From the NCBI RefSeq assembly GCF_004354015.1, contig NZ_SMRU01000002.1:1-64000 (forward strand): a stretch of DNA of 64,000 bases, read 5' to 3'. Every line of letters starts with the position of its first letter. The stretch's first letter is position 1. Under the pieces are notes generated by a model that worked only from the letters and a program-made list of their open reading frames with translations, was not told where the DNA came from and searched no databases. The DNA comes from Arthrobacter terricola. Lineage in GTDB: Bacteria > Actinomycetota > Actinomycetes > Actinomycetales > Micrococcaceae. The translations under genes were made by a program, and so were the position numbers. This document shows positions 1 to 64,000 of the stretch, one piece after another.

Positions 1-480
1 GTCAACATTGCCCTCGGCACCACCGCCGCCACCAACCGGCTCAACGTCGCCGCCACCGGCATCGTCCCGGGCGACACCATCCAACGCGCGGTCACCCTGA
101 GCAACGCAGCCGGGAACCAGAACCTCTCGGCCGTCACGCTGACGACGGCGGCGACCACGACGAGCACGAAGCTGGACTCCGACGCCACCAACGGCCTGCA
201 GGTTGTCGTCGACCGTTGCTCCACGGGCTGGGTTGAGGCCGGCACGGCCCCCGCCTACACGTACACCTGCGCGGGCACGACCAGCATTGTCCTGGCCTCC
301 CACGCTGTCGTCGGCGCGAACATGGCATTGTCCAACCTGTCCTCCCTGACCGCGGGCAACACTGACAGCCTCCGCGTGACCATGACCTTGCCGGCGACGG
401 CGGACAACACCTTCCAGGGGCTGAGCAGCACCGTCGGGTTCACCTTCACCGGCACCCAGCGCACCGCCACCAACCAGTAA
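1..480 (+). CDS. Exported TasA-like/alternate-signal surface protein (3' part)
   Basis: The reading frame is open from the first base and stops with TAA at 478-480, so the N-terminus lies outside the window. The 159 visible residues are rich in Thr, Ala, Ser and Asn, with a short Cys pair and repeated beta-strand-like stretches (NLSAVTLTTA, SIVLASHAVV). This composition fits secreted TasA/camelysin-like or RER_14450-type 'alternate signal' exported proteins. A SipW-like signal peptidase follows 97 bases downstream, and SipW enzymes usually process exactly this class. It is probably a surface or matrix protein. The family assignment rests on composition and context, because the diagnostic signal peptide is not visible. 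Confidence 0.6.
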   Translation, partial: VNIALGTTAATNRLNVAATGIVPGDTIQRAVTLSNAAGNQNLSAVTLTTAATTTSTKLDSDATNGLQVVVDRCSTGWVEAGTAPAYTYTCAGTTSIVLASHAVVGANMALSNLSSLTAGNTDSLRVTMTLPATADNTFQGLSSTVGFTFTGTQRTATNQ

Positions 481-492
481 CCATCCTGATCT

Positions 493-528
493 GCCCTCTG
501 CCGCGGTCTCCCGCCTGCGGCAGAGGGC
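493..528. terminator. Hairpin between exported protein and signal peptidase genes
   Basis: A perfect 12-bp inverted repeat (GCCCTCTGCCGC / GCGGCAGAGGGC) has a 12-base loop and starts 13 bases after the stop codon. There is no T-run, so it may be a terminator, an attenuator or an mRNA 3'-end stabiliser that sets the exported protein/peptidase ratio. A very similar hairpin follows the next gene. Confidence 0.6.
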
Positions 529-577
529 GCCCCACCAGAAAACAACGGACAGCACCACAGGACAAGGAACCGCCGCC

Positions 578-1222
578 ATGACTGCAATACTGGACCGTCC
601 CACCATCACCACCGACGCGGCAACCGGGTCCGACGCCGTCGGCGCTCCCCGGCAGCGCGGGGCAGCAGCGAAGGCGCTCCGGGCGGTGGTCAACGTCATC
701 GCAACCGTGGTGATGGTCGCGGCGGTAGCGGGGTTCGCCTTCCTCGCGGTCGGGCCCCGTGTCCTGGGCTACCAGACCTCCACCATGCTCACCGGCTCCA
801 TGTCCCCGCTCATCAACCCCGGCGACGTCGTCGTCACCGTCCCCGTCCCGGTCTCCGAGCTCAAAATCGGCGACATCATCACCTACCACATCCCCGTGCA
901 GGACCAACGCGTCGAGACGCACCGGATCATCAAACTGGACGTCAACAGCCAAGGCACCGCGACCGTCCAGACCAAAGGCGACGCCAACAACGGCCCCGAC
1001 CCCTGGACCGCCACCCTCGCCACCCCCACCGTCGACCGCGAAATCTTCACCATCCCCCACCTCGGCAACGCCATCCGCGCCCTCCGCGACCCCATCGTCC
1101 TCAAGGTCCTGATGTACGGCGCGCCCGCCGCCCTCGTGGGCATGCTCCTGGTCTCCATCTGGCGCAAAAAGCCGGCCGAGGATGCTGCCGCGCAAGGTGG
1201 CGCTCCGGCCACCGACCAGTAA
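578..1222 (+). CDS. SipW-type signal peptidase I
   Basis: The 214-residue membrane protease should cleave signal peptides of the neighbouring exported proteins outside the cytoplasmic membrane. A long cytoplasmic N-terminus is followed by a transmembrane helix at about 34-57. The motif TGSMSP holds the nucleophile Ser74. The position of the general base is occupied by His115 (ETHRI), as in the ER/SipW-type Ser-His enzymes, instead of the Lys of ordinary bacterial LepB. A KGDAN segment near 133-137 matches the conserved box E. A second transmembrane helix lies near 175-195, followed by a short basic tail. The ATG is preceded by ACAAGGAACC, a usable ribosome binding site. It sits between two exported-protein genes, which is the classical sipW/tasA arrangement. 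Confidence 0.88.
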   Translation: MTAILDRPTITTDAATGSDAVGAPRQRGAAAKALRAVVNVIATVVMVAAVAGFAFLAVGPRVLGYQTSTMLTGSMSPLINPGDVVVTVPVPVSELKIGDIITYHIPVQDQRVETHRIIKLDVNSQGTATVQTKGDANNGPDPWTATLATPTVDREIFTIPHLGNAIRALRDPIVLKVLMYGAPAALVGMLLVSIWRKKPAEDAAAQGGAPATDQ

Positions 1223-1233
1223 CCACCCCGGCC

Positions 1234-1275
1234 AGCCCTCCGCCGTCGAACTCTGGGAGTCGGCGGCGGAGGGCT
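1234..1275. terminator. Hairpin after signal peptidase gene
   Basis: The 12-bp inverted repeat AGCCCTCCGCCG / CGGCGGAGGGCT has an 18-base loop and starts 12 bases after the stop codon. It has the same design as the hairpin at 493-528 and again lacks a clear U-tract. Confidence 0.55.
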
Positions 1276-1361
1276 CACCAGCTGAGGACGCCGTTCACCG
1301 GACCGAGAAGAAAGCCGACCATGCTCACAACACGAGGCTCCGCCGACGCGAGGTGCAGGTC

Positions 1362-1838
1362 ATGATCTGGCCGGACCTCCCGCCCCTCCGGCGGAACGAA
1401 CCCGACCGCCCGCTACCGGCCCTGGACCACGGGACACTCCGTCGCCTGGCCGGCGACATGCCCGGCGCCGACGCCGCACACCGGTTCGCCGCAACGTACA
1501 CCAGGATGCTCCCGGCCCGGGTCGAACGGATCAACCAGGCCCTGGACGACGGCGATGACCACCAGGCCATGGACGCGGTACTGAGCCTGAAAATCAGCTC
1601 CGCCATGGTCGGGGCCTTGCAGATGGAACAGCACTGCGCACGCCTGGAAGACGCCCTTGCCCGGACCGACCGTACCGGGGCCGCCGCGGCAGGTGAAGAC
1701 GTCACACGGCACCAAGCCGAACTGGAGAAGGTACTGCGAGTCCCTGGAAACAAACTCCTTCCGGTCCAGGCGCTCGACAAGGAGGGTTGTTCCACCCCCA
1801 ACAAGACGGGAACATTGGAATCGAACCAAACGCACTGA
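1362..1838 (+). CDS. Hpt-domain-like protein lacking the phosphorylatable histidine
   Basis: This 158-residue soluble protein has an alpha-helical core (about residues 45-110) that reads like a histidine phosphotransfer domain: FAATYTRMLPARVERI, then LSLKISSAMVGA, then a Cys/Leu helix and LEDAL. Real Hpt domains carry H-x-L-K-G at the centre, and here the His is Leu and the Gly is Ile. Phosphotransfer by the usual route is therefore unlikely, and a binding or regulatory role is possible. The frame is open from 1182, but that stretch overlaps the peptidase gene and the hairpin. ATG 1362 after GCGAGGTGCAGGTC is the better start. It lies between the signal peptidase and a second exported protein, so it may regulate the surface-protein locus. 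Confidence 0.6.
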   Translation: MIWPDLPPLRRNEPDRPLPALDHGTLRRLAGDMPGADAAHRFAATYTRMLPARVERINQALDDGDDHQAMDAVLSLKISSAMVGALQMEQHCARLEDALARTDRTGAAAAGEDVTRHQAELEKVLRVPGNKLLPVQALDKEGCSTPNKTGTLESNQTH

Positions 1839-1854
1839 ACGAAAGCCAGCCACC

Positions 1855-2292
1855 GTGCCCCGACGCCCACGCAACACAGCCGCCGGCACGCCCGCGCTCG
1901 GGCGTGCCGCGGCCGTTGTCGCGGCCGCGGCTGTGCTGGTCAGCGCCCCGGGTATCGCGCAGGCGATGTTCACCGGCACGGACACCGCCTCCCTCGCCGC
2001 GTCGACGATGAGCCTGGCCGCCCCGACCGGCACTGCCGTCGTCGCCGCATGCCCGGCCGGGCGCATCCTCAGCATCGTGGTCGCCGACCACGGCACCGTG
2101 CCCCGGGCAACGTCCTACGATTTCGTCCTGACCGACCCCACCGGCGCCAACGTCCCGACCTCCGGCTGGACCTATACCGCAGCCCATCCGGCGCTCAAAG
2201 GCACCTGGACGTACCAGATCCACGGCCTCTATCAGGCGGCACCGGGCAACACCTGGATTGGTGCGCCCTACACAGGCACCGTGACCTGCTAG
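1855..2292 (+). CDS. Small exported protein of the SipW locus
   Basis: GTG 1855 is chosen because a signal peptide follows at once: basic residues (PRRPRN), a hydrophobic Ala/Val stretch around residues 18-35, and a cleavage-like APGIAQA. The mature part of about 105 residues is Thr/Ala-rich, has two Cys that could form a disulfide (one at the very C-terminus), and looks like a single beta-sandwich (LTDPTGANV, WTYQIHGLY). I do not recognise a named family. Its place after the signal peptidase and the Hpt-like protein suggests a partner or minor component of the surface structure made by the first gene. The frame extends upstream of 1855 but overlaps the previous gene. Confidence 0.65.
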   Translation: MPRRPRNTAAGTPALGRAAAVVAAAAVLVSAPGIAQAMFTGTDTASLAASTMSLAAPTGTAVVAACPAGRILSIVVADHGTVPRATSYDFVLTDPTGANVPTSGWTYTAAHPALKGTWTYQIHGLYQAAPGNTWIGAPYTGTVTC

Positions 2293-2704
2293 ACGCCAAA
2301 GGACTCCACCTCAGCGGCGCAGAGCCAAAAAGACGACACGATCTGTCGCTACGGCCAATACCCTGACCCCACACAGGCCAGTTTCTGCCGCAACCTCGTC
2401 CGACGCTCACCCCGTTCATCCCTAACGAGGTACCCCGTGCGGTTGTTCCGCATGCCCCGACGATACCGAAGCCAGCTTGCGCGTCTCGGAAGGGTTCGGA
2501 CACCGCCCCGGCACACTGTTCGCAACCCTATCGCCACCTCGCAGCCGGGAGTCTGAGGTGGTCCCTACCGTGAAGCCGACGGCCGGGACAAACGGAATCT
2601 AGACCTTGCTCGTGTGCGCAGATCAGGATGTGCATGGATCCGGCTTGCCCCAGCCGCTGTACACGGCGAAGCAGGCCGGTGATGTTCGCCGGGCGGGAAC
2701 CTAG
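2293..2704. other. Gene-free stretch
   Basis: I see no credible gene here. Short open frames exist on both strands but show no family resemblance or ribosome binding sites. A short arm of GC-rich repeats surrounds 2330-2420. This stretch separates the export locus from the convergent minus-strand genes. Confidence 0.4.
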
Positions 2705-2902
2705 CTATGCCGCGATTCGGGATTTGTTGGAATGATCCACGACGATTCCCGTCGCGGCATTTTCGCGGACCGCGTTGATGCCGTCGACCAGCGCCTTCAA
2801 ATGTTTGAACTTCGGTGATTCGGCGACGAGCGATCCGTCAGCCGCCATCAGCCGGAAATGGTAGCCCGCACCGTCCTGCAGAACCTCGAAACGTCCAGCC
2901 AT
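2705..2902 (-). CDS. DUF1508 (YegP-like) small protein
   Basis: The 65-residue protein begins MAGRFEVLQDGAGYHFRL and continues with AADGSLVAESPKF, then a helix with GINAVRENAA. This is the single-repeat DUF1508/YegP pattern: a short beta hairpin with a conserved F-x-L-x-A-x-N/D-G core, then S-x-x-F/Y and a helix ending VRENA. Its molecular role is unknown, and members are common single-copy proteins in actinobacteria. Length is normal for a one-repeat member. It is monocistronic here. Confidence 0.85.
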   Translation of the reverse strand: MAGRFEVLQDGAGYHFRLMAADGSLVAESPKFKHLKALVDGINAVRENAATGIVVDHSNKSRIAA

Positions 2903-3085
2903 TTTAGGTGTCCCCCCATTGTCCAGTACCGCCAGCGCGTCGTTGCACTGTGGTACGCCTCACTTTGTCCGTCCACCTTACCGTCAGGATGCGGAACAAG
3001 TCGCATTGGCGAAGCCCACGCTGGCATGAGGTCACTGCCCGAAGCCACGAGGCGGCCTCGGGATAGCCGACGATGCGCGAAGAAC

Positions 3086-3364
3086 TCAGAGTCCTTCGAC
3101 CGTGTAACGGCGTTCGATCCTGGCGGTGGCACGGCCCCAGTCACTGCTCGCAGCCCGGTCCTGGTGGGCGTAGAACGTATCGGCATCCCGGAACCGTTCG
3201 TCGACCTGCCACACCAGCGGATTCCCGGTGCGGGACACATTGAAGGAAATGCACCCGGCTTCGGCGCGCGTCAGAGCCACATGCCCGGGAAGGTGCCTGA
3301 CGACGGCCGCCACCTCGTCCATGTCGACGCATAAAAGCTGCCCGCTGAGGTGAACTTCAGTCAT
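3086..3364 (-). CDS. Antibiotic biosynthesis monooxygenase (ABM/YgiN-like) domain protein
   Basis: The 92-residue protein has the ABM ferredoxin-like fold pattern: MTEVHLSGQLLC as the first strand, a helix (MDEVAAVVRHLPGH), the hallmark ALTRAEAGCISFNV, then WQVDERFRDADTFYAHQ and a terminal basic stretch. Proteins of this fold are dimeric cofactor-free monooxygenases or small ligand-binding proteins. Without a biosynthetic neighbour, no substrate can be named. Translation from ATG 3364 begins at the natural start of the domain; a longer frame to 3403 adds a non-homologous tail and is less likely. The lipoprotein gene is divergent and starts 79 bases away. Confidence 0.8.
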   Translation of the reverse strand: MTEVHLSGQLLCVDMDEVAAVVRHLPGHVALTRAEAGCISFNVSRTGNPLVWQVDERFRDADTFYAHQDRAASSDWGRATARIERRYTVEGL

Positions 3365-3442
3365 CGCCCTATCCTCCCGCACCACAAGCCATTCCAACAC
3401 CAAGACGGCGGGGCTCGCGTATCCAAAAAGGGGGATCTTTCC

Positions 3443-3787
3443 ATGCTTTCGCGCCGTTCCACCACTTTCACCGTCTGTGCGGTCGCCGGGCTGGCAGTAT
3501 CGCTGGCTCTGTCTTCGTGCGCTCCCGGCACCGGGACGACACCACCGGCCGCTTCGAGTCCGACGGCGACTGCCTCACCCACGGTATCGGCCACACCGGC
3601 CCGGACCACAACCGCAGCCGCCGAAAACCCGGCTCCCGCCGCGGCCACTGATGCCCCGGCAAAGGCACCGGCGAACACGCCGGCCTCAGGCCCCAAGGTC
3701 TTCACGTTCCGCGACGGGCATATCTCCTTCACCTATGCGGCCGGGTGGAGCTTGGCGACGCTACCGCAATCCTTGTCAACACGTTAA
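3443..3787 (+). pseudogene. Lipoprotein gene truncated by repeat A
   Basis: ATG 3443 follows AAAGGGGGATC, a strong ribosome binding site. The product begins with a lipoprotein signal (LAVSLALSSC, lipidated Cys about residue 29), then a Pro/Ala/Thr linker to about residue 90, then the start of a folded domain (FTFRDGHISFTYAAGW). The domain breaks off near base 3755, and the frame stops inside repeat A after only about 20 domain residues. In intact relatives of this kind the linker is followed by a globular domain of well over 100 residues, so the gene looks cut by integration of the island. No matching 3' part is found next to repeats B, C or D. A short lipoprotein could still be made. Confidence 0.6.
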
Positions 3788-3952
3788 AGCAAAAACCCCT
3801 CTGACGAGGGGGAATGCTGTGCCCGAGGTGGGACTCGAACCGGGTTCCAGGCCTTGAAAACACAGGGAACTCCCGAAAACATAGCGAATCCGAGCCAATC
3901 CGGCCGATGTACGACCCAGTCCGAAGCCCAAAGTGTGTATGTTGTACACACC
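3772..3952 (-). repeat. Repeat A: tRNA-Leu 3'-end-like attachment site (left hybrid site)
   Basis: Read on the minus strand, this unit ends with a tRNA T-arm plus 3' acceptor half (TTCGAGT loop, CTCGGGC A, at 3820-3842) followed by a rho-independent terminator. No 5' half of the tRNA is present. The left edge carries TTGTCAACA and the right edge a GTGTGTA/TACACAC dyad (3933-3951). The inner part from 3781 to 3842 is virtually identical to 9478-9537 in repeat B, whereas the outer arms are swapped between A and B. That is what attL/attR of one integrated element look like. The tRNA identity (Leu) is inferred from the GCCCGAG acceptor complement. Confidence 0.7.
3791..3811 (-). terminator. Rho-independent terminator inside repeat A
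   Basis: On the minus strand CCCCTC-gtca-GAGGGG is followed by TTTTT. It lies directly after the tRNA 3'-end-like sequence, as the terminator of the ancestral tRNA gene would. The same element is conserved in repeat B at 9486-9506. Confidence 0.75.
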
Positions 3953-4033
3953 CCAAATCTAGCGCTACACACTCCCCCGCCAACCGCACGTCAAAGAATG
4001 CCGCCAATCAGCTTGGGTTCCCGTCCACGCAAC

Positions 4034-4402
4034 CTATCGTCGAATCAGATGTTGCTCGATCAGGACGGCGCTCCCCCGCAAGTCAATGTCGCCGGCGGCC
4101 ACGCCCACGACCAAGTCGAACCCTTCCTCGGTGCTGAAGTCGTGCCGGTAGCCGTTGATCCACAGCATGAGCACCATGAGCGTCCAAGCGGTGCGCTTGT
4201 TGCCGTCGATCAGCGGATGAAACCTCGCCACGGACTCGAGGAGCGCTGCGGCCTTCATGGCCAGTTGAGGATAGGCCTCCGCGCCCATGACCGTCGTTGC
4301 CGGGCGCGCCAAGGCCGAAGCAAGCAGCCCAATGTCACGAATGTAGAACCCGTACCGGTCGATCACCTGCAGCGCGTCCTCAATTTCGAGGTACGAACTC
4401 AT
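4034..4402 (-). CDS. doc: Doc-type (Fic fold) toxin
   Basis: The 122-residue protein has the Fic/Doc core HPLIDGNKRTAW at about residues 62-73, with the catalytic His and the GNKR phosphate-binding loop intact. Doc enzymes phosphorylate elongation factor Tu on a threonine and stop translation. The N-terminal helix region (EIEDALQVIDRYGF) and the length of about 120 residues match Doc, not the longer AMP-transferring Fic proteins. The Phe of the canonical HPFxxGNKR is Leu. Its start overlaps the stop of the upstream antitoxin by four bases (ATGA), giving antitoxin-first coupling. Confidence 0.88.
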   Translation of the reverse strand: MSSYLEIEDALQVIDRYGFYIRDIGLLASALARPATTVMGAEAYPQLAMKAAALLESVARFHPLIDGNKRTAWTLMVLMLWINGYRHDFSTEEGFDLVVGVAAGDIDLRGSAVLIEQHLIRR

Positions 4403-4605
4403 GCATCCTCAAGGCGCTTGAGCAACTCAGCGTCATGGCTCATCACGAAATCCAAACCCTCATTGATCTCGCGGCGTCGCCCGTGCCGTTGCAGGACCAA
4501 CTCGGCTCCCTGGAGCAGCAGCGCGGACTTGGAAGTATGCTCCTCGGCGGCAAGCTCATCGAGACGGCGGTCGAGGTCTTCCGGAACACGCAGATTCATA
4601 GCCAT
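4399..4605 (-). CDS. Ribbon-helix-helix antitoxin of the Doc toxin
   Basis: The 68-residue protein starts MAMNLRVPEDLDRRLDELA, a ribbon-helix-helix DNA-binding dimer motif with the strand residues N-L-R-V, followed by a helix (TSKSALLLQGAELVL) and a flexible C-terminal tail that could occupy the toxin active site. RHH proteins repress their own operon and neutralise the partner. Canonical P1 Doc is paired with a Phd-fold antitoxin, so the RHH partner is a variant arrangement, though known in actinobacteria. A palindrome-rich stretch upstream (4606-4660, TACC repeats around GGTACCAAAACAGTACC) could be the operator. Confidence 0.8.
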   Translation of the reverse strand: MAMNLRVPEDLDRRLDELAAEEHTSKSALLLQGAELVLQRHGRRREINEGLDFVMSHDAELLKRLEDA

Positions 4606-4701
4606 ACCTCATGGTACCAAAACAGTACCAAGGAATCCCGAGGTCAGGACGGTTCGAATTCCGAACCGCTTGTTCGAACATACGGGGGGCGGGTTGCCGC
4701 G

Positions 4702-5007
4702 TCAGGCGATCTGGATCCGTTCGTCGCCGAGTTCAACCTCGACACGAAGCCGGCCACCGACCGCTTCGACGTATTTCCGCAAGGTGTCGACTTGGGCACG
4801 GTCGATCTCGCCGTGCTCAATGCGAGAGACCCTGTTCTGGCTGACGTGCAGGCGCGCAGCCAGCTCGACCTGGGTCAGGTCCGATGCCTCGCGGAGTTCC
4901 CGAAGCCGGTATGCCCGGACCTCATCGAGCAGGAGCTTCTTGTGGGCGTCCACAGCAACCCGGTCAACAGGCCGCTTGGCCAGCATCTCTTCGATAGTCC
5001 TTGCCAT
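4702..5007 (-). CDS. XRE-family HTH antitoxin (HigA-like)
   Basis: The 101-residue protein carries a helix-turn-helix at about 42-65 (LTQVELAARLHVSQNRVSRIEHG) and a short C-terminal strand region (GRLRVEVELGDE), the layout of HigA-type antitoxins paired with Gp49/RelE-type toxins. Its ATG overlaps the toxin stop codon (TAATG), and the toxin's last codons supply the GGAGG ribosome binding site. It is therefore translated by coupling after the toxin, the order typical of higBA. Confidence 0.85.
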   Translation of the reverse strand: MARTIEEMLAKRPVDRVAVDAHKKLLLDEVRAYRLRELREASDLTQVELAARLHVSQNRVSRIEHGEIDRAQVDTLRKYVEAVGGRLRVEVELGDERIQIA

Positions 5008-5369
5008 TACGATCCTCCTTTCAGAATTCTCAGATGATCATCGAACAGCTCATCCGCAATCGGGATGTTCGTTTTGTACCACTTGCTCCAGTTGCCGGCC
5101 TTGTCACCTGCGACAAGCAGGATCGCATGCCGCTCAGGGTCAAAGGCGAACAAGATCCGCAGCTCCGACCGGCCGCTCGACCCCGGTCGAAGGTCCTTCA
5201 TGTTCCTGTGCCGCGAACGAACCACCGTATCTACCAGCGGACGGCCAAGCCGCGGACCGTGCTCAGAAAGAAGCTCCGACGCGGCGATCACCTGCTCGTA
5301 GGAGTCCTGATCGAGCGCGAGCAGCCACGACTCCACCAACTCAACGCCAACATTCCACACCGATTCCAT
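5007..5369 (-). CDS. RelE/HigB-type mRNA-interferase toxin (Gp49-like)
   Basis: The protein (120 residues from ATG 5369; 124 if ATG 5381 is used) shows the phage Gp49/HigB pattern: MKDLRPGSSGRSELRILFAF, then a second hairpin AILLVAGDK, then WYKTNIPIADELFDDHL. Members cut mRNA on the ribosome. The HRN/MKxLR and R-x-L-F-x-F core is complete, so the toxin looks intact. It precedes its antitoxin, and the reverse order from the Doc module next door shows that two independent toxin-antitoxin operons lie back to back on the same strand. Confidence 0.85.
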   Translation of the reverse strand: MESVWNVGVELVESWLLALDQDSYEQVIAASELLSEHGPRLGRPLVDTVVRSRHRNMKDLRPGSSGRSELRILFAFDPERHAILLVAGDKAGNWSKWYKTNIPIADELFDDHLRILKGGS

Positions 5370-5460
5370 GATACAACCCACAGGTTCTACAACCCAAGGG
5401 CTATATTCACCGTGAGGTGAAACTCGCCTAATCCGTCTTCAGCTTGCCTTGATCAGTCGA

Positions 5461-6402
5461 TCAATCGGACGGCGGCGACACGCTCTTCAAAGGAGGCGTG
5501 GAACTGATCGGTCCGTGTTCCAGCGGGAAAAGGGAATCCGGTGTGCCGACGCTCGCCCACGGTGGAAGGTCCTTGGCGGCCACTCCTAGAAACTCCGAAG
5601 CAATCCGCGCAGCCTGCGCGTTCTTCCGCCGGCCGATCAGAGCTAGCACGGCAATGACGGAAGCTTGAACAATTGCCGGAAGCACCCAGACCGATTTTCC
5701 AAGGGACACACCCATAAGGCCGAAAATCAACGCCGGTCCCCCGCCGCCGGCCGTCAGGAGGGCCGCGAACGTGTATTTCCGGGCGTCCGCGCGCATGTTC
5801 CCGGCGGCGGCGCCGAATCTGTTGACGAGTCGGGCACGGGTTGACTTCGCCCTGACCAGTTCCAGGTTTGTCTCATTGATTTTGCCGGCCGTCGCGGCCG
5901 CCTCGGCTGCGTCCTGCCGGGACATCCTGTCCGCGCGGGGGTATCGGGCGCGGGAAGCGGCCCAGCGTTTGGTGAGCTCCGACTGCGCAAGCTTCGCTTC
6001 CCCGGCGGCCCTGATTTCCACGCCGGAGCGTGGGTCGAGTTGAGGGAGCGTCCTGTAGTACATGCCGAACTTGGAAAAGCTCTGCAGGGTCGTGTAGCCG
6101 TGACGGTACTCCCTGCGGGCCTTGTAAGTGGACACCGCTCCCGACACCGCCGCGGTGAGTCCCGCGAGCACGAAGATCCCGTAAAACACGAGGGCGACGT
6201 TCCCGACCCTCGCGTCATGGTTGCTGGCGATCGCAACACCAACCATGAGGATGCCGGCGCCTAGGAACGTCAGGAGACTTGTTGTGGAGGTCCGCTGCCA
6301 AGCGGCAGCGCTGAAACCGTGGAGCATGGGGTACCGGACCGTGGGCTCCCATAGCGCGGTCAGGACCACGCCGCCGCCTTGGTCCTTAATGGTGTGAAGC
6401 AC
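5461..6402 (-). CDS. Four-helix membrane protein of unknown function
   Basis: GTG 6402 is preceded by AGGAGG at ideal spacing, so the start is well supported. The 313-residue product has two transmembrane helices near residues 42-62 and 70-92, a long basic and Ala-rich cytoplasmic segment with coiled-coil character (about 95-205), and two more helices near 212-235 and 240-260, then a Pro/Ser-rich tail. I do not recognise a family. It follows a second small membrane protein in the same direction after 57 bases, suggesting a two-gene operon. Its position inside the A-B element makes it cargo of that element, and a role in host or phage interaction is possible but unproven. Confidence 0.6.
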   Translation of the reverse strand: MLHTIKDQGGGVVLTALWEPTVRYPMLHGFSAAAWQRTSTTSLLTFLGAGILMVGVAIASNHDARVGNVALVFYGIFVLAGLTAAVSGAVSTYKARREYRHGYTTLQSFSKFGMYYRTLPQLDPRSGVEIRAAGEAKLAQSELTKRWAASRARYPRADRMSRQDAAEAAATAGKINETNLELVRAKSTRARLVNRFGAAAGNMRADARKYTFAALLTAGGGGPALIFGLMGVSLGKSVWVLPAIVQASVIAVLALIGRRKNAQAARIASEFLGVAAKDLPPWASVGTPDSLFPLEHGPISSTPPLKSVSPPSD

Positions 6403-6459
6403 GTGTGCCTCCTGGAGTTTCCACCGGACCAGGTCGACATTCGGCCTTCGTGAGCTGGT

Positions 6460-6789
6460 TCATCTGCTGCCTGGCCCCGGTGCGGGGTTTCGCTCTGGCC
6501 AGGTGGTGTAGCCGCGTTTCCGCTCGGCGTAGTAGGGGCCGATCGCAAGCACCGCAAAAACCATGGCCACGGCGCACAGGGCGATGGCCAGCCAGATGGG
6601 CACCAGAGGTATCCATGCCGGGAAGGCATAGCCGGTCGCAGCGTCGATCAGAGCCAGCGGTGCGCCAACCCCCAAAGCGGCCAGGATCCCCTTGATAAAG
6701 GGAACGGCCCGGATCAGCCACTTCCCCGCCGGCGGCTGAACAGGCAGCGTGTCCCATTCGCTACGCGGAACGAACCTCACCTCAGCCAT
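6460..6789 (-). CDS. Two-helix membrane protein of unknown function
   Basis: The 109-residue protein begins MAEVRFVPRSEWDTLP and has two predicted transmembrane helices (about 28-50 and 57-83) with a short loop, then a basic tail rich in Pro/Gly. GGGGAGGG precedes the ATG at proper spacing. It is the first gene of a probable two-gene operon with the larger membrane protein downstream. No family is recognised. Confidence 0.6.
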   Translation of the reverse strand: MAEVRFVPRSEWDTLPVQPPAGKWLIRAVPFIKGILAALGVGAPLALIDAATGYAFPAWIPLVPIWLAIALCAVAMVFAVLAIGPYYAERKRGYTTWPERNPAPGPGSR

Positions 6790-7259
6790 TCAAACCCTCC
6801 CCACAGGCAATCGGACGCGTCACCGCCACTGGACGCCATGCTACACAGAAACAGCCCAATCCTTGCTTGACCAGCCAGGAATCGACTAGGCAGTGAATGT
6901 CAGCCAGGCGAAAACCGTCACCCTGGCCAGTGGTGTCATCGAGTTTCACAGGGGCATCCTTTCCTTGGGCCAGTGGCGCGGTGATACTGTTGGCGAGGCC
7001 CGGCGACGGCGATGAGGAGCCGTGCTCGATGCTGGCCGCCAAACAGGCCTCCCGGCCAGCACGTCGCAGCCAGAGTGGTGACATACACGAGGAACACCTC
7101 GCATAGCCGCAGCTGAACGTGGACCTAATCGCGTACTGGTAGTAGGGCCCGGAGAAGCGGGTCCAGCCGGGGCTACCATCTGATTGCGGATTGATTCGAA
7201 GGTGCCAGCCTCTTGGGCGGCCTGGGAGGGTTGCGTGCAGCCGCATCTTCCATGCAGCG
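6790..7259. other. No clear gene; possible decayed sequence
   Basis: A minus-strand frame (6782-7246) is open for about 150 codons, but its ribosome binding site, composition and overlap with the start of the membrane protein gene do not support it. The segment around 7100-7200 (GWTRFSGPYYQ on the minus strand) could be a relic of a protein gene. Adjacent genes are also broken, so decay is plausible. Confidence 0.3.
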
Positions 7260-8131
7260 CTAACTCAGGGCTTCATCCTCAAGCTGCTGGAAAGTCCGGC
7301 CGGTTGTTGTCTTCCAGGTGATTCTGCCGTTGATGTTGCCGCCCACGACAACAGCCCCGGCGGTACTTGGACTGCTGAACAACTGGTCCTTGACGAAGAC
7401 GTACTCGTCGCCGCGGATCTCCACGATGCCCTGCTCGACGAGGTCTTGGCGCCGGCGGACAAGGGACGCGGACAGGGATGGACGATGCGTTGCCTTACCC
7501 ACGGACCCAGCGAGAACCAGACGACCCTCCGTTGTCGGCCTTGCTCTGGCCTCAGTTCCTCCTTCACGGAAGACGAGGGTCTCAGCGGCCCCACTAGATC
7601 CCACAAGAGAAATCTGACGCACCGGCTCAAGCACCGGGTAACCAAGAGTTGTCAGCAGATTGAAATGGTTTCCAGATACTCGCGGCAGTCTGATTCCAAT
7701 GGCGCCGGTGTGTGAGGATTTGAGGCGTCATTGCCGTTGTCCAGCGCGTACCGCCCGGCTTCGGTGGACCGCTTGATGGCCTGCCATTCCATGTATCCCG
7801 CGTGGGTGTTCGTCCAGGTGTTGGTCAGGGACACTGCGACCAAGGCGTGGTCCCAGAAGTCCTTCTTGTCCGAGTGCTGCTTCAGCCTGTCGCCAATAGC
7901 CCCGCTCTGACCGATGTAGCAGGAAGGACGGTCTGAGGACGATGAGCCGAACAGGAAATAGACACCAACCTGCTTGGACTCCGGCATGTCCCGGAAATCC
8001 CGCAGAAGCGGGCGCGGCACTTCGAATAACCTCACCGTGCGCGTGGTGATCTCAGCCATTCGGATGCCCACGGGGTCACCCTGGGGAAGGTAAATCTGGA
8101 TCGTCTGAGGTAGTGGCAGATTCCGAAGCAT
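7260..8131 (-). pseudogene. GIY-YIG nuclease / DUF4357 protein, frameshifted
   Basis: The first part (ATG 8131 after GGAAGGATTT) encodes a beta strand start, then VGVYFLFG, CYIGQSG and DRLKQH, which is the GIY-YIG nuclease core. It ends in a stop near 7652. The +1-shifted frame continues without a gap as NLLTTLGYPVLEP and then a DUF4357 domain (LVLAGS, RRRQDLVEQG, LFSSPSTAG, WKTTTG) to the stop at 7260. In known relatives these two domains form a single polypeptide of about 290 residues. The break lies near 7665. Either the gene is inactive, or a sequencing error or frameshift restores it. The fused family is linked to mobile-element and restriction-like contexts. Confidence 0.8.
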
Positions 8132-8221
8132 GCGTAAATCCTTCCACAATGCCGCCATGCCGGTGTCGGGCCTTCATGGCCCCAACGGGGATAGATTTTT
8201 TGAGTAACCTAAGGAGCGCTG

Positions 8222-8716
8222 ATGGGCTACACGCATTACTTCCCGGGCCTAATCGCGACGGCCGATGTTATTGCCGACGCCCGCAAGATCATCGAAGCCG
8301 CCCCTGTGACTGTCTGCGGGCCGAAGGGACAGGGACCTCCGATGCTCAACGATGCGGAAGGGATCCGTCTGAACGGCTTCGCGGTGGCCGGCGAGGCCCA
8401 TGAGACTTTCCGATTGCAGGGCACCATTGAGCCGTCCCACCCGGACATGTGGACCTTCTGCACCACCACTGGCATGCCGTACGACGTCGTCGTCACAGCC
8501 ATCCTGATCGCTGCCGCGGTGCGCGCGCTGGAATCAAGATCTAGCACAATCCGCAGCGACGGGCGCTGGGACAACTGGGCCGCCGGGGTGGCCCTGTTCG
8601 AGAAGGCGGTGCGCCCGCTGACCGAGGACGAGAAGATCGCTCTGGAACTCGACGTCGAAGCCATGCGGCCGGCGCGTGAATCCAACCCGAGCGGAGGCCC
8701 ACCCGACCTCCAATGA
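8222..8716 (+). CDS. Conserved hypothetical protein, phage/mobile-element type
   Basis: A strong AAGGAG precedes the ATG. The 164-residue soluble protein begins MGYTHYFPGL, a start seen in short proteins of actinobacterial phages and mobile elements. The middle (ETFRLQ, WTFCTTTGMPYDVVVTAILIAA) suggests an alpha/beta fold, and the C-terminus is acidic. I know no function for it. It is divergent from the broken GIY-YIG gene and precedes another broken gene. Confidence 0.65.
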   Translation: MGYTHYFPGLIATADVIADARKIIEAAPVTVCGPKGQGPPMLNDAEGIRLNGFAVAGEAHETFRLQGTIEPSHPDMWTFCTTTGMPYDVVVTAILIAAAVRALESRSSTIRSDGRWDNWAAGVALFEKAVRPLTEDEKIALELDVEAMRPARESNPSGGPPDLQ

Positions 8717-8730
8717 AACAGGATTGGGGT

Positions 8731-8902
8731 ATGAAGAAGATCCTGCTCATCGTCCTGTGTTCTTCCTGCCGCCGCTGGCCGTCCTCCTGCACGAGGGCCA
8801 GAACCGGAAGTACTCTGGGCACTGCTGTGGCAGCTGCTCGGGCACTCCCCCGGAGTCATCTACGGAATTCTCGTGGTCACAAAGGACCCTGAGAAGAAGT
8901 AA
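8731..8902 (+). pseudogene. YqaE/Pmp3-family small membrane protein, two frameshifts
   Basis: Three frames placed end to end give a typical Pmp3/YqaE peptide: MKKILLIVL (from 8731), FFLPPLAVLLHEG (from 8760), and LWQLLGHSPGVIYGILVV ending in KDPEKK and TAA at 8900-8902. Intact family members are about 50-60 residues with two transmembrane helices around a PP-A-V turn and G-x-P/S-G-V-I-x-A motif, linked to membrane potential under stress. Two frame changes within 170 bases show that the copy is dead unless the sequence has errors. It was found by reading all frames, as no single frame holds it. Confidence 0.65.
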
Positions 8903-9459
8903 CGACCGGTCGCTCAGCGTGCCAGGGCCCGGCCCATAGTCAGGTCCGAGAGTATTTTGGGAAACCGGTCCGAGATGTGCGCGATAGCTCCGCCCCCGCG
9001 TCTGCTGGGGTCGGTCAGTACAACTGCTAGCACGCGCTCGTCCTCATGCAGGTACGTAGCTCCGAGCCCGCACGTGCATTGAGTGCAGGTAAGTCGAAGA
9101 CTCAGGGGCCGACCGCCAGAGGCACTGCCAAAAATCAGATGTAAGTGTGGACACTGTCCACACCCCCTTTGGCAAGACAACCGGACAGCCACAGCACTCC
9201 CCTGCAGCCAGGATTAGCTGTCCAAAGAAACCTCCGCGCCAAAGCCGGTTTCATCATGCCGTACCCCGGGCCCTGAGCCATGAACTGGTGTTGGCCATCC
9301 ACGACCAACCCGGCCGAACGGGAACGAGGAACCGCATAACCCCACCCCAGAGCAGGCGGAGGGCCCACCAGCCAGGGACTTGAACCCGCCACCCACACAC
9401 CTTCATAGGCCACCGCGGCGGCCAGGCACCAGCCCGCGAACCTAGCGTCAGAGGCGCTT
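8903..9459. other. Gene-poor stretch before repeat B
   Basis: No convincing gene is seen. It contains the palindrome at 9146-9162 and, at 9372-9386 on the minus strand, a lone T-arm-like sequence (GGTTCAAGTCCCTGG) that does not fold into a complete tRNA. A minus-strand open frame (8914-9192) with several Cys lacks a recognisable family. Confidence 0.35.
9146..9162. repeat. Palindrome TGTGGACA-C-TGTCCACA
   Basis: An 8-bp perfect dyad around a single C has the same architecture as the palindromes at the right edges of repeats B and D, with a compensating T-A to G-C change in both arms. It stands alone, without the tRNA-like part, and is followed by a short CCCCCTTT that matches the downstream context in B and D. 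Confidence 0.65.
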
Positions 9460-9645
9460 GTCAAGCTTTGTACACACGTTAAAGCAAAAACCCCTCTGAC
9501 GAGGGGGAATGCTGTGCCCGAGGTGGGACTCGAACCGGCTTCCAGGCCCCGGAAACACAGGGAACTTCCGAAAACATGCCGAGTACGGCGCGGTCCGGCC
9601 GATGTACGACCCAGTCCGACGGCAAATCTGTTGACACTGTCAACA
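9460..9645 (-). repeat. Repeat B: tRNA-Leu 3'-end-like attachment site (right hybrid site)
   Basis: The left arm is GTCAAGCTTTGTACACA, and the right arm is the dyad TGTTGACA-C-TGTCAACA (9629-9645). The inner 60 bases, including the terminator hairpin (9486-9506) and the tRNA 3'-end-like sequence (9514-9536, minus strand), match repeat A. Excision between A and B would join TGTCAACA to TGTCAACA on the chromosome and TGTACACA to TGTACACA on the circle, as expected for attR paired with attL. Confidence 0.7.
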
Positions 9646-9935
9646 CCCCTTTTCTGACAGAATTTGAAGAACACAGAGCGACTGCCGCCCCCAGTTTGAG
9701 GAGGAACGGCAGTCCGCTCTGTGGCCGGTTGCAACGCATCAGGCCAACTCGTTTTGGATGCATCCGTTTGCGACAGATATGTCGGTTCGAATCTGGTCAC
9801 GGCGGTCCCCCTTCGTGCATCTCATAGGTCCAAAGTGCAGGAGCGCGCATGACCTTGCAGTGTGCATGACACGTCACCGCGGACCGTGGAACCGAGGCGA
9901 ATGGATTGGAGCTGAAACGGGGGGTGGCTATCTCG
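9646..9935. repeat. Homologous tail of repeat B (shared with D)
   Basis: This stretch aligns along its length with 33807-34085, by eye roughly 80% identical. It includes a hairpin (AGAGCGACTGCCG / CGGCAGT-c-CGCTCT, 9675-9720) and a conserved end (GGAGCTGAAACG). No reading frame is conserved between the two copies, so it seems to be non-coding flanking DNA of the attachment site or an element end. A and C lack it. Confidence 0.6.
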
Positions 9936-10079
9936 CTGGCGCCATCTCGTATCGCTATTTCCACTGGGTCGTCTTGGCCAACTGCACGGGAATAGGACCC
10001 GTAGAGGGTTGGAGAGTGCAGGCCATGGAACACCCTGCGTCTGGTGCCTTGTGTCAGGTCCTGTGCCAAACTGCTTGTA

Positions 10080-10195
10080 GCCGGTGGAACCATTACGGGT
10101 GACCTCCCACGATGGGTGCAGGCCTCTGCAAAGATCGCGACCAAAAGCTTCGAATGCCTCATCGGTGAGCTGCTCGAAGGAAACACCCCGGGCCT
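10080..10195 (-). other. Possible Mrr-like restriction endonuclease N-terminal fragment
   Basis: The minus-strand frame reads SFEQLTDEAFEAFGRDL, then LHPSWEVTRNG and GYKQFG, resembling the opening of Mrr/REase-like domains (FE-x-F, W-x-V-x-x-x-G-x-x-G). No catalytic D-x-E-x-K is present, because homology ends about 40 residues in. It directly abuts the transposase relic. This is a weak resemblance only. Confidence 0.25.
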
Positions 10196-10199
10196 TGGT

Positions 10200-10360
10200 T
10201 GACTCGCGGTTTCGAGTACGTTCCTCATGAGTTGGTTCAGCAACCCATCGGGGCCCACCAGGCTCACGCCCTGTTCCTTGGGTTGAGCGAGCAACCACTC
10301 CGCAAGCTCCTTCTGATCGATGATCTATCCCGTCACAGGATCGATCATCACCCCTGTCAT
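10200..10360 (-). pseudogene. IS256-family transposase, 5' remnant
   Basis: From ATG 10360 the frame reads MTGVMIDPVTG, an in-frame TAG, then IIDQKELAEWLLAQ, EQGVSLVGPDGLLNQL and NVLETA, where homology stops. This is the characteristic N-terminus of Mutator/IS256 transposases of actinobacteria, which are about 400 residues long. The catalytic DDE region is absent. The internal stop and truncation make it a dead relic. Confidence 0.75.
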
Positions 10361-10960
10361 CTCGGTCGTGGATTCCGACACGGCCGTCTCCTTTCGGATC
10401 AGGCCGGACCCACACACCGTTATTCAGACAGTCCCAAGGACCGCTGGGATCGAGCAGTGAGAGCCTGTGCGCCCTACACCATGGGACGACTCGTCCCGTG
10501 GCACCGCGGCTTTGCTCGTTGTTTGTGAGTCTTAGTGACTCTTTGGGAATAACGGTGGCTCGGCTTGGGTTACCAACAATTCAAGTACACCTTCGAGACT
10601 CTGGGATTAGCGGCGAAGGAGAAGTCGTCGTCGGGGTGGAGCGTCTCTAATAGGTCAGCAAGAGAGCAGCTAGGGGCGAGTCAGTGAAGCCGATTGATGT
10701 GAATCCTAACCGCATTATTCAGCGCTCTATGCACTCTCCGAGTGGCGAGGTGCGGGCTTGGTTTCATGAACGGCGCCTGTTACGGCGTCCAGATCGTCGG
10801 CGTGGTTTTTGATTAGGGCAATGGGAAGCCCGGGTGGGGTGCCTGTCCTTGAGGATTTCATGGGGTCCCCCGATGGGGAGTTGTTATCAAGCCGATAGCC
10901 AGTCTCATGCCAAGGTATGTCAAGATAGTGATAGGAACTGCACGGGGGAGGTGTCGCATC
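10361..10960. other. Gene-free stretch upstream of the Panacea operon
   Basis: No supported gene is present. Around 10860-10940 the sequence becomes AT-richer and probably holds the toxin-antitoxin promoter. GGGGGAGGT at 10944-10952 is the ribosome binding site that fixes the GTG start at 10961. Confidence 0.4.
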
Positions 10961-11602
10961 GTGCCAACTGAATCTCAGCAAGCCGCCGAACTGCCTGCAA
11001 CCCAAGTTGCCCAGTGGTTCGTTCTTCAGGCGCAAGGCGATCCCGAACAAGACTTGAGTAACCTAAAGCTGCAAAAACTTGTGTATCTCGCGCAGAGCCG
11101 CTACCTGCATGAAACGGGCCGCGCGTTACTTCGGGAAGTTGTACAAGCGTGGGATCACGGCCCCGTGGTTCAACAGGTGTATCGGCAGTTCAGTGCCTTT
11201 GGTAGCCAAGCGATCCGGCTGGCCGCCTGTAGAGAGCCTGAACTGGCGCCGGAAGTTGTTGCGAACCTGGAATGCGTGTGGACGTATTTTGGGGGTTACA
11301 CGGCGTCCAAGCTCCGAGCTATTACGCACGCCGTCGGTCCATGGCCTCAACATTTCAGAGAAGGAGCGCGGAATATCGTGCTACCTAACGATGAAATCGC
11401 TAATTCCTGGACTGAATTTGAGCGCTATGCAGAGCCGCGTATCGTCGCGACAACCGATGATTACAAGAGTACCCTCGCCAGGTACTCATCTATCCTGCGG
11501 GCTACTCAGCGTGCACAAATGCAGGAAGACGGGCAAGGCATAAGGCGTGAACTCGGCGAGACACGACACATGCGGAGATCAGCGGCGCGAGCTATGCATT
11601 GA
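10961..11602 (+). CDS. Panacea-domain (DUF4065/SocA-like) antitoxin
   Basis: The 213-residue protein contains the Panacea hallmark LKLQKLVYLAQSRYLH, followed by EVVQAWDHGPVVQQVYRQF (W-x-H/x-G-P-V-V), over residues 35-85. Panacea domains act as antitoxins for unrelated toxins (PanAT systems) and were earlier described as SocA, a proteolysis adaptor. GTG 10961 after GGGGGAGGT is preferred over an upstream ATG at 10907. The stop overlaps the TTG start of the toxin, so the two are translationally coupled, antitoxin first. A basic C-terminal tail beyond the domain may hold the toxin-specific part. Confidence 0.82.
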   Translation: MPTESQQAAELPATQVAQWFVLQAQGDPEQDLSNLKLQKLVYLAQSRYLHETGRALLREVVQAWDHGPVVQQVYRQFSAFGSQAIRLAACREPELAPEVVANLECVWTYFGGYTASKLRAITHAVGPWPQHFREGARNIVLPNDEIANSWTEFERYAEPRIVATTDDYKSTLARYSSILRATQRAQMQEDGQGIRRELGETRHMRRSAARAMH

Positions 11603-11979
11603 GCCCCACGTCTTTTCCTGCACCGATCCGCCGTGGGCATTTGTATTGGGTTGCTGACTCAGAGATTGACATGCCTCCAGAGCAGAACCGCACGACGCAC
11701 CCCCGGCGCCCGGTAGTCGTACTGACAGGGGATCACAAAAATGATGACTCTGACTGGCCCATCGTGGTTGTCTGTCCAGTATCATCGGGGGCTCAAGTTA
11801 GTGAATACGACGTCAGGATCCCCGCCAACACCGGAGGTCTGAGTTCAAAAGGATGGGCGCGTGTTTGCCTGATTCAACCACTAGACAAAGCCTTCCTGGA
11901 TGACCGGATCGGACAGTTGGAGGCGAACATGGTTGATCAATTGATGGCTAACTACCTTGGCTATCTGGGAGCGATCTAG
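11599..11979 (+). CDS. MazF/PemK-like endoribonuclease toxin
   Basis: The 126-residue protein begins with IRRGHLYWVADSEID, the MazF/PemK start (R-G-x-h-Y-W-V), followed by RRPVVVLTGD, IVVVCPVSS and WARVCLIQPLDKAFLDDRIGQL, which match the conserved strands and S-x-x-R/D active-site area of the family. These toxins cleave mRNA at short specific sequences. The TTG start overlaps the antitoxin stop (ATTGA), implying low, coupled translation. MazF usually pairs with MazE-type antitoxins, and pairing with a Panacea protein is a non-canonical combination. Confidence 0.8.
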   Translation: MSPTSFPAPIRRGHLYWVADSEIDMPPEQNRTTHPRRPVVVLTGDHKNDDSDWPIVVVCPVSSGAQVSEYDVRIPANTGGLSSKGWARVCLIQPLDKAFLDDRIGQLEANMVDQLMANYLGYLGAI

Positions 11980-12177
11980 GTAATTCGCCATAGATCTTGG
12001 CGAGACACTCTGTCGCACCTGTCATTTAGGTTCTGTAAAGAATGGATATGCTAGTCGAAGCTGCAGAGCTACGACGCGAGGCAGCAATTAGGCAGCGGCT
12101 AGCTACGAACGAACCCAGTCCCATGCTGCGCATCACGACTGCCGGGGTTTCTTACTTATTTGCCCCGGAAGTACTTG

Positions 12178-12530
12178 GAACTGCCCCCCCAGTTTTGTTG
12201 ACTCCTTGATCTAGCGAGCTTGTGCTCGTGGAAGGATGTTGACCATGCCCACGCCGTACGGGCGGAGTTCCGCCAGGATGTCGTTGATATGGCCCGCAAG
12301 GGCGAGGCCCGCTGGCGCAGATTGCGAAGGATTTCGGGCTTTCGGTCACGACGCTGAAAGGCTGGCTTGTCATCGACGAGCGCAAGGAATCCGGGACGGC
12401 AGGGACCGTGGGAGCGGAGTCTGCCGACATGCGGGAGCTGACGAAGCTGAACCGCCTGTTGGAGCAGGAGAATGAGATTCTGCGTCGTGCTGCTGCCTAT
12501 CTGGCGAGGGACATCAACCCAAAATGATCT
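12178..12530 (+). mobile_element. IS3-family element remnant 1 (left end plus orfA)
   Basis: The left end reads GGAACTGCCCCC and then GTTTTGTTGACTCC. The orfA relic starts at ATG 12245 and reads MPTPY, then in shifted frames EFRQDVVDMARKGE, LAQIAKDFGLSVTTLKGWL and RLLEQENEILRRAAAYLA, ending INPK and TGA at 12526-12528. This is the HTH plus leucine-zipper OrfA of an IS3 element. At least two single-base losses (near 12258 and 12308) break it. OrfB with the DDE catalytic core is absent, and the sequence joins the end of the AbiV-like gene. Confidence 0.8.
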
Positions 12531-13458
12531 ACCAGCCCGTATTGGCGGCCGAGGTATCGGTCTTGGCGCTCCATCAGAGCCTCTACGGAAATAGGCTCTT
12601 CCTTCAGGTCGAGAGACAGAAGCGGGACAGTCCATTTCTCAAGAATCAGACGCAAGGCACTACCCCAGCCGCTCGGAAAGAACTGTGTCCGCGGGCAGGA
12701 CCGCGGCGAGTACCTCCCGAGCCTTTTCCCGGCAAAACTCCCAGCGAGTATCCGAATCGAACACTGCTCCTTTCCACACCGCTGCCGTGGCCCGCGCCCC
12801 TTTCTCTGTGAGAAGCCCTGCATGCTTCATAGCGAGGAGGAGCCGGGGTGCCGCGGTGTCGACGTAAAACTGGTCCGAGTTACCTCCCGTCCACATAACC
12901 CTCATCTGTCTCCTCGTAATCCACGTAAAGGGCATTCTCCCGGGTTCTGAGCAAATCATTACGCCAGATCCAATCCACGTCATTGGGTCCATCAAGATAA
13001 TGACTCGGACGAAGCCATGTTAGGTACCGTTCGATCGCAGCAAAGTCAGCAGGATTGCCCGCGTGAACCTTCGTGTAGATCAATCGAGGGAGATGTAAAT
13101 AGAAATAATCGCGTCCTTTGCGAGCCACCCTCTGGTCATGCGTTCGCGCGATGTCAAGCAGAATGAGCGCCTTAGCGCTCTCCTCGAGGCAGATTACTTG
13201 AAGTGCCCCCGCCCCGGATTTCTGGTTTTCCTTCAAGAGGTGCTTTATCGAGCACATCAATTGCTGAACATGTGCGCCTAAATGCTCCAGCCCCTTGCCG
13301 ACGACGGAAAGTCGCTCTTCGCGCGGCATTTCAAAAATGCGGTGTAGCCGACGTGCCTGCTTCAAAGCGCAGGCCCTTGAAGCGAAAGTAGGCTGAAGAG
13401 TGCCATGCCTAGTCATGCTATACGAGACGAAGAGCGCCTGAAGCGCCTCGCCAAGCAA
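12497..13458 (-). pseudogene. AbiV-family abortive infection protein with two frameshifts
   Basis: The first frame (13458 to 12880) has a HEPN-like helical core with VICLEESAKALILLDIA and then LRTRENALYVDYEE, typical of AbiV proteins. It stops after EGYVDG. The next frame continues seamlessly with NSDQFYVDTAAPRLLLA to 12660, and a third frame continues with GWGSALRLILEKW to about 12540. Placed together they give about 300 residues without gaps. AbiV blocks phage translation in Lactococcus by an interaction with a phage protein. Two breaks near 12885 and 12660 mean this copy is probably inactive, or the sequence has two indels. Confidence 0.65.
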
Positions 13459-13873
13459 TACTAGGAATCAGCCGGCTTTCGACACCAGCGATTCACTCCT
13501 GGTGAAAGACCGCCACTGATGCGAAAGTCGGGGCCATCACCTAGCGCGAGGACATCAATGGACCGGGCCGATCCCGCCATTCGAGCCTTCACTGCCAGTG
13601 GCTGAGCGGCCCGGAAGATAATTCGCTGCACATGCGTGCGATATGACAAGCACCCCCGACATCAACGGTGCTCTGGTGAGATGTGCAGGCGGCCCTGATC
13701 GGGGTCCTGCGCTTCCCACCCTTCCGCGATCACCCGGGGGCATCAGGCCAGGGCGCGACGGGCCGGAACCCGACTGGTCGAGAAAGTCAACCTTTCTCAA
13801 CAGCACGAGGAGCTTGATGTTGAGCTGGCGGCCCGATCTGCCATGGGCGGCCTGTCGAAGTAACCTTGGCTCC
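13459..13873. other. Short unassigned stretch before the HNH gene
   Basis: No complete gene is seen. A plus-strand frame ending in TAA at 13860-13862 reads VEKVNLSQQHEELDVELAA, which looks like the charged C-terminal tail of a lost upstream gene. The long plus-strand frame from 13643 is not used for the HNH start because it lacks any homology before 13874. Confidence 0.3.
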
Positions 13874-15034
13874 ATGGAGGGTCTTTGTGAGTTCTGCCAC
13901 GGTCCAATTGTTGGCCGCCAGGCCGGGGCCCGATACTGCTCGCAGCGTTGTGTTCGGTCGGCGTGGCGTGCCCGTAACACTGAGGCTGACGCTGCCGGAC
14001 GTAGGGCGGCCAACAAGAAGCGGAGCGACGAACGGGCAGCTGTGCGGGACGCCGGACGCAAATGCGAAGGGTGTGGCGGGAGCATGGCCGGAAGGGTGGC
14101 AACCGCCCTGTTTTGCTCGAGTTCGTGCCGACACAAGTACCGGTACCGCCAGCGGGCCGAGATCGCAGCCAAACTGCAGGCGGAACGTCTTTGCGTCTAT
14201 TGCCTCGGTCCACTGCCTGAGCATCTTAACCTCAGTGCCATCTACTGTTCGGATCCTTGCCGGCGGAAAAAATGGGAGGCAGACAACCCGGAGAAAGTAG
14301 CCCGCTCAAAGGCGAACCACGAAGCACGCCTGCGGGAACGGGCAGCGGCCCGCAGGCTGGACCGGCCGCCCTGCCCTGTTTGCGGCACCCAACTGCCTGC
14401 GACCCGCGGCCCGAAAGCGATCTACTGCTCGAACTCCTGCAACCAAAAGGCCCACTATCTCCGACACCACGCCTGGCACCTTCTGCGGATGAAGAAGTAC
14501 CGCGAGGGCCGGGAGCCGTACTTCGCCAGGAAAGCCCGCGAAAACACCGCCAAGCGACATGCTGCCGACCCGGGTTATGTTCTCGTCCTACGCGCACGGG
14601 CGCGTGTGGATTACAGCACCCATCGTGAACGCCGACTGAAGGTCAACCGCCGGTACGCACGCGCGCACGTGCCGCTGCGAAACATGCACAGCGGCAAGCG
14701 ACGGGCACTGCAGAAGGGCGCGGAGACGTTCCTGTTCACGCTAAAAGACTGGGAGCGGCTGAAGGTCAGGTACCGGAACTGCTGCTCTTACTGTGGCAAG
14801 TTTTCGGCTCGGCTGCACAAAGAGCACGTCATTCCGCTGGAAAGGGGAGGCCGGCATTCGCTGGGGAACATTCTTCCGGCATGCCCCACCTGCAACTACT
14901 CCAAACAGGACAGTTATGTCATGGAATGGCGTATGCGGCGCATCAGGATCCGGAGGGAGCTCGAACTGCGTGCAGCACGGAAGAAGAAGCGTTTGTCTGC
15001 TCACGCACCAGGGTTGGTAGCGGCGCCAAAATGA
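13874..15034 (+). CDS. HNH endonuclease with four N-terminal zinc ribbons
   Basis: The 386-residue protein has four repeated Cys clusters: CEFC...YCSQRC (residues 5-26), CEGC...FCSSSC, CVYC...YCSDPC and CPVC...YCSNSC. Each repeat is C-x2-C-x(13-15)-[FY]CS-x2-C, which should bind zinc and contact DNA. A basic helical linker follows, then an HNH nuclease near 310-345: CCSYCGKF, KEHVIPLERGG (EHV in place of DHI), and CPTCNYSK. ATG 13874 starts directly at the first cluster. The number of ribbons is unusual for HNH enzymes of mobile DNA. It lies beside the AbiV relic between two IS3 remnants, so it is probably an element-borne or defensive nuclease. Confidence 0.75.
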   Translation: MEGLCEFCHGPIVGRQAGARYCSQRCVRSAWRARNTEADAAGRRAANKKRSDERAAVRDAGRKCEGCGGSMAGRVATALFCSSSCRHKYRYRQRAEIAAKLQAERLCVYCLGPLPEHLNLSAIYCSDPCRRKKWEADNPEKVARSKANHEARLRERAAARRLDRPPCPVCGTQLPATRGPKAIYCSNSCNQKAHYLRHHAWHLLRMKKYREGREPYFARKARENTAKRHAADPGYVLVLRARARVDYSTHRERRLKVNRRYARAHVPLRNMHSGKRRALQKGAETFLFTLKDWERLKVRYRNCCSYCGKFSARLHKEHVIPLERGGRHSLGNILPACPTCNYSKQDSYVMEWRMRRIRIRRELELRAARKKKRLSAHAPGLVAAPK

Positions 15035-15420
15035 CGTGGCTGGCAGCGTCCGTCATGCCGCTTTGGCGCCGGCCGGGGGAACCGGTCAGGCGTCCCGGCG
15101 CTTCCCGGTAAGCAGCGCACGGCCAGGGAGGCAGCCGCCCAGCCGAGCAACACAAGACCGGCCTCACCCCGCGTGGGATGGTCCGGCAGGGCTTGATGGC
15201 GATCAGATCCATAGGGGGTGAGGATGGCAGGTAGCAGCTGATACCCAGGAACAGCTCGTTGTGGTCGGACTGGATGGCGAGCACCACCGGAAGGACCAGC
15301 AGCCGGCCCTTAGCTGGTCAGCAAGGGCCGTGTGGCCCGCTTAGCAGGCAACATGGTCAGGGCATCACACGCCATCAGTCGCACTGAATGTTCCCGCCTT
15401 ACACCCGGACTTCCTAAAGT
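15035..15420. other. Gene-free stretch before repeat C
   Basis: I see no supported gene. Short shadow frames exist on both strands without family resemblance. The stretch separates the HNH gene from repeat C. Confidence 0.35.
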
Positions 15421-15608
15421 GTCAAGCTTTGTCAACAGCCGGAAAACAAAAAGCCCCTGACCTGCGGAAACACTGTGCCCGAGGTGGGACTCGAACTGCA
15501 TTCCAGCCCCTGTGGATACTGGGAACCCGCGAAAACATGCCTAATCCGAGGCAGTCCGACGGAGGTACGAGCCGATCTAACGCCAAAGGTGTTGACGCTG
15601 TCAACACC
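15421..15608 (-). repeat. Repeat C: tRNA 3'-end-like attachment site
   Basis: The left arm is GTCAAGCTTTGTCAACA, followed by CCTGCGGAAACACTGTGCCC, then the minus-strand tRNA 3'-end-like sequence (15475-15497). The right edge has the 9-bp dyad GGTGTTGAC-gct-GTCAACACC (15588-15608). The inner part resembles repeat D more than A or B. One base inside the T-arm (CGAACT for CGAACC) differs from the other three copies. Confidence 0.65.
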
Positions 15609-15892
15609 TCCTGTTTTGGCTTTACACTCAGCTACCGGCCGTAGGTCCGGGCAAGTCTTTCTTGCCTTGACACCTAATTCGTCGTGCCTCGGGGCAGGAG
15701 ACGCTCTAGGCATTCCCGAAGCGGCGGCGTGAGGCTGCGCGGCAGGCCTCCCCGTTCGCGCCGCCGCATGTTTGTGCCCTGCACCCCTGGCGCCTGTTCG
15801 TAGCCTGCGTTTGAACGCCTGCCATCGGGAACCGTGCCGCTAATAGGACGTCAACATCATTCCTTAGTGCGAAATACGCGAGACACTAGATT

Positions 15893-17608
15893 CTAAGCTG
15901 ACTCCGGCGGTTCCTGATCCGGCTCTTCAAGCCAGGCAAAGGCAGAAGCGACTGCATCTTCATCAGTTTCCAAAATGGATAACCCGGTGCGTGACAGCAT
16001 GTAGAACTGGTCAACCCACGATGAGGCTAGTGAGACATTGCCCCCAAAGCTCAGTGAGAAACTGGGAACTAGGTGCAGCCCGTGAAGTACGTTCAGACAG
16101 GGCTCCATGGCATGTGTCTCAACGGACCACCACTCCGAGTGGGTGACTCCACTCGCAAGCGAGTAGGCCTGTCGGTACAAATCCAGAAGGCCTGCCTCGT
16201 CAGCCATTGCCCGAATGGATTTCCCACCCGCAAACGTGTCACGGGTGTCAACAACCCGGTCATCCACGACGTCGTTATTGTGGCTCAGTCGCTTCAATTC
16301 CTCGGCTGCCTCACGAAAACCGTCAGTACGTGCTTTTACAGGTAGTTCATCCGAAATGCGGGCATAGAGCTTGGCTTTGCCCGCGCCATACTCCTGGAAC
16401 TCGCGATAGATAGATGGATCCTGAAGAGCCATCCAACGGAGGTAGATCTTTGTTTCTACAAGCATGCGCGCGATGTGCGCACCATGTTCCATGCACCAAA
16501 GATCGGGAGCCGAAAGCACAGCGATGAGGTCCCGCCCTGCACGGGCCACCAGTCCCGAGATGACCTCCTGTCGCGCCTTCTCATATAGGCGCGCAGGCGC
16601 TGTCTCGATGGCCTCAATGAAACTGCTCAACACATCCATTGTGAAACGGCGAAGATGCGCTCCGTCTTCAGGAACTGGGGTCGGAGCGGCGTGCTCGACA
16701 GGCAGACTGTCCGAGGTCCGCACCTCGATTTCATGCTCCTCCTGATCGGTGCCATCCACGTAGTCGTCCTCCGTCTCACTTTTGCGGATACACCGGGAAG
16801 TCATCGAGTTCGCCCCCCAGAACACCCGCGCCCACTTGATCGCATGATCGAAGTGCTTCGGATCTTTGACAAGCAGCATGCCCTTATGCGCCCCCCAACC
16901 GGCTCGCACAGCGGTATCTGCTGCGGACCTCGTGCCGGTATCGCCAGGATAGGACTTCAATAGCTGGATTGTCCGTGCATCCGAGCGAAAGGTCCCGGCA
17001 TGGACTGTGCTCCAAGTGCGGAAGCACTTGATGAGTGCCTCACGGTGTCCGTCCTGCAGAACACCGAGCAGAGCCTCTTGAATGAGTTGCAGTTCGGCAA
17101 GCTCGGGGGGTGTGTGCGGTGATTCGCCTGCAAGCCAGGGTGCAGGGATGAACGGATACGAACCAAGTACACGACGGATGCTCGCTGATAGCAGGCCATA
17201 ACGGCTTGCCTCCTCGAATAGGATTGCAGATGAGCCCGGGAACTTCCCGGCAAGATCCGCTAGGTGTGTCAGACGCCCATCCAACAACTCCGCTATCACG
17301 GTAGTCTCTCCATGCTGGGCAAGCTGTTCTTGAACTGCCTGCTGCCAGCTGATGAAGCGATGAACGCTCTCGTTGCCCTGCTCGGCCATAACCAGCGCTG
17401 GCCAGAGCAAGTCCGGTAGGTCATCCTTAAACCAGTCGTTTGCTCGCAACATCCCTGTCGCGGCAAGCGGGGACTTGTAAACGCGTCCTTTCCGGACGTG
17501 ACCTGCCAATGGTCCCGTGTGCTGGTTCGGTCTAGGGAAGTTCACGTCCAAAACATACCCTCCGCGGCTGACAAAAGATGTGAGCCCACCTTCATGTCGT
17601 CTGCGCAT
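15893..17608 (-). CDS. Large hypothetical protein, DUF5677-like C-terminus
   Basis: The 571-residue soluble protein has no signal or membrane segment. The N-terminal half (to about 330) is unrecognised and begins with a basic region and a WQQAV-containing helix. The C-terminal half (about 345-545) is helical and resembles DUF5677: HIARMLVETKIYLRWM, then a long stretch ending ASGVTHSEWWSVE. DUF5677 has been compared with HEPN-like helical proteins, often toxin-like or RNA-binding. It is monocistronic and lies convergent to repeat C, between the zinc-ribbon HNH and the HNH/Gabija genes, which suggests a defence role. That is context only. Confidence 0.5.
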   Translation of the reverse strand: MRRRHEGGLTSFVSRGGYVLDVNFPRPNQHTGPLAGHVRKGRVYKSPLAATGMLRANDWFKDDLPDLLWPALVMAEQGNESVHRFISWQQAVQEQLAQHGETTVIAELLDGRLTHLADLAGKFPGSSAILFEEASRYGLLSASIRRVLGSYPFIPAPWLAGESPHTPPELAELQLIQEALLGVLQDGHREALIKCFRTWSTVHAGTFRSDARTIQLLKSYPGDTGTRSAADTAVRAGWGAHKGMLLVKDPKHFDHAIKWARVFWGANSMTSRCIRKSETEDDYVDGTDQEEHEIEVRTSDSLPVEHAAPTPVPEDGAHLRRFTMDVLSSFIEAIETAPARLYEKARQEVISGLVARAGRDLIAVLSAPDLWCMEHGAHIARMLVETKIYLRWMALQDPSIYREFQEYGAGKAKLYARISDELPVKARTDGFREAAEELKRLSHNNDVVDDRVVDTRDTFAGGKSIRAMADEAGLLDLYRQAYSLASGVTHSEWWSVETHAMEPCLNVLHGLHLVPSFSLSFGGNVSLASSWVDQFYMLSRTGLSILETDEDAVASAFAWLEEPDQEPPESA

Positions 17609-18002
17609 AAATAACCGCTCGACTGGTTCATAAGAAAAGGGTTAATCGGGCCAGGACTTTGTCAAGCAACTCGGTGTGGCGACCAACGAATCCTCGATGT
17701 GGCGCCCGATACAGTCACCCTAAGGCGAAGGAGTCCTTCCACGACAATCCACAAGCAAAAAGCATGCGACCGTCGTCGAGTACGGCCTGCAAGCCATCCT
17801 CAACCGCACGCCTGAAGCGGTGATCGAGGATGGTGGCCCGGCTGGATTACTCTCGGTCCTGTGTGGGAACAGCGCCGACGTCGACGTTCTTGGACGCCCG
17901 GACGGCAGATTCCGAGCCACCATCCACGAAGACACATCAGGCAAGAAAGATCAGTTGCGATCCGAACTTGCTGATTTGGCATCTACACGCTTGATCTCTC
18001 GC
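17609..18002. other. Upstream region of the HNH gene
   Basis: The stretch is divergent between two genes and probably holds both promoters. The HNH frame stays open upstream to 17820, but that extension has no homology. At 17760-17830 the sequence resembles a coding fragment (VEYGLQAILNRTPEAV in the plus strand), a possible relic of another gene. Confidence 0.35.
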
Positions 18003-18798
18003 ATGGTCACGCGAACAGTTCCGCCTATGGTCCTCAATATTCTGAGAGAGGAAGTCGGTTACCATTGTCCCGCGGACAAGGACGGGGACATCTGCGGAAG
18101 CCCATATCTGACTTGGCATCATTTCGACCCTCCATGGCGTGTGGAGAAACACCACCGTCCTGAGGGCATGATTGCCCTTTGTCGCGAGCACGCTGACAAA
18201 GCGGATAATAGGAGCTACACCGATGATCAACTGCGGACTTTAAAAAAGGAAGGCAAGGGGCGGGGAAAATCCGTTTCGGGCCGCTTCGATTGGATGCGGC
18301 AAGAGATGATTGCCGTTGTAGGTGGCAACGCCTTCTTGGATGCGCCAGAGGACATCATCGTACAAAAGGGGGGTTGAACCGGTCCTGTGGTTTCGCACCA
18401 ACAAAAACGGTGAGAAAATGGTTAACTTCCGCATTCCATCATTGCCTGGTGAACCACTGAGGGCCGCCTTGGTGGACAACTTTTGGACAGTAGATCCAAA
18501 AGGTGCTGCTTCATTCGAGTGCCCTCCGAATGGGCGGAAGTTGTTCGTATCGTACGCCAACGGTGACTACTTCCGGTGCGAGTTTGACGTTATTGAAGAC
18601 AGGGACCAGCTGGCGAAGAAGTTACCAAAGCTGAAGCACGTAAGTAGTTATCCATTCGGATTCCCGTTCACGATGGTGAAGATCGAACAAGAACTATCGG
18701 GAATCTATCCAAAGTTCTCCCAAGAATACATGGACACGGGAAAGATCACTATCGGGGACACCGTCATGAACGCCTCGGTCATTAGGATAGCTACGTAG
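18003..18798 (+). pseudogene. HNH endonuclease with a G6-tract frameshift
   Basis: ATG 18003 begins MVTRTVPPMVLNILREEVG, followed by a Cys-rich HNH module (YHCPA, CGSPYLTWHHFDPPW, MIALCREHADKAD) and GRFDWMRQEMIAVVGGN. The frame stops at 18375-18377 just after a run AAAAGGGGGG. The -1/+2 frame continues exactly as VEPVLWFRTNKNG, then VDNFWTVDPK and LFVSYANGDYFRCEF, to the stop at 18796-18798. In known relatives these are one protein of about 265 residues. With five G instead of six, the gene would be read through. It may be phase-variable, corrected by slippage, or simply mutated. Start alternatives upstream (17820) lack homology. Confidence 0.75.
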
Positions 18799-19017
18799 GA
18801 AATCGGCTCTCACAGAGTCGTTCAATTTGAGACATTACAATAAGAGAGCAGTTCAATCGCTCACGCCTTAGGCCAGGCCATTGTGCCCGCGGACTGGCCC
18901 CCGAGGGTGTCTCATTTTGCGTTTCGGCCGTGGCCGGATGAATTGGGAAAGGGTTAGGTGTATCGCTGCGGACACTCGCGGCCACCCCACCCAGTATTAG
19001 TGCACCCGAGGAGTGTC

Positions 19018-20958
19018 TTGTACCTGAAGCGAATTACGATCGAGGGGTTCCGCGCTGCCGTACCGCACCCCATCACTCTTGACCTCCCGGGCCGATTCAG
19101 CCTTTTGGTCGGATCGAACGGCGCCGGGAAGACCACGATCAATGACGCCATCTATTTGGCGCACCCTGATCGGTTTCCGCGGCTCGCACCGCCCGACGCA
19201 GCTGTTCTGGGCCTTGCGCCGCGCAATATTGCCATGGAATACGCATTCGAGGGACCGGGCCGTACCGAGGGAGCGCTCGGTCAGGCGCTCCAGAGGATCG
19301 GAACCAGTGCTCCGTTTTGGATGAGATCCTTAGAGCGGTCGCTTGGCCGTGTCAGGGCTCGGACCGTCGGCCTGGCCCCAGATGAACTGGAACAGCTTCG
19401 ACTAATCTACCTGCCTGCGCTTCGGAACCCGGTGGATGAACTATCCCGGCGCGAAACCAGGGTCTTATTGGAACTCCTGCGAGCGGAGCAACTGCGGAAT
19501 CCTTCCACTGGAACTCTCAGTGACGTTCGCCGGCAGGCGGAGTCGTTGCTTGGTTCCCTTACGACCCATCAACTACTAGTCGACGTTCAGGGGCGCATTG
19601 CAGAGAATATGAAGACTCTGACCACTGGGGTGAAGGAGCATTTCCCGTTCATCGGAACCCAGAAGGTGGATGACGGATACCTAGCCCGTGTCTTGGAACT
19701 CATGCTTGCGACGACAAACGAAGCGAACCAAGCGCAGCGTCTCGAGGCTTCGAGCCTCGGCTACGTAAACCTTCTGCACATCGCAGTCACTCTCGCCGGC
19801 ATTCCCGACCCGTCAATATCCCCGGAGACGACCTCTGAGAACGCCCCGGCCGACAGTTCCGGCGCTGCCGATGGTGCGGTCGGTGTCAATCAACCCCTAG
19901 GAGATATCAATCAGCCCGCTCCGGCAGATAACGCTGAGGATGCTCGACGGAAACTCGAAATGCGAAGCGAGGAGGCGGAAGACCAGCTTGATTCGTTCTT
20001 CCCGCAGCTGTTCCACGCCACCGTCCTCATAGAGGAACCTGAGGCACACCTCCACCCGCAGCTTCAACACGGGCTCATCCGCTATCTCCGCAAGGTGACC
20101 GTCGAGCGCCCCGACCTGCAAGTAATCGTGTCGACCCACGCGAGCGAAATTGTCGCTGCGTGCAAGCCCGAAGAAATGGTAGTAGTACGTAGGGAATATG
20201 GCCGCGTGGTCACCCGCACCTTGGCAAACATTCCGTGGAAGGAAGCAGATCGGAAAAAGATCACCAGGATGACAGCACTCCATTTGGACGCTAGCCGCTC
20301 GGGTGCACTCTTCGCAGACCGAGTTGTGTTGGTCGAGGGCATTACCGAGGCAGCCCTTGTCCGTGCGTTCGGACGAGCGTGGGCTAGCCTTGATGGGGCC
20401 AAATTCGCTTTTATTGATGCGCTATCCATCGTGCCAATCGGCAATAAGGTCGGTGAATGGCCGGTCCGTCTCCTGGCGCATCCTGGGTGGGAACTTGCTA
20501 GTCAAGTCGCCGTGCTGTCGGATACTGACAAACGCGACGACCCCCTGCCGGAACCAAGCCCAACGGCATGGCAAAGTGGCTTCGCTGACTCGACTCGGTT
20601 CAAAGTGTTTTGGTCTCGCCCGACCCTCGAGCCAACTTTAGTGGACGGAAACGACCTTCTGATAGAGAAAGCCTTGGCCTCGCTCGGCCAGTCCGTGATA
20701 GGGGCTTTGACCTCGAAGAGTATTGATGACCTATTCCTGACTTCCTCGGGGAAAAAAGCGAAGGGGGAATTCGCATTTGAACTCGCTGCCCTTGTAGATG
20801 AGACCGCGTCCACTGTGCAGGTGCCGGAGCAACTCGTTGAATTGTTTGACTGGCTCTGGGCTGGTCACGTCGCGGTAGAGGATGGAGGCGACGGCGACGG
20901 CGACGGTGAGATGACAAAGGAGTCCGGAGCCGAGAGCGGGCCTGGCGGCCAAATCTGA
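19018..20958 (+). CDS. gajA: Gabija-like GajA: OLD-family ATPase/TOPRIM nuclease
   Basis: TTG 19018 after CGAGGAG is the best start, because it begins directly at YLKRITIEGFRA, the OLD-family opening. The 646-residue protein has Walker A (GSNGAGKTT, 32-40), a central helical region, a Walker B-like EEPEAHLHPQ near 340 and a TOPRIM domain with VLVEGITEA near 440 and DTDKRDD near 500. OLD nucleases use ATP or nucleotide sensing to control TOPRIM cleavage of DNA. The stop overlaps the helicase start (TGATG). The pair matches Gabija: GajA nicks DNA when nucleotides are depleted during phage infection. An Asp/Gly tract near the C-terminus is unusual. Other class 2 OLD pairs cannot be excluded. Confidence 0.82.
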   Translation: MYLKRITIEGFRAAVPHPITLDLPGRFSLLVGSNGAGKTTINDAIYLAHPDRFPRLAPPDAAVLGLAPRNIAMEYAFEGPGRTEGALGQALQRIGTSAPFWMRSLERSLGRVRARTVGLAPDELEQLRLIYLPALRNPVDELSRRETRVLLELLRAEQLRNPSTGTLSDVRRQAESLLGSLTTHQLLVDVQGRIAENMKTLTTGVKEHFPFIGTQKVDDGYLARVLELMLATTNEANQAQRLEASSLGYVNLLHIAVTLAGIPDPSISPETTSENAPADSSGAADGAVGVNQPLGDINQPAPADNAEDARRKLEMRSEEAEDQLDSFFPQLFHATVLIEEPEAHLHPQLQHGLIRYLRKVTVERPDLQVIVSTHASEIVAACKPEEMVVVRREYGRVVTRTLANIPWKEADRKKITRMTALHLDASRSGALFADRVVLVEGITEAALVRAFGRAWASLDGAKFAFIDALSIVPIGNKVGEWPVRLLAHPGWELASQVAVLSDTDKRDDPLPEPSPTAWQSGFADSTRFKVFWSRPTLEPTLVDGNDLLIEKALASLGQSVIGALTSKSIDDLFLTSSGKKAKGEFAFELAALVDETASTVQVPEQLVELFDWLWAGHVAVEDGGDGDGDGEMTKESGAESGPGGQI

Positions 20959-22487
20959 TGGCACTTCGACTGACCGATCGGCAGGTGGTCGCGGCCGTCT
21001 CCGAACGGCCCTTCATAAACATCATTTCGGCACCCGGGTCCGGGAAGACAACCGTGGCAGCGGAACGGTTTGGATACCTCGCTTCCCAGCGCTCCTCAGA
21101 CCGACGCGGGGTTTTGGGCTTGAGTTTCAACAGGGCCGCCGTCGCGGAACTGAGCTCCCGCATCACCGCGAGGTGGGGGAAGCCCACGATTCAACTGCCG
21201 AACATGGTCACGACCTTCGACGATCTGCACGTTCGCATCCTGCACCACCTGATCGACCGGGGACTTATTCGCTGGCCAGGAGGGCACTCCGTTGTCGAGG
21301 TACTAGATGAATACCGTGGAAGGCGCGGCTTCCGATTCCTTTCCGTGACCAACTGGAAACGCATCGCTAGATGCGACCAGTCTGGACAGGTCGTGAGCCA
21401 CGGGCTTCAGCTAAGCGCACCGGAGTACGGTATCGGTGGGGTGGCTGACCACCGTGCCGTTCTAATGGAGGGGTTTGCTAGCCATGAAGACGTCCGTTGG
21501 ATATTGCGCTCGGCGATACGTCTCGATGGCGTTGTCGACGCAATCCAACGCTGGTTTTCGTCAAACTTCAGGCACATCATCATTGACGAAATCTACGACG
21601 CCGATGAGCTCGACCTCTGGATGGCAATGACGGCGGGGTCGAATGAAACCGATTCCACCCATCTCACGCTCATTGGGGACCCGTGGCAGGCCCTTTATGA
21701 GTGGCGCGGCGCAACCCCGGATAAGGTGCAGACTCTGATCGACAGCCTCCCATTTCATGAGTACGAGCAGCCCGAGTCGTTCCGGTTTATAGGTGAGCAA
21801 ATGCCTGACTTGTCACGGTTGCTTCGGGCCAGCGCGCCGGTGACCATTCCCCGGCACACCAGTGACGTCGTGGACGTCGCCCTGGCCCGCAGGTGGGTAC
21901 ACCTGTGGAATGTCGGTGACAACGTTCTTCCCATTGCTTTCCGCTCGGTCGGGAATGCAACTGACGGGATGCTGAACCTCCTCTTGGACGAAGTCTCACG
22001 CCGGAAACTTGGGCGTGACTCGTTCGGAAAGCAGTCCGCCTGCGTCATCCTCGGGATCGACCCATCGGAGCTGGCCCCCATCCAAGCCACAGTCCTCGAA
22101 CCAGTCCTACACGCAATGCTCAATGGCGTTAGTGCTGCTCAAGTGCTCCACCTCCTACGTGACACAGCCCTGGACCTAGGTGCGAACCGGCGGCCTTCCC
22201 GACTTCCCCGACAAGGAGAACCGATCCGACACCTCGAAGTTGAAGCCTTGCGTCGACGGCTCCAAAGAGACGATCTAATCCCCGGCCTGACCGTTCACCA
22301 GGCCAAAGGTCGAGAGTGGCAACGAGTAGGTGTCGTTTTGTCGGAGAAGGACGAGCAGACCCTTGCGGGTGGGCTTCAAAAGTTGGAACCCGAGCACTGT
22401 GTGCTTTATGTGGCACTGACGCGCGCTAAGGCGTCCTGTGTCGCGCTGGGCGATCCCAGCAAACTACAGGTCGCTGAAGCGAATTAG
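20958..22487 (+). CDS. gajB: Gabija-like GajB: UvrD/Rep-type helicase
   Basis: The 509-residue SF1 protein has Walker A SAPGSGKTT at about 24-32, a motif II of IIIDEIYDADE near 207, LIGDPWQALYEWRGA (motif III) near 240, VHQAKGREW (motif V) near 445 and LYVALTRAK (motif VI) near 482. The helicase is short, as GajB is, compared with about 720 residues for UvrD. The usual DEAQD of motif II is DEIYD, a change worth noting. It starts inside the gajA stop codon, so GajA and GajB are made in fixed ratio. GajB is thought to sense DNA ends and activate GajA. Confidence 0.82.
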   Translation: MALRLTDRQVVAAVSERPFINIISAPGSGKTTVAAERFGYLASQRSSDRRGVLGLSFNRAAVAELSSRITARWGKPTIQLPNMVTTFDDLHVRILHHLIDRGLIRWPGGHSVVEVLDEYRGRRGFRFLSVTNWKRIARCDQSGQVVSHGLQLSAPEYGIGGVADHRAVLMEGFASHEDVRWILRSAIRLDGVVDAIQRWFSSNFRHIIIDEIYDADELDLWMAMTAGSNETDSTHLTLIGDPWQALYEWRGATPDKVQTLIDSLPFHEYEQPESFRFIGEQMPDLSRLLRASAPVTIPRHTSDVVDVALARRWVHLWNVGDNVLPIAFRSVGNATDGMLNLLLDEVSRRKLGRDSFGKQSACVILGIDPSELAPIQATVLEPVLHAMLNGVSAAQVLHLLRDTALDLGANRRPSRLPRQGEPIRHLEVEALRRRLQRDDLIPGLTVHQAKGREWQRVGVVLSEKDEQTLAGGLQKLEPEHCVLYVALTRAKASCVALGDPSKLQVAEAN

Positions 22488-22653
22488 CGACGAGCAGGAT
22501 GCCGATGTGAGTGACTCTCCTCTCGTGGTGTATTGGAAAGCATCCTTTCCACGGTGACACTGCGGGTTCATCCTAATGCGGGTCAGGCATTATCAGAGAT
22601 TAGGACTACGCAGATGGACGCTTGGTTCGTGTGGGCAAGGCGGTCAGAGTGTC

Positions 22654-22810
22654 GGGACTGCCCCCGGTTTTGTTGACTCCTTGACCTAGCGAGCTTGTGC
22701 TCGCGGAAGGATGTTGACCATGCCCACGCCGTATCGGGCGGAGTTCCGCCAGGATGTTATTGATGTGGCCCGCAAGGGGAAGCGCCGCTGGCGCAGATTG
22801 CGAAGGATTT
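22654..22810 (+). mobile_element. IS3-family element remnant 2 (left end plus short orfA)
   Basis: The left end GGGACTGCCCCC and GTTTTGTTGACTCC is nearly identical to remnant 1. The orfA relic starts at ATG 22720 and reads MPTPYRAEFRQDVIDVARKG, then loses one base and reads on as LAQIAKDF, ending abruptly at 22808. It lies in the same orientation as remnant 1 but carries different frameshifts and a different truncation point, so the two decayed independently. Confidence 0.78.
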
Positions 22811-23289
22811 CAGATCGGGGTCCTGCCCCTTCTGGATCTCTACCCAATTGCGCACCTGATCGAACCAGATTTGGATGTACTCTCCAGGCCGCTGGTCGGC
22901 GCCCCGCCACGACCTGGTAGCATCCTCGGGGCCCCCACCGCGGTGACGACACTTCGGCGTAGGGTGGTCGCCGACTGGAACTCCTTGGCGATCGTGGCTG
23001 CGTTCCTGTTGTCCACTCGACCGGCTTGCCCTCCACGGAGGCCGGCACGACAACGCCGTCGTCGACAGGGAGGCCACCCGCGGCGCCGTTGCCCCGCGGT
23101 ATCACGCCGTCGAACCGCACCCGGCCCACACCGGAGGGATAGGTCCGGTCAAAGTCTTGGAAGAGATCCAAATCGGAACGGGGAGTTGGTAGATCGCGGT
23201 CACGGTCTCGGCCGCCGGCGGAGTCGTTTCCTCCGAGGTCATATCGTTCACGACTCCGAGCTACTTGGTGCCGGAGGCGTGGGCGGTCC
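22811..23289 (-). other. Unassigned mosaic sequence
   Basis: The minus strand has several overlapping open frames but none shows a family. One from about 23240 begins MTSEETTPPAAETVTAIYQ and stops after about 45 codons, and another near 22830-22930 reads IQIWFDQVRNWVE. The codon phase changes repeatedly, which suggests decayed genes joined between the IS3 and integrase relics. Confidence 0.35.
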
Positions 23290-23450
23290 CTATCCCAGGG
23301 CCAGGGTGACGTCGTAGCCGGCGGACTTCTGCAGGATATCCCTCGCCCGGTCGTACCGCCGCGTGGGCTGCGGATCCGCGTGGCCCATGCCATCCCGCAG
23401 ATCGTGCACCGACACCCGGTGTCCGCTGAACTCGGGCTTCACGTCTCCCG
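23290..23450 (-). pseudogene. Tyrosine recombinase (integrase) C-terminal relic
   Basis: The minus strand reads VSVHDLRDGMGHADPQPTRR, then YDRARDILQKSAGYDVTLAL and TAG at 23290-23292. This is the end of a tyrosine recombinase: the motif H-D-L-R, then GHADP-x-T-x-R-RYDRAR, where the Tyr is the catalytic nucleophile. The catalytic domain upstream is missing, so the gene is a fragment. It is the only integrase trace in the window and is consistent with the tRNA-associated repeats. Confidence 0.7.
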
Positions 23451-23766
23451 GAGTTCAGCTGGCTCCGGTGGCCGGCCGAAGGGATAGTCCACCCATGGTC
23501 CGGCACCTTCTTGCGGGCAAGCCCGGTCGGCAACATGTGCTGACCTCCAGCCGGCTACCAGGCGCCCTGGAGGACGGCGTCAAAGTGGATTCCGTACTCC
23601 TCGCGCCCGTCAGCGGATCTAACGTCATGGCGTACGCTGCGGTACCGGGTCTTCAACCAGCGACGTTGCTTCCTGGTCGCTGTGGCTCTGACCGCGACGG
23701 GCATTTCGGTTTGCTCATGGTTCACTCTTCCTCTTCGCTGCTACGGCCCAAGAGTTCCCATGCGGG
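23451..23766. other. Unassigned stretch between integrase relic and jetD
   Basis: No clear gene is seen. On the minus strand, WLKTRYRSVRHDV and YGIHFDAVLQGAW are read in one frame, which could be part of another decayed gene. jetD ends at 23767. Confidence 0.3.
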
Positions 23767-24954
23767 TCACTGATCGTCGCGGCTGGCCATCCTCCGGCAG
23801 ACCAACTCGACTTCTTCAAGTGCCTTGGTGAGAGGGATCCGTTCCTGCTCGACGCGCCGGTGGCCAGTGTGCTGCGGATCGAGAAGACGCAGATAGACGG
23901 CCCGTTCCTCCTCGCGGAGCCTGTCCGCGGGCCTCGGAGTGCCTGGCTGGAGAATCCTGCCCGTCTGGTCCAGTTCGGTGCCGAACGGCTCGTACACCGC
24001 ATAGGCATCCGGGCCCATGAGGATCGAGTCGATGTCGCGGCCGAAATCGGCACGGTAGCCATCGAGGATCTCATAGCCGTCGCGGTCCATGTCACCCCAG
24101 TAGACCAGCACGGCGGCATCCCGGATCCACGGGAACGATGCCGGCGTCTTCCCGCCCTTGCCGACCCCCTCGACGCAGATGCCGCCGGCCAGGGCCGGGA
24201 AGTGGATTGCGGTGTCCTTGTTCTCCGAGATGACCACGACCTCCGGGAGATAGGCCGGCGTGTAGCTGTCGCCGGCTGTCGCCGAGTCATGGACGCGGCG
24301 GCCGGCGGCGAGGTGCGCGGGGTCGAGGTAAGTGAAGTGGATCCGGGGCGGGTGGCCTGGCAGCAGGCCGAGGTCGTCTATCCCGGTGAGCGCTTGAACG
24401 CCGCGGCGGTGGGACTGTAGCCACTTTGCGTGGACACCCGGGATCGGGACCTGACGGGGGGTGACACCAAGGTTGGCGCGGGCCGGGTCCCGCCGGTACC
24501 AGTCAGCGACAGACAGGAGCAGCCCGAAATCGACCTCCCCGTATGCGTCGAGGGTACGGAGCGTCTTCCCGACGTCGTCCAAGTGCGGATACTTATCACG
24601 CAGGACGCCGAGCCGCAGGCGGGCACGGGCGAGCCTGTCGGCCCAGTCTCCGGCTGCGAGGGCCGCGGCATGGTCGATGGATACCACCCGCGCGTGGGTG
24701 GGAACCGACTGCGTTGTCCCGCCCTTTGCTGTGCGGTTCTCGTAGTCGAGGACGACCTCGTGCGCCTTTGCCCAGTCCTGCCACTGCATGGTCCGCGCGT
24801 GCACAGCGGAGTAGTCGGCCCGAAGCTCCGATGTTGCCGGCCGGCCCAGGGAAAAGGCATGGGGAAACGCGGCCTCGTCCCCGGCCAAGTGGGCATGCCA
24901 CTTCCCGCTCAGTCTGCGGCGGATGTCTTCGGTGACGGCTTGCGGTGTTTTCAT
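23767..24954 (-). CDS. jetD: Wadjet JetD: TOPRIM-type nuclease
   Basis: The 395-residue protein matches JetD (DUF3322/DUF2220). It has a helical N-terminal arm and a TOPRIM domain with VVVISENKDTAIHFP near 240 (catalytic Glu in SENKD) and VYWGDMDRDGYEIL near 290 (D-x-D). JetD is the DNA-cleaving subunit of Wadjet, recruited by the loop-extruding JetABC complex to cut small circular DNA. The start overlaps the jetC stop by four bases (ATGA). Length is normal for type I JetD (about 400). All key acidic residues are present. Confidence 0.93.
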   Translation of the reverse strand: MKTPQAVTEDIRRRLSGKWHAHLAGDEAAFPHAFSLGRPATSELRADYSAVHARTMQWQDWAKAHEVVLDYENRTAKGGTTQSVPTHARVVSIDHAAALAAGDWADRLARARLRLGVLRDKYPHLDDVGKTLRTLDAYGEVDFGLLLSVADWYRRDPARANLGVTPRQVPIPGVHAKWLQSHRRGVQALTGIDDLGLLPGHPPRIHFTYLDPAHLAAGRRVHDSATAGDSYTPAYLPEVVVISENKDTAIHFPALAGGICVEGVGKGGKTPASFPWIRDAAVLVYWGDMDRDGYEILDGYRADFGRDIDSILMGPDAYAVYEPFGTELDQTGRILQPGTPRPADRLREEERAVYLRLLDPQHTGHRRVEQERIPLTKALEEVELVCRRMASRDDQ

Positions 24955-27900
24955 ACGCTGTCCCGGGTGTCCTGCTCGTCGGGGAGGTCGCTGACGTAGG
25001 AGTAGCCCCGCGCGTTTTTGGTGACGGTCAGGAGCAGGTCCATGTGCGGCTCAAGCGACGTCACCTTGTCCAGCGGGGCGCCGATAATGAGCTGGAACCC
25101 CAGGTTCTGCCAGGCCCGGACGGACCGGCCCGCGAACTCGCTGTCCGATAATACGAACCCCTCGTCGAGAAACACCGGTGCGAACGCGGGCCGGGAGCGG
25201 GTCTCGTCCCCCAGCTGATAGCGCAGTGCCGACCCCACGACGAAGGCCACCAGTTCCTGGGTTTCGCCGCCGGACTTATCACCCAGGTAGTCGTAGGTGG
25301 CGATCTCGCGGCGGGTGTCCTTGTCGAGGCAGGCCGCGGCGATAACGACGTGCTGGCGCACATCGAGGTAGCGATCGCGCTGGGACGTCGAGGATTTGGT
25401 GTGGCCCTCCGGGATGCGGATGCGGGCCATGAACTCGCTCAATTTCTTGAACCTCGCCTCGATCTGGTCTTCGGTGAGCTCCAGAGCCAGTCCCGAAGAC
25501 AGCTCACGCAGGCCGCGGCGGAACCTGCCCAGGTCTTCGCTCTGAAGCCGGCGGAGGGTGATCTGAAGGACACCGCCCCTGTTCCCGAACGGCAGCGTTT
25601 CCAGAATCCTGTTGATCGGCAGGAGACGGTCTTCGATGTCTGCCAGGGCGGTGTCGAAGGCGTCGTTGAGCCGCAGCAGGTCATCGCTGGACCACGCAGC
25701 CAGTTCGCGCCGCCACTTGTTGCGGCGTTCGTAGAGCCCCTCGGACTGGATCCGGTCGAGGATCTCGCGGTAACCGTCCGCCGAGTCGGCGGTGGTGCCC
25801 AGATTGTTCTCGGTCCAGTTGCTCTTGTACGCCTCGAACATGCTCACCATCGCGTTGGTGGCGCTCTTTGCGTTGCGCCGGGCAGCCTCGGATTCCTCCC
25901 TGAGCCGCCTGCGCAGGGCGGTGATGTTCGGCTCGAATGACTTCAGGCTCGTGGCCTCCCAGTTGCTGGTGAACAGCTCATCCAGGTACGCCTGCTGGGC
26001 CTCGGTAATCGTTGCCGTCTGCCGGTCGACAATGTCGTCAGCCGCAGCCTGCACGGTGTCCTGCCGCGTCACAAGGGAGCTCCAGTCGGACTGCAGCTTC
26101 TCCATGTCGCGTTCTGCCAGGACCCGGGCCCGGTTCGCCTGCCCGTGAAGGGGCCTGATCTGCTCGTCCTCAGCTTCAAGGGCATCGAGGATCTCATTGG
26201 TGCTCCGCAGCCTGCTGATGGCGTCCTGCAGCTCCGTGATCTCCCGGTCGATCCCGAGGTGGTCGATGGCTGACCAGTTGCTGTCCTGGACGAACAGGTG
26301 GGCGTCACGCTGCCGCCTGAGGTCGGCCCGGCGCTGCATTATGTCCCGGACTCGGTCGTTCGCCTTGGCGATCTCCGGCTCCAGCTCTGCCAGCAGCTCC
26401 GCGATGTCCTTGAGCCGGCGTTCATTGGAGAACCCGATGATGTTGCCCTCACCTGATTCCCCGTGGGCGCCGTGGTCACCCGAGCGGGTCTGTCCGGACC
26501 TGGTCACCCGGGATCCGGGGCCTGCGAGTCCGGCAGCGTCGGCCACGCACAGGTGGTCGACGCCGCTGCCGGCTACCCGGTCCTGGACCCAGCGCGAGAA
26601 CGGCGAGTCCAGGAATGCAAGCTTGCCCGAGACCAGGGCGGAGTCTCCGCGCCAGTCCTCGTGTTCGGCCAGGGTCACTGCCCGGTAGTTGATGCGCGGC
26701 CTGATCGTGACGCCGTCGATGGCTTCAGACAGCCGGTCACGGGTGTTGCGGTCGACCAGCACAGTGCGGGCCAGGCCGCCGAGGGTCGTTTCGATGGCCT
26801 TACGCCAGGTCTCCTCACCCGGAAGGACATCAATGAGCTCCGCGACGAACGGAAGATCACGCATCGGATCGAGGCCCGCGGCCGCCGCCATCTGCAGCCG
26901 GGCGTTGTGCAACCTCATCGGGACCATTCCGGCCCTGTCCTTGAGGGACGCGGCCTCCTCCGTGAGGTCCTTCCGCCGTGCCGTGAGCGGGGCAAGGTCC
27001 TCGCGGGCATGCCCTTCCTGCTCGTCCAAATCACGTTCGCGGGGCTCGTAACCGGACAGGAAGTCGCCGGCCGCGGACTGGGCCTCGGCGAACTGCCCGG
27101 CGGTCTCGGGCACGACGAGGTTGATTGCCTCGGTCTTCAGCTGGAACTTGAGATTTGCCTGGTAAACCCCGTCACGGCTGCTCTCAAGGGCCGCGATCTT
27201 CTGGCGGCGTTCCTCGATCGCATTACCGCCGTTGGCGGCCTTGTCCCGGGCAATCCTCTCAAGGCGTGCCCCGTACTCCGCTTCGTCCGCCTTGGCCTGG
27301 GCGAAGGAGCGGCTGGCCGCGGCGTGGTCCCGGCGGTTCGCCAGCACCGCGTCGTCAAGAAGGCCACGTTCGGTGCGGAGCTTCCACAGGCGGAACGACG
27401 AGGGTCCCTCCTCGTCAGCCCCGAAGTGGCGGATCATCAGTTCCCTGGCTTCGGCGTCCGCGAGCTCCGTCTGGAGCGTGGGCAGGCGCTGCAGGACCTT
27501 GACCTTGTTGGCTTCATCCACCATCTTCGAGTACGACGCCTCCAGATTGGCGAAGTGCAGAAGCGCCTGATCGGCGGCCTGGTACGTGACGGGTTCCTCC
27601 AGCACCATCGTCTTGTACAGCCCGTCCACCCGTTTGACCTCCATCCCGGCCTGGAGCCGAGCGAGAAGCCGCATGGCCTTGCGGCCGCCGTCGGCCCCGC
27701 CGATGCCGAGTCGGGTGTGGAGGGTCCCCTCGAACTCCCAGAAGGTGTTAAACGTGGTGAGCCCGGGCGCGGCTGCCTTCAGTGCCCGCTTGTCGAAGCG
27801 GCTGGCGGCCAGCGGCGCGAGCCTGGACGTGTCGAAATAGCCCTCGTATGCAGCGAACGTCGTCGTGACGTCGCCGTTGACGGAGCCGCCGGCCTTGACG

Positions 27901-28343
27901 AAATAGATTCGCATCGCCGTGTAGCGCCGGCCCTGATCGTTGACAAAGGTCGCGGCCAGAGCACCCCAGACCGGCGTCATGCCCGCACCGCGCAGCACCT
28001 GATCGCGCATCTCGTCCGAGCCGTCCACCCGGCTGGTGTCCATCTTGCCGCGGAGATAGGTCAGCAGGTTCCGCTGCTCCGCAGACCGTGCCCGGCCGCC
28101 AGCGTCGTTGGACGCACCGTTGAACGGCGTGTTGGAGGGCATCATCAGCGCGATGTAGGCATCCAGGACCGTCGACTTCCCGGTGCCGCTCGCCCCTGAG
28201 AGCAGGGTGGAGCCAGGCGAGAACGGCACCTCGGTGCGGCCGTGGAAGCCACCCCAGTTCACCAGCTGGAGCGCCTCAACCCGCCATTGGGCGTGCTCCG
28301 TCGCGGCTACCTGCAGGTCGGGTATTTCCAGTTCGAGGGTCAT
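24951..28343 (-). CDS. jetC: Wadjet JetC: SMC/MukB-like ATPase
   Basis: The 1130-residue protein has Walker A SGASGTGKST at 49-58, then long coiled-coil regions with a central hinge-like section (about 480-620), and a C-terminal Walker B-like PVFLDEGFVLSD. It is the SMC motor of Wadjet, which extrudes DNA loops and detects small closed circles such as plasmids. A conserved R-x-x-x-W-x-x-x-A-x-Q-L-x-N-W-G-x-F stretch at 20-34 fits JetC. It is translationally coupled to jetB (overlap ATGA) and jetD. Length agrees with type I. Confidence 0.93.
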   Translation of the reverse strand: MTLELEIPDLQVAATEHAQWRVEALQLVNWGGFHGRTEVPFSPGSTLLSGASGTGKSTVLDAYIALMMPSNTPFNGASNDAGGRARSAEQRNLLTYLRGKMDTSRVDGSDEMRDQVLRGAGMTPVWGALAATFVNDQGRRYTAMRIYFVKAGGSVNGDVTTTFAAYEGYFDTSRLAPLAASRFDKRALKAAAPGLTTFNTFWEFEGTLHTRLGIGGADGGRKAMRLLARLQAGMEVKRVDGLYKTMVLEEPVTYQAADQALLHFANLEASYSKMVDEANKVKVLQRLPTLQTELADAEARELMIRHFGADEEGPSSFRLWKLRTERGLLDDAVLANRRDHAAASRSFAQAKADEAEYGARLERIARDKAANGGNAIEERRQKIAALESSRDGVYQANLKFQLKTEAINLVVPETAGQFAEAQSAAGDFLSGYEPRERDLDEQEGHAREDLAPLTARRKDLTEEAASLKDRAGMVPMRLHNARLQMAAAAGLDPMRDLPFVAELIDVLPGEETWRKAIETTLGGLARTVLVDRNTRDRLSEAIDGVTIRPRINYRAVTLAEHEDWRGDSALVSGKLAFLDSPFSRWVQDRVAGSGVDHLCVADAAGLAGPGSRVTRSGQTRSGDHGAHGESGEGNIIGFSNERRLKDIAELLAELEPEIAKANDRVRDIMQRRADLRRQRDAHLFVQDSNWSAIDHLGIDREITELQDAISRLRSTNEILDALEAEDEQIRPLHGQANRARVLAERDMEKLQSDWSSLVTRQDTVQAAADDIVDRQTATITEAQQAYLDELFTSNWEATSLKSFEPNITALRRRLREESEAARRNAKSATNAMVSMFEAYKSNWTENNLGTTADSADGYREILDRIQSEGLYERRNKWRRELAAWSSDDLLRLNDAFDTALADIEDRLLPINRILETLPFGNRGGVLQITLRRLQSEDLGRFRRGLRELSSGLALELTEDQIEARFKKLSEFMARIRIPEGHTKSSTSQRDRYLDVRQHVVIAAACLDKDTRREIATYDYLGDKSGGETQELVAFVVGSALRYQLGDETRSRPAFAPVFLDEGFVLSDSEFAGRSVRAWQNLGFQLIIGAPLDKVTSLEPHMDLLLTVTKNARGYSYVSDLPDEQDTRDSV

Positions 28344-29119
28344 GCGCTGTCCTTCCCCAGCTCGGTCAACAGGTCTGGTTCATCGTCTTCTTCGTCGTCG
28401 GTATCGGAGCCGTCGCCGGCGCCGTCACCGTCCTGCGCGGTGCCGTTCTGCTCCATGAGCCACGTCCACAGAGTGCGCAGCTTCTCGACCGGCATGAGGA
28501 TCTCGATGATGGGAGAGATCCGGAACCTGTCGGGATCGGCGGTCTTCAGGAGCAGGCCGGCCGTGGCCAGCCCGTCAACCGCCTTCAGCGCGCGTTTCTG
28601 GTCCATGGCGCGGTGGGTCGTATGCTCGGGGCGCTGGTCGGCCACCTCATCGAGCAGCGTCTGACGGTCCACAAAGACGACGTCCTCACCCTCCTGGCGC
28701 TGGGAGAAGAGCCTTTGCCGCAGGTAGACCATCATGATGGTCTCCTCTTTCGTGTGGGACACGTCCCGCAGCAGTGAAGGAAGAGGATCGCCCGTCTCCG
28801 AAACTGCCTGACGTTTGAACGCGATTTGGTGGTCCCGGTCTATGAAGAGCTCGAAGAACAGCTCGTTGAGCCGGCCACGGATCACGTCGTCGTTGGCCAG
28901 GAGAACCTGCCAGTGGTCGGGGTGACGCTCCGCCGAGAGGTACCGATGCTTCAGGAGCGCATGAAGGCATCGGCGCTGGTCAGGAAACAGGATCGAGGCA
29001 TCGCTCTCGAACATGGACAGCGAGCTCTCCGTGCCGTCCTCGTCCCCGGCCGGGGGCTCATCCGACAGAAAGTCCAGAGGGTCCACGGAGTCCTCGTCGA
29101 TCGCGGCGACGTCTGTCAT
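28340..29119 (-). CDS. jetB: Wadjet JetB: KITE-like accessory subunit
   Basis: The 259-residue protein matches DUF4194, the JetB/MukE-like kite subunit. It has winged-helix-like segments (LHALLKHRYLSAERHPD, MVYLRQRLFSQRQEG, AVDGLATAGLLLK) and acidic N- and C-termini. JetB dimers bind the JetA kleisin and help DNA handling by JetC. The start overlaps the jetA stop by four bases. Confidence 0.9.
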   Translation of the reverse strand: MTDVAAIDEDSVDPLDFLSDEPPAGDEDGTESSLSMFESDASILFPDQRRCLHALLKHRYLSAERHPDHWQVLLANDDVIRGRLNELFFELFIDRDHQIAFKRQAVSETGDPLPSLLRDVSHTKEETIMMVYLRQRLFSQRQEGEDVVFVDRQTLLDEVADQRPEHTTHRAMDQKRALKAVDGLATAGLLLKTADPDRFRISPIIEILMPVEKLRTLWTWLMEQNGTAQDGDGAGDGSDTDDEEDDEPDLLTELGKDSA

Positions 29120-30642
29120 TGGCGTGCTCCTTCGGTATCGGTGTCCTGCGTGTCCCCGGCGGGCCGGATCGTGGCGGCAGGCATCAGGAATGTGCGCGTG
29201 CTTCCGTCGGGCCGCACTGCGTACACGGCCTCGCGCTGGTTGGGATCGGCAACGGCCCCGAGTCCGGTGAAAAGGTGCAGGAGCCCGAGGATCTCGACGG
29301 GGCGGCGAAGGTCTCCGGGCAGCGAGTTGAACAGCGCCGCGGCGGACTCAAGCTCACCATTGGCGGATTTTCCCTCTATCCGGCGGCGCAGCTGGTCCAG
29401 TGACGGGCCGCCCTGCCTACGGATGTCCTCCAGGGACAGCGACGCGGGCGCCTCGTCAGAGACGTCCGCGAGCGGTTCGGGCGGACGCTGGCTCTCCGGA
29501 TCGTAGGTCTTGAACCGCAACGCCGCTATGTCCAGGCCCGGCGGGATCAACTGGACGCCGACGTGGTCCCGGGCGCGTGCCGACTGCATCCAGGTCCGCA
29601 TTTCCCGGTCGATTCCGCGCAGGACCGTGTCGAGCTCGCGGTTGCGGATGTGGTCGTAGTTCTCGATGTGTTCCCGGAGGGTGGCGGTGAGGCGCTGGCG
29701 CTGATCCAGGACGTCGGCGATGCCGCGGCGGATGATGTCCACCGCCGTGCGCATCTGGCGCTGTTCATCGGCAAGGAGACGGCTTGCCCCAGGGTGGGCC
29801 AGGATGGCTTCCAGATCGGAGCGCAGCCTTGTCAGCCAGTCAGGTTTGCGTAGGAGCTCCAGAGCGCCGGCAAAGGCCCTGCCCTCCGCAGTACCGGTCA
29901 GCAGGCTGCTTGCCTGCGCAAGGTAATCGTCGACCACTTCCCCGACGGGTCGTTCTTCCTCACGGAACCTCTTGGTGATGCCCCGGTGCATCTTCCGCAC
30001 GGCCTCCTCGACCCGGCGGAAGTCGGACGGCAGGCCATCGAGCTCGCGGAGCACGTTGGAGAACTGCTCGGACAACTCCGCTTCCGAGGATTCCCGCAGC
30101 TCTCCGCCGGCGGCCAGGTGGTCGTACTCTTCCTGCAGGATCGCAATCTCTTCGGCGAGCCTGCGCTTACGCTCCTCGCGGTCCGGATTGGCCGCCTGTG
30201 CGGCATCCGAGATGACCCGCCGCATGGTTTCGATGCGCGACACGGAGACGTTGAGCTGGGATCGGCTCGCACGGATCACGTAGTCCAGGGCCTGCCTGGC
30301 GTCGCCGGTGAGCTGATAGGTTTCCTGCCCGCGCCCCGGGTCCCGGTACAGCCACCGCTCACGCACCCACTGCATGGCGAGGGCCTTGCCGCCCGCGGAG
30401 GGCACCGTGTACCCGACTGCTCGCAGCTCATCGAGGAGGGCGTCGATGCGGGTGTGGAACTGCTCGACCGGAATCGGTTGCGCATCGTCGGGGAACACGG
30501 CAGCGAAGAGAGGCATGGCGACGACCGCGGACTTGCGGTCCAGCAGTTTCAGGGTCGGTGTATTAAGAGCAGCCTCGATGCGGGCGACGTCACCCTCGAT
30601 GCCAGTCGCCAGGCTCACCACCACCGCCCAAGTGCTTCGCAT
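29116..30642 (-). CDS. jetA: Wadjet JetA: kleisin-like subunit
   Basis: The 508-residue protein (from ATG 30642) matches DUF3375, the kleisin JetA: an N-terminal winged-helix region (LKLLDRKSAVVAMPLFAA), a central coiled coil (KRRLAEEIAILQEEYDHLA) and a C-terminal winged helix (LGLLHLFTGLGA). A longer frame to 30723 has no homology. It is first in the operon. A gap of 278 bases upstream to the endonuclease VII-like gene could hold the promoter. Confidence 0.9.
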   Translation of the reverse strand: MRSTWAVVVSLATGIEGDVARIEAALNTPTLKLLDRKSAVVAMPLFAAVFPDDAQPIPVEQFHTRIDALLDELRAVGYTVPSAGGKALAMQWVRERWLYRDPGRGQETYQLTGDARQALDYVIRASRSQLNVSVSRIETMRRVISDAAQAANPDREERKRRLAEEIAILQEEYDHLAAGGELRESSEAELSEQFSNVLRELDGLPSDFRRVEEAVRKMHRGITKRFREEERPVGEVVDDYLAQASSLLTGTAEGRAFAGALELLRKPDWLTRLRSDLEAILAHPGASRLLADEQRQMRTAVDIIRRGIADVLDQRQRLTATLREHIENYDHIRNRELDTVLRGIDREMRTWMQSARARDHVGVQLIPPGLDIAALRFKTYDPESQRPPEPLADVSDEAPASLSLEDIRRQGGPSLDQLRRRIEGKSANGELESAAALFNSLPGDLRRPVEILGLLHLFTGLGAVADPNQREAVYAVRPDGSTRTFLMPAATIRPAGDTQDTDTEGARQ

Positions 30643-30920
30643 TGTTGATCGCCCTTTGTTAGGCGATCTTCCTGACAACTGGCCTTGCCGGTCGGAACCT
30701 CCGAAAAAAACCACGGCAGGCACCGAGCGGGCAAGAAAGCTCCCGCGACGAACGACTCTGAGTCATAAAGCTTGTACATGAGGCCAGTATCTTCGGCACC
30801 ACTGACATTCTTGGTGCAGCCGGGGCATGTCGCATCCAATTAACGCCGCAAGTGGCCTCGACCGAAAGATAGTCGCTTGCGTATGCCGAACCACTTTCGG
30901 CAGATCGATTCAACATGCCG

Positions 30921-31826
30921 CTAAGTTGCCGCGATTCTCTTCTCTGCTAAGTAGGCCGCCACGTGATCGGCCCCCACACGCAAATACATTGACATTCTTT
31001 CCAGCAATTCTGCCCTGTCCTTGGCATGCCCAATGGCCGCATTGCAACTCCAACACAGCAGCCCCCGTATACAGAACCCACATGTCTTTTGACTATCGGA
31101 GCAGCACGAATGGTCATGATCAACCATGAGTCCCTGCCGGCCCTCTGAAACTTCCCGGCAGAGGTAACACACGCCGTTCTGCAAGTCGAGAAGGGCCCTG
31201 TAGGCCTGGCCGATGATCCCGTATATTCGTGCCCGGCGTTCGTCGGCAACGCACGGCTTACACTGACTGCGGAGACCGTCCCGAGCATTGGAATTGGGTG
31301 GAAAGCTGTCCTCTGGCAGCCACTGCTCCCACATGCAGCAGCGCTTATTGCCGTTCTCATCGCGCGCCCTGGAAGGGTACGACCTCTTAGCGGCGTACAA
31401 CTCAACTCCACGCCGCACCTGATCGTAATGAGTACCACAAAGGGGTATGGGGGTCAGCCTTTTGGCTTCCCTGCCGCAGTAGGTTTCAGTCATGCCCGGC
31501 GCTTCACAGGTGTGATCCTGCACGCCGCGGATCTGTTGGTGAAGTGGTTTGAGCGTTCGGTGTTTCCGCCAATAACGGTAGTGCGAATCGCAGAGCGGAC
31601 CCCCAGGACTGTTATGTCCCGGCTTGCGTGCACAAACACCGCCGCCTTCGTCCGCGGGTGCGCTACACGGCCGATTCCCGATCGGAATCCGGATGGGCCG
31701 CATCTCGCCCCGGTTCTCCCACTGCGAAAAATGCGCCTGACACATTGGCTGTGGCTCGACAACCTTCACGGGCCGTCCGCACTGCTCCGAGGGCACGTAA
31801 GTCGGTCCCACACAAAGGTCTTCCAT
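30921..31826 (-). CDS. Recombination endonuclease VII-like HNH protein
   Basis: The 301-residue protein has several Cys-rich clusters (C-x-R-P, CSAPADEGG, CEAPGMTETYCGR) and a C-terminal endonuclease VII domain near 190-285: CYLCRE, LMVDHDHSCC, TCGFCIRGLLCWSCNAAIGH. The His of DHDH and the zinc Cys are intact. T4 endonuclease VII cuts branched DNA such as Holliday junctions. Proteins with this domain occur in phages and mobile elements. It is upstream of jetA on the same strand, and only 278 bases separate them, so a link to the Wadjet operon is possible but unproven. Confidence 0.75.
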   Translation of the reverse strand: MEDLCVGPTYVPSEQCGRPVKVVEPQPMCQAHFSQWENRGEMRPIRIPIGNRPCSAPADEGGGVCARKPGHNSPGGPLCDSHYRYWRKHRTLKPLHQQIRGVQDHTCEAPGMTETYCGREAKRLTPIPLCGTHYDQVRRGVELYAAKRSYPSRARDENGNKRCCMWEQWLPEDSFPPNSNARDGLRSQCKPCVADERRARIYGIIGQAYRALLDLQNGVCYLCREVSEGRQGLMVDHDHSCCSDSQKTCGFCIRGLLCWSCNAAIGHAKDRAELLERMSMYLRVGADHVAAYLAEKRIAAT

Positions 31827-32111
31827 GCCCTCACATTATGTGGAGGCACAGACAAATGCTGGAGAAACGATCAAATCCCCCGCCGCCGGGGGCAGTACAG
31901 ATACAAGCATGGACGAAGCTTTCACCTTCCTCGCAACCCGGCGGTTCACCTCGGCTCTTTGACAAAGGTGGGCCTCGACCTGCCGAGTCATGCCAAGCGA
32001 CATAGGGGGATGCCATAGCAGCCTCGAAGACCGCAGCTCGTGGATGGTAACCAACGTAAGCCTTATACGGGCATCGACGTCGGCATCGCACCCACTCCCG
32101 CGGGCGTGGAG

Positions 32112-32336
32112 GGCTTCAACCCGGTGGGCACGCACCCCTCCGGCCGCATCGGCGAGGACCCCAGGGCATCCCGAACAACCTCGTCCCGCTCATCGCCCAG
32201 GTCGCCGTCGGGCTCCGTGAAAACCTGGTGGTCTTCGGCGGCGACTACGGCACCCCGGACGGGACGTGCGAGCTGGACTACACCCGCGCCGTCGACCTCG
32301 CGGAAGGTCACCTCGCGGCCCTGCACCACATCATCT
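32112..32336 (+). pseudogene. galE: UDP-glucose 4-epimerase (galE) internal fragment
   Basis: The plus strand reads [15 protein letters not shown], then a one-base shift, then [28 protein letters not shown] and [15 protein letters not shown]. These are adjacent conserved blocks of GalE (the NxxGAHPSGxIGEDP and PNNLxPfxxQVAxG motifs). The NAD-binding N-terminus and the C-terminus are absent. It is a housekeeping-gene scrap in the island. Confidence 0.85.
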
Positions 32337-32531
32337 CAACCCGTAACCCTCAGGGTAAGCTCCGTTCGGTATCCCGATGGATGCGCGGTTCGAAAGCCAG
32401 CTTCGGATGGTTTTGGCGGGAACTTCGCATCACTGCTGCGCGAAGCACATACTACTGATGGCAAAACTCCTGAGGCTGGGCGTCCAGACTCCGTGCTGTT
32501 TCCTGTCCTACCAATGATTAGCCGCCCGACT

Positions 32532-33206
32532 TCACGCGATAGGAAGCGCACGCGCTATTGCCTTGTGCTTAGCACGGAGGGCCTTAAGTGTCGGGTAGTA
32601 GGGATGGTGACTGTTGCCCTGGAGGTTGAGCGGCAAATTCAGCTGCTCGATCGCGTACGTTTCGGGCAGCCAGGGCGTATCCGTCTGGACCCAGGTCACG
32701 CGGGCGTGCCGGCTCATCCACTCGTTGATCTGATGTTCGCCATGGTGCGTGAAGGTCAGCCGGTTTCCGCTGCCGACTCTGCGGAGCGCGATGCCTAGCT
32801 TGTCTGCCAGATGGCAGCCCAGTGTCAGCCGTAGTGTGGAACCGTAGGCGTTGCCGCGGTAGTGGTATCGGATCCGGTTCCAAAGCGTCTGGGTCCTCGG
32901 CGACGCGCCATTGCGCGGCGGCTCTTTGGGCGCGATCCCGACATAGAGCATCACTCCTTCAGGGATTGCGTGGCAGTCGCGGACGTCAACACCCGGCGGC
33001 ACCTCATCGAAGTACCACGCGTACACGCCGGACACCTTGGGTACAGGTGAGGATCGCTGGAGCACTTCTTCGCGGGTGAAGAGGCGTGATGGCCCCAGTA
33101 ACTGTGCCAGCTCTGCGATGTACTCGTCAGATGGGTCCCGTTCCACACTGGTCAGCGGCGCTAACCCAGCCCCCATCTCGTCCGAGAAGTCTTGTCCAGT
33201 CGTCAC
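32532..33206 (-). CDS. GIY-YIG nuclease family protein
   Basis: The 224-residue protein reads SGVYAWYFDEV, then MLYVGIAPKEPP, then LWNRIRYHYRGNAYGSTLR, the expanded GIY-YIG core of an actinobacterial family, followed by LGCHLADKLGIALRRV, LTFTHHGE, WMSRHARVTWV, ETYAIEQLNLPLNLQ. The Y-x-x-Y, G-x-x and the later Glu needed by GIY-YIG nucleases appear present. The gene is intact, unlike the other GIY-YIG gene in the window. It lies between the galE scrap and repeat D. Confidence 0.78.
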   Translation of the reverse strand: MTTGQDFSDEMGAGLAPLTSVERDPSDEYIAELAQLLGPSRLFTREEVLQRSSPVPKVSGVYAWYFDEVPPGVDVRDCHAIPEGVMLYVGIAPKEPPRNGASPRTQTLWNRIRYHYRGNAYGSTLRLTLGCHLADKLGIALRRVGSGNRLTFTHHGEHQINEWMSRHARVTWVQTDTPWLPETYAIEQLNLPLNLQGNSHHPYYPTLKALRAKHKAIARALPIA

Positions 33207-33621
33207 AGGTCAACAATGACGGCGAGCATCCCGAGAACCGTTCATCAACACGCTGTGACCCGCCAAGTATTCGTCCGTCAGATCCTGCATCAGCTATACG
33301 CCGTCGGTCCTGATTGCCAGGCAGGCGTGCTCGGGACCGACGTGGCCTGTGAACCGCTCGTTCTCCGCCATCAGCGGACGAAGGATCGACGTTGACGGTG
33401 CATACCTGGGGTCCGAAACTACGCGCCTCGGCAAGGAGCGGCAGCCTTATTGAGCCAAATGCGTGCCACCGGCTGCGGACCTCGAAGCCCGCAGCATGCT
33501 CCAGCTCGCACAAGGTGATTCGGGCGACTGCAAAGGAAACACCCGATCCGGCAGTGCGGAGAACTCCGGGATCCAACGCCCGTTGCGAAAAACGCGATAC
33601 ACCAGGGAGAATTCCAAAAAG
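33207..33621. other. Gene-poor stretch before repeat D
   Basis: No complete gene is visible. The minus strand near 33380 reads MAENERFTGHVGPEHACLAI, then an in-frame TAG, then LMQDLTDEYLAGHSVLMN, which looks like a small decayed gene of unknown type. Confidence 0.35.
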
Positions 33622-33806
33622 TCAAGCTTTGTCAACACTAAAAAGCCAAAAGACCTTTGACCTGCGGAAACACTGTGCCCGAGGTGGGACTCGAACCGCA
33701 TTCCGAACCCCGGAAACACAGGGAACTCCCGAAAACATAGGTAATACGAGCCAGTCCGGCCGATGTACGGCCCAGTACGGAGCCAAATCTGTTGACACTG
33801 TCAACA
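33622..33806 (-). repeat. Repeat D: tRNA 3'-end-like attachment site
   Basis: The left arm is GTCAAGCTTTGTCAACA, followed by CCTGCGGAAACACTGTGCCC and the minus-strand tRNA 3'-end-like sequence (33675-33697). The right edge is TGTTGACA-C-TGTCAACA (33790-33806), identical to that of B. Its left half resembles C, and its right half resembles B, including the tail. Confidence 0.68.
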
Positions 33807-34085
33807 CCCCCTTTCTGCCAGAATTTGAAGAACACAGAGCGACTGCCGCCCCCGTTTTGGGAGGAGCGGCAGTCGCTCTATCGTCGGTTGCAACGGCATC
33901 CGGCCAACTCGTCCTCGATGCATCCGTTCGCGACAGTTGTGTCGGCCCGATTCTGGGCACGGCGGTCCTCCTTCGTACAGCTCATAGGCCCGAACGGCAG
34001 GAGCGCCGATCACCTTGCAGTCTGCACGACAACGTCGCCGCCGAACCCTGGAACCGAGCGAACGGGTTGGAGCTGAAACGCGGGG
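33807..34085. repeat. Homologous tail of repeat D (shared with B)
   Basis: This stretch is the counterpart of 9646-9935. It has the same order of blocks: the large hairpin, GGTTGCAACGG, CGGCGGTCC and GGAGCTGAAACGCGGGG. No open frame is shared. Confidence 0.6.
33836..33879. terminator. 14-bp hairpin in the tail of repeat D
   Basis: AGAGCGACTGCCGC / GCGGCAGTCGCTCT forms a perfect 14-bp stem with a 16-base loop. It may be a bidirectional terminator that insulates the attachment site, or a protein-binding structure. Confidence 0.6.
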
Positions 34086-34134
34086 TACTCTGTACCAAGC
34101 GGCCGTCGGGGATACCGAGGCCGCTGCCTGATTA

Positions 34135-34677
34135 TCAGCGCCCGGCGGAACTCCGCACCCATGCCAGGGCCCGGTCCCGGCGGATGTCGTCACCACGTAC
34201 GGTTTCAAGCCGCACGGCAATCGTGTCCACGTCGACCAGCCCATGCTCAAGGAGGGCGTTCACGAAGACGCGGTCCTTGGCCCGGCCGGCGACGAGCTTG
34301 GCCGCACATAGATCGTGCGGTTCAAGGCAGAGTCCGGTCCGGCCATTGGTGTTGGCGTTATTGACCCTCACAAGCCTGTCCGTCCAGCCCTCGGGGAGCA
34401 CCGCGGTGTCCATGCCGACGCCTTGGACATAAAACCCGTGTGTTTCGTGGAAGAACGACATCTCACCGATGGCCGCGTCCAGCTCGGTCGCCAACGACTG
34501 GGCATCATCGTCCTCCATCGGAGCGACGTCGACTTCCTCGGACATCGTCGCCTCGAGCGGCAACTCGTCCTCCGTGAATGACCCCAGGATTGCCTGGCTG
34601 CCGATGATCACGACGGTGTCGTGCCGGATGATTTCCGTCGCAGCCCGAATGGCGTGCTCCAACTGGCTACGATCCAT
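34135..34677 (-). CDS. Nucleotidyltransferase-fold protein (DUF6036/AbiEii-like), putative toxin
   Basis: The 180-residue protein has VVIIGSQAILG at about 22-32, the G-S/G nucleotidyltransferase start, followed by MSEEVDVAPMED with the acidic E/D-x-D pattern, then FYVQGVGMDTAVLP and DLCAAKLVAGRAKDRVFV, matching DUF6036/AbiEii-type proteins. Such enzymes serve as toxins that modify tRNA or proteins. ATG 34677 is inside the end of the upstream gene, so translation is coupled. A longer frame to 34716 has no homology. Confidence 0.7.
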   Translation of the reverse strand: MDRSQLEHAIRAATEIIRHDTVVIIGSQAILGSFTEDELPLEATMSEEVDVAPMEDDDAQSLATELDAAIGEMSFFHETHGFYVQGVGMDTAVLPEGWTDRLVRVNNANTNGRTGLCLEPHDLCAAKLVAGRAKDRVFVNALLEHGLVDVDTIAVRLETVRGDDIRRDRALAWVRSSAGR

Positions 34678-35212
34678 GCCGCGTAGCCTTGTGAATGGCC
34701 AAGAGCCTCTCCTCATCTGTCAGGACTCCGGCGAAGGGCGTCATCTGGCGCAGGTCACTGGACCGCTCGTCCGGGCGGAGCATCACCTCAATAAGGTTCT
34801 CAACCGGGCCGGCGAGCAACGCCGACCATTCACTCACCCATCCGTCGGCAAAGGAGCCTCGGGACCTTGTCGCAAGACGGGCGAGGTTCACCCCCGCCTT
34901 AGCCAGCACAGCCTGAGGATCGACACGCAACTTCTCGGCAACGGCCCGGTGCAACTCATACGACACCCGTTCCTCCCGCCGTTCAAACACGGGCCGGCCG
35001 GCCCGGGCCTTCTCCAGCAGACGCTGACTCACCGAAGGACTGACGGCCGTCGCCTTGGCGATCCCCCGAACCGTCATGCCCTCGACCCACAAAGAAAAGA
35101 CAGCTTCAGCGCGGCTATCCGAAGCCGCGACCATTTCCCGACGCGCCTTATTGGCCGCCTCGCCAGCAACTTTCACCTTCTGGATGAGCTCATCCGTCAA
35201 CACGGTGGACAT
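34667..35212 (-). CDS. HTH protein, probable antitoxin/repressor of the nucleotidyltransferase
   Basis: The 181-residue protein has a helix-turn-helix near 45-68 (MTVRGIAKATAVSPSVSQRLL) after a basic helix, then an unrecognised C-terminal part of about 110 residues that ends in EERLLAIHKA. Its end overlaps the nucleotidyltransferase start. A perfect 7-bp dyad begins four bases upstream of its ATG, so it probably represses its own operon. The pairing parallels AbiE, where an AbiEi-type repressor/antitoxin is coupled to an AbiEii nucleotidyltransferase, but the family of this HTH protein is not recognised. Confidence 0.6.
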   Translation of the reverse strand: MSTVLTDELIQKVKVAGEAANKARREMVAASDSRAEAVFSLWVEGMTVRGIAKATAVSPSVSQRLLEKARAGRPVFERREERVSYELHRAVAEKLRVDPQAVLAKAGVNLARLATRSRGSFADGWVSEWSALLAGPVENLIEVMLRPDERSSDLRQMTPFAGVLTDEERLLAIHKATRHGS

Positions 35213-35215
35213 GCT

Positions 35216-35234
35216 TGTATCCTACCCGGATACA
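35216..35234. promoter_or_regulatory. Candidate autoregulatory operator TGTATCC-n5-GGATACA
   Basis: A perfect 7-bp inverted repeat with a 5-base spacer lies directly upstream of the HTH gene start. Its position fits repression by the HTH protein. Confidence 0.55.
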
Positions 35235-35773
35235 GGTTTTGGCGAAAGTTAGCGATGTGCGGACTCTTCGGCGTTTTCCTCAAGTGGGCGGCAGGCGCTC
35301 CCGTTTGACCGGCAAGGATCGATTCCACGAGTGCTCGGTCGAGTCATGGGCGGAACCAATGCGGCGCCGCGCGCCAAACCGATGATTGCGCGCGGCAGCT
35401 CCCACAAAAAGGTACCAAGCCAGTACCTGATGGTTCTTGGATACTATGTAGTCGAACCGATGCCCCAAAGCGTCGTCTGGGGTGAATCCTTTGATCCCGC
35501 GGGCGCCCAAGTCCGTCGCAGAAACGGACAAGAGCAGGGTCTTGCGGGTCGTTGCATCGCGCAGCCGTGTGGATCAACGCGCGAAGTTCCCCTTGATCTG
35601 ATCTTCGGAAGGAGGCCCCGAACGTCCGTTTCATTTCAAGGAAGCAGCTACCGGCTTTTGTCAGCAGGACACAGCACTGCAGGACACTTCTCTTGGGGAA
35701 CAGTGCGGTATGAACGCGTCTGGTTGCTTAGGCCGGCGTTTGGGGAGCGAGCGGCGACGTAAGGGCATGGTAG
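35235..35773. other. Decayed sequence upstream of the HTH operon
   Basis: The minus strand contains partial frames, such as GARGIKGFTPDDALGHRFDY and MKRTFGASFRRSDQGELRAL, that look coding for short stretches but are interrupted and change phase. I cannot name the source gene. The stretch lies between repeat D and the adk scraps. Confidence 0.35.
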
Positions 35774-35995
35774 CTACTCTCCGAAACGGCGTCGGCGGGC
35801 CTGGTCTTTTTCATGGATGATTCCGAACGGAATGGTTGGTGAAAGCGCCACGGTGAAGTGGTCGAAATCGCGGCGCGTTACAAGGACCCCTCTGCGATGT
35901 GCAGCTGAGCCGGCATAGCCAGCTGCGATTACAGCGTCAAGCTTTTCGTACAACTCCGCTTTGTGCTGGATTTTGATGTCGGCAATGATCTGCAT
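35774..35995 (-). CDS. Small conserved hypothetical protein
   Basis: The 73-residue protein starts at ATG 35995 after AAGAAAGG, with [20 protein letters not shown], a helix rich in Ala/Gly ([15 protein letters not shown]), then [17 protein letters not shown] and VPFG-like [10 protein letters not shown]. Similar short proteins occur in Arthrobacter, where the R-G-x-L-V-T-R-x-D-F-x-x-F-T-V-A-L-S pattern is conserved. The function is unknown. It is next to adk scraps in the island edge. Confidence 0.55.
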
Positions 35996-36182
35996 GACCT
36001 TTCTTGGTTCCTTTCGAATTGGTGCTGCCGCTGAAGTTGTAAGGCGGCGAAGCCACTGGCTGGTGGTGGTGTCTGGTGATGCCCTCTGCGTCACCTTCGG
36101 GGCGCGAGGGCGGGCTGCTTGGCGGCGCCGGGAGGCGCGTGCCCGTTGTCCCTGTTGACGAAGTCGGTCGGTGCAGGGCCGG

Positions 36183-36367
36183 GAGAAACCCGTTTTCGAC
36201 CTCGGACCCGCCAATCCGGTCACGCACCATCTTGTTAGTGACGCTGTCCGGAACGAAATCTCCGTTGTCCATGTACTTCTTGGCCTCCCTGCCGAGCGGC
36301 GTCCCGGCCTTCACGTTCGCGCGGAAGATATCTCCGGTGGAGATGGCCACAACGCCGAGGCGTTCTT
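36183..36367 (-). pseudogene. adk: Adenylate kinase internal fragment (minus strand)
   Basis: From about 36367 the minus strand reads [19 protein letters not shown], then [20 protein letters not shown] and [16 protein letters not shown], the NMP-binding part of adenylate kinase. Homology stops at 36183. The P-loop codons that should precede it are not upstream on the same strand. Instead they lie on the plus strand at 36383-36427. A TAA sits two codons before ERLG. Confidence 0.85.
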
Positions 36368-36382
36368 AAATCCGTTGCGAGA

Positions 36383-36427
36383 ATGCTGATTATTGGACCT
36401 CCCGGCTCCGGAAAAGGTACGCAGGCG
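36383..36427 (+). pseudogene. adk: Adenylate kinase first 15 codons (plus strand)
   Basis: ATG 36383 begins MLIIGPPGSGKGTQA, the P-loop of adenylate kinase, and homology ends exactly at 36427, the base before the stop codon of the convergent acyl-CoA ligase. It is head-to-head with the internal adk fragment. It marks the border between island and catabolic region. Confidence 0.82.
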
Positions 36428-37978
36428 TCAGTGCGCAAATTGATTCCGCAGCTCCGCCTTGCGGATTTTTCCGCTGGCTGTCCGTGGCATTTCGTCTATG
36501 AATGTCACCGATTTTGGAATCTTGTAGCGGGCGAGCCGGCCGTCCAAATGGGCACGAATCCGGGCTTCGGTAAGACGTTCCCCCGCACGGAGCGTGATGA
36601 TGGCCCGCGGAACTTCACCCCACTTCTCGTCCTCGACGCCGATGACAGCTACCGAAGCTACCTCGTCGAGTTCGGAGATGACCGCTTCGATTTCCGCCGG
36701 GTACACATTCTCTCCTCCGGAAATGATCATGTCCTTGATCCGGTCCGAGACGAACAGGAACCCGTCCTCATCCACGTGGCCCACGTCGCCCGAACGGAAC
36801 CAGATTGAGTCGGAGTAGCCTGCCGCGGTGGCGTCGGAACGGTTCCAGTATTCCTTGATGACGTTCGGACCGGAGATCTGGATTTCGCCGGTCTCCCCCA
36901 CCCCGGCCTGCGCCCCTGAATCACTCACGATGCGGATGTCGGTGAAGAAGTGTGGAAGGCCGGCCGAGCCTGTCTTCTCCCGAGACCTGTCCGAGGGAAG
37001 CATGGTGGTTCCCGGGGCAGTTTCGGTCATACCGTAACAATTGGAAAAGCCGATACCGCGCGCCTCGTAGGCGTCGAGGACCCGGATCGGAACTGCCGAA
37101 CCGCCACAGGTGAGCTTCGCGAGTGACGACAGGTTCGCTGAAGCCCACGTGGGATCTTCGCAGAGCATCTGGAAGGTCGTTGGCACTCCGCTGAGCGTAG
37201 TGACCTGATAGCGACCGATCAGCTCAAGAACCCTGCCTGGAACGAACTTTGACTCCAAAACGGCGGTTCCGCCCTTGAGGATGATCGGGAGCAGTCCCAT
37301 GTCCAAGGCGGCCACATGGAACAGGGGCGCGATGAGTAGCACCACGTCGTTGCGACTCGTGTCCATGTCAATGATGGCGTTGAGGCAGTTCCAGGTGATG
37401 TTGCCGTGCGTGAGCAACGCACCCTTCGGTTGGCCAGTGGTGCCTGAGGTGTAGAGGATCATCGCGCCGTCGTCGAGGCTGACCGCCTCATCGATTGGTG
37501 TGGCGGCCGCCGCGTTGATCACCGAATCATAATGTTCGACGCCGGATGGCAACTTTCCGACGGAAGCGGCCGGACCGCCGTCGGCGTCCACTTTTAGCCG
37601 GGTGCCGACGGAGGTTCCGTCGACGGCGGCCGCAGCCAATGGCTCCAGGCTCTCTGCGTTGATGAGGTAACGAGCGCCAGAGTCCTGCAGTTGGAACTGC
37701 AACTCAGGGGCGGCGAGCCTCGTGTTGAGGGGAACGAAGATGGCGCCGAGCAGGCCGCAGGCGAAGAAGGACTCAACAAAGGAGGTGTCGTTCTCACCGA
37801 GGTACGCCACGCGATCGCGCTTGGCCACGCCACGGGCCCGAAGGGCGTTGGCAAGCCGGTCTGCACGATCGGCGAGCTCGGCGTAGCTCACCGCTCGGTC
37901 TGCGCAGACGAGGGCGGGCTTCGGACCGGATTTGGGGCGGCGGCGGCGCAGCCAGGATCCAACGCCGTTGTTGTCCAT
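36428..37978 (-). CDS. Acyl-CoA synthetase (ANL superfamily)
   Basis: The 516-residue ligase activates a carboxylic acid with ATP and CoA. Motifs include ILYTSGTTGQPKG (P-loop A3) near 178-190, YGMTETAPG (A5) near 320, SGDVGHVDEDGF (A7) near 398, DRIKDMIISGGENVYPAEIE (A8) and the C-terminal lysine in RTASGKIRKAEL near 505. The NRTD equivalents appear intact. It is the last gene of the five-gene operon that begins at 41665. The substrate is unknown; medium-chain or aromatic acids are typical. Confidence 0.88.
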   Translation of the reverse strand: MDNNGVGSWLRRRRPKSGPKPALVCADRAVSYAELADRADRLANALRARGVAKRDRVAYLGENDTSFVESFFACGLLGAIFVPLNTRLAAPELQFQLQDSGARYLINAESLEPLAAAAVDGTSVGTRLKVDADGGPAASVGKLPSGVEHYDSVINAAAATPIDEAVSLDDGAMILYTSGTTGQPKGALLTHGNITWNCLNAIIDMDTSRNDVVLLIAPLFHVAALDMGLLPIILKGGTAVLESKFVPGRVLELIGRYQVTTLSGVPTTFQMLCEDPTWASANLSSLAKLTCGGSAVPIRVLDAYEARGIGFSNCYGMTETAPGTTMLPSDRSREKTGSAGLPHFFTDIRIVSDSGAQAGVGETGEIQISGPNVIKEYWNRSDATAAGYSDSIWFRSGDVGHVDEDGFLFVSDRIKDMIISGGENVYPAEIEAVISELDEVASVAVIGVEDEKWGEVPRAIITLRAGERLTEARIRAHLDGRLARYKIPKSVTFIDEMPRTASGKIRKAELRNQFAH

Positions 37979-38106
37979 GTGTACGGCTCTCCTATCGGAG
38001 CGAAAAGCAAGAGGGGAAAGAGAGGGTCACCGCGCTGCGGCGCGGATTGTCTACCGAGGGGAAACGGCCACTTGGGGTTTACCGGCGGCCGCTCCCCTTG
38101 AACGGC

Positions 38107-38562
38107 CTATTTGTAGAAGCGCGCGAGGAATTCGGCAACGACGGCGGGGCCTTCCTGGCCTTCGATTTCGATGGTGGCGTAGACCTTGATCTGCGCGCCG
38201 CCTTTGACTTCGGTGACTTCGGCGATGGTGGCTTGCATACGGACCTTGGAGCCGACCTTGACCGGGGAGGTGAAGCGGACCCTGTCCAGGCCGTAGTTGA
38301 CCTTGGTGGTGACACCGTCGACGTCGAACAGCTCGCCCCAGAACGGGATGATCAGGGACAGGGTGAGGAAGCCGTGGGCGATGGGGGCGCCGAAAGGGCC
38401 GTCTTTGGCGCGTTCGGGATCGGTGTGGATCCATTGCTGGTCGTCCGTGGCGTCGGCGAACAGGTTGATTTGTTCCTGGGTGATTTGGCGGTAGTCGGTG
38501 GTGCCGAGGTCCTTGCCGGTCAGAGTGGGCAGGGTGTCGAAGTCGACGACGAGACGGGGCAT
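38107..38562 (-). CDS. MaoC-family (R)-enoyl-CoA hydratase
   Basis: The 151-residue hotdog-fold protein has the hydratase 2 motif FADATDDQQWIHTDPERA (catalytic Asp and His), then GPFGAPIAHGFLTLSL and YGLDRVRFTSPVKVGSKVR. It hydrates enoyl-CoA to 3-hydroxyacyl-CoA. Length is normal for the single-domain type. Its neighbours, an acyl-CoA dehydrogenase and an SDR resembling 3-hydroxyacyl-CoA dehydrogenase, make a beta-oxidation-like set. Confidence 0.9.
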   Translation of the reverse strand: MPRLVVDFDTLPTLTGKDLGTTDYRQITQEQINLFADATDDQQWIHTDPERAKDGPFGAPIAHGFLTLSLIIPFWGELFDVDGVTTKVNYGLDRVRFTSPVKVGSKVRMQATIAEVTEVKGGAQIKVYATIEIEGQEGPAVVAEFLARFYK

Positions 38563-38602
38563 GGTGGCCTCCTGTGGTTGTGGGCGTGGATAGAGCGTGG
38601 GT

Positions 38603-39832
38603 CTAGCGGGTAAAGGCGCTTTCGCCGGTCAGGGCGCGGCCCACGATGAGGGCGTTGATTTCGTGGGTTCCTTCGTAGGAGTACACGGCCTCTGCGTCGG
38701 CGTGGAAGCGGGCAACGTCGGTTTCCAGGGTGATTCCATTGCCGCCGGCGAGTTCGCGGGCCAGGGCGACGGTTTCGCGCATCAGCAGGCTGGTCTGCAT
38801 CTTGGCCAGGGCGGAGTCCTGGTCGCGGTAGAAGCCCTTGGCCTGCTGTTCAGTCAGCCGGACCACGAGCGAGAGCGAAGCGGTGATGTTGCCGAGCATG
38901 CGGGCGAGCTTTTCCTGCACGAGCTGGAACGAGGCCAACGGGCGGCCGAACTGTTTCCGTTCCCCGACGTAGGACAGGGCGGCTTCGAACGCGCCGGCCT
39001 GGATGCCGGTCGCGATCCAGGCCACGTCCGAGCGCATGGCCTTCAGCATCGCGGCGACGTCTTTGAAGGAGTTCACGTTGTGCAGGCGCATGGATTCCGG
39101 GACCCGGACTCCGTCGAGGGTGATGTGTGCGTTTTGCATCATCCGCAGCGCGGTCTTGCCGTGGATCTTCTCCAGCCTCACCCCGGCTGCTTGGCGGTCC
39201 ACGAGGAAAGCTTTGACCTGCCCGTCGTTGACGTCGCGGGCGAACACGGCCAGGACGTCGGCGGTGGCGGCGCCGCCGATCCACCGTTTGGCGCCGTCCA
39301 GAACCCAGGTGCCGCCGTCGGGGTCTGCTTCGAAGCGGGCGGTGGTGGAGAGCCCGCCCGCGATGTCCGAACCGTGTTCGGGTTCGGTCAGGGAGAAGAC
39401 GCCTTTGAGGGAGAAGTCGATGACCTTGGGCATCCATCGGGACTGCTGTTCGGCGGAGGCGCCGACGCGGATGGCGGTGCGGAACAGGCCAGCCTGGGCG
39501 GTGTACCAGGTGGCCAGGGACGCGTCCGTACGCGCGAGTTCGAAGACCCTGAAGCCCTGATAGATCCCGCGGGCGGGCGTGGCCCCGGGGCCGGTCAGTT
39601 CAGCCGGTTCCATCAGGTCAAGGTCGATCAGCGGCCGCGCCAACTGCTCGGGGAACTCGCCCCGTTCCCAGTACTGGGCCAGCAAGGGTCTGGCCTCGGC
39701 GTCCAGGAAGACCCGGAGCCGGGCCAGGACCCGGCGCTCGTCCTCGCTGAGGAGGGACTCGGCGTCGTAATAGTCGCACGCCCCGTACAGGCGCTCCTGG
39801 ACTCCGCTCTCAATGACGGTCTCCGTGCCCAT
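38603..39832 (-). CDS. Acyl-CoA dehydrogenase, glutaryl-CoA dehydrogenase-like
   Basis: The 409-residue flavoprotein starts at ATG 39832, one base after the upstream stop. Features are the FAD-binding SLTEPEHGSDIAG, WVLDGAKRWIGGA, VPESMRLHNVNSFK, QFGRPLASFQLVQEKLA, and the C-terminal VYSYEGTHEINALIVGRALTG, with the catalytic Glu in YEGTHE. The ending resembles glutaryl-CoA dehydrogenases. It oxidises acyl-CoA and passes electrons to ETF. It lies between the amidohydrolase and MaoC genes. Confidence 0.88.
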   Translation of the reverse strand: MGTETVIESGVQERLYGACDYYDAESLLSEDERRVLARLRVFLDAEARPLLAQYWERGEFPEQLARPLIDLDLMEPAELTGPGATPARGIYQGFRVFELARTDASLATWYTAQAGLFRTAIRVGASAEQQSRWMPKVIDFSLKGVFSLTEPEHGSDIAGGLSTTARFEADPDGGTWVLDGAKRWIGGAATADVLAVFARDVNDGQVKAFLVDRQAAGVRLEKIHGKTALRMMQNAHITLDGVRVPESMRLHNVNSFKDVAAMLKAMRSDVAWIATGIQAGAFEAALSYVGERKQFGRPLASFQLVQEKLARMLGNITASLSLVVRLTEQQAKGFYRDQDSALAKMQTSLLMRETVALARELAGGNGITLETDVARFHADAEAVYSYEGTHEINALIVGRALTGESAFTR

Positions 39833-39833
39833 C

Positions 39834-40724
39834 TCAGCCGTCCAGTCCGAGCAGGCGCACGGCGTTGTGCTTGAGGATCTTGGGCCGGACCTCATTCTTC
39901 AGCGGCAGGTCCGCGAAAGCCCCTAGCCACTTCTGTGGCGTGATAAGCGGGAAGTCCGTGCCGAACAATACCTTGTCCTGGAGCACTGAGTTGGACATGC
40001 GCACGAGGGACTCCGGGAAGTATTTCGGGGACCAGCCCGACAGGTCGATGAACACGTTCGCTTTGTGCGTTGCGATGGAGTTCGCCTCGTCCTGCCAGGG
40101 CACTGAGGGGTGGGCCATGATGATCTGCAGGCCCGGGAAGTCCGCGGCCACCGCGTCCAGGAGTAACGGGTTGGAGTAGCCCAGCTTGATCCCGTAACCG
40201 CCGGGCAGCCCCGCTCCCATGCCGTTCTGACCCGTGTGGAAAATACAAGGTAGGCCAAGTTCCTGCAGTGTCTCCCACAGCGGGTAGAACTGCTCGTTGG
40301 AGGGGTCAAAGCCCTGCAGGGAAGGGTGGAACTTGAAACCCCGGGCACCGAGTTCGACCGCCTGGTGTTTGGCTCCGGAGATCGCTTCTTCCCCGGTGCG
40401 GGGATCCACGCTGCCGAACGGGATCAGCACATCGTTGTTCTTCGCCGCCCCGGCAATCAGCTCCGGGATGCTGTTCGGTTCGTGCTTGAGCTGGGTCCGG
40501 GCATCCACGGTGAACACGACGGCGGCCATGTTCAGCTCGCGGTACAGCTCGGCGATCCGGTCAAGTGAGGGCGTGCGGTCCTCGGCCTTGAAGTACTTCG
40601 CCGAAGCTTCCGTCAACGCCTCCGGCAGCGATCCGTGCCCGTGGCCGTCCACTTCGAGATGGACGTGCATGTCGATCGAATCAAGCTTTGCTGCGTTGAT
40701 GCCGGGTTCATAACGTACGGCCAT
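39834..40724 (-). CDS. Metal-dependent amidohydrolase (ACMSD-like family)
   Basis: The 296-residue TIM-barrel protein has IDMHVHLE (HxH metal site) at about 17-24, FKFHPSLQGFDP, CIFHTGQNGMG, IIMAHPSVPW and KVLFGTDFPLITP (metal Asp). The amidohydrolase_2 group includes ACMSD-type decarboxylases, lactonases and hydrolases. The gene is between the SDR and the acyl-CoA dehydrogenase and almost abuts both. Decarboxylation or ring-cleavage-product hydrolysis is a plausible role, but not shown by sequence alone. ATG 40724 is chosen. A second ATG lies six bases upstream. Confidence 0.8.
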   Translation of the reverse strand: MAVRYEPGINAAKLDSIDMHVHLEVDGHGHGSLPEALTEASAKYFKAEDRTPSLDRIAELYRELNMAAVVFTVDARTQLKHEPNSIPELIAGAAKNNDVLIPFGSVDPRTGEEAISGAKHQAVELGARGFKFHPSLQGFDPSNEQFYPLWETLQELGLPCIFHTGQNGMGAGLPGGYGIKLGYSNPLLLDAVAADFPGLQIIMAHPSVPWQDEANSIATHKANVFIDLSGWSPKYFPESLVRMSNSVLQDKVLFGTDFPLITPQKWLGAFADLPLKNEVRPKILKHNAVRLLGLDG

Positions 40725-40726
40725 GA

Positions 40727-41665
40727 TCAACGGGCCTCTGCCGGTTCGGGCTTGAGCTCTTCGGGCAGCGGCAGGAATTCCTCGCCGTAGCTTTGCAGCG
40801 TTTCCTTGCTGAACAGCGCCCCGGCGTTTTCCTGCAGGGCATCGAAGGACCAGCCGCCCTCGCGATATTCGGTGGTTGCCGCTTCGGGGTGGGTCCAGAC
40901 CTGCAACCGGTCCCCGCCGGCGCCGATGGCCTGGCCTGTGATGTTGGCAGCCTCGTCGGAGGCGAGGAAGGCAATGAGTCCGGCGACGTCGTCGGCCGTA
41001 CCGAAGCCCAGGTCATGGCGGAAGAAGGACGGCATGGCCTCGCCACGCTCGTCGGCTTCCACGGCCTTCTGGAAGTACGGGACAGTCTTGGTCATGGCCG
41101 TGGCGGCCACCGGGATCACGGAATTGACCGTCACCCCCGCCTTCTTCATCTCCAAAGCCCAGGTCCGGACCATGCCCACAATGCCGGCCTTTGCTGCCGC
41201 ATAGTTGCTCTGGCCGAAGTTGCCGCGCTGCCCCGTAGGGGAACCGATCGTGATGATCCGGCCGGCAATATTGTTTTCCTTGAAGTACGCGAAAGCCTCC
41301 CGGACGCAGGTGAAGGTGCCCTTCAGGTGCACGTTGATCACCAGGTCAAAATCCTCGTCCGTCATCTTCAGCAGGGACTTGTCCCGCAGGATCCCCGCGT
41401 TGGTCACCAGGATGTCCAGCCGGCCGAAGGCTTCGACAGCACCTGCCACCAGCGCCTTCGCAGCCTCCGTCGTGCCTACCGGAACAACCACGGCGGTGGC
41501 CCGGCCGCCGTCGGCCTCAATCCGCGCGACGGCTTCCGAAGCGGTCTCCGCGTTCACGTCATTGATCACGACGGCGGCACCCTGGCGGGCCAGCTCCCTC
41601 GCATAAGCCAGACCCAGGCCCTGCCCGCTCCCGGTAACGATGGCAACCTTGCCGTTCAAGCTCAT
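40727..41665 (-). CDS. SDR oxidoreductase, 3-hydroxyacyl-CoA dehydrogenase-like
   Basis: ATG 41665 starts MSLNGKVAIVTGSGQGLG, the Rossmann TGxxxGxG motif. NAGILRDKSLLKMTDEDFD is followed by the active site GSPTGQRGNFGQSNYAAAK (Ser, Tyr, Lys). The 312-residue length and a C-terminal extension of about 60 residues resemble the dehydrogenase domain of peroxisomal multifunctional enzyme type 2. It is the first gene of the operon, divergent from marR across 124 bases. Confidence 0.88.
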   Translation of the reverse strand: MSLNGKVAIVTGSGQGLGLAYARELARQGAAVVINDVNAETASEAVARIEADGGRATAVVVPVGTTEAAKALVAGAVEAFGRLDILVTNAGILRDKSLLKMTDEDFDLVINVHLKGTFTCVREAFAYFKENNIAGRIITIGSPTGQRGNFGQSNYAAAKAGIVGMVRTWALEMKKAGVTVNSVIPVAATAMTKTVPYFQKAVEADERGEAMPSFFRHDLGFGTADDVAGLIAFLASDEAANITGQAIGAGGDRLQVWTHPEAATTEYREGGWSFDALQENAGALFSKETLQSYGEEFLPLPEELKPEPAEAR

Positions 41666-41744
41666 GCTGTGCTCCCTTGCTCGATCTCTATGCATCCAGC
41701 CGTTGGGCATGGGATGCTGTTCTTCTTCCATGAAAATACGTATA

Positions 41745-41759
41745 GTTGAAAATGTCAAC
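41745..41759. promoter_or_regulatory. Candidate MarR operator GTTGA-n5-TCAAC
   Basis: The inverted repeat lies centrally in the AT-rich intergenic region between the SDR operon and the divergent marR gene, with a GTATAGTTG stretch next to it. A MarR-dimer-type dyad in this position could control both directions. Confidence 0.5.
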
Positions 41760-41789
41760 GATTTATTTTGAAGATTATTGGAGTTTCTT

Positions 41790-42260
41790 ATGACGATCGA
41801 AGCGAAGGCTGAGCAGCACCCTGCCGCGAAGGACCGGCTGGCAGGCGCTCCGATCAGCCAGGACGCGGGTTTCCTGCTGGCCAAACTCCATGCCGGCGGC
41901 TCGGTCGTCAACAACCGGGCCCTTGCGGAGTTCGACCTCAAGGAACGCTCCTACTCGGTGCTCATTCTTGCCGACAGCGGCCTGGAACCCACCCAACGGG
42001 AGTTGGCGGACTTCCTCAGCCTCGATCCCAGCCAGATCGTCGCCTTGGTGGACGAGCTTGAAAAGCGGAAGCTCGTGGCCAGAGCGCCGGGCAAACAGGA
42101 CCGCCGCGCCAAGACCGTGACCGCCACGGCCAAGGGAAACCAGCTCCTGGCACAAGCCGCTATCGCTGCCCGCCGGGCCGAATCGGAAGTGCTCTCCGCG
42201 CTAGACGCCGAGGAAGCCGCGCTGCTCAAAACCCTGCTGCGAAAAGCATTGTGGGGATGA
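41790..42260 (+). CDS. MarR-family transcriptional regulator
   Basis: The 156-residue protein has the MarR winged helix: LDPSQIVALVDELEKRKLVAR (recognition helix and wing start) preceded by LEPTQRELADFL, followed by DRRAKTVTATAKG, the conserved DxR wing. ATG 41790 with GGAG upstream is preferred to a TTG at 41778. It is divergent from the SDR/amidohydrolase/dehydrogenase operon and probably represses it, released by a phenolic acid or CoA thioester. Confidence 0.88.
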   Translation: MTIEAKAEQHPAAKDRLAGAPISQDAGFLLAKLHAGGSVVNNRALAEFDLKERSYSVLILADSGLEPTQRELADFLSLDPSQIVALVDELEKRKLVARAPGKQDRRAKTVTATAKGNQLLAQAAIAARRAESEVLSALDAEEAALLKTLLRKALWG

Positions 42261-42325
42261 ATCCCCCGGGCCGCAATACCCGACCCGCAAGCTGCTGCCC
42301 CACGCTCTCGGGACCAGCAAAACCC

Positions 42326-42367
42326 TTGACAGTTTGAGCCGCCATCGGATGTATTCTGTATTGCATG
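42326..42367 (+). promoter_or_regulatory. Promoter and PaaX-like site before the first paaX gene
   Basis: TTGACA at 42326-42331 is a good -35. The -10 could be TATTCT at 42352-42357, giving a long spacer of 20. The site TGTATTCTGTATTGCATG (42350-42367) runs into the start codon at 42365, so transcription may be leaderless. A related motif, TGCATTCTATTGC, lies at 59708-59720 upstream of the second paaX gene. Confidence 0.45.
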
Positions 42368-43321
42368 GTCATGCCAAAGAAGGTCCAGAACGAGCTCGCC
42401 CGGGTAACCGAAGCAGAGCCGGGTCCGTTCGCCAGGGACCTCATGGTCACATTGTTTGGATTTGTATGGCGCAACCCGGGCGCCTTTCTTCCCTCGGCAG
42501 CCCTCGTGGAGCTGATGGCCGGCTTTGAAGTTGGACCAGCTAACGCCCGGGCGACGTTGAGTCGCATGGCCCGGGACGGGATTTTGGAACTGCGACGGAC
42601 TGGGCGCCATACCCTCTATCGAATTAGCGATGAGACGGTTACCCGTGTTGAATCCGGCACCAAGCGGGTGCTGTCTTTCGGAGCCTCGGACTCCTGGGAT
42701 GGCAATTGGACAATGGTGGCCTTTTCCATACCCGAGGAGCACCGCGAGATCCGGGCAGCATTCCGCACGCAACTGAGGTTTGAAGGTTTTGCCCCGTACT
42801 ACGATGGCATGTGGATCACACCCGGCTGCCGCACCGAGGGAATTTTGGGACAGATTCGAGCCCTGAATGTGGACCATGCAGCTGTATTCACAGTCCCCCA
42901 CGCGGACATCGAGATCATAGGGCGGCAGCCCTTGGACGCATGGGACTTGGATCCCGTGCGCGAGAGGTACGTCGACCTCAAGGAACGTTCTGATGCTCTT
43001 CACGAGCTATCCATGCAAGGTGACATGAATCCCGCCTCCGCGCTCAGGCGAAGGACCGAACTCCTTATCAGCTTCAGAAGGACCGTCCGCATGGATCCCG
43101 AACTACCGCTGCGCATGATGCCGTCCGGCTGGCCGAGACCGATTGCGCGGGACGCGTTCATGCAAGCTTTCGATGAGCTCGCCGTCCTTGCCGCCATCAG
43201 GGTCCGCCAGGTTTTCAGCCGCTATGATCCCGAACTCGGCGAGCACATGGCGGCCCTTACCGAAGTCCCCTTCGCTGAACTTGGTAGAACGAACCCCGCC
43301 CGGGAGACAGTGAGCGCTTAG
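42365..43321 (+). CDS. PaaX-family transcriptional regulator (first copy)
   Basis: The 318-residue protein has the PaaX N-terminal winged helix (LMVTLFGFVWRNPGAFLPSA; VGPANARATLSRMARDGIL; RRTGRHTLYRI) and the central PaaX domain (DSWDGNWTMVAFSIPEE; FEGFAPYYDGMWITP). PaaX represses phenylacetate catabolism and is released by phenylacetyl-CoA. Here neither paaABCDE nor paaK is seen, so the effector is likely another acyl-CoA. A second ATG at 42371 is possible. It is upstream of an alpha/beta hydrolase gene. Confidence 0.88.
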   Translation: MVMPKKVQNELARVTEAEPGPFARDLMVTLFGFVWRNPGAFLPSAALVELMAGFEVGPANARATLSRMARDGILELRRTGRHTLYRISDETVTRVESGTKRVLSFGASDSWDGNWTMVAFSIPEEHREIRAAFRTQLRFEGFAPYYDGMWITPGCRTEGILGQIRALNVDHAAVFTVPHADIEIIGRQPLDAWDLDPVRERYVDLKERSDALHELSMQGDMNPASALRRRTELLISFRRTVRMDPELPLRMMPSGWPRPIARDAFMQAFDELAVLAAIRVRQVFSRYDPELGEHMAALTEVPFAELGRTNPARETVSA

Positions 43322-43454
43322 CACCGACCCTGACCGCACCCCGGGGCCAGTTGTTTGGTATGCTTCAAGAGATATACTACTTTTTTGCCGCTGTCGCATT
43401 AAATAATGTCTTATATGTATCTCGGATGGCTGCCCACAATTTAGGTGTCATTAC

Positions 43455-44312
43455 ATGGACGAAATCTCCCTCATCAAAGACCATGCACGCGCTCTCGGCG
43501 TCGCTGTCCCCGCAGTCGATAGACTCTCGGTGACGGATGGGCCGGCGAAGGTGAGCGGCCTCCAATGGGCAAGCAATCCCCGGCTCGTAGTCCTTCACGG
43601 CGCCCGTCTGGAGGCGCACACCTGGAACGGGGTGCTGCTCCGCCTCGGCGTGCCCGCCCTGGCTTACGACCTGCCAGGCCATGGCCATTCCCGGTATTTG
43701 GCGCCGGATGAATACACCATTTCTGCCATGGCCGGTATCCTCGCCCATGCCATCCGCCGTGACGTGCCGCAGGATTTCACACTCGTGGGGCACTCACTTG
43801 GCGCCATGGTCTCCATAGCCTTGGCGGCACGCCACCAGCTTCCCGTCAAGCGCCTGGTATTGCTGGATGCAACACCCCATGGGCTCGGTGGATTCCCGGG
43901 AGATCCGGTGGTTCCGATTCAGCACGTCGGAACCCTCGACGAATTGGTGGACGCGGTCCATGCTGGGGCCCCGGGTCGGGATCGGCAATCCTTGGTCAGA
44001 GGGGTCTCACGGAACGTCCGGAAACGCAGCGACGGCTTCGTGGAGTGGAGGTGGGATCCAAGGTTCAGCGAATCAGCGCAACTGCGCCGGGCCGAGAAAA
44101 TGGCTGTATGGAACTCGCTTGCTTCGCTTGACATCCCCATTACGTTGATTCGGGGTGGCCATTCACAGCTGGTTACGAACGGGATGACGGAGGAATTCCT
44201 GCGATACGTGCCGCAAGCGACTGTTGAAGTGGCCCCGCGGAGTGGACACAACGTTCACACGGACGCTGCGGCTTGGCTGGCCGATTGGCTCGCTGCGCTC
44301 CCCGAAATGTAG
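43455..44312 (+). CDS. Alpha/beta-fold hydrolase
   Basis: The 285-residue protein has VVLHGARLEAHTW (oxyanion region), DLPGHGHSR, the nucleophile elbow LVGHSLGAMVS at about 109-119, and a late His in PRSGHNVHTDA. It is an esterase, lactonase or ring-fission-product hydrolase. The region 43360-43454 before it is AT-rich and likely contains its own promoter. The gene is convergent with the SDR gene downstream, so it is regulated separately from the long operon. Confidence 0.8.
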   Translation: MDEISLIKDHARALGVAVPAVDRLSVTDGPAKVSGLQWASNPRLVVLHGARLEAHTWNGVLLRLGVPALAYDLPGHGHSRYLAPDEYTISAMAGILAHAIRRDVPQDFTLVGHSLGAMVSIALAARHQLPVKRLVLLDATPHGLGGFPGDPVVPIQHVGTLDELVDAVHAGAPGRDRQSLVRGVSRNVRKRSDGFVEWRWDPRFSESAQLRRAEKMAVWNSLASLDIPITLIRGGHSQLVTNGMTEEFLRYVPQATVEVAPRSGHNVHTDAAAWLADWLAALPEM

Positions 44313-44371
44313 CGCCAACCCAGTCCTCGTATCGCGGGAATTCTCCGCTGTGATCGCAACCCCCGTTCTGC

Positions 44372-45130
44372 TCAGACCGCGGTAAGCCCGCCATCGGCCG
44401 CGATAGCCTGCCCGGTGATGAAGGATGCCCTCTCGGAAAGGAGAAATGTGACTGGCCCCGCGATTTCCACTGGATCAGCCCGCCGTCCAATGGGTGCGGT
44501 GATCGGTTGGTGCCCCATGGCCTTTCCTCCAAGGATGCTTTCACCGAAATTCGTCATCGTTGATCCGGGATGGACGCAATTGGCCCGCACGCCTTCACCG
44601 CCATACCTAGCCGCTACATGCCGGGTGAACTGGGCCAATCCCGCCTTCGAAGCCCCATATACCGCTGCCGAGTCTGCATGGCGCGACAAGATCGCTCCAG
44701 TCGATCCGATGGTCACAATTGACCCGCCACCGGCTTCCACCATGGGGCGGATGAAGTGTTTAAGGAAAAGAAAGTTTCCATCCAGGTTGACTGACATGAC
44801 CTTGCGCCACGTCGCCAGGTCCATATTCTCAATCGAGCCGCTGGCGCCGATGCCAGCAGCGAGGCACAGGGCCGTGACGGGACCGCGCCAGGCTCCAGCC
44901 TCATGGGCGCAAGCGAGCACCTGATCCTCGTCCGAAGCGTCACAGGCGATCCTGCGAGCAGATCCGCCAGCTTCTTCGATATCCTTCACAGTAGCTTCGG
45001 CACGCGTCGGATCTATGTCTACGGCAATGACGTGCGCGCCCTCGCCGGCGAGCTCAAGGGCGACCGCTCGGCCGATACCGCTGCCAGCGCCGGTAACAAG
45101 GGCCACACGAGCTTTAAGTCCAAGATCCAT
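44372..45130 (-). CDS. SDR-family oxidoreductase (end of the long operon)
   Basis: The 252-residue protein has TGAGSGIGRA, CLAAGIG in place of NAG, VTIGSTGAILSRHADSAAVYGASKAG (Ser, Tyr, Lys) and a C-terminal SFITGQAIAADGG. It is a classical SDR of full length. It is the last gene of the minus-strand operon after an ANL ligase and a gap of 103 bases. The N-A-G to A-A-G change is mild and common. Confidence 0.85.
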   Translation of the reverse strand: MDLGLKARVALVTGAGSGIGRAVALELAGEGAHVIAVDIDPTRAEATVKDIEEAGGSARRIACDASDEDQVLACAHEAGAWRGPVTALCLAAGIGASGSIENMDLATWRKVMSVNLDGNFLFLKHFIRPMVEAGGGSIVTIGSTGAILSRHADSAAVYGASKAGLAQFTRHVAARYGGEGVRANCVHPGSTMTNFGESILGGKAMGHQPITAPIGRRADPVEIAGPVTFLLSERASFITGQAIAADGGLTAV

Positions 45131-45233
45131 TCTTTCTTATTCCTTTTCGTTATGGTTTTGGCCCGCGGGCGGCGGGGGACAACTACGGCGATAAGCAACA
45201 CAGCCGCGTCGAAAGAAGGCCCCCGCGCCTCCC

Positions 45234-46739
45234 TCAGGACGTGTGCGCCCGCAGCAAGTCACGCACGGAAAGCCTCAGCAGCTTGCCGGTTTCGTTATAG
45301 GGAAGCTGCTCCACCTCGACGATGCTTGCGGGGACGCGCGAGGAGCGAAGCTTGCTGCGGACCAAGGCCTTTAGCGCCTCGCGGTCAATGGCAGCTCCCT
45401 CAGAGGCCACGATCACCGCCACGGGCACCTCGCCCCAGGTCTCGTCCGGTTCAGCGACGACCGCGACGTCGGCCACTCCTGGGTCTGTACGGAGTACGTC
45501 CTCGATTTCGCCCGGGGAGATGTTTTCCCCACCGCGGACGATGACGTCGTCTACGCGTCCCAGGAGGAACAGGTAGCCTTCTTCATCAAGCCAGCCCTCG
45601 TCCCGGGTGCAGAACCAACCGTCGAGCAGCTGCGAACCGTTGCCTTTGTATTCGCCGGAGACCTGTGGGCCGCGAACCCAAATCTCTCCTTGGACGCGGG
45701 AACCGACCGGCATCCCGTCGGCGTCGCGAACTTGAAGCTCCAGGCCGGGGATCGGACGCCCCACGGATCCAAGCCTGGCGCGGACGGCCGGGTCTTCGCT
45801 TTCCAACGCTACTCGGTGATCATCGGGACCGAGCAAGGTGATCGTTGAACTGGTTTCGGTCAGTCCGTAAGCGTTCGTGAATCCAACGTGAGGCAGTTGC
45901 GCCAATGCGGACTCAATGAGTTCGATCGGCATGCGGCCGCCCCCATAGGAAAGGTTACGCAGCTGGGGCAAGGTCTCCCCCTCATCCGAGAGCACGGAAA
46001 GGATCCGCTGAAGCATGGTTGGAACCACCATTGCCTGGGTGACCCCCTCACGGACTACGGCTGCAACCCAGCTCCCGGCTTCGAAGGAATCGAGGTAGAC
46101 CATCCGACGCCCGGCGAACATGGACGTCAGGACCGAGGCCAGGCCAGCGATGTGATACGGAGGAACGCTCACCAGCACGGCTTCCATCTCATCAGCCGAA
46201 ACGGCATCCACCGTGCCCAGAACGTAGGACGCCAGGCTGTCATGCTTGAGGACCACGATTTTCGGCTCACCGGTGGTGCCGCTGGTGAAGAGCCAGCACG
46301 CCGCGGTACCGGCCTGGTCATCGTCGCTATCGACGACGACGTCCCCGGCAGGTTCCAGCGCCGACTCCAGGATCTCGGCGCGAAGGCGGATGGTCGGATT
46401 GTTCAGGCCTTCGAGGCGGGCCGCGCCGACGGAATCGGTCACCACAAGGGTATTCTCCAGCCGCTCCACCTGCCGGCGCAGCTGCTCGTCGGCGAGCCGG
46501 TAGTTCAGCGGCACGAAGGGTATCCCGGCTTTGGCAGCCGCGAAGAACAGCAGCGGAAAGACCACCGAGTTGGTGTCCACCATGGAGACGTTCCCATAGC
46601 CTGCGGCTTTCAGCTGCGCGCCGAGGACGGACGATGCACGGTTCAGCCCCTCGTAGCTCAGCTCAGTAGTGGCATCGCGCACTGCCGCCCGGTCCGGCAC
46701 GGTTTCGGCGACGATGGAAAGGAGGACCGAAATGTTCAT
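45234..46739 (-). CDS. Acyl-CoA synthetase (ANL superfamily), long operon
   Basis: The 501-residue ligase has LFTSGTTGEPKIVVLKH (P-loop), YGLTETSSTI, TRDEGWLDEEGYL, DDVIVRGGENISPGEIED and NETGKLLRLSV. It activates an organic acid as CoA thioester. ATG 46739 is preferred because the extension to 46832 overlaps the preceding small gene and has no homology. It is in the same operon as two CoA-transferases, offering two ways of making CoA thioesters. Confidence 0.87.
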   Translation of the reverse strand: MNISVLLSIVAETVPDRAAVRDATTELSYEGLNRASSVLGAQLKAAGYGNVSMVDTNSVVFPLLFFAAAKAGIPFVPLNYRLADEQLRRQVERLENTLVVTDSVGAARLEGLNNPTIRLRAEILESALEPAGDVVVDSDDDQAGTAACWLFTSGTTGEPKIVVLKHDSLASYVLGTVDAVSADEMEAVLVSVPPYHIAGLASVLTSMFAGRRMVYLDSFEAGSWVAAVVREGVTQAMVVPTMLQRILSVLSDEGETLPQLRNLSYGGGRMPIELIESALAQLPHVGFTNAYGLTETSSTITLLGPDDHRVALESEDPAVRARLGSVGRPIPGLELQVRDADGMPVGSRVQGEIWVRGPQVSGEYKGNGSQLLDGWFCTRDEGWLDEEGYLFLLGRVDDVIVRGGENISPGEIEDVLRTDPGVADVAVVAEPDETWGEVPVAVIVASEGAAIDREALKALVRSKLRSSRVPASIVEVEQLPYNETGKLLRLSVRDLLRAHTS

Positions 46740-46744
46740 GGCAT

Positions 46745-47038
46745 TCAGTCCGAAGATGGAAGAGCTTGGGTCTGGAGCTCGTTCATCGTGCGCCCGTCGG
46801 CCGCCAACGGCCCGGCACCGCCTTTGGTGCACAGCACCAGCAGGCCGCTCGCCTCATCCGAATACCGCTTTCCCAGCAGCACCGGCGTATCGGACCCGCC
46901 CGCAGGAGCGGACTCAGGGCGTGTGGCCAGCATCGGTTCTCCTGCGCAGGCAAGCTCAACGGACGCGGCTTTGACGACGATTACCTCGGCGGTCGAGCTT
47001 GCGCTGTACAACCGCTGTCCGGGGGTGATGGTGGACAT
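46745..47038 (-). CDS. Small conserved protein of acyl-CoA catabolic clusters
   Basis: The 97-residue protein has GKRYSDEASGLLVLCTKGGAG, then LAADGRTM and a terminal LPSSD. Small proteins with this G-K-R-Y...E-L-L-C-T-K pattern are encoded beside acyl-CoA synthetases in actinobacteria; the function is unknown and I do not know a name. It ends five bases before the ligase start. Confidence 0.6.
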   Translation of the reverse strand: MSTITPGQRLYSASSTAEVIVVKAASVELACAGEPMLATRPESAPAGGSDTPVLLGKRYSDEASGLLVLCTKGGAGPLAADGRTMNELQTQALPSSD

Positions 47039-47068
47039 GATTCTCCTTGCCTAATTCTGTTGGGGGAC

Positions 47069-47848
47069 TCAGTTGTTGCGGAACTGCTCTGCGCGCAGGC
47101 GCATGGCGCCGCCGTCGACAAGCATCATGTCCGAGGTGACGTACTTTGACTCATCCGATGCCAGGTAAAGCGCGGCGTAGGCAATGTCCTCCGGCTCGCC
47201 CCTGCGATCGACGCAGAGATCCACAATCGGGGCTTGCTTGTAGGTGCCGTTTGCGCGTGCTGCACGGCTCATCGGGGTATCCACGGGGCCTGGGCAGATA
47301 GCGTTGGCGCGGATGTTGTACTCGCCGTATTGGAACGCGATGCTGCGGGTCAGCGAGGCCACCCCGCCCTTGGACGCCGCGTAGGCCGCACGGGGGCCCA
47401 TCCCCATGGCCGCAGCCGAGGCGATGTTGACGATCGATCCGCCGCCGCGTTCGAGCATGGCAGGGAGCACGTACTTGCAGCAGAAGAAGACACCCTTGAG
47501 GTTCACGTTCATGATCCGATCCCACGCCTCTTCGGTGACCTCGTGGATCCGCAGGGTGTCCCCCGAAGAGATGCCGGCGTTGTTCACCAGCACCGAAATC
47601 TCCCCGTAACGTTCAATCGTGTCCTGGGCGAGGCGCTCCACGTCTTCGGCTTTGGTGACGTCCACCTGCTGGAAATTGGCCGTGCCTCCGGCTGCCCGGA
47701 TAAGCTCGACAGTCTCTTCCCCGCCGGCCGGTGACGCATCTGCGACGACGACGATGGAGCCCTCCTCGGCGAACTTCTCCGCGATCCCGCGGCCGATGCC
47801 GCTGCCGGCGCCCGTGATAATGCTGACTTTGCCCTGGAGCCTATTCAT
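47069..47848 (-). CDS. SDR-family oxidoreductase
   Basis: The 259-residue protein (ATG 47848) has SIITGAGSGIGRG, NNAGISSGDTLR, VNIASAAAMGMGPRAAYAASKGG (Ser, Tyr, Lys) and YVTSDMMLVDGGAMR. It is a complete classical SDR with NAD(H)/NADP(H) Rossmann fold. It lies 55 bases downstream of another SDR with related sequence, so the two may act on successive hydroxyl groups or arose by duplication. Confidence 0.85.
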   Translation of the reverse strand: MNRLQGKVSIITGAGSGIGRGIAEKFAEEGSIVVVADASPAGGEETVELIRAAGGTANFQQVDVTKAEDVERLAQDTIERYGEISVLVNNAGISSGDTLRIHEVTEEAWDRIMNVNLKGVFFCCKYVLPAMLERGGGSIVNIASAAAMGMGPRAAYAASKGGVASLTRSIAFQYGEYNIRANAICPGPVDTPMSRAARANGTYKQAPIVDLCVDRRGEPEDIAYAALYLASDESKYVTSDMMLVDGGAMRLRAEQFRNN

Positions 47849-47903
47849 TCGATCCCTCACTTAGCTTTCTTCCTGCACAAATCTGGACAAATCCGACGTC
47901 GCA

Positions 47904-48710
47904 CTAGTCAGTGCGGGTCCGGGTGGTGCCGCCGTCGACGGGAAGGACGGTGGCTGTGACGTAAGCGGATTCATCCGAGGCGAGGTACACCGCGGCGTAG
48001 GCGATGTCGTCCGGTTCTCCGAAACCAGGCAGTACGCGATTGATGATCTCGACGCTCCCCGCGGCCTCATCCTCCGAGGTATGGGCAAGGAAGTCGTTTT
48101 TGTACTGGGCCGATTGCGCCAACTCCGTGCGACGATCGGTTTCGATCGTGCTCGGGGAGATCACGTTGGCGCGGATGTTGAACTCGGCGACCTGGGTGGC
48201 AACACCCTTGGTGAAGGCGTTCACTGCGCCCTTGGAAGCCGCGTAGGCAGGCTGCGCGGACTTGGCCAAGGCCGCAATCGAAGAGATGTTGACGATGGAG
48301 CCTCCACCTGCGGTGCGCATCGCCGGAACGGCGTACTTGGTAGTGAGGAACACGCCTTTCGCGTTGGTGTCCATCATCAGGTCCCAGTCCCCTTCGGGTA
48401 GGTCACTGATCTCGCGCGTGTCCAGCCCATAGACGCCGTGGCTGTTGCACAGAACATCGAGTTTGCCGTAGATGGCCACGGTCTCCTCCACCAGCCGCTT
48501 CACGTCTTCGGTGTCGGTGACGTCGGTCCGGATGAAGGTAGCCTGGCCGCCCGCGTCCTTGATGAGCTCCACCGTTTCCTTGCCCTTCGCCTCGTTGCGG
48601 TTGGCGATAACAACCTGCGCTCCTTCATGTGCAAACATCCGGGCGATTGCGCGTCCGATGCCCTCGCCGGCACCTGTAACAATGCTGGTTTTGCCAGTCA
48701 GACGATCCAT
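47904..48710 (-). CDS. SDR-family oxidoreductase
   Basis: The 268-residue protein (ATG 48710) has SIVTGAGEGIGRA, NSHGVYGLDTR in place of NAG, NISSIAALAKSAQPAYAASKG (Ser, Tyr, Lys) and AYVTATVLPVDGG. The frame is open far upstream to 49136 but overlaps the CoA-transferase gene, so the ATG at the start of the Rossmann fold is chosen. It is close in sequence to the next SDR downstream. Confidence 0.85.
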   Translation of the reverse strand: MDRLTGKTSIVTGAGEGIGRAIARMFAHEGAQVVIANRNEAKGKETVELIKDAGGQATFIRTDVTDTEDVKRLVEETVAIYGKLDVLCNSHGVYGLDTREISDLPEGDWDLMMDTNAKGVFLTTKYAVPAMRTAGGGSIVNISSIAALAKSAQPAYAASKGAVNAFTKGVATQVAEFNIRANVISPSTIETDRRTELAQSAQYKNDFLAHTSEDEAAGSVEIINRVLPGFGEPDDIAYAAVYLASDESAYVTATVLPVDGGTTRTRTD

Positions 48711-48750
48711 GGTTTTGTTTCCCTTCATCAAAGGTTCGGTGGGTTCCGCC

Positions 48751-50001
48751 TCAGCGGAAAACGTCCTCGAGCAGCAGCTCAATGTATTCGGGGTCGGACA
48801 TGCCCAGGAGCTCGGTGGCGACGTATTCGTTGTGCTCGCCCATCCCGGGTGCGGGGCGCAACCGGGCTGGTGTTGCGCTGAGCCGGAATGGAGGCACTTG
48901 GTGGCCGAAGGGGCCAAGGACCGAGTGCTCCACGGTCTGCAGGAATCCCCGTTCCCGCAACTGGGGATCGTTGTCAATAATGTCCTCCGCTCCTTGGACA
49001 GCGGCCGCACGGACGCCACGCTCCTGCAGGTACGCCATGACGTCGTGGGGGTCGCGGGTGGACGTCCATTCCCCCACCAGCCGCTCAAGCTCATCCTCGT
49101 TAGCCTTCCTGGCTTCCAAAGTGGCGAATCTGGCATCAGCAGCCCAGCCGGGATTGCCGATGGCGGCCACGAAATCGTTCCACTCCTGGTCCGAGAAGAC
49201 CGCGATAGCGCACCAGCGGTCCTCGCCCGTGCACGGGAAGACGCCGTGGGGGGCGGCGTTCACTACACGGTTGCCGGTGCGGCCCTCAAGGCGGCCGTTG
49301 GACTGCCAGTCGAGCACGGCAGGCGTGATCTCCTGGGTCGTGACTTCGAACATGCTCGCCTCCATGTACTGCCCCCGGCCGGTCTTTTCGCGGTGCGCCA
49401 GAGCGGCGACGACAGCCACGGCGTTCATCTGCGGCACGACGTAGTCCCCGTAGATGCCCGAGCTCGGCGTGACGGGCACCCGGTCCGGCCAGCCGGTCAG
49501 GTTGAGGCGGCCCGAAATGGCAGCGCCGGTGCCGTCAATACCCCATTCCTCCGCCAGCGGTCCGGTCTGTCCGAAGAGACTGCCGCTGATGAAGATGATG
49601 TCCGGGTTGATGGTCTTCATGTAGTCGTAGTCCAGTCCGAGCCGCTGCAGCGTTCCCGGGGTGAAGTTTTCGTTCACGACGTCCGCCCAGGCGATCAGGC
49701 GGTCGAGTACTTCGCGGGAGCGGGGATTCTTCAAATCCAGGGACAGGCTGTACTTGGAGCTGTTGAGGTGGGCGAACCAGGGCTTGTCATCGAGGCTGGT
49801 GTGGGAGGACTTCGAATAACGGCGGTCCACCCGGGTCATGTCCGGGCGGGAGGTGGACTCAACACGGATCACTTCGGCGCCGTGATCGGCTAGGAACTTG
49901 CCCGTCAAGGACCCTACGATCGCCCAACCGAAGTCGAGCACTTTGACTCCTGCCAACGCGCCCTTGGCGGCCGGAAACTGGGAGGCGGATTCAGATGGCA
50001 T
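48751..50001 (-). CDS. Class III (CaiB/BaiF) CoA-transferase
   Basis: The 416-residue protein has VLDFGWAIVGSLTGKFLADHG, VENFTPGTLQRLGLDY, and SGIYGDYVVPQMNA with the Asp that forms the covalent aspartyl-CoA intermediate. It moves CoA between acids. Its start overlaps the end of the upstream CoA-transferase gene by 11 bases. Two different family members in tandem could form a heteromer, as in some benzylsuccinate or carnitine enzymes, or act at two steps. Confidence 0.86.
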   Translation of the reverse strand: MPSESASQFPAAKGALAGVKVLDFGWAIVGSLTGKFLADHGAEVIRVESTSRPDMTRVDRRYSKSSHTSLDDKPWFAHLNSSKYSLSLDLKNPRSREVLDRLIAWADVVNENFTPGTLQRLGLDYDYMKTINPDIIFISGSLFGQTGPLAEEWGIDGTGAAISGRLNLTGWPDRVPVTPSSGIYGDYVVPQMNAVAVVAALAHREKTGRGQYMEASMFEVTTQEITPAVLDWQSNGRLEGRTGNRVVNAAPHGVFPCTGEDRWCAIAVFSDQEWNDFVAAIGNPGWAADARFATLEARKANEDELERLVGEWTSTRDPHDVMAYLQERGVRAAAVQGAEDIIDNDPQLRERGFLQTVEHSVLGPFGHQVPPFRLSATPARLRPAPGMGEHNEYVATELLGMSDPEYIELLLEDVFR

Positions 50002-51229
50002 TGGCGCTCCTAAGTTCGTCGATCTTCTCGGTGCTCAGACCGAGTTCGTCACGGAAGACAACCTCGTTGTCGGCACCCACCTGGGGCGCGGCCGTGAGGC
50101 TGAAGTTCTCGGTGTCCCGGGACTGGAAGAAGTATTTCGGGAACTCGAGGCTTCCGAGGACGGGGTCCTCCAAACGGGTCCAGTAGCCGCGTGACCTCAG
50201 TTGCTCGCTCTCAAGCAGATCGTGCGGGTCGTTGGCCACCGTGGCATTTGTGCCGCGCTTGAGGCTTTGTTCGCGGATTTCGTCCTTGGTGAAGCGGAGG
50301 AAGAATGGCCGGATCGCGTCTGCGAACCGGTCCCACTGCTCCTGCGGAATGCCGGCCTTGTCGAATTTCATCCAGTCCGTTACCTCGCGCAGGGGATTCT
50401 CCTCGAGGTACTCGTCCATCCAATCGGAAAGGGCCTTGTTGGCGGGAGCGCCAAACGCGCCGCCGAGCATGTGCCAGAACAGGTGCCCGTCCTTGCACTC
50501 CCAGAACCAGTCGGTCGACGTCGGTCCCATCTGCGACTTGTGGCCATCCCGTGTCAGGGACACCCGTTCCATGTCCCAGGCCAGGATTGAGGACGTCAGA
50601 CGGCTCGCGGCAACCTCCTGGACCGAGACATCCACCTGCTGGCCCTCGCCGGACATCAGCGCGTGGTAGTACGCCATCACCCCACCCAACGCCCCGGCGA
50701 TCCCTGCATGGAACAGACCCGAGTCCAGGGATTCCTTCACCGGCGGCCGGTCGGGGTCGCCGGTGTTGTTGAGGACCCCGCTCATGGCGATCGCAATCAA
50801 TTCAGAGCCCTTGTAGTGGCTGTACGGGCCGACCTGGCCAAACGGGGTGATCGAGATGACCACAAGCTTCGGGTTGATGGCTCGCAACGCCTCGTAGCCC
50901 AGGCCGATCCGCTCGAGATAGCCGGGTTCGAAGGACTCCATGACGAAATCCACGCGGCTGACCAGATCACGGAATACTTCCGTTCCCCGTGGGTTCTCAA
51001 TGCCCAAGGTGATGCCCCGCTTACCGGTATTGAACGCTTTCCAGTACAGGCTGCGTTCCACCCCGGGGATGTCCTGGTGGAACGGCGGGATCATCCGCGA
51101 GGCGTCGCCTCCGGGCCGTTCGACTTTGATGACATCGATGCCCAACTCAGTTAGTACCTTGCCGCAGACGAATCCTGTCTCGTCCGTCAGGTCAAGAGCC
51201 CGAGCACCGCTCAGGAGTCCCTTATTCAT
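49991..51229 (-). CDS. Class III (CaiB/BaiF) CoA-transferase
   Basis: The 412-residue protein has ARALDLTDETGFVCGKVLTELG, MESFEPGYLERIGLGYEALR and KESLDSGLFHAGIAGALGG. The catalytic Asp of the family normally lies in a G-D-x-x-x-G segment about 15 residues before the end of this helix. Here that position may be Glu or the nearby Asp of SLDSG, so the assignment is not certain. ATG 51229 overlaps the dehydratase-like gene stop (ATGA). It is coupled to the next transferase gene. Confidence 0.83.
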   Translation of the reverse strand: MNKGLLSGARALDLTDETGFVCGKVLTELGIDVIKVERPGGDASRMIPPFHQDIPGVERSLYWKAFNTGKRGITLGIENPRGTEVFRDLVSRVDFVMESFEPGYLERIGLGYEALRAINPKLVVISITPFGQVGPYSHYKGSELIAIAMSGVLNNTGDPDRPPVKESLDSGLFHAGIAGALGGVMAYYHALMSGEGQQVDVSVQEVAASRLTSSILAWDMERVSLTRDGHKSQMGPTSTDWFWECKDGHLFWHMLGGAFGAPANKALSDWMDEYLEENPLREVTDWMKFDKAGIPQEQWDRFADAIRPFFLRFTKDEIREQSLKRGTNATVANDPHDLLESEQLRSRGYWTRLEDPVLGSLEFPKYFFQSRDTENFSLTAAPQVGADNEVVFRDELGLSTEKIDELRSANAI

Positions 51230-52404
51230 GCCTCTGCCTTCTTCATAATGTTGTGTTCTCCACTGGAGTGGGAGATAAACTCCGCCAGCTTTTCGGAAAC
51301 GGCCTGCGCATCGTCGAAGGCATAGTCCTGGTCGGTGAGGGCAACGACGTGGATCCCCTGCTCCTGGAGTGCACGCCGCTGGTCGGGGAAGTCCCATCCG
51401 GTGGCTGTGTCGTTGAGCAGGTGCAGGAAGACTTCGACGTCGGCACGTGCGGCCACTGCAGCGTCAACCTTCATTGCGATGCGTCGTTTGATCCCGAAGG
51501 CCCATGACTCCGGAGCCTTGAAGGTATATCGGTCTGCGATCGCCTCCATCGGATCGATGGACTCGTTGATGGGGGTTTCGGCATACCGCGCACCGAACTC
51601 GGTGTCTTCACCCACCACCACGGCAGGAAGCGATTCCACTATTTCATGCAGGCGTTGGTGGTCCAGTGAACTGCCGGACAGGAACACCCGCGTGCTGTCT
51701 CGGGCCACCGCCGGTGCTGTTGGCACCTCGCTGGCCAAGAACTGTCGCAAGGCCGCGTTGAACGCCTTCTTCGGCATCAGCATCGAGGCCATGGTGATGG
51801 TGTGTGCGTCAACGCCGGAGATCCGAGGATCGTCCCCCGTGCGCAGAATGGCGACGTCGCGAAGCAGCGCGCGGGTCTCATTGGTGAGACTGATCGCGGC
51901 CGCGAGTTCGCCGTCGTCGATGACATTACCTGAGCGGTCCTCAAGGTAAGCGCGGAACTCACGATGCAACCGCAGGTTGTAATCCCGATGCTCCCGGTAC
52001 GTGCCCCGCACACGCTCCAGGTAGTACACGTCGCCGAAGTCCGGGGTAGCTGAAATCTGCCGGTAGGCCTCAAGGAACCCGTGGGTGTTCGCCAGCCAGC
52101 GGTCGCCGCCGGTCACACAGAGCACATCGACCGAATCGTGGCGGCCGGTGACCATCGCCTCGGTCAGATGGCGCACTCGCGAAGGTACCGAGAGATCCAG
52201 ATAGGGATCCACGGTGGCGGTGCCCGAGCTAGGGTCGCCGGTCAAAAGCATCGGATGGAAGCCGGCGGCGATCGCCAACTCCTCAGGGAAGCCGGTGTCG
52301 AGGAATCCGATCACCGGACGTCCGCCGAACGAGGCCAGCGCATCGACGGCGTCCGGATCGAAGCGGTTCTCCACGACTTGCCGGAAAAGACTGAGGGCAT
52401 TCAC
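51226..52404 (-). CDS. 2-hydroxyacyl-CoA dehydratase-like subunit, second
   Basis: GTG 52404 follows GGAGCTGATTCC. The 392-residue protein has the family fold pattern: RPVIGFLDTGFPEELAIAAGFHP, DVLCVTGGDRWLANTHG, and a late VVALTDQDYAFDD. The family coordinates a [4Fe-4S] cluster through Cys at positions where this protein has DLSVPSRVRHL and VTGGD. I see only one Cys near these sites (LCVT), shifted from the usual place. It is translated with the adjoining subunit and CoA-transferase genes. The real reaction may differ from dehydration. Confidence 0.65.
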   Translation of the reverse strand: MNALSLFRQVVENRFDPDAVDALASFGGRPVIGFLDTGFPEELAIAAGFHPMLLTGDPSSGTATVDPYLDLSVPSRVRHLTEAMVTGRHDSVDVLCVTGGDRWLANTHGFLEAYRQISATPDFGDVYYLERVRGTYREHRDYNLRLHREFRAYLEDRSGNVIDDGELAAAISLTNETRALLRDVAILRTGDDPRISGVDAHTITMASMLMPKKAFNAALRQFLASEVPTAPAVARDSTRVFLSGSSLDHQRLHEIVESLPAVVVGEDTEFGARYAETPINESIDPMEAIADRYTFKAPESWAFGIKRRIAMKVDAAVAARADVEVFLHLLNDTATGWDFPDQRRALQEQGIHVVALTDQDYAFDDAQAVSEKLAEFISHSSGEHNIMKKAEA

Positions 52405-52441
52405 GGAATCAGCTCCAATCCAGGGAAGTTGACGGCTTGTT

Positions 52442-53743
52442 TCATCGGGATCCCTCGATCTGTTCAATGAATTCGGTGACCTCGGCGCGCATCGCGTCCT
52501 CGTCCCAAGCCGCATTGTCGAACGGCGAGTAGTCCAGGAGCAGGACAGCGATTCCCTCCCGGCGGAGGGCCTCAGCCATGAAGCGCGAACTCGCGGACGC
52601 TTCGCGGGTAGCACCCCTGGCAGGAAGTACGACGCCGTCGATGCGGTAGTCCCGCGATTGGGCGACGATGAGTTCCGCCGCTGACCGCTGGCTCGGGCCC
52701 GTGTACTTCATGTGCCGGCGCATATACGCCGCACGCAGGGCATTCCTTCGGTCCGGCTGCATCATGCGCTGCGCCCGGGGAAGATACATCGTCTCCACGA
52801 AAATCGCACCGTGGCTTTCTTCCCAGGCGTTGTAGAAGCCCAGGTTGAACCAGAGCGGGGTGCCGGCCCAGAGCAGTCGCATCCGCTCCCCTTCGACGGC
52901 GACTTCACGGTTCTCGACTTTTTCCTTGACCTCCCGGTACATGCCCTTGACGTGGTCCAAAGCCCACTCATGCCCGAAGTGGGTCTCGAAGATGCCCACC
53001 TCCGTGTATGCGTCCGTCGCAGTGTAGGGCGCCGGACCGGCCGACTTGTAGGCCAGGTCCGTGATTTTCCAGTAGTACTCGGCCATCTCGTCGGCCCGTT
53101 GCAGGTATTCACGCAGGCGCGTCTCGCTGTACGGCTTGCCGGTCACCGACTCCAGGAACCGGACGCAACCTTCGAACTCGCGCACATTGAAGTCGATCAG
53201 GTTCTCATTGCGCCACTCAGGGCCCTCCCACCACCGCGGAGGGATCGAGGCCTGGCGGTGCGGATCATCCATTAGGTAGATGGGCGAGCCGAACTCCCGC
53301 GCGTACAACTCGTAGATGGCCGGTTCGGTCATGTAGCCGCCCACGATGGCGGAGGGCTTAGGCAAGCCACCATATGGTGCGATCTCCGGGTCCGGCTGGA
53401 AGCAGTACCCCAGGGGAAGGCTCTCGTAGTTGGAGAGGGAGCGGAAGTAGCCCCGTTCATCGATCGCGCCTTGGTAGTGCTCGAAGAGCTGCTTTGCTGC
53501 CATGACCGATCCGTACTGGACGGGTAACACCAGGTACAGATCCATGGCATTGAACAGCTCCATGGGACCGTAGCCGAAGACAAACGACTCGCCGTTGGCG
53601 ATGTCCTCCCACATCCGAGTGGTGTAGGCGCGGTTCAGGGCGGTGGCCTCGGCCGAAGATGCGAGGCGCTTCTTGCTCCGCGCGCCCTTCCACGCGGGGG
53701 CGGCCTTGATCTCTGTAATGGGACTCTCCTTCAGGCCGGTCAT
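52442..53743 (-). CDS. 2-hydroxyacyl-CoA dehydratase-like subunit, first
   Basis: The 433-residue protein aligns with the HgdB/BcrB-type family: FGYGPMELFNAMDLYLVLP, GYFRSLSNYESLPLGY, PKPSAIVGGYMTEPAIYE, IYLMDDPHRQ and LLWAGTPLWFN. The conserved Cys of the family in G-Y-x-x-x-L-C-S-Y and in the P-x-P-x-x-V...C segment appear as Asn (SNY) and Thr (YMTEP). The ATG overlaps the ABC ATPase stop by four bases. Both the fold and its neighbour subunit are recognised, but the lack of iron-sulfur ligands makes the enzyme activity uncertain. No HgdC/BcrAD-like activator ATPase is seen in the window. Confidence 0.65.
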   Translation of the reverse strand: MTGLKESPITEIKAAPAWKGARSKKRLASSAEATALNRAYTTRMWEDIANGESFVFGYGPMELFNAMDLYLVLPVQYGSVMAAKQLFEHYQGAIDERGYFRSLSNYESLPLGYCFQPDPEIAPYGGLPKPSAIVGGYMTEPAIYELYAREFGSPIYLMDDPHRQASIPPRWWEGPEWRNENLIDFNVREFEGCVRFLESVTGKPYSETRLREYLQRADEMAEYYWKITDLAYKSAGPAPYTATDAYTEVGIFETHFGHEWALDHVKGMYREVKEKVENREVAVEGERMRLLWAGTPLWFNLGFYNAWEESHGAIFVETMYLPRAQRMMQPDRRNALRAAYMRRHMKYTGPSQRSAAELIVAQSRDYRIDGVVLPARGATREASASSRFMAEALRREGIAVLLLDYSPFDNAAWDEDAMRAEVTEFIEQIEGSR

Positions 53744-54849
53744 AACGAGGACTCCAGGTTTCCGGACACAGCTACGGCGGGCAGTGTTGATTTGGGGGTC
53801 CCGTCATACGCGGCGCCGATTCCGGTTTCGGTACCGGCTTCCGTCAAGGAGCTGATCGCTCGGCCGGCCAACACAGGGCCGCTGGTGTGAAGGTGGCACT
53901 TGGCGACGCCGCCACCCGGGATCTCCACCTTGGGCGGGGCTTTCTGCGCGCAGATCTCCATGGCGAACGGGCACCTCTGGTGGAAGGCACAACCGCTGGG
54001 CGGGTTCGTGGGATCGGGAATGTCGCCCCGCAGCAAGAGCTTCGTCGTGGCCCTCTGCGCCACCGGATCCGGTACCGGTACGGCGTTCAGCAGGACCTGC
54101 GTATACGGGTGGGCTGCTGCTCCAAAGATTCGGTCGACCGGTCCTTCTTCGACGATCTCGCCGAGGTACATGACGGCGACGTAGTCAGATATGTGGCGGA
54201 CCACCGCAAGATCGTGCGAAATGAAGAGGTAGGACAGACCGATCTTGTCACGGAGTTCTTCGAGCAGGTTGATGACTTGGTTCTGGGTCGATACGTCCAA
54301 GGCGCTGACTGCTTCATCGCACACCAAAATCTCGGGGTTGAGTACGATGGCCCGGGCGATCGCCACCCGCTGCCGCTGGCCGCCGGAGAACTCGTCCGGG
54401 TAGCGGTCCGCGTAATCGGCGTTCAGGCCCACCAGAGCGAGTACCTCGCTGATCCGTTCGGCACGCTCAGCTGCGCTCAGCTTCGTGTGGACCTTCAGCG
54501 GTTCAGCGATGCTCGCACCCACCGTGAGCGATGGGTTCAGCGATGAGTAAGGGTCTTGGAAGACCATCTGGATCCGCTTGCGCTCCTTGCGGAATGCGCC
54601 CGGCTTCAAGCCCGAAACGTCGCGGCCGTCCAGCTTGACTGTCCCCTCTGACGGGATAAGCCGCATCAGGGCCCGTGCCAGTGTCGACTTCCCTGAGCCG
54701 GATTCCCCCACCAGGCCCAGCGTCTCACCGGCGCGCAGTGTGATGTCCACTCCTCGGACCGCCTGCACGGTGGTGGAATGGCCGGCCCGCCGGACGGGGA
54801 ACGAGACCTTGAGGTCTTCGGTCTGCATCACGATTTTATCCGTGCTCAT
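53740..54849 (-). CDS. Oligopeptide-type ABC transporter ATPase (OppF-like)
   Basis: The 369-residue protein has GESGSGKSTLARALM (Walker A), FSGGQRQRVAIARA (signature), ILVCDEAVSALDVS (Walker B) and the Opp C-terminal GCAFHQRCPFAMEIC Cys pattern typical of Dpp/Opp ATPases. It energises import with the OppD-like subunit. ATG 54849 lies in the OppD stop (ATGA). Translational coupling to the dehydratase-like gene ties the transporter to the pathway. Confidence 0.92.
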   Translation of the reverse strand: MSTDKIVMQTEDLKVSFPVRRAGHSTTVQAVRGVDITLRAGETLGLVGESGSGKSTLARALMRLIPSEGTVKLDGRDVSGLKPGAFRKERKRIQMVFQDPYSSLNPSLTVGASIAEPLKVHTKLSAAERAERISEVLALVGLNADYADRYPDEFSGGQRQRVAIARAIVLNPEILVCDEAVSALDVSTQNQVINLLEELRDKIGLSYLFISHDLAVVRHISDYVAVMYLGEIVEEGPVDRIFGAAAHPYTQVLLNAVPVPDPVAQRATTKLLLRGDIPDPTNPPSGCAFHQRCPFAMEICAQKAPPKVEIPGGGVAKCHLHTSGPVLAGRAISSLTEAGTETGIGAAYDGTPKSTLPAVAVSGNLESSL

Positions 54850-55844
54850 GATTCGTTCTCCTCCATCCAGGTATTTCCCCGTAAACAACGATTCGAACGC
54901 CCCGGGGAGATCTCCAACAGCGTCGTAGGCTGTTCGCAGGAGTCAAGACGGTGCCGGCAGCGCGGAGCGAACCTGCACCCTGCGGGAAAATCCGTGGGCT
55001 TGGGCGGAGATCCCGGAATCCATTCAAGGCTCCCCCGCCGGCTCGCGATACTCGGCATGGCTGCCAGCAGGCGGTCTGTGTAAGGATGCTGGGGGGCCGC
55101 GAAAGTCTCGAATACGTCCCCTTCCTCCACGATCTGGCCCGCATACATCACGGCCAGGCGGTCGCAGATGTCCGCGACCACGCCCATGTTGTGGGTAATG
55201 AAAATCATCGCCAGCCCCAGGTCCTCCTTCATCTCGGTCAGGAGGGCCAGTATCTGCGCCTGGACACTGACATCAAGTGCGGTGGTGGGTTCATCGGCAA
55301 TGAGCATCGACGGGTTGTTCGCTATCGCCATGGCAATCAGGACACGCTGGCGCATTCCGCCGGAGAATTCGTGCGGGTAACTGTCAGCCCGGACGCGTGC
55401 GCTGGGGATCCGCACCTTATCCATGGCCTCGATCGCCATCTCCTTGGCCTGCGCCGCGGTCACGTGTTGGTGGACGCGGATGCCGGCGGCGATCTGGTGG
55501 CCCACTTTGAAGGCAGGATCCAGGCTGGTCATGGGTTCCTGGAACACCATGGCGATCTCGTTCCCGCGCATGCTTTCCAGTTCACGGTCATTGAGGCGAA
55601 GCAGGTCTTTGCCCTGGAACGCCGCCGTACCGGAAAGCCGCTGGCCACGCTGGCGCCCCATAAAACCCATGAGCGACATGGCAGAGACGCTCTTCCCAGA
55701 ACCGGACTCCCCCACCAGGCCCAGGGTCTCCCCGGGCTTGACCGAGAAGGACACATCGTCAACCAGGGGCACCCAAGCGCCGTTAAAGTCGATTTCAACA
55801 CGGAGGTTCTCGACGTTCAGCAATGGGTCTTTGGCGCCGGTCAT
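54846..55844 (-). CDS. Oligopeptide-type ABC transporter ATPase (OppD-like)
   Basis: The 332-residue protein has GLVGESGSGKSVSAMSLMG (Walker A), EFSGGMRQRVLIAMA (signature), LIADEPTTALDVSVQAQ (Walker B), and the C-terminal GCRFAPRCRHRLDSC Cys motif. It forms the ATPase heterodimer with the OppF-like protein. ATG 55844 overlaps the OppC stop. Confidence 0.92.
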   Translation of the reverse strand: MTGAKDPLLNVENLRVEIDFNGAWVPLVDDVSFSVKPGETLGLVGESGSGKSVSAMSLMGFMGRQRGQRLSGTAAFQGKDLLRLNDRELESMRGNEIAMVFQEPMTSLDPAFKVGHQIAAGIRVHQHVTAAQAKEMAIEAMDKVRIPSARVRADSYPHEFSGGMRQRVLIAMAIANNPSMLIADEPTTALDVSVQAQILALLTEMKEDLGLAMIFITHNMGVVADICDRLAVMYAGQIVEEGDVFETFAAPQHPYTDRLLAAMPSIASRRGSLEWIPGSPPKPTDFPAGCRFAPRCRHRLDSCEQPTTLLEISPGRSNRCLRGNTWMEENES

Positions 55845-56725
55845 CGACGTACCTTCTTTCCAATCGAATCCCGGACGCCGTCGCCCAGGACATTCAGGGC
55901 CAGCACGCTTATGGCGATGCAGACGCCGGGGAAGACTGCCAACCACGGCGAGCGGGAGATGTAGGTGAACGCGCTGCCAAGCATCGCTCCCCAGCTCGCT
56001 TCTGGTGGCTGGACTCCGAGTCCGATGAAGCTCAGCCCCGCTTCGATCAACATGACGGTGCCTGCCAGGATTGCCGCGAAGACCACCAAGGGTGCCAGGA
56101 CATTCGGCAGGATGTGACGGAACACGATCTGATAGGACGGGGTGCCGATGCTCCTCGCGGCCTCGATATAGGTCTCTTCGCGGATTCCCAAAACGGATCC
56201 ACGCACGAGCCGGATGGCCCTGGGCGCGGTGCTGAGGCCGATGGCTGTCATCGCGTTCGTCAGGTTTGGACCGAGAATTCCCGCGATCGCCATGGCCAGC
56301 AACAGGGCCGGGAAACTCATGAGGGCGTCTGTGACGAACATGATCACCTTGTCGACCCAGGCGCCGAAGAATCCGGACACCAGTCCCAGCGGTACCCCGA
56401 TGACCAAGGCAATACCGGTTCCTTGGAGCGCCGCTATCAGAGACACCCGTCCTCCGACCAGGAGCCGGCTGGCCACGTCACGTCCCAGTTCGTCGGTTCC
56501 CAACAGATGCCCTGGCGCTCCGGGCTGTAGCAACACAGTGTTAAGGTCAGTTGCATTGGGGTCGTAGGGGGTGATCCACGGGGCCACAATTGCTACCACT
56601 GCGAGAATGCACAGGATGGCGAGGCCGGCCATTGCTACGGGCTGCTTCTTCAAGCGGGCTGAGAAGCGGTTTGGATTCACCGGACGCGGCGCCTTCCGCG
56701 CTGATTGTTTCGCCGGGACGCTCAC
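55841..56725 (-). CDS. ABC transporter permease (OppC/DppC-like)
   Basis: GTG 56725 overlaps the OppB TAG by one base. The 294-residue protein has one N-terminal transmembrane helix (AMAGLAILCILAVVAIVAP), HLLGTDELGRDVASRLL, and the permease EAA-like loop EETYIEAARSIGTPSYQIVFRHILPN. The frame extends upstream to 57466, but that part overlaps OppB in another frame and is not used. Confidence 0.9.
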   Translation of the reverse strand: MSVPAKQSARKAPRPVNPNRFSARLKKQPVAMAGLAILCILAVVAIVAPWITPYDPNATDLNTVLLQPGAPGHLLGTDELGRDVASRLLVGGRVSLIAALQGTGIALVIGVPLGLVSGFFGAWVDKVIMFVTDALMSFPALLLAMAIAGILGPNLTNAMTAIGLSTAPRAIRLVRGSVLGIREETYIEAARSIGTPSYQIVFRHILPNVLAPLVVFAAILAGTVMLIEAGLSFIGLGVQPPEASWGAMLGSAFTYISRSPWLAVFPGVCIAISVLALNVLGDGVRDSIGKKVRR

Positions 56726-57756
56726 TAGATACGCACCTTTGGGTTGAGGACGGTGTAGATGAGGTCCGTCGCGAAATTGATGATGATCACGAAGCAAGCG
56801 TTGAGTAGCACCACGGCCTGGAGAATAGGCAGGTCCTTCAGCGTGACCGAATCGATGGCCAAGGTCCCGACGCCCGGTAGGCTGAATACTTTTTCCACCA
56901 CCACGCTGCCTCCAAGGAGCACGGCCGTCTGGAACCCCACCACGGTGGCCAGCGGCGGCGCACCGTTCTTGAGAGCCCTCTGCCACAAGACCTTCCGCCG
57001 GGTCAGCCCTTGGGCCCTCGCCGTACGAATGTAGTCCTGCGAGAGAATTTCGGAGACGCTGCTCCGGGTCTGACGTTGCAGCTCGGCCCCGGCCGCAGCC
57101 GCCAATGCTATGGCCGGAAGGACAAGGTGCATGAACCATGAGCCGGCGTTTTTGGTGATGGGGGTGTAGCCGACTGCCGGGAAGATGTGCCAGTTCAGGG
57201 AGAAAAGGATCAGCAGGATCATTCCGACCCAGAAGTTCGGGGTGGCGATCCCCACAGTCGAGATGACTGTGGTGATCTTGTCCGCGAGACGGCCACGCCT
57301 GGTGGCTGACAGCAATCCCGCAAGGATGCCGAAGACAACCGCCGCGATGATCGCGAAGAGAGCAAGGGACAAGGTCACGGGTAGCCTGCTCATCACGAGG
57401 TCCGAGACCGGCGTGTGGTAAAAGAAGGAGGTTCCCAGATCGCCGTGAAGGACGCCATTCGTCCACGAGAAGTACTGCTCATACCACGGCTTGCCGAGCC
57501 CCAGCTGCGTGCGGATGGCGGCAATTGCTTCCGGTGTGGCGCCTTCCCCGGCCAGCGAAACGGCCGGATCGCCCGGGATCAGCGCGGACAATCCAAAGAC
57601 GGTAATCGTGACGGCCACGAACAGTAGCAGGGACCTCAGTATGCGGGTGCCCACGCTGCGAAGCAGCCCAGACAACGGGACGCGGCGTTTGGCCGGTGCC
57701 GGCAGTTTCTTCGGCTCCTGCAGGGCCGGACTTACGGATATGCCTGTCGGTGTCAT
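56725..57756 (-). CDS. ABC transporter permease (OppB/DppB-like)
   Basis: The 343-residue protein has an N-terminal transmembrane helix (RSLLLFVAVTITVFGLSALIPGDP), the LGDLGTS-like HGDLGTSFFY, and the permease loop SQDYIRTARAQGLTRRKVLWQ near 240. It pairs with the OppC-like permease. It follows the solute-binding protein gene after a gap of 117 bases. Confidence 0.9.
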   Translation of the reverse strand: MTPTGISVSPALQEPKKLPAPAKRRVPLSGLLRSVGTRILRSLLLFVAVTITVFGLSALIPGDPAVSLAGEGATPEAIAAIRTQLGLGKPWYEQYFSWTNGVLHGDLGTSFFYHTPVSDLVMSRLPVTLSLALFAIIAAVVFGILAGLLSATRRGRLADKITTVISTVGIATPNFWVGMILLILFSLNWHIFPAVGYTPITKNAGSWFMHLVLPAIALAAAAGAELQRQTRSSVSEILSQDYIRTARAQGLTRRKVLWQRALKNGAPPLATVVGFQTAVLLGGSVVVEKVFSLPGVGTLAIDSVTLKDLPILQAVVLLNACFVIIINFATDLIYTVLNPKVRI

Positions 57757-57873
57757 GCCGTCAGCACCACTTCTCGATCTCGAACACGGTAGTCTCTCTT
57801 CTTTGATGCGGTGTGCCGGCCCGGGAACCTTGGGAAGTCTCGTTTCCCAACGGGTTTCCCGGACCGGGCGCCG

Positions 57874-59415
57874 TTACTTGTTCGCCGCTACGCCCACACC
57901 GGTGAGGATGGGGTATCCGCTCTCCCACGGCTTCACACCAACCAGGGATTTGGAGTAAGCCACTACCTGGTACACCCAGGCCACGGGAGTGTTCGCCTGC
58001 GTGGATGCCGACGTGATCTCGGCAAGCTGGTCAAAGACCTTTGCGCGGGCGGCCGGATCCGCCGTGGCGGCGGACTGCTTGATCAGATCGGTCACCTTCG
58101 GGTCAGCGACCTTGCCCGGGTTGTAAGCGGCGCTCGGAAGCAGCATCTGCTGGTAGGCGTTGGACAGATCGTTCCTTCCATCGAAGGACCAGAGCCCGGC
58201 GGCCGCGGTTGGCTTGTACCACAGGGCGTCGGCGGGTCCTGAACCGGGAGGGGTAGTGACCTTGACGCTGACGCCGATCGCGGCCCAATTGGCCTGGATC
58301 GCCTCGGCCTCCTTCGCGAATTTCACCGGAGCAACAAAGTTAAAGGACAGCCCGTTCGCGTACCCCGCCTCGGCGAGCAACTTCTTGGCCTGCTCCGGGT
58401 CATACGCAATAGGCTTCGCCGCGCTGCTAAATCCTGGCAATCCATTGAGGCGGAACTGGGAGGCTGCCTCTCCCTGGTTAAGGAACACGCCCTTGACAAT
58501 GCCCTGACGGTCGATGGCCATGTTGAGCGCGTCGCGGACCCGCTGGTCGGCAAGCGGCTTGTAGAGGTCCGGGTTCCAGGTGATGCCGCTGAGCTGCCGT
58601 CCCTTGATGGGGTAGGTGCCCAGGGTGTCGCCCGCGGATTGAAGATCCGCGGCCTGTGCCGCTCCGACAACACCCATGTCAACGCTGCCCGACCGGATCG
58701 CGTTGGCCATGGCAACCGGGTCCTGGATTTGGGAGATGGTCACCCCTGCGATGTGCACGGTGTCCGGCGACCAGTATTTCGGCTGCTTCGTCAGGGTGAT
58801 GGACACACCAGCCTGGGCGCCCTCGAGCGTGAACGGGCCGGTGCCGACTGGCTTCGTGAAGTCGCCGGAGGCAATCACCTTGGCATCCATCATGATGCCG
58901 GCGCGGTCGCTCAGCACGGCAGGGAGCGAGACATCCGCCTGCTTCTGCACGAACCGCAGCTTGCTGGGACTGACGATGTCCACCTCCTGAACGTTCGCCA
59001 GCTGGCCCGCTACGGTCGAGCCCGGAGCTTTGAGGTAGTGGTCAATTGTTGCTTTCGCGCTCGTCGCATCGAAGGCGTCACCGTTGCTGAAGGTGACCCC
59101 CGTGCGAAGTGCGAATTCGTAGGTCTTGCCGCCGTCGGGGGTGTTCCAGGACTCAGCGAGGCTCGGAACGACATTGTTCTTCTCGTCAAGGCCGGTGAGT
59201 CCGTCATAGACCATTTTCTGAATGGGAACTTCCAGCGATCCGGCGGTCTTCGCGATGTCCCACGATGACTGGAGGTTGGTGACACCGACCTTGATGATGG
59301 CATCCGGGTTTACCTGAACGTCCTGGGACGTCGAGTTCCCCGGCGAAGCGCTGCAACCGGCCAATAGCACGGCCGTGATCCCGGCTGCGCCGCCAAGCAA
59401 TATGCGAGCTCTCAT
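57874..59415 (-). CDS. ABC transporter solute-binding lipoprotein (Opp/Dpp family 5)
   Basis: The 513-residue protein starts at ATG 59415 after GAAGGAGTGAA. It has a lipoprotein signal GITAVLLAGCSAS (lipid Cys near residue 21) and the SBP_bac_5 pattern: MVYDGLTGLDEKN, VPSLAESW, TYEFALRTGVTFSNGDAFDA, PVGTGPFTLE, and RVRDALNMAIDRQGIV. It captures a peptide or another polar ligand outside the cell. In this operon the ligand may be the pathway substrate, perhaps a CoA-ligatable acid or conjugate, but that is inference. Confidence 0.9.
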   Translation of the reverse strand: MRARILLGGAAGITAVLLAGCSASPGNSTSQDVQVNPDAIIKVGVTNLQSSWDIAKTAGSLEVPIQKMVYDGLTGLDEKNNVVPSLAESWNTPDGGKTYEFALRTGVTFSNGDAFDATSAKATIDHYLKAPGSTVAGQLANVQEVDIVSPSKLRFVQKQADVSLPAVLSDRAGIMMDAKVIASGDFTKPVGTGPFTLEGAQAGVSITLTKQPKYWSPDTVHIAGVTISQIQDPVAMANAIRSGSVDMGVVGAAQAADLQSAGDTLGTYPIKGRQLSGITWNPDLYKPLADQRVRDALNMAIDRQGIVKGVFLNQGEAASQFRLNGLPGFSSAAKPIAYDPEQAKKLLAEAGYANGLSFNFVAPVKFAKEAEAIQANWAAIGVSVKVTTPPGSGPADALWYKPTAAAGLWSFDGRNDLSNAYQQMLLPSAAYNPGKVADPKVTDLIKQSAATADPAARAKVFDQLAEITSASTQANTPVAWVYQVVAYSKSLVGVKPWESGYPILTGVGVAANK

Positions 59416-59671
59416 TTCACTCCTTCGTGATTCGCTTCCTGCGATCAGGTCGCACCCTTGTCGACTGAATTCTGACGATCGCTCAAACAACTGTCGCATG
59501 TTGGATGAATCACGTCAAGTAGCCCAAGTCACAGCCCGCACATCAGGAGGGCGAGGTCGCGGGATGACGTCGACGATAGCCACCAGCCCCTTGCATCGCC
59601 GGATTGGCGGGGCTAATAACCACCTGGGGATCGTCACCAAATCGACGCAATACTGCACGCGACCTCACGCC

Positions 59672-59720
59672 GTAATAATGCATATAATCGGTGATCACAC
59701 ACTTTTTTGCATTCTATTGC
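59672..59720. promoter_or_regulatory. Candidate PaaX-binding region in the divergent intergenic DNA
   Basis: AT-rich sequence in the 366-base gap between the solute-binding protein gene and the second paaX gene contains ATGCATATAATCGGTGATCA and, 7 bases after the next C/A run, TGCATTCTATTGC. The second motif shares 11 of 13 positions with 42350-42364 upstream of the first paaX gene, with one gap. The first resembles the published PaaX consensus WWTRTRATTCGYGWT, minus one base. Confidence 0.4.
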
Positions 59721-59781
59721 TAGATAAGTTGACCACCGCGGGAAGCTTCCGCGTTTCCACCACAGACACCGGAGTCCATAC

Positions 59782-60774
59782 ATGCGAACGCCTAGCGCGA
59801 TGTCCGCCATTCAAGAGGACGAAAACCCCATGCCTGGTGTCCCGAGATGGCAGTCCGGAAGGAATCCACAACACCTGGCCGTCACCCTCTTTGGGGACTT
59901 TTGGCTAGCCCGGCCGGAGTTCCTTCCCTCTGCCGCGCTCATCCGTCTGCTAGGAGATCTCAGCGTCAGCCTGCCGAGTGCACGCGCCTCCCTCGGACGT
60001 CTTTCACGGAGGGGGGTCACCGAGTCGCGCAGACAAGGAAGGCACACCTATTACCGCCTCACCAAACCGGTAGCCCGCGACGCTGTGGAGGTGGGCGCGG
60101 GCATCATGAACCTAGGTTCGTCACATCCATGGAGCGGGCAATGGACCATGTGCATGTTCTCGTTGCCCGCAAGCCGCCGCGAAACGCGCAACCAGCTGCG
60201 GACACGCCTCAAAATGCTCGGGTTTGCGACTGTCTATGACGGCGTGTGGGCCTCTCCCGTTGAACAGGTCGAGAGGGCATCCTCGGTCCTGGATGAACTC
60301 GATGTGGATGGCGGATCCGTCTTCACGTCCGTAGAGCATCCGGCTCCGGGGCGCACCGAGCTGAGCTCCGCATGGGATCTCGACGAGCTCCGGGGGCACT
60401 ACTCAGAGTTTCTCCAGGCGTGGGAGTGGGTTCCCGACGTCCTTGACGGCGGTCTGCTCTCAACCAAGGAAGCCTTCGTGATCCGGACGCTCCTGACCGA
60501 CAGCTACCGCAGGTTCCTGAAACTCGACCCCGGGCTGCCCGACGAAACGCTGCCGCAAGGATGGCCGCGGTCAGGAGCACGTGACCTTTTCTGGTCATGC
60601 TATGACGGCTTGGCCGGCTTGGCGGCGCTTCGGGTTCAGCAAGTTGTCGCGGAACAATCGCAGGAGCTTGCGGCCTTGGTGCACACGCACACCACGGAGC
60701 AGTTCGTGCTCGGTGACGAAGGCGTGCGGAGCTGCACAAAGTGCGTTCACTTCGACCACTGGATTGCGCCTTGA
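59782..60774 (+). CDS. PaaX-family transcriptional regulator (second copy)
   Basis: The 330-residue protein has the PaaX winged helix (LAVTLFGDFWLARPEFLPSA; LPSARASLGRLSRRGVT; RRQGRHTYYRL), the central domain (HPWSGQWTMCMFSLPAS; LGFATVYDGVWASP) and a C-terminal Cys pair with His (CTKCVHFDHW). It is about 40% similar by eye to the first copy. GGAG is eight bases before ATG 59782. It is divergent from the 15-kb transporter/dehydratase-like operon and likely its repressor. Confidence 0.87.
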   Translation: MRTPSAMSAIQEDENPMPGVPRWQSGRNPQHLAVTLFGDFWLARPEFLPSAALIRLLGDLSVSLPSARASLGRLSRRGVTESRRQGRHTYYRLTKPVARDAVEVGAGIMNLGSSHPWSGQWTMCMFSLPASRRETRNQLRTRLKMLGFATVYDGVWASPVEQVERASSVLDELDVDGGSVFTSVEHPAPGRTELSSAWDLDELRGHYSEFLQAWEWVPDVLDGGLLSTKEAFVIRTLLTDSYRRFLKLDPGLPDETLPQGWPRSGARDLFWSCYDGLAGLAALRVQQVVAEQSQELAALVHTHTTEQFVLGDEGVRSCTKCVHFDHWIAP

Positions 60775-60928
60775 GGACCCTAATCGTTACGACTGATTTA
60801 GCCTTGCATCTGAAGCCGTCCGCTTTAGTCCGGACTGCCGGCCAGCAACCCAATGACTATGCCCCGGGGCGTACTTTCTGTTCAAGAATTCTCCCTGCCC
60901 GCTCGTTTCAGATCGGTAGTATTTTGAG

Positions 60929-61963
60929 ATGACATCCCCCTTGGTGGGCCGCCCCGCAGACAGCGCTCAGTCCCAGGTTCCGGCCTTCACGGTGTCCGAA
61001 CTCGCCTTGCGCACCGCGGCACGGGACCCCGACGTAGTTGCGCCCGGTGCGAACGTTCTTGTCGAGCTCATTCCGGACGGAAACAATGACCACTCCTCCG
61101 TGGACCATGACCTGCCGTTCCTGACCTTCGTGCGGGAATCCCGCGCGCCTGGCGGGCGCCATATCCGTGGCCGTGCGGCCGACAACACTCTTCCCTACGC
61201 TGACCTTGTGGTTCCCGACGCTCTCCTGCCGGACGTCATCCGTGGGGTTCGCACCAACCCCGAGGCCTCGCTGGTCCTGGCGCAGTTGATGCGGGCTACT
61301 GGCAGTCTGCCCATCCCTGATGCCATAAGAGCCGAATCGCTCGCCTACTCCCTCTTGCAAACCGGTGCCGAGTTCGCCAAGTGGCTGGCGCACCAGCCTG
61401 CACGGACCCCTGACCACGACATGGAGCCGACCGTCCTCGTCCACCAAGGCGCGCGCGCCTCGGAGATCCAGCTCAATCGTCCTTCCTCGGCCAACGCCGT
61501 CAACACCAGGATGCGGACCGAACTCGTCGGAATCCTTTCGGCCTTGGCCCTCACCGAAGGGCCTCTGGAACTTACGGGAAACGGCCGGCATTTCTGCGCC
61601 GGTGGCGATCTCCGGGAATTCGGGATGGCACGCTACCCCTTGGGCGCCCATGTGGAACGGATCAGCCAGAACGTGCCCGGCTCCGTTGCTCGGGTGGCCG
61701 ACCGGCTTACCTCCCGCGTTCACGGAGCATGTGTGGGAGCCGGCATGGAAATCGCCTCCTTCGCAGGTCACGTCACGGCGGCGCCCGACACGTCCTGGCG
61801 TTTACCCGAGGTATCCATGGGCCTGCTCCCAGGCTGCGGCGGAACAGTCAGCATCCCACGCCGCATCGGTCGCCAACGCACCCTCCTCTTGGCCGTCACC
61901 GGGATGAAGATTGACGCCGCAGTCGCTCTGGAGTGGGGACTCATTGATGAGGTTTCCGAGTGA
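60929..61963 (+). CDS. Enoyl-CoA hydratase/isomerase with N-terminal extension
   Basis: The 344-residue protein has a crotonase domain from about residue 165: IQLNRPSSANAVNTRM, GRHFCAGGDLREFG (oxyanion), GACVGAGMEIASF with one catalytic Glu, and RLPEVSMGLLPGCGG with the second. The N-terminal 150 residues are unlike typical ECH and include LPYADLVVPDALLPDVIRG and a helical segment. Some catabolic ECH proteins have such extensions. The stop overlaps the next gene's GTG. Confidence 0.82.
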   Translation: MTSPLVGRPADSAQSQVPAFTVSELALRTAARDPDVVAPGANVLVELIPDGNNDHSSVDHDLPFLTFVRESRAPGGRHIRGRAADNTLPYADLVVPDALLPDVIRGVRTNPEASLVLAQLMRATGSLPIPDAIRAESLAYSLLQTGAEFAKWLAHQPARTPDHDMEPTVLVHQGARASEIQLNRPSSANAVNTRMRTELVGILSALALTEGPLELTGNGRHFCAGGDLREFGMARYPLGAHVERISQNVPGSVARVADRLTSRVHGACVGAGMEIASFAGHVTAAPDTSWRLPEVSMGLLPGCGGTVSIPRRIGRQRTLLLAVTGMKIDAAVALEWGLIDEVSE

Positions 61964-63180
61964 CATCGGGTTCCCCGGACTCCCAACTGGCTGCAGCCCG
62001 CGAGCTACTCGCGGGGCTAGGACTGAAGGCTGACGCCGTCGAGCTTCGCGAGGCGCTCGAGCGCCAGATGCCCGCCGTCACGGCTCTGCCCCCCGCGGAA
62101 GGCTGGAAATCATCCGGTGCCGCTGCGCTGACTGCATGCGACGCCTCACCCCCGGGCGACATCGCTGCGAGCCTGCGGGGCGCCTCGTTGGTCGCCCAAA
62201 TCATCAGCCGCCGAGTCGGCAACGAACTCGTCATCGACGGGTCCACGCTGCTGTCCGAACGCGAAAACCTATGCCTGCAACGCCACGAGCCACAGCGCGG
62301 GATGACGCTTCGCGGCGGCGGGCGGATACTGAAGGCTGCGGATGGCTGGCTCGCGATAAACCTCCCACGGGACACCGATTGGGAACTCGTCCCTGCCTTA
62401 AGCATGGGCGCGGTGGAGCCACGCGACGAGGACGCACTGGCCGAATGGATGGTGGCGCAAATTCGCAGGGACGTCGTGGAACGAGCCGCCTTGCTGGGAC
62501 TCGCGGTCGGAGCCATTCCCCGCCGCGGAACAGTGCGTCGGCATCCTTCACCCTATGAATTCTCGGCTGCCGAAATGGCCGCTCCGCTGACCCGTCCGCT
62601 GTCTTCCCTTACCGTCATGGACCTGTCGCGGCTTTGGGCAGGTCCTTTGGCAGGTGCCCTCGTGGCCTCCGCTGGGGCAAATGTGGTCAAAGTGGAGAGC
62701 CTCGCCCAACCTGAACTGGTCATCCCGGAAGATTCCGCCTTCGCGCACCGGCTCAACGGAGGCAAGGAACTGTTGCGGCTGGATTTCAAAGATCACGCAG
62801 CATTGGGCCAAACACTTGCCCAGGCCGACGTCGTGATCGTTTCCGCGCGTCAGCGTGCCCTCAACTCCTTAGGGCTTAGGCCAAGCCCAGGCCAACTCTG
62901 GATCTCCATCTCAGCGTACGGAGGACACGAAGACCCCAACCAGCGGGTGGGGTACGGGGACGACGCCGCGGCTGAGGCGGGCGCAGTCTGCTGGCACGAG
63001 GATATTCCGCAATTCGCAGGAGACGCATTGGCGGACCCCGTCACAGGTCTGCTGGCCGCCGTCGCAGTCTTTGGACTCTTGGATACCGGGCGGTCCGGCA
63101 TCCTCAGGCTCGATCTCGCAGGGGCGGCGCGGTGGGCCATCGGGCCCCATGGTCGCGAAGTCGATAACGTTGCACTGTGA
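61960..63180 (+). CDS. CaiB/BaiF-like CoA-transferase (divergent)
   Basis: GTG 61960 overlaps the ECH stop. The C-terminal half of this 406-residue protein has VMDLSRLWAGPLAGALVASAG, VKVESLAQPE and LWISISAYGG, typical of class III CoA-transferases; DALADPVTGLLAAVA may hold the catalytic Asp. The N-terminal half (1-200) is like a degenerate second half of the family, so the protein may be a fused or circularly permuted member. It is coupled to the genes on either side. Confidence 0.75.
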   Translation: MTSGSPDSQLAAARELLAGLGLKADAVELREALERQMPAVTALPPAEGWKSSGAAALTACDASPPGDIAASLRGASLVAQIISRRVGNELVIDGSTLLSERENLCLQRHEPQRGMTLRGGGRILKAADGWLAINLPRDTDWELVPALSMGAVEPRDEDALAEWMVAQIRRDVVERAALLGLAVGAIPRRGTVRRHPSPYEFSAAEMAAPLTRPLSSLTVMDLSRLWAGPLAGALVASAGANVVKVESLAQPELVIPEDSAFAHRLNGGKELLRLDFKDHAALGQTLAQADVVIVSARQRALNSLGLRPSPGQLWISISAYGGHEDPNQRVGYGDDAAAEAGAVCWHEDIPQFAGDALADPVTGLLAAVAVFGLLDTGRSGILRLDLAGAARWAIGPHGREVDNVAL

Positions 63181-64000
63181 GTCAGTCCGTCTTGATCGTC
63201 AACGCCGCTGTTGGCTGGCGCACGGGAACGAGCGTGCTGATCAGGGACGGCGTTGTTTCCGAGATCGGTTCCTGCCGGGCCCGTCCGGGCACACGTGTCA
63301 TTGACGCCCGCGGCGGTTCTGTCGTCCCGGGCCTGTGGGACCACCACCTGCATTTGCGCTCAGCCGCTGCGCGCCGCCGATCTGTGGACGTCAGCGCCGT
63401 CACCGACCCTGCCCGCTTCCAAGCGATGGTGCGGGCGGCTGCTGACAGCAAACCTCTGGGTGCCTGGCTGAGGGTCGTAGGGTACGACGACGACGCCCTG
63501 GGCGATCTCGACGCGCACCGACTGGAGGAGCTGCTTCCCTCGCCGACGCCCGCGCGGGTACAGCACCGAAGTGGCCACCAATGGGTCCTCAATCAGAGGG
63601 CCATGGAGCTTCTACACGAAGCGACGGGCCAATCAGTGCCGAACGACGGAGTCCTTCTCGACGACGATTCGATCCTGGCCGGTCTGCCTGGTGATGCACA
63701 CCGCGACTCCGACATCGTGCGTGAGGCGCGGTTGCTGGCCGCGCAGGGCTGCATTGGCGCGACTGATATGACAGCCACCATTGATCCGGTGTCCGCACGG
63801 GAATTGGTTGGCATCGTCCGGCGGTGGCTGCAGCTCGGCGTCTTCGGGCGGGCCAGGCCCGACGCCCGGGCGGACCGGGCCCCGGTCAATGGAACCAAGC
63901 TCATTGTTGCCGATCACGATCTGCCTGAGCTGGATGGGCTAACACGAATGATCACTGCGAGCAGGCCCGGTCCCGTGGCTCTGCATGCCGTCACATACGA
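63177..64000 (+). CDS. Amidohydrolase (5' part, cut by the window end)
   Basis: GTG 63177 overlaps the CoA-transferase stop by four bases (GTGA). The first 274 residues have VLIRDGVVSEIG, then VIDARGGSVVPGLWDHHLHLR (metal-binding HxH in DHHLHL), WLRVVGYDDDALG, and HRSGHQWVLNQRAM, like the YtcJ-type amidohydrolase_3 group. The rest lies outside the window. The group hydrolyses cyclic amides, N-acyl compounds or formamides, so a role in releasing an acid from a conjugate fits. Confidence 0.82.
   Translation, partial: MSQSVLIVNAAVGWRTGTSVLIRDGVVSEIGSCRARPGTRVIDARGGSVVPGLWDHHLHLRSAAARRRSVDVSAVTDPARFQAMVRAAADSKPLGAWLRVVGYDDDALGDLDAHRLEELLPSPTPARVQHRSGHQWVLNQRAMELLHEATGQSVPNDGVLLDDDSILAGLPGDAHRDSDIVREARLLAAQGCIGATDMTATIDPVSARELVGIVRRWLQLGVFGRARPDARADRAPVNGTKLIVADHDLPELDGLTRMITASRPGPVALHAVTY

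Follow-up and report, generated by a model that had tools for sequence, protein, structure and literature searches.

What are the two long direct repeats in this 64-kb stretch of Arthrobacter DNA (the window), and what lies between them? The repeat search reported a single such pair, A and B, 188 nt long, 84% identical and spaced by 5695 nt. Counted by eye, a central run of about 65 bases is identical, comprising a hairpin-like stretch followed by GTGCCCGAGGTGGGACTCGAACC, the 3' end of a tRNA-Leu. The initial annotation had taken A and B as the attL and attR ends of a single 5.7-kb integrated element, citing a near-identical inner block and crossed outer arms. Both features are real: the arms are CA (left) and AC (right) in A, and AC (left) and CA (right) in B (Table 1). 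We favor a broader reading as the probable one: modules inserted by site-specific integration form a tandem array that begins at the tRNA-Leu(CAA) 3' end, A and B mark two of its junctions, and a tyrosine integrase moves the modules.

Table 1. Sites, cargo genes and anchor of the array (window positions; C21 marks positions on the same contig beyond the 64-kb window)
Feature	Position	Strand	Remarks
Site A	3767-3954	+	left arm TGTCAACA 3774-3781 (CA type)
Site A core GAGGTGGGACTCGAAC	3825-3840	+	
Site A right palindrome TGTGTATGTTGTACACA	3934-3950	+	AC type
Fic/Doc toxin	4034-4402	-	PF02661, E 1.7e-15; 3' end toward site A
RHH antitoxin of Doc pair	4399-4599	-	PF01402, E 7.4e-6
HTH antitoxin	4702-5007	-	PF01381, E 9e-12
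HigB-like (Gp49/DUF891) toxin	5007-5369	-	PF05973, E 1.4e-20
Cargo ORF	5461-6402	-	no family match
Cargo ORF	6460-6789	-	weak Pycsar transmembrane-effector match, below cut-off
Two adjacent ORFs (7260-7634, 7652-8158)	7260-8158	-	first with DUF4357
Cargo ORF, 164 aa	8222-8716	+	no family match
Lone right half/palindrome TGTGGACACTGTCCACA	9100-9171 (palindrome 9146-9162)	+	~320 bp left of B's left arm
Site B	9462-9649	+	left arm TGTACACA 9469-9476 (AC)
Site B core	9520-9535	+	
Site B right palindrome TGTTGACACTGTCAACA	9629-9645	+	CA type
Site C	15420-15623	+	left arm 15430-15437 (CA), core ~15481, palindrome ~15590-15606 (CA)
Element C-D	15453-33810	+	96.8% identical to G043:C22, flanks unrelated
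Gabija GajA and GajB	19018-22487	+	PADLOC GajA 1.7e-56, GajB 7.2e-31
Wadjet type I jetD, jetC, jetB, jetA	23767-30624	-	PADLOC JetD1 1e-85, JetC1 E 0, JetB1 8.9e-79, JetA1 2.7e-166
Site D	33621-33843	+	left arm 33630-33637 (CA), core 33681, palindrome 33790-33806 (CA)
Site E	C21:65913		
Site F	C21:79977		
tRNA-Leu(CAA)	C21:169726-169808	-	

The genome contains six such sites, all on one contig, on one strand and downstream of tRNA-Leu(CAA), with spacings of 5.7-32 kb. Each is ~190 bp long and has a left arm TGTNNACA, a core that repeats the tRNA 3' end and, on the right, a palindrome made up of two arms in inverted orientation; this layout looks like an att junction of the attP kind. A strict core-plus-palindrome pattern matched twice in the window (B and the site at 33.6 kb) and 0.00 times in 100 shuffles, and Rfam at gathering thresholds gave no match within the window. 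Synteny of this genome with two others (G114 and G016) ends at most 50 bp from the tRNA-Leu(CAA) 3' end. ORFs to the right of sites mostly read toward the site on their left (74/94). The lone palindrome upstream of B sits in the noncoding 'type II' left block of that site.

The site matched 193 of 198 genus genomes at E<=1e-5 and 181 at E<=1e-10, although a match, especially a weak one, may stem from the tRNA gene itself or from half a site. Searches of the genus and family scored the best two to nine candidates per genome, which makes the number of sites found in each genome a minimum. Among ten genomes of 1-3 contigs, every match at E<=1e-6 was on a single strand, and the sites of most of them span hundreds of kb. 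From eight of these ten, loci were picked that matched the core or left half alone and so resembled the tRNA end of an array; every one of them contains tRNA-Leu(CAA). A pattern scan returned at least 114 stretches, and the 80 listed all came from Arthrobacter, Pseudarthrobacter, Paenarthrobacter or an unplaced Micrococcaceae bacterium. A prophage or plasmid origin of the sites was considered and rejected: the site had no match in 50,697 phage records or 72,556 plasmid records, and an exact pattern had none in viral contigs, although patterns of this family have limited sensitivity (42 of 111 collected loci were matched by a close variant).

In many relatives, a tyrosine integrase of 376 aa (PF00589, E 6.6e-23) begins ~86 bp past tRNA-Leu(CAA), behind like arms. 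This was so for 29 of the best 30 integrase loci (86-87 bp from the tRNA, arms of the same kind), and in a more distant set of 20 loci, 11 likewise adjoin tRNA-Leu(CAA) and have such arms. The PDB match of the enzyme to IntI4 spans only residues 302-358. Among the 9 of 14 candidates scored in the A. terricola genome, none qualifies as a member of this family (E<=1e-60, >=59% identity), the best being 37% identical and on another contig; because no close integrase was found, the array in this genome may be idle now. The possibility that modules carry their own integrase was discarded: the contig has no tyrosine recombinase (PF00589, E<=0.001), in agreement with the initial annotation, which had seen no intact integrase between A and B, and the 25 largest protein clusters from the flanks (<=4 kb, often ~1.5 kb) of 171 unique full sites include no integrase.

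The arms fall into four dinucleotide types, CA (TGTCAACA), AC (TGTACACA), CC (TGTCCACA) and GC (TGTGCACA), which change together with the integrase N-terminus. When arm type was compared with the 376 columns of 30 integrases, the eleven most informative columns all fell within residues 5-37. Cysteine at position 19 accompanies CC arms in 5/5 integrases of the second set and in the one CC-arm integrase of the first, and W5, E6 and T17 are common to all six GC-arm integrases of the second set. On a tree built without residues 1-60 the arm type switches at least 11 times; independent AC/CA pairs on well-supported branches numbered four, a sample too small for a sign test (p 0.125). Within unlike-arm pairs with close backbones, third positions differ by 0.48 in the N-terminal part and by 0.26 in the backbone. 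Judged from the sequences, the co-change proceeds by block replacement, so DNA linkage alone could hold arms and N-terminus together.

A mechanism can be proposed on this basis. Each site would be an attP-like junction with the tRNA 3' end as crossover core; the integrase N-terminus would bind the arms and the enzyme recombine the cores. A circular module could then enter at any site and leave through recombination between its two flanking sites, and modules that have no recombinase, such as A-B, would be moved by an integrase acting in trans, or in cis together with a neighbor (CIME-like). We infer the acting enzyme, the circle, transfer between cells and the movement of A-B by such a route.

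The clearest case of movement is element C-D, which aligns with a second genome (G043) over 18,366 bases (18.4 kb); at either end the switch in identity lies inside the core or directly beside it. The alignment indicates that at least one module of the array is movable, and C-D is the one whole-module transfer found. Long matches between genomes had 72 ends away from contig edges, some of them repeating one genome under two identifiers; 11 of these fell in sites, while sites with 60 bp on either side make up 2.7% of bases. The other 61 lay outside sites, as might be expected if the sites were old att scars between which modules are now exchanged by homologous recombination after uptake or conjugation, with no integrase. 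This alternative also draws on the failure to detect a family integrase in either genome sharing C-D (G043 is not among the 88 genomes with a match at the thresholds given above) and on the core being the best-conserved part of the site, where homologous crossovers would likewise fall. We nevertheless consider it unlikely: compensatory changes preserve both the arms and the palindrome (134/156 complementary versus 56.5 in shuffles, maximum 76), a pairing that scars would lose, and the site arms match those beside the integrase gene.

Far less probable, and contradicted by the data, is the initial view in its strict form, with A and B as the ends of a single element integrated once and all other sites unrelated. 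That annotation had itself named an inner block common elsewhere as grounds for abandoning the pair, and the block recurs at the six sites of this genome and across the genus (above); for this reason A and B are two of several array junctions rather than a pair of their own. No empty site joining A's left flank to B's right flank was found in 206 genus genomes (best two candidates per genome scored), nor was a circle of A-B, a form that assemblies do not reveal. The reciprocal arms speak for a single element, but unlike arms are the rule. After removal of seven sites with no recognizable core and of duplicates, 186 full sites gave an arm table of 163; where each arm could be assigned to one of the four classes (134 sites), the two were unlike in 96 (~108 expected if independent), and AC is the commonest left arm among sites sharing B's left-block type (29/40), so the crossed arms are weak evidence. 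Arm matching was also tried as a marker of history and rejected. Like arms, with elements paired leaving out lone palindromes, occurred at the two ends of 19/58 elements (type I 15/30, 8.2 expected; type II 4/28, 3.5 expected) and within 21/72 sites (type I 17/32, 9.8 expected; type II 4/40, 4.0 expected). Matching is significant whether counted by element or by site, which leaves element history and regional clustering indistinguishable. What survives of the single-element reading is that A and B are attachment-like sites bounding one array module, plausibly a mobile site-to-site unit of the sort seen in C-D.

The cargo fits the earlier description in part. The two predicted toxin-antitoxin operons hold (Fic/Doc with RHH, and HTH with Gp49/HigB-like); of two supposed broken genes, one is probably a disrupted gene represented by the adjacent ORFs at 7260-8158, and the second found no support. 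For the two predicted membrane proteins, the one sign was the Pycsar transmembrane-effector match at 6460-6789, which falls below its cut-off. None of the ten A-B ORFs scanned encodes a recombinase or transfer protein. As in CIMEs, no integration or transfer genes were found inside, and the flanking direct repeats carry the 3' end of the target gene, tRNA-Leu(CAA); a cognate integrase in the same cell, also expected of CIMEs, was found in other genus genomes and not among the candidates scored in this one. A-B is probably one non-autonomous, CIME-like module of the tRNA-anchored array. The least probable reading, that the repeats are regulatory or structural (terminators with a tRNA-like end, or sites of a chromosome-organizing protein) and one-stranded by following replication, would account for the hairpin-like stretch in the left half and the single orientation, but strong matches are confined to one region past tRNA-Leu(CAA) rather than chromosome-wide, the core is a tRNA 3' end, and two repeats bound a shared module.

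The tRNA-anchored array would give a large, variable stretch of the genome in a common soil genus a modular explanation, with defined joints, and it provides exact boundaries for a movable defense unit, with Gabija and Wadjet in one 18-kb module. It also offers a readable protein-DNA specificity code for arm binding, predicted from sequence and directly testable. More tentatively, the array might be a genus-wide, integron-like platform for gene capture, a possibility we would not yet call likely, in which the tRNA-Leu(CAA) integrase handles one-orientation multigene cassettes, including defense and toxin-antitoxin genes, and the co-swapped first ~40 residues and arms (CA, AC, CC, GC) form an addressing code for movable cassettes.

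The general kind, tandem island accretion, is already known; we did not find a description of the array's scale or of the arm/integrase code in the literature. Chromosomal (super)integrons have an integrase at one end, repeats in one orientation, toxin-antitoxin genes and genes that mostly face the site to their left. The Arthrobacter arrays share these features, with the integrase at the array end in many genomes. In contrast to the short integron cassettes of one or few genes, their modules are multigenic and many kb long (see the spacings above), the site has a tRNA core plus arms, and more than half of the searched genomes have sites and no such integrase at E<=1e-60. A close known kind, described in a review (PMC5704250), is that of CIMEs and tandem accretion of ICEs and IMEs; compared with that description, the arrays here reach up to ~600 kb, occur across a genus and have attP-like junction sites, and no ICE or integrase was seen close to the modules in this genome. 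The ssrA islands of Dehalococcoides (PMC3146451) likewise lie in tandem past one RNA gene, with direct repeats of its 3' end and diverse cargo, and 15 of 31 have no integration module. They are described there with a serine recombinase (DsiB) and with repeats of 20 bp that all fall inside 100 kb, whereas the Arthrobacter arrays have a tyrosine integrase (PF00589), a tRNA-Leu(CAA) target and ~190-bp sites that include arms and a palindrome, and extend over hundreds of kb in most of the ten genomes of 1-3 contigs.

The initial annotation read repeats A and B as attL and attR of one 5.7-kb integrated element. Both repeats are genuine (188 nt, 84% identity), and their crossed arms were confirmed on reading the sequence; the two copies do share an inner block of about 65 identical bases, but the common unit is an entire site of about 190 bp that extends beyond this block. 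Nor do A and B stand alone. Genome search and alignment placed six such sites (A to F) in the 5.57-Mb, 108-contig assembly, every one on a single strand of contig C21, whose bases 1-64000 form the window; contig C24 carries a partial right half besides these six.

A site consists of a left arm TGTNNACA about 51 bp ahead of the core word GAGGTGGGACTCGAAC, a core that is a tRNA-Leu 3' end, and a right palindrome TGTNNACA-N-TGTNNACA that begins, in most sites, 109 bp past the start of the core word. The palindrome halves were complementary in 134 of 156 sites, compared with 56.5 in shuffles, and the frequent forms were GG/CC (71), GC/GC (43), and TG/CA (19). The left flank is of two kinds, with a conserved noncoding block in some sites and none in others. 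Sites with the block (B and F in this genome) often have a further palindrome some 300 bp to the left of it. In two relatives, G012 and G106, the block is also found immediately after tRNA-Leu(CAA). The genome of A. terricola has an intact tRNA-Leu(CAA), whose 3' flank is similar to the left half of a site, with a TTGTGCACA arm in it.

Positions of sites, modules, and other features (window coordinates unless a contig is named)
Feature	Position	Description
Site A	3767-3954 (near 3.8 kb)	
Site B	9462-9649 (near 9.5 kb)	
Site C	near 15.4 kb	
Site D	near 33.6 kb	
Site E	C21, near 65.9 kb	
Site F	C21, near 80.0 kb	
Module A-B		Two toxin-antitoxin pairs, small ORFs
Module B-C		Panacea/PemK-like pair, AbiV-like and HNH proteins
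Module C-D	19018-22487	Gabija (GajA, GajB)
Module C-D	23767-30624	Wadjet type I (JetD, JetC, JetB, JetA)
Module D-E		CoA-ester metabolism and transport (ten ORFs scanned)
Module E-F		AbiEii-like, AAA ATPase, protein weakly matching HNH and NACHT
tRNA-Leu(CAA)	C21:169726-169808, minus strand	Intact
tRNA-Gly(GCC)	C21:67604-67676 (L025 7604-7676)	Within the array, right of site E, just beyond the AbiEii-like gene
Lone right half-site	C24:35364-35422	Repeated GTACGGCCCAGTCCG words, GC-type palindrome
Right flanks of B and D	9640-9925, 33801-34086	First ~286 bp, 85% alike
Dispersed repeat	10205-10435	~230 bp, unexplained; ~84-95% identity in some 40 genus genomes, both strands, scattered places
Repeat	12186-12536	~350 bp; 85-88% identity at scattered places in many genomes
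Duplicated stretch	461-1173	88% identical copy elsewhere in this genome, at C12:154132-154842

Evidence for movement came from module C-D. Bases 15453-33810 matched contig C22 of genome G043 at 96.8% over 18,366 aligned bases, whereas left of the core of site C the two genomes are unrelated, and right of the core of site D the likeness is only that of a site (about 80%) and then ends. Identity switches in or next to the core at both ends. C-D is a single mobile unit with a site at either end. Across 41 long inter-genome matches (a few representing one genome under two identifiers), 11 of 72 ends fell in sites, contig-edge ends excluded; sites ±60 bp make up 2.7% of bases. No comparable partner was found for A-B; its Doc and HigB regions matched (88% and 92%) beside sites at two separate places of genome G022, and its left block matched the sequence past tRNA-Leu in G012 (88%). 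The right flanks of B and D are alike, so these two elements have a common right-end type.

Within the genus, matches at E<=1e-5 occurred in 193 of 198 genomes, of which 181 still matched at E<=1e-10; these matches may include half sites or, if weak, the tRNA's own end. At the family level, matches at E<=1e-10 occurred in 29 of 245 genomes and 7 of 32 genera; the phage and plasmid records searched gave no site match, and viral contigs none by exact pattern. In each of ten genomes of 1-3 contigs, between 4 and 13 matches reached E<=0.001; other tRNA-Leu genes account for some of the weak ones, and all matches at E<=1e-6 lay on one strand per genome. The span of the outermost cluster matches, tRNA end included, ranged from about 42 kb in G006, where the end matches are weak, to 597 kb in G185. 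Array-end loci from eight of these genomes, picked for resembling a tRNA end, all contained tRNA-Leu(CAA). Upstream of this tRNA, A. terricola is collinear with G016 and G114; its collinearity with both stops less than 50 bp from the tRNA 3' end, beyond which it has only scattered matches, the longest about 4.4 kb, while G016 and G114 keep a few common blocks. The array is therefore a large variable region anchored on tRNA-Leu(CAA).

In six of these eight genomes (G185, G016, G097, G166, G114, and G146), a reading frame for a tyrosine integrase, 379-386 aa long, starts about 86 bp past the tRNA. Integrase matches at E<=1e-60 were present in 88 of 198 genomes, some being fragments or distant relatives (35-42% identity). 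Among the 30 best loci, 29 lay 86-87 bp from tRNA-Leu(CAA); the thirtieth, L254, had no tRNA within the 4.1 kb examined. Of 20 more distant loci, the 11 with 73-75% identity adjoin tRNA-Leu(CAA), and the other nine (58-66%) had neither a tRNA within the stretch examined nor arms. The catalytic domain PF00589 is the sole clear Pfam assignment, and the solved structures closest to it in sequence belong to other tyrosine recombinases; the N-terminus is presumably an arm-binding domain, as in the known family. Separately, G106 has several tight groups of tyrosine recombinase genes, two or three genes to a group, that are not linked to the array; two of the groups occur twice with identical scores.

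Between tRNA and integrase gene lie two arms with the same dinucleotide, the single exception pairing CG with CC. In 30 integrases, the eleven columns most informative on this dinucleotide were residues 19, 28, 14, 5, 6, 27, 25, 34, 37, 26, and 8; elsewhere no column exceeded residue 183, with 0.43 of 1.14 bits. CA arms went with L or V19, AC arms with R19 and T6, and CC arms, in one case, with C19. A second set, used as a test, had C19 in 5/5 CC cases, and its six GC cases formed a fourth class (W5 E6, T17, R19). On an integrase tree made without residues 1-60 the arm type changed at least 11 times. Well-supported branches provided four independent AC/CA pairs, all consistent at residues 6 and 19; with four pairs a sign test cannot reach 0.05. 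Since third positions indicate that arms and N-terminus were swapped as one block, linkage as well as function could keep them together.

The same four types, CA, AC, CC, and GC, are common among the arms of array sites. Where both arms of a site fall in these classes (134 sites), 38 sites had like arms against 26.3 expected. Like arms stand at both ends of five of the six elements in A. terricola, including A-B (AC/AC), and of 19 of 58 elements in 17 array segments. The latter count divides into 15/30 (8.2 expected) for elements whose far site has no left block and 4/28 (3.5 expected) for those whose far site has one. However, like arms within one site were equally common (21/72; 17/32 without the block and 4/40 with it). 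Regional clustering of arm types therefore explains the pattern about as well.

Cargo was surveyed as the best-scoring ORF near each unique site with enough flank (94 right, 73 left). Fic/Doc proteins made up 15 of the right-hand ORFs and at most one of the left-hand ORFs, being absent among the 25 families listed of 77. On the right, the reading direction is toward the site in 74 of the 94 ORFs. Gabija and Wadjet type I occur together in one 18-kb site-bounded module common to A. terricola and another genome. Other genomes carry mixed cargo, metabolic enzymes among it, which the label "defence island" would describe too narrowly.

The best reading of A-B is that of a single non-autonomous, CIME-like module in an array anchored on tRNA-Leu(CAA). 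On this reading a tyrosine integrase serves the array; many relatives still have its gene, which is seemingly absent from this strain. Literature searches of titles and abstract openings, some of them naming Arthrobacter or Micrococcaceae and mostly outside subscription papers, yielded no description of this Arthrobacter array. The accretion of elements in tandem beyond an RNA gene is already known (PMC5704250; PMC3146451).
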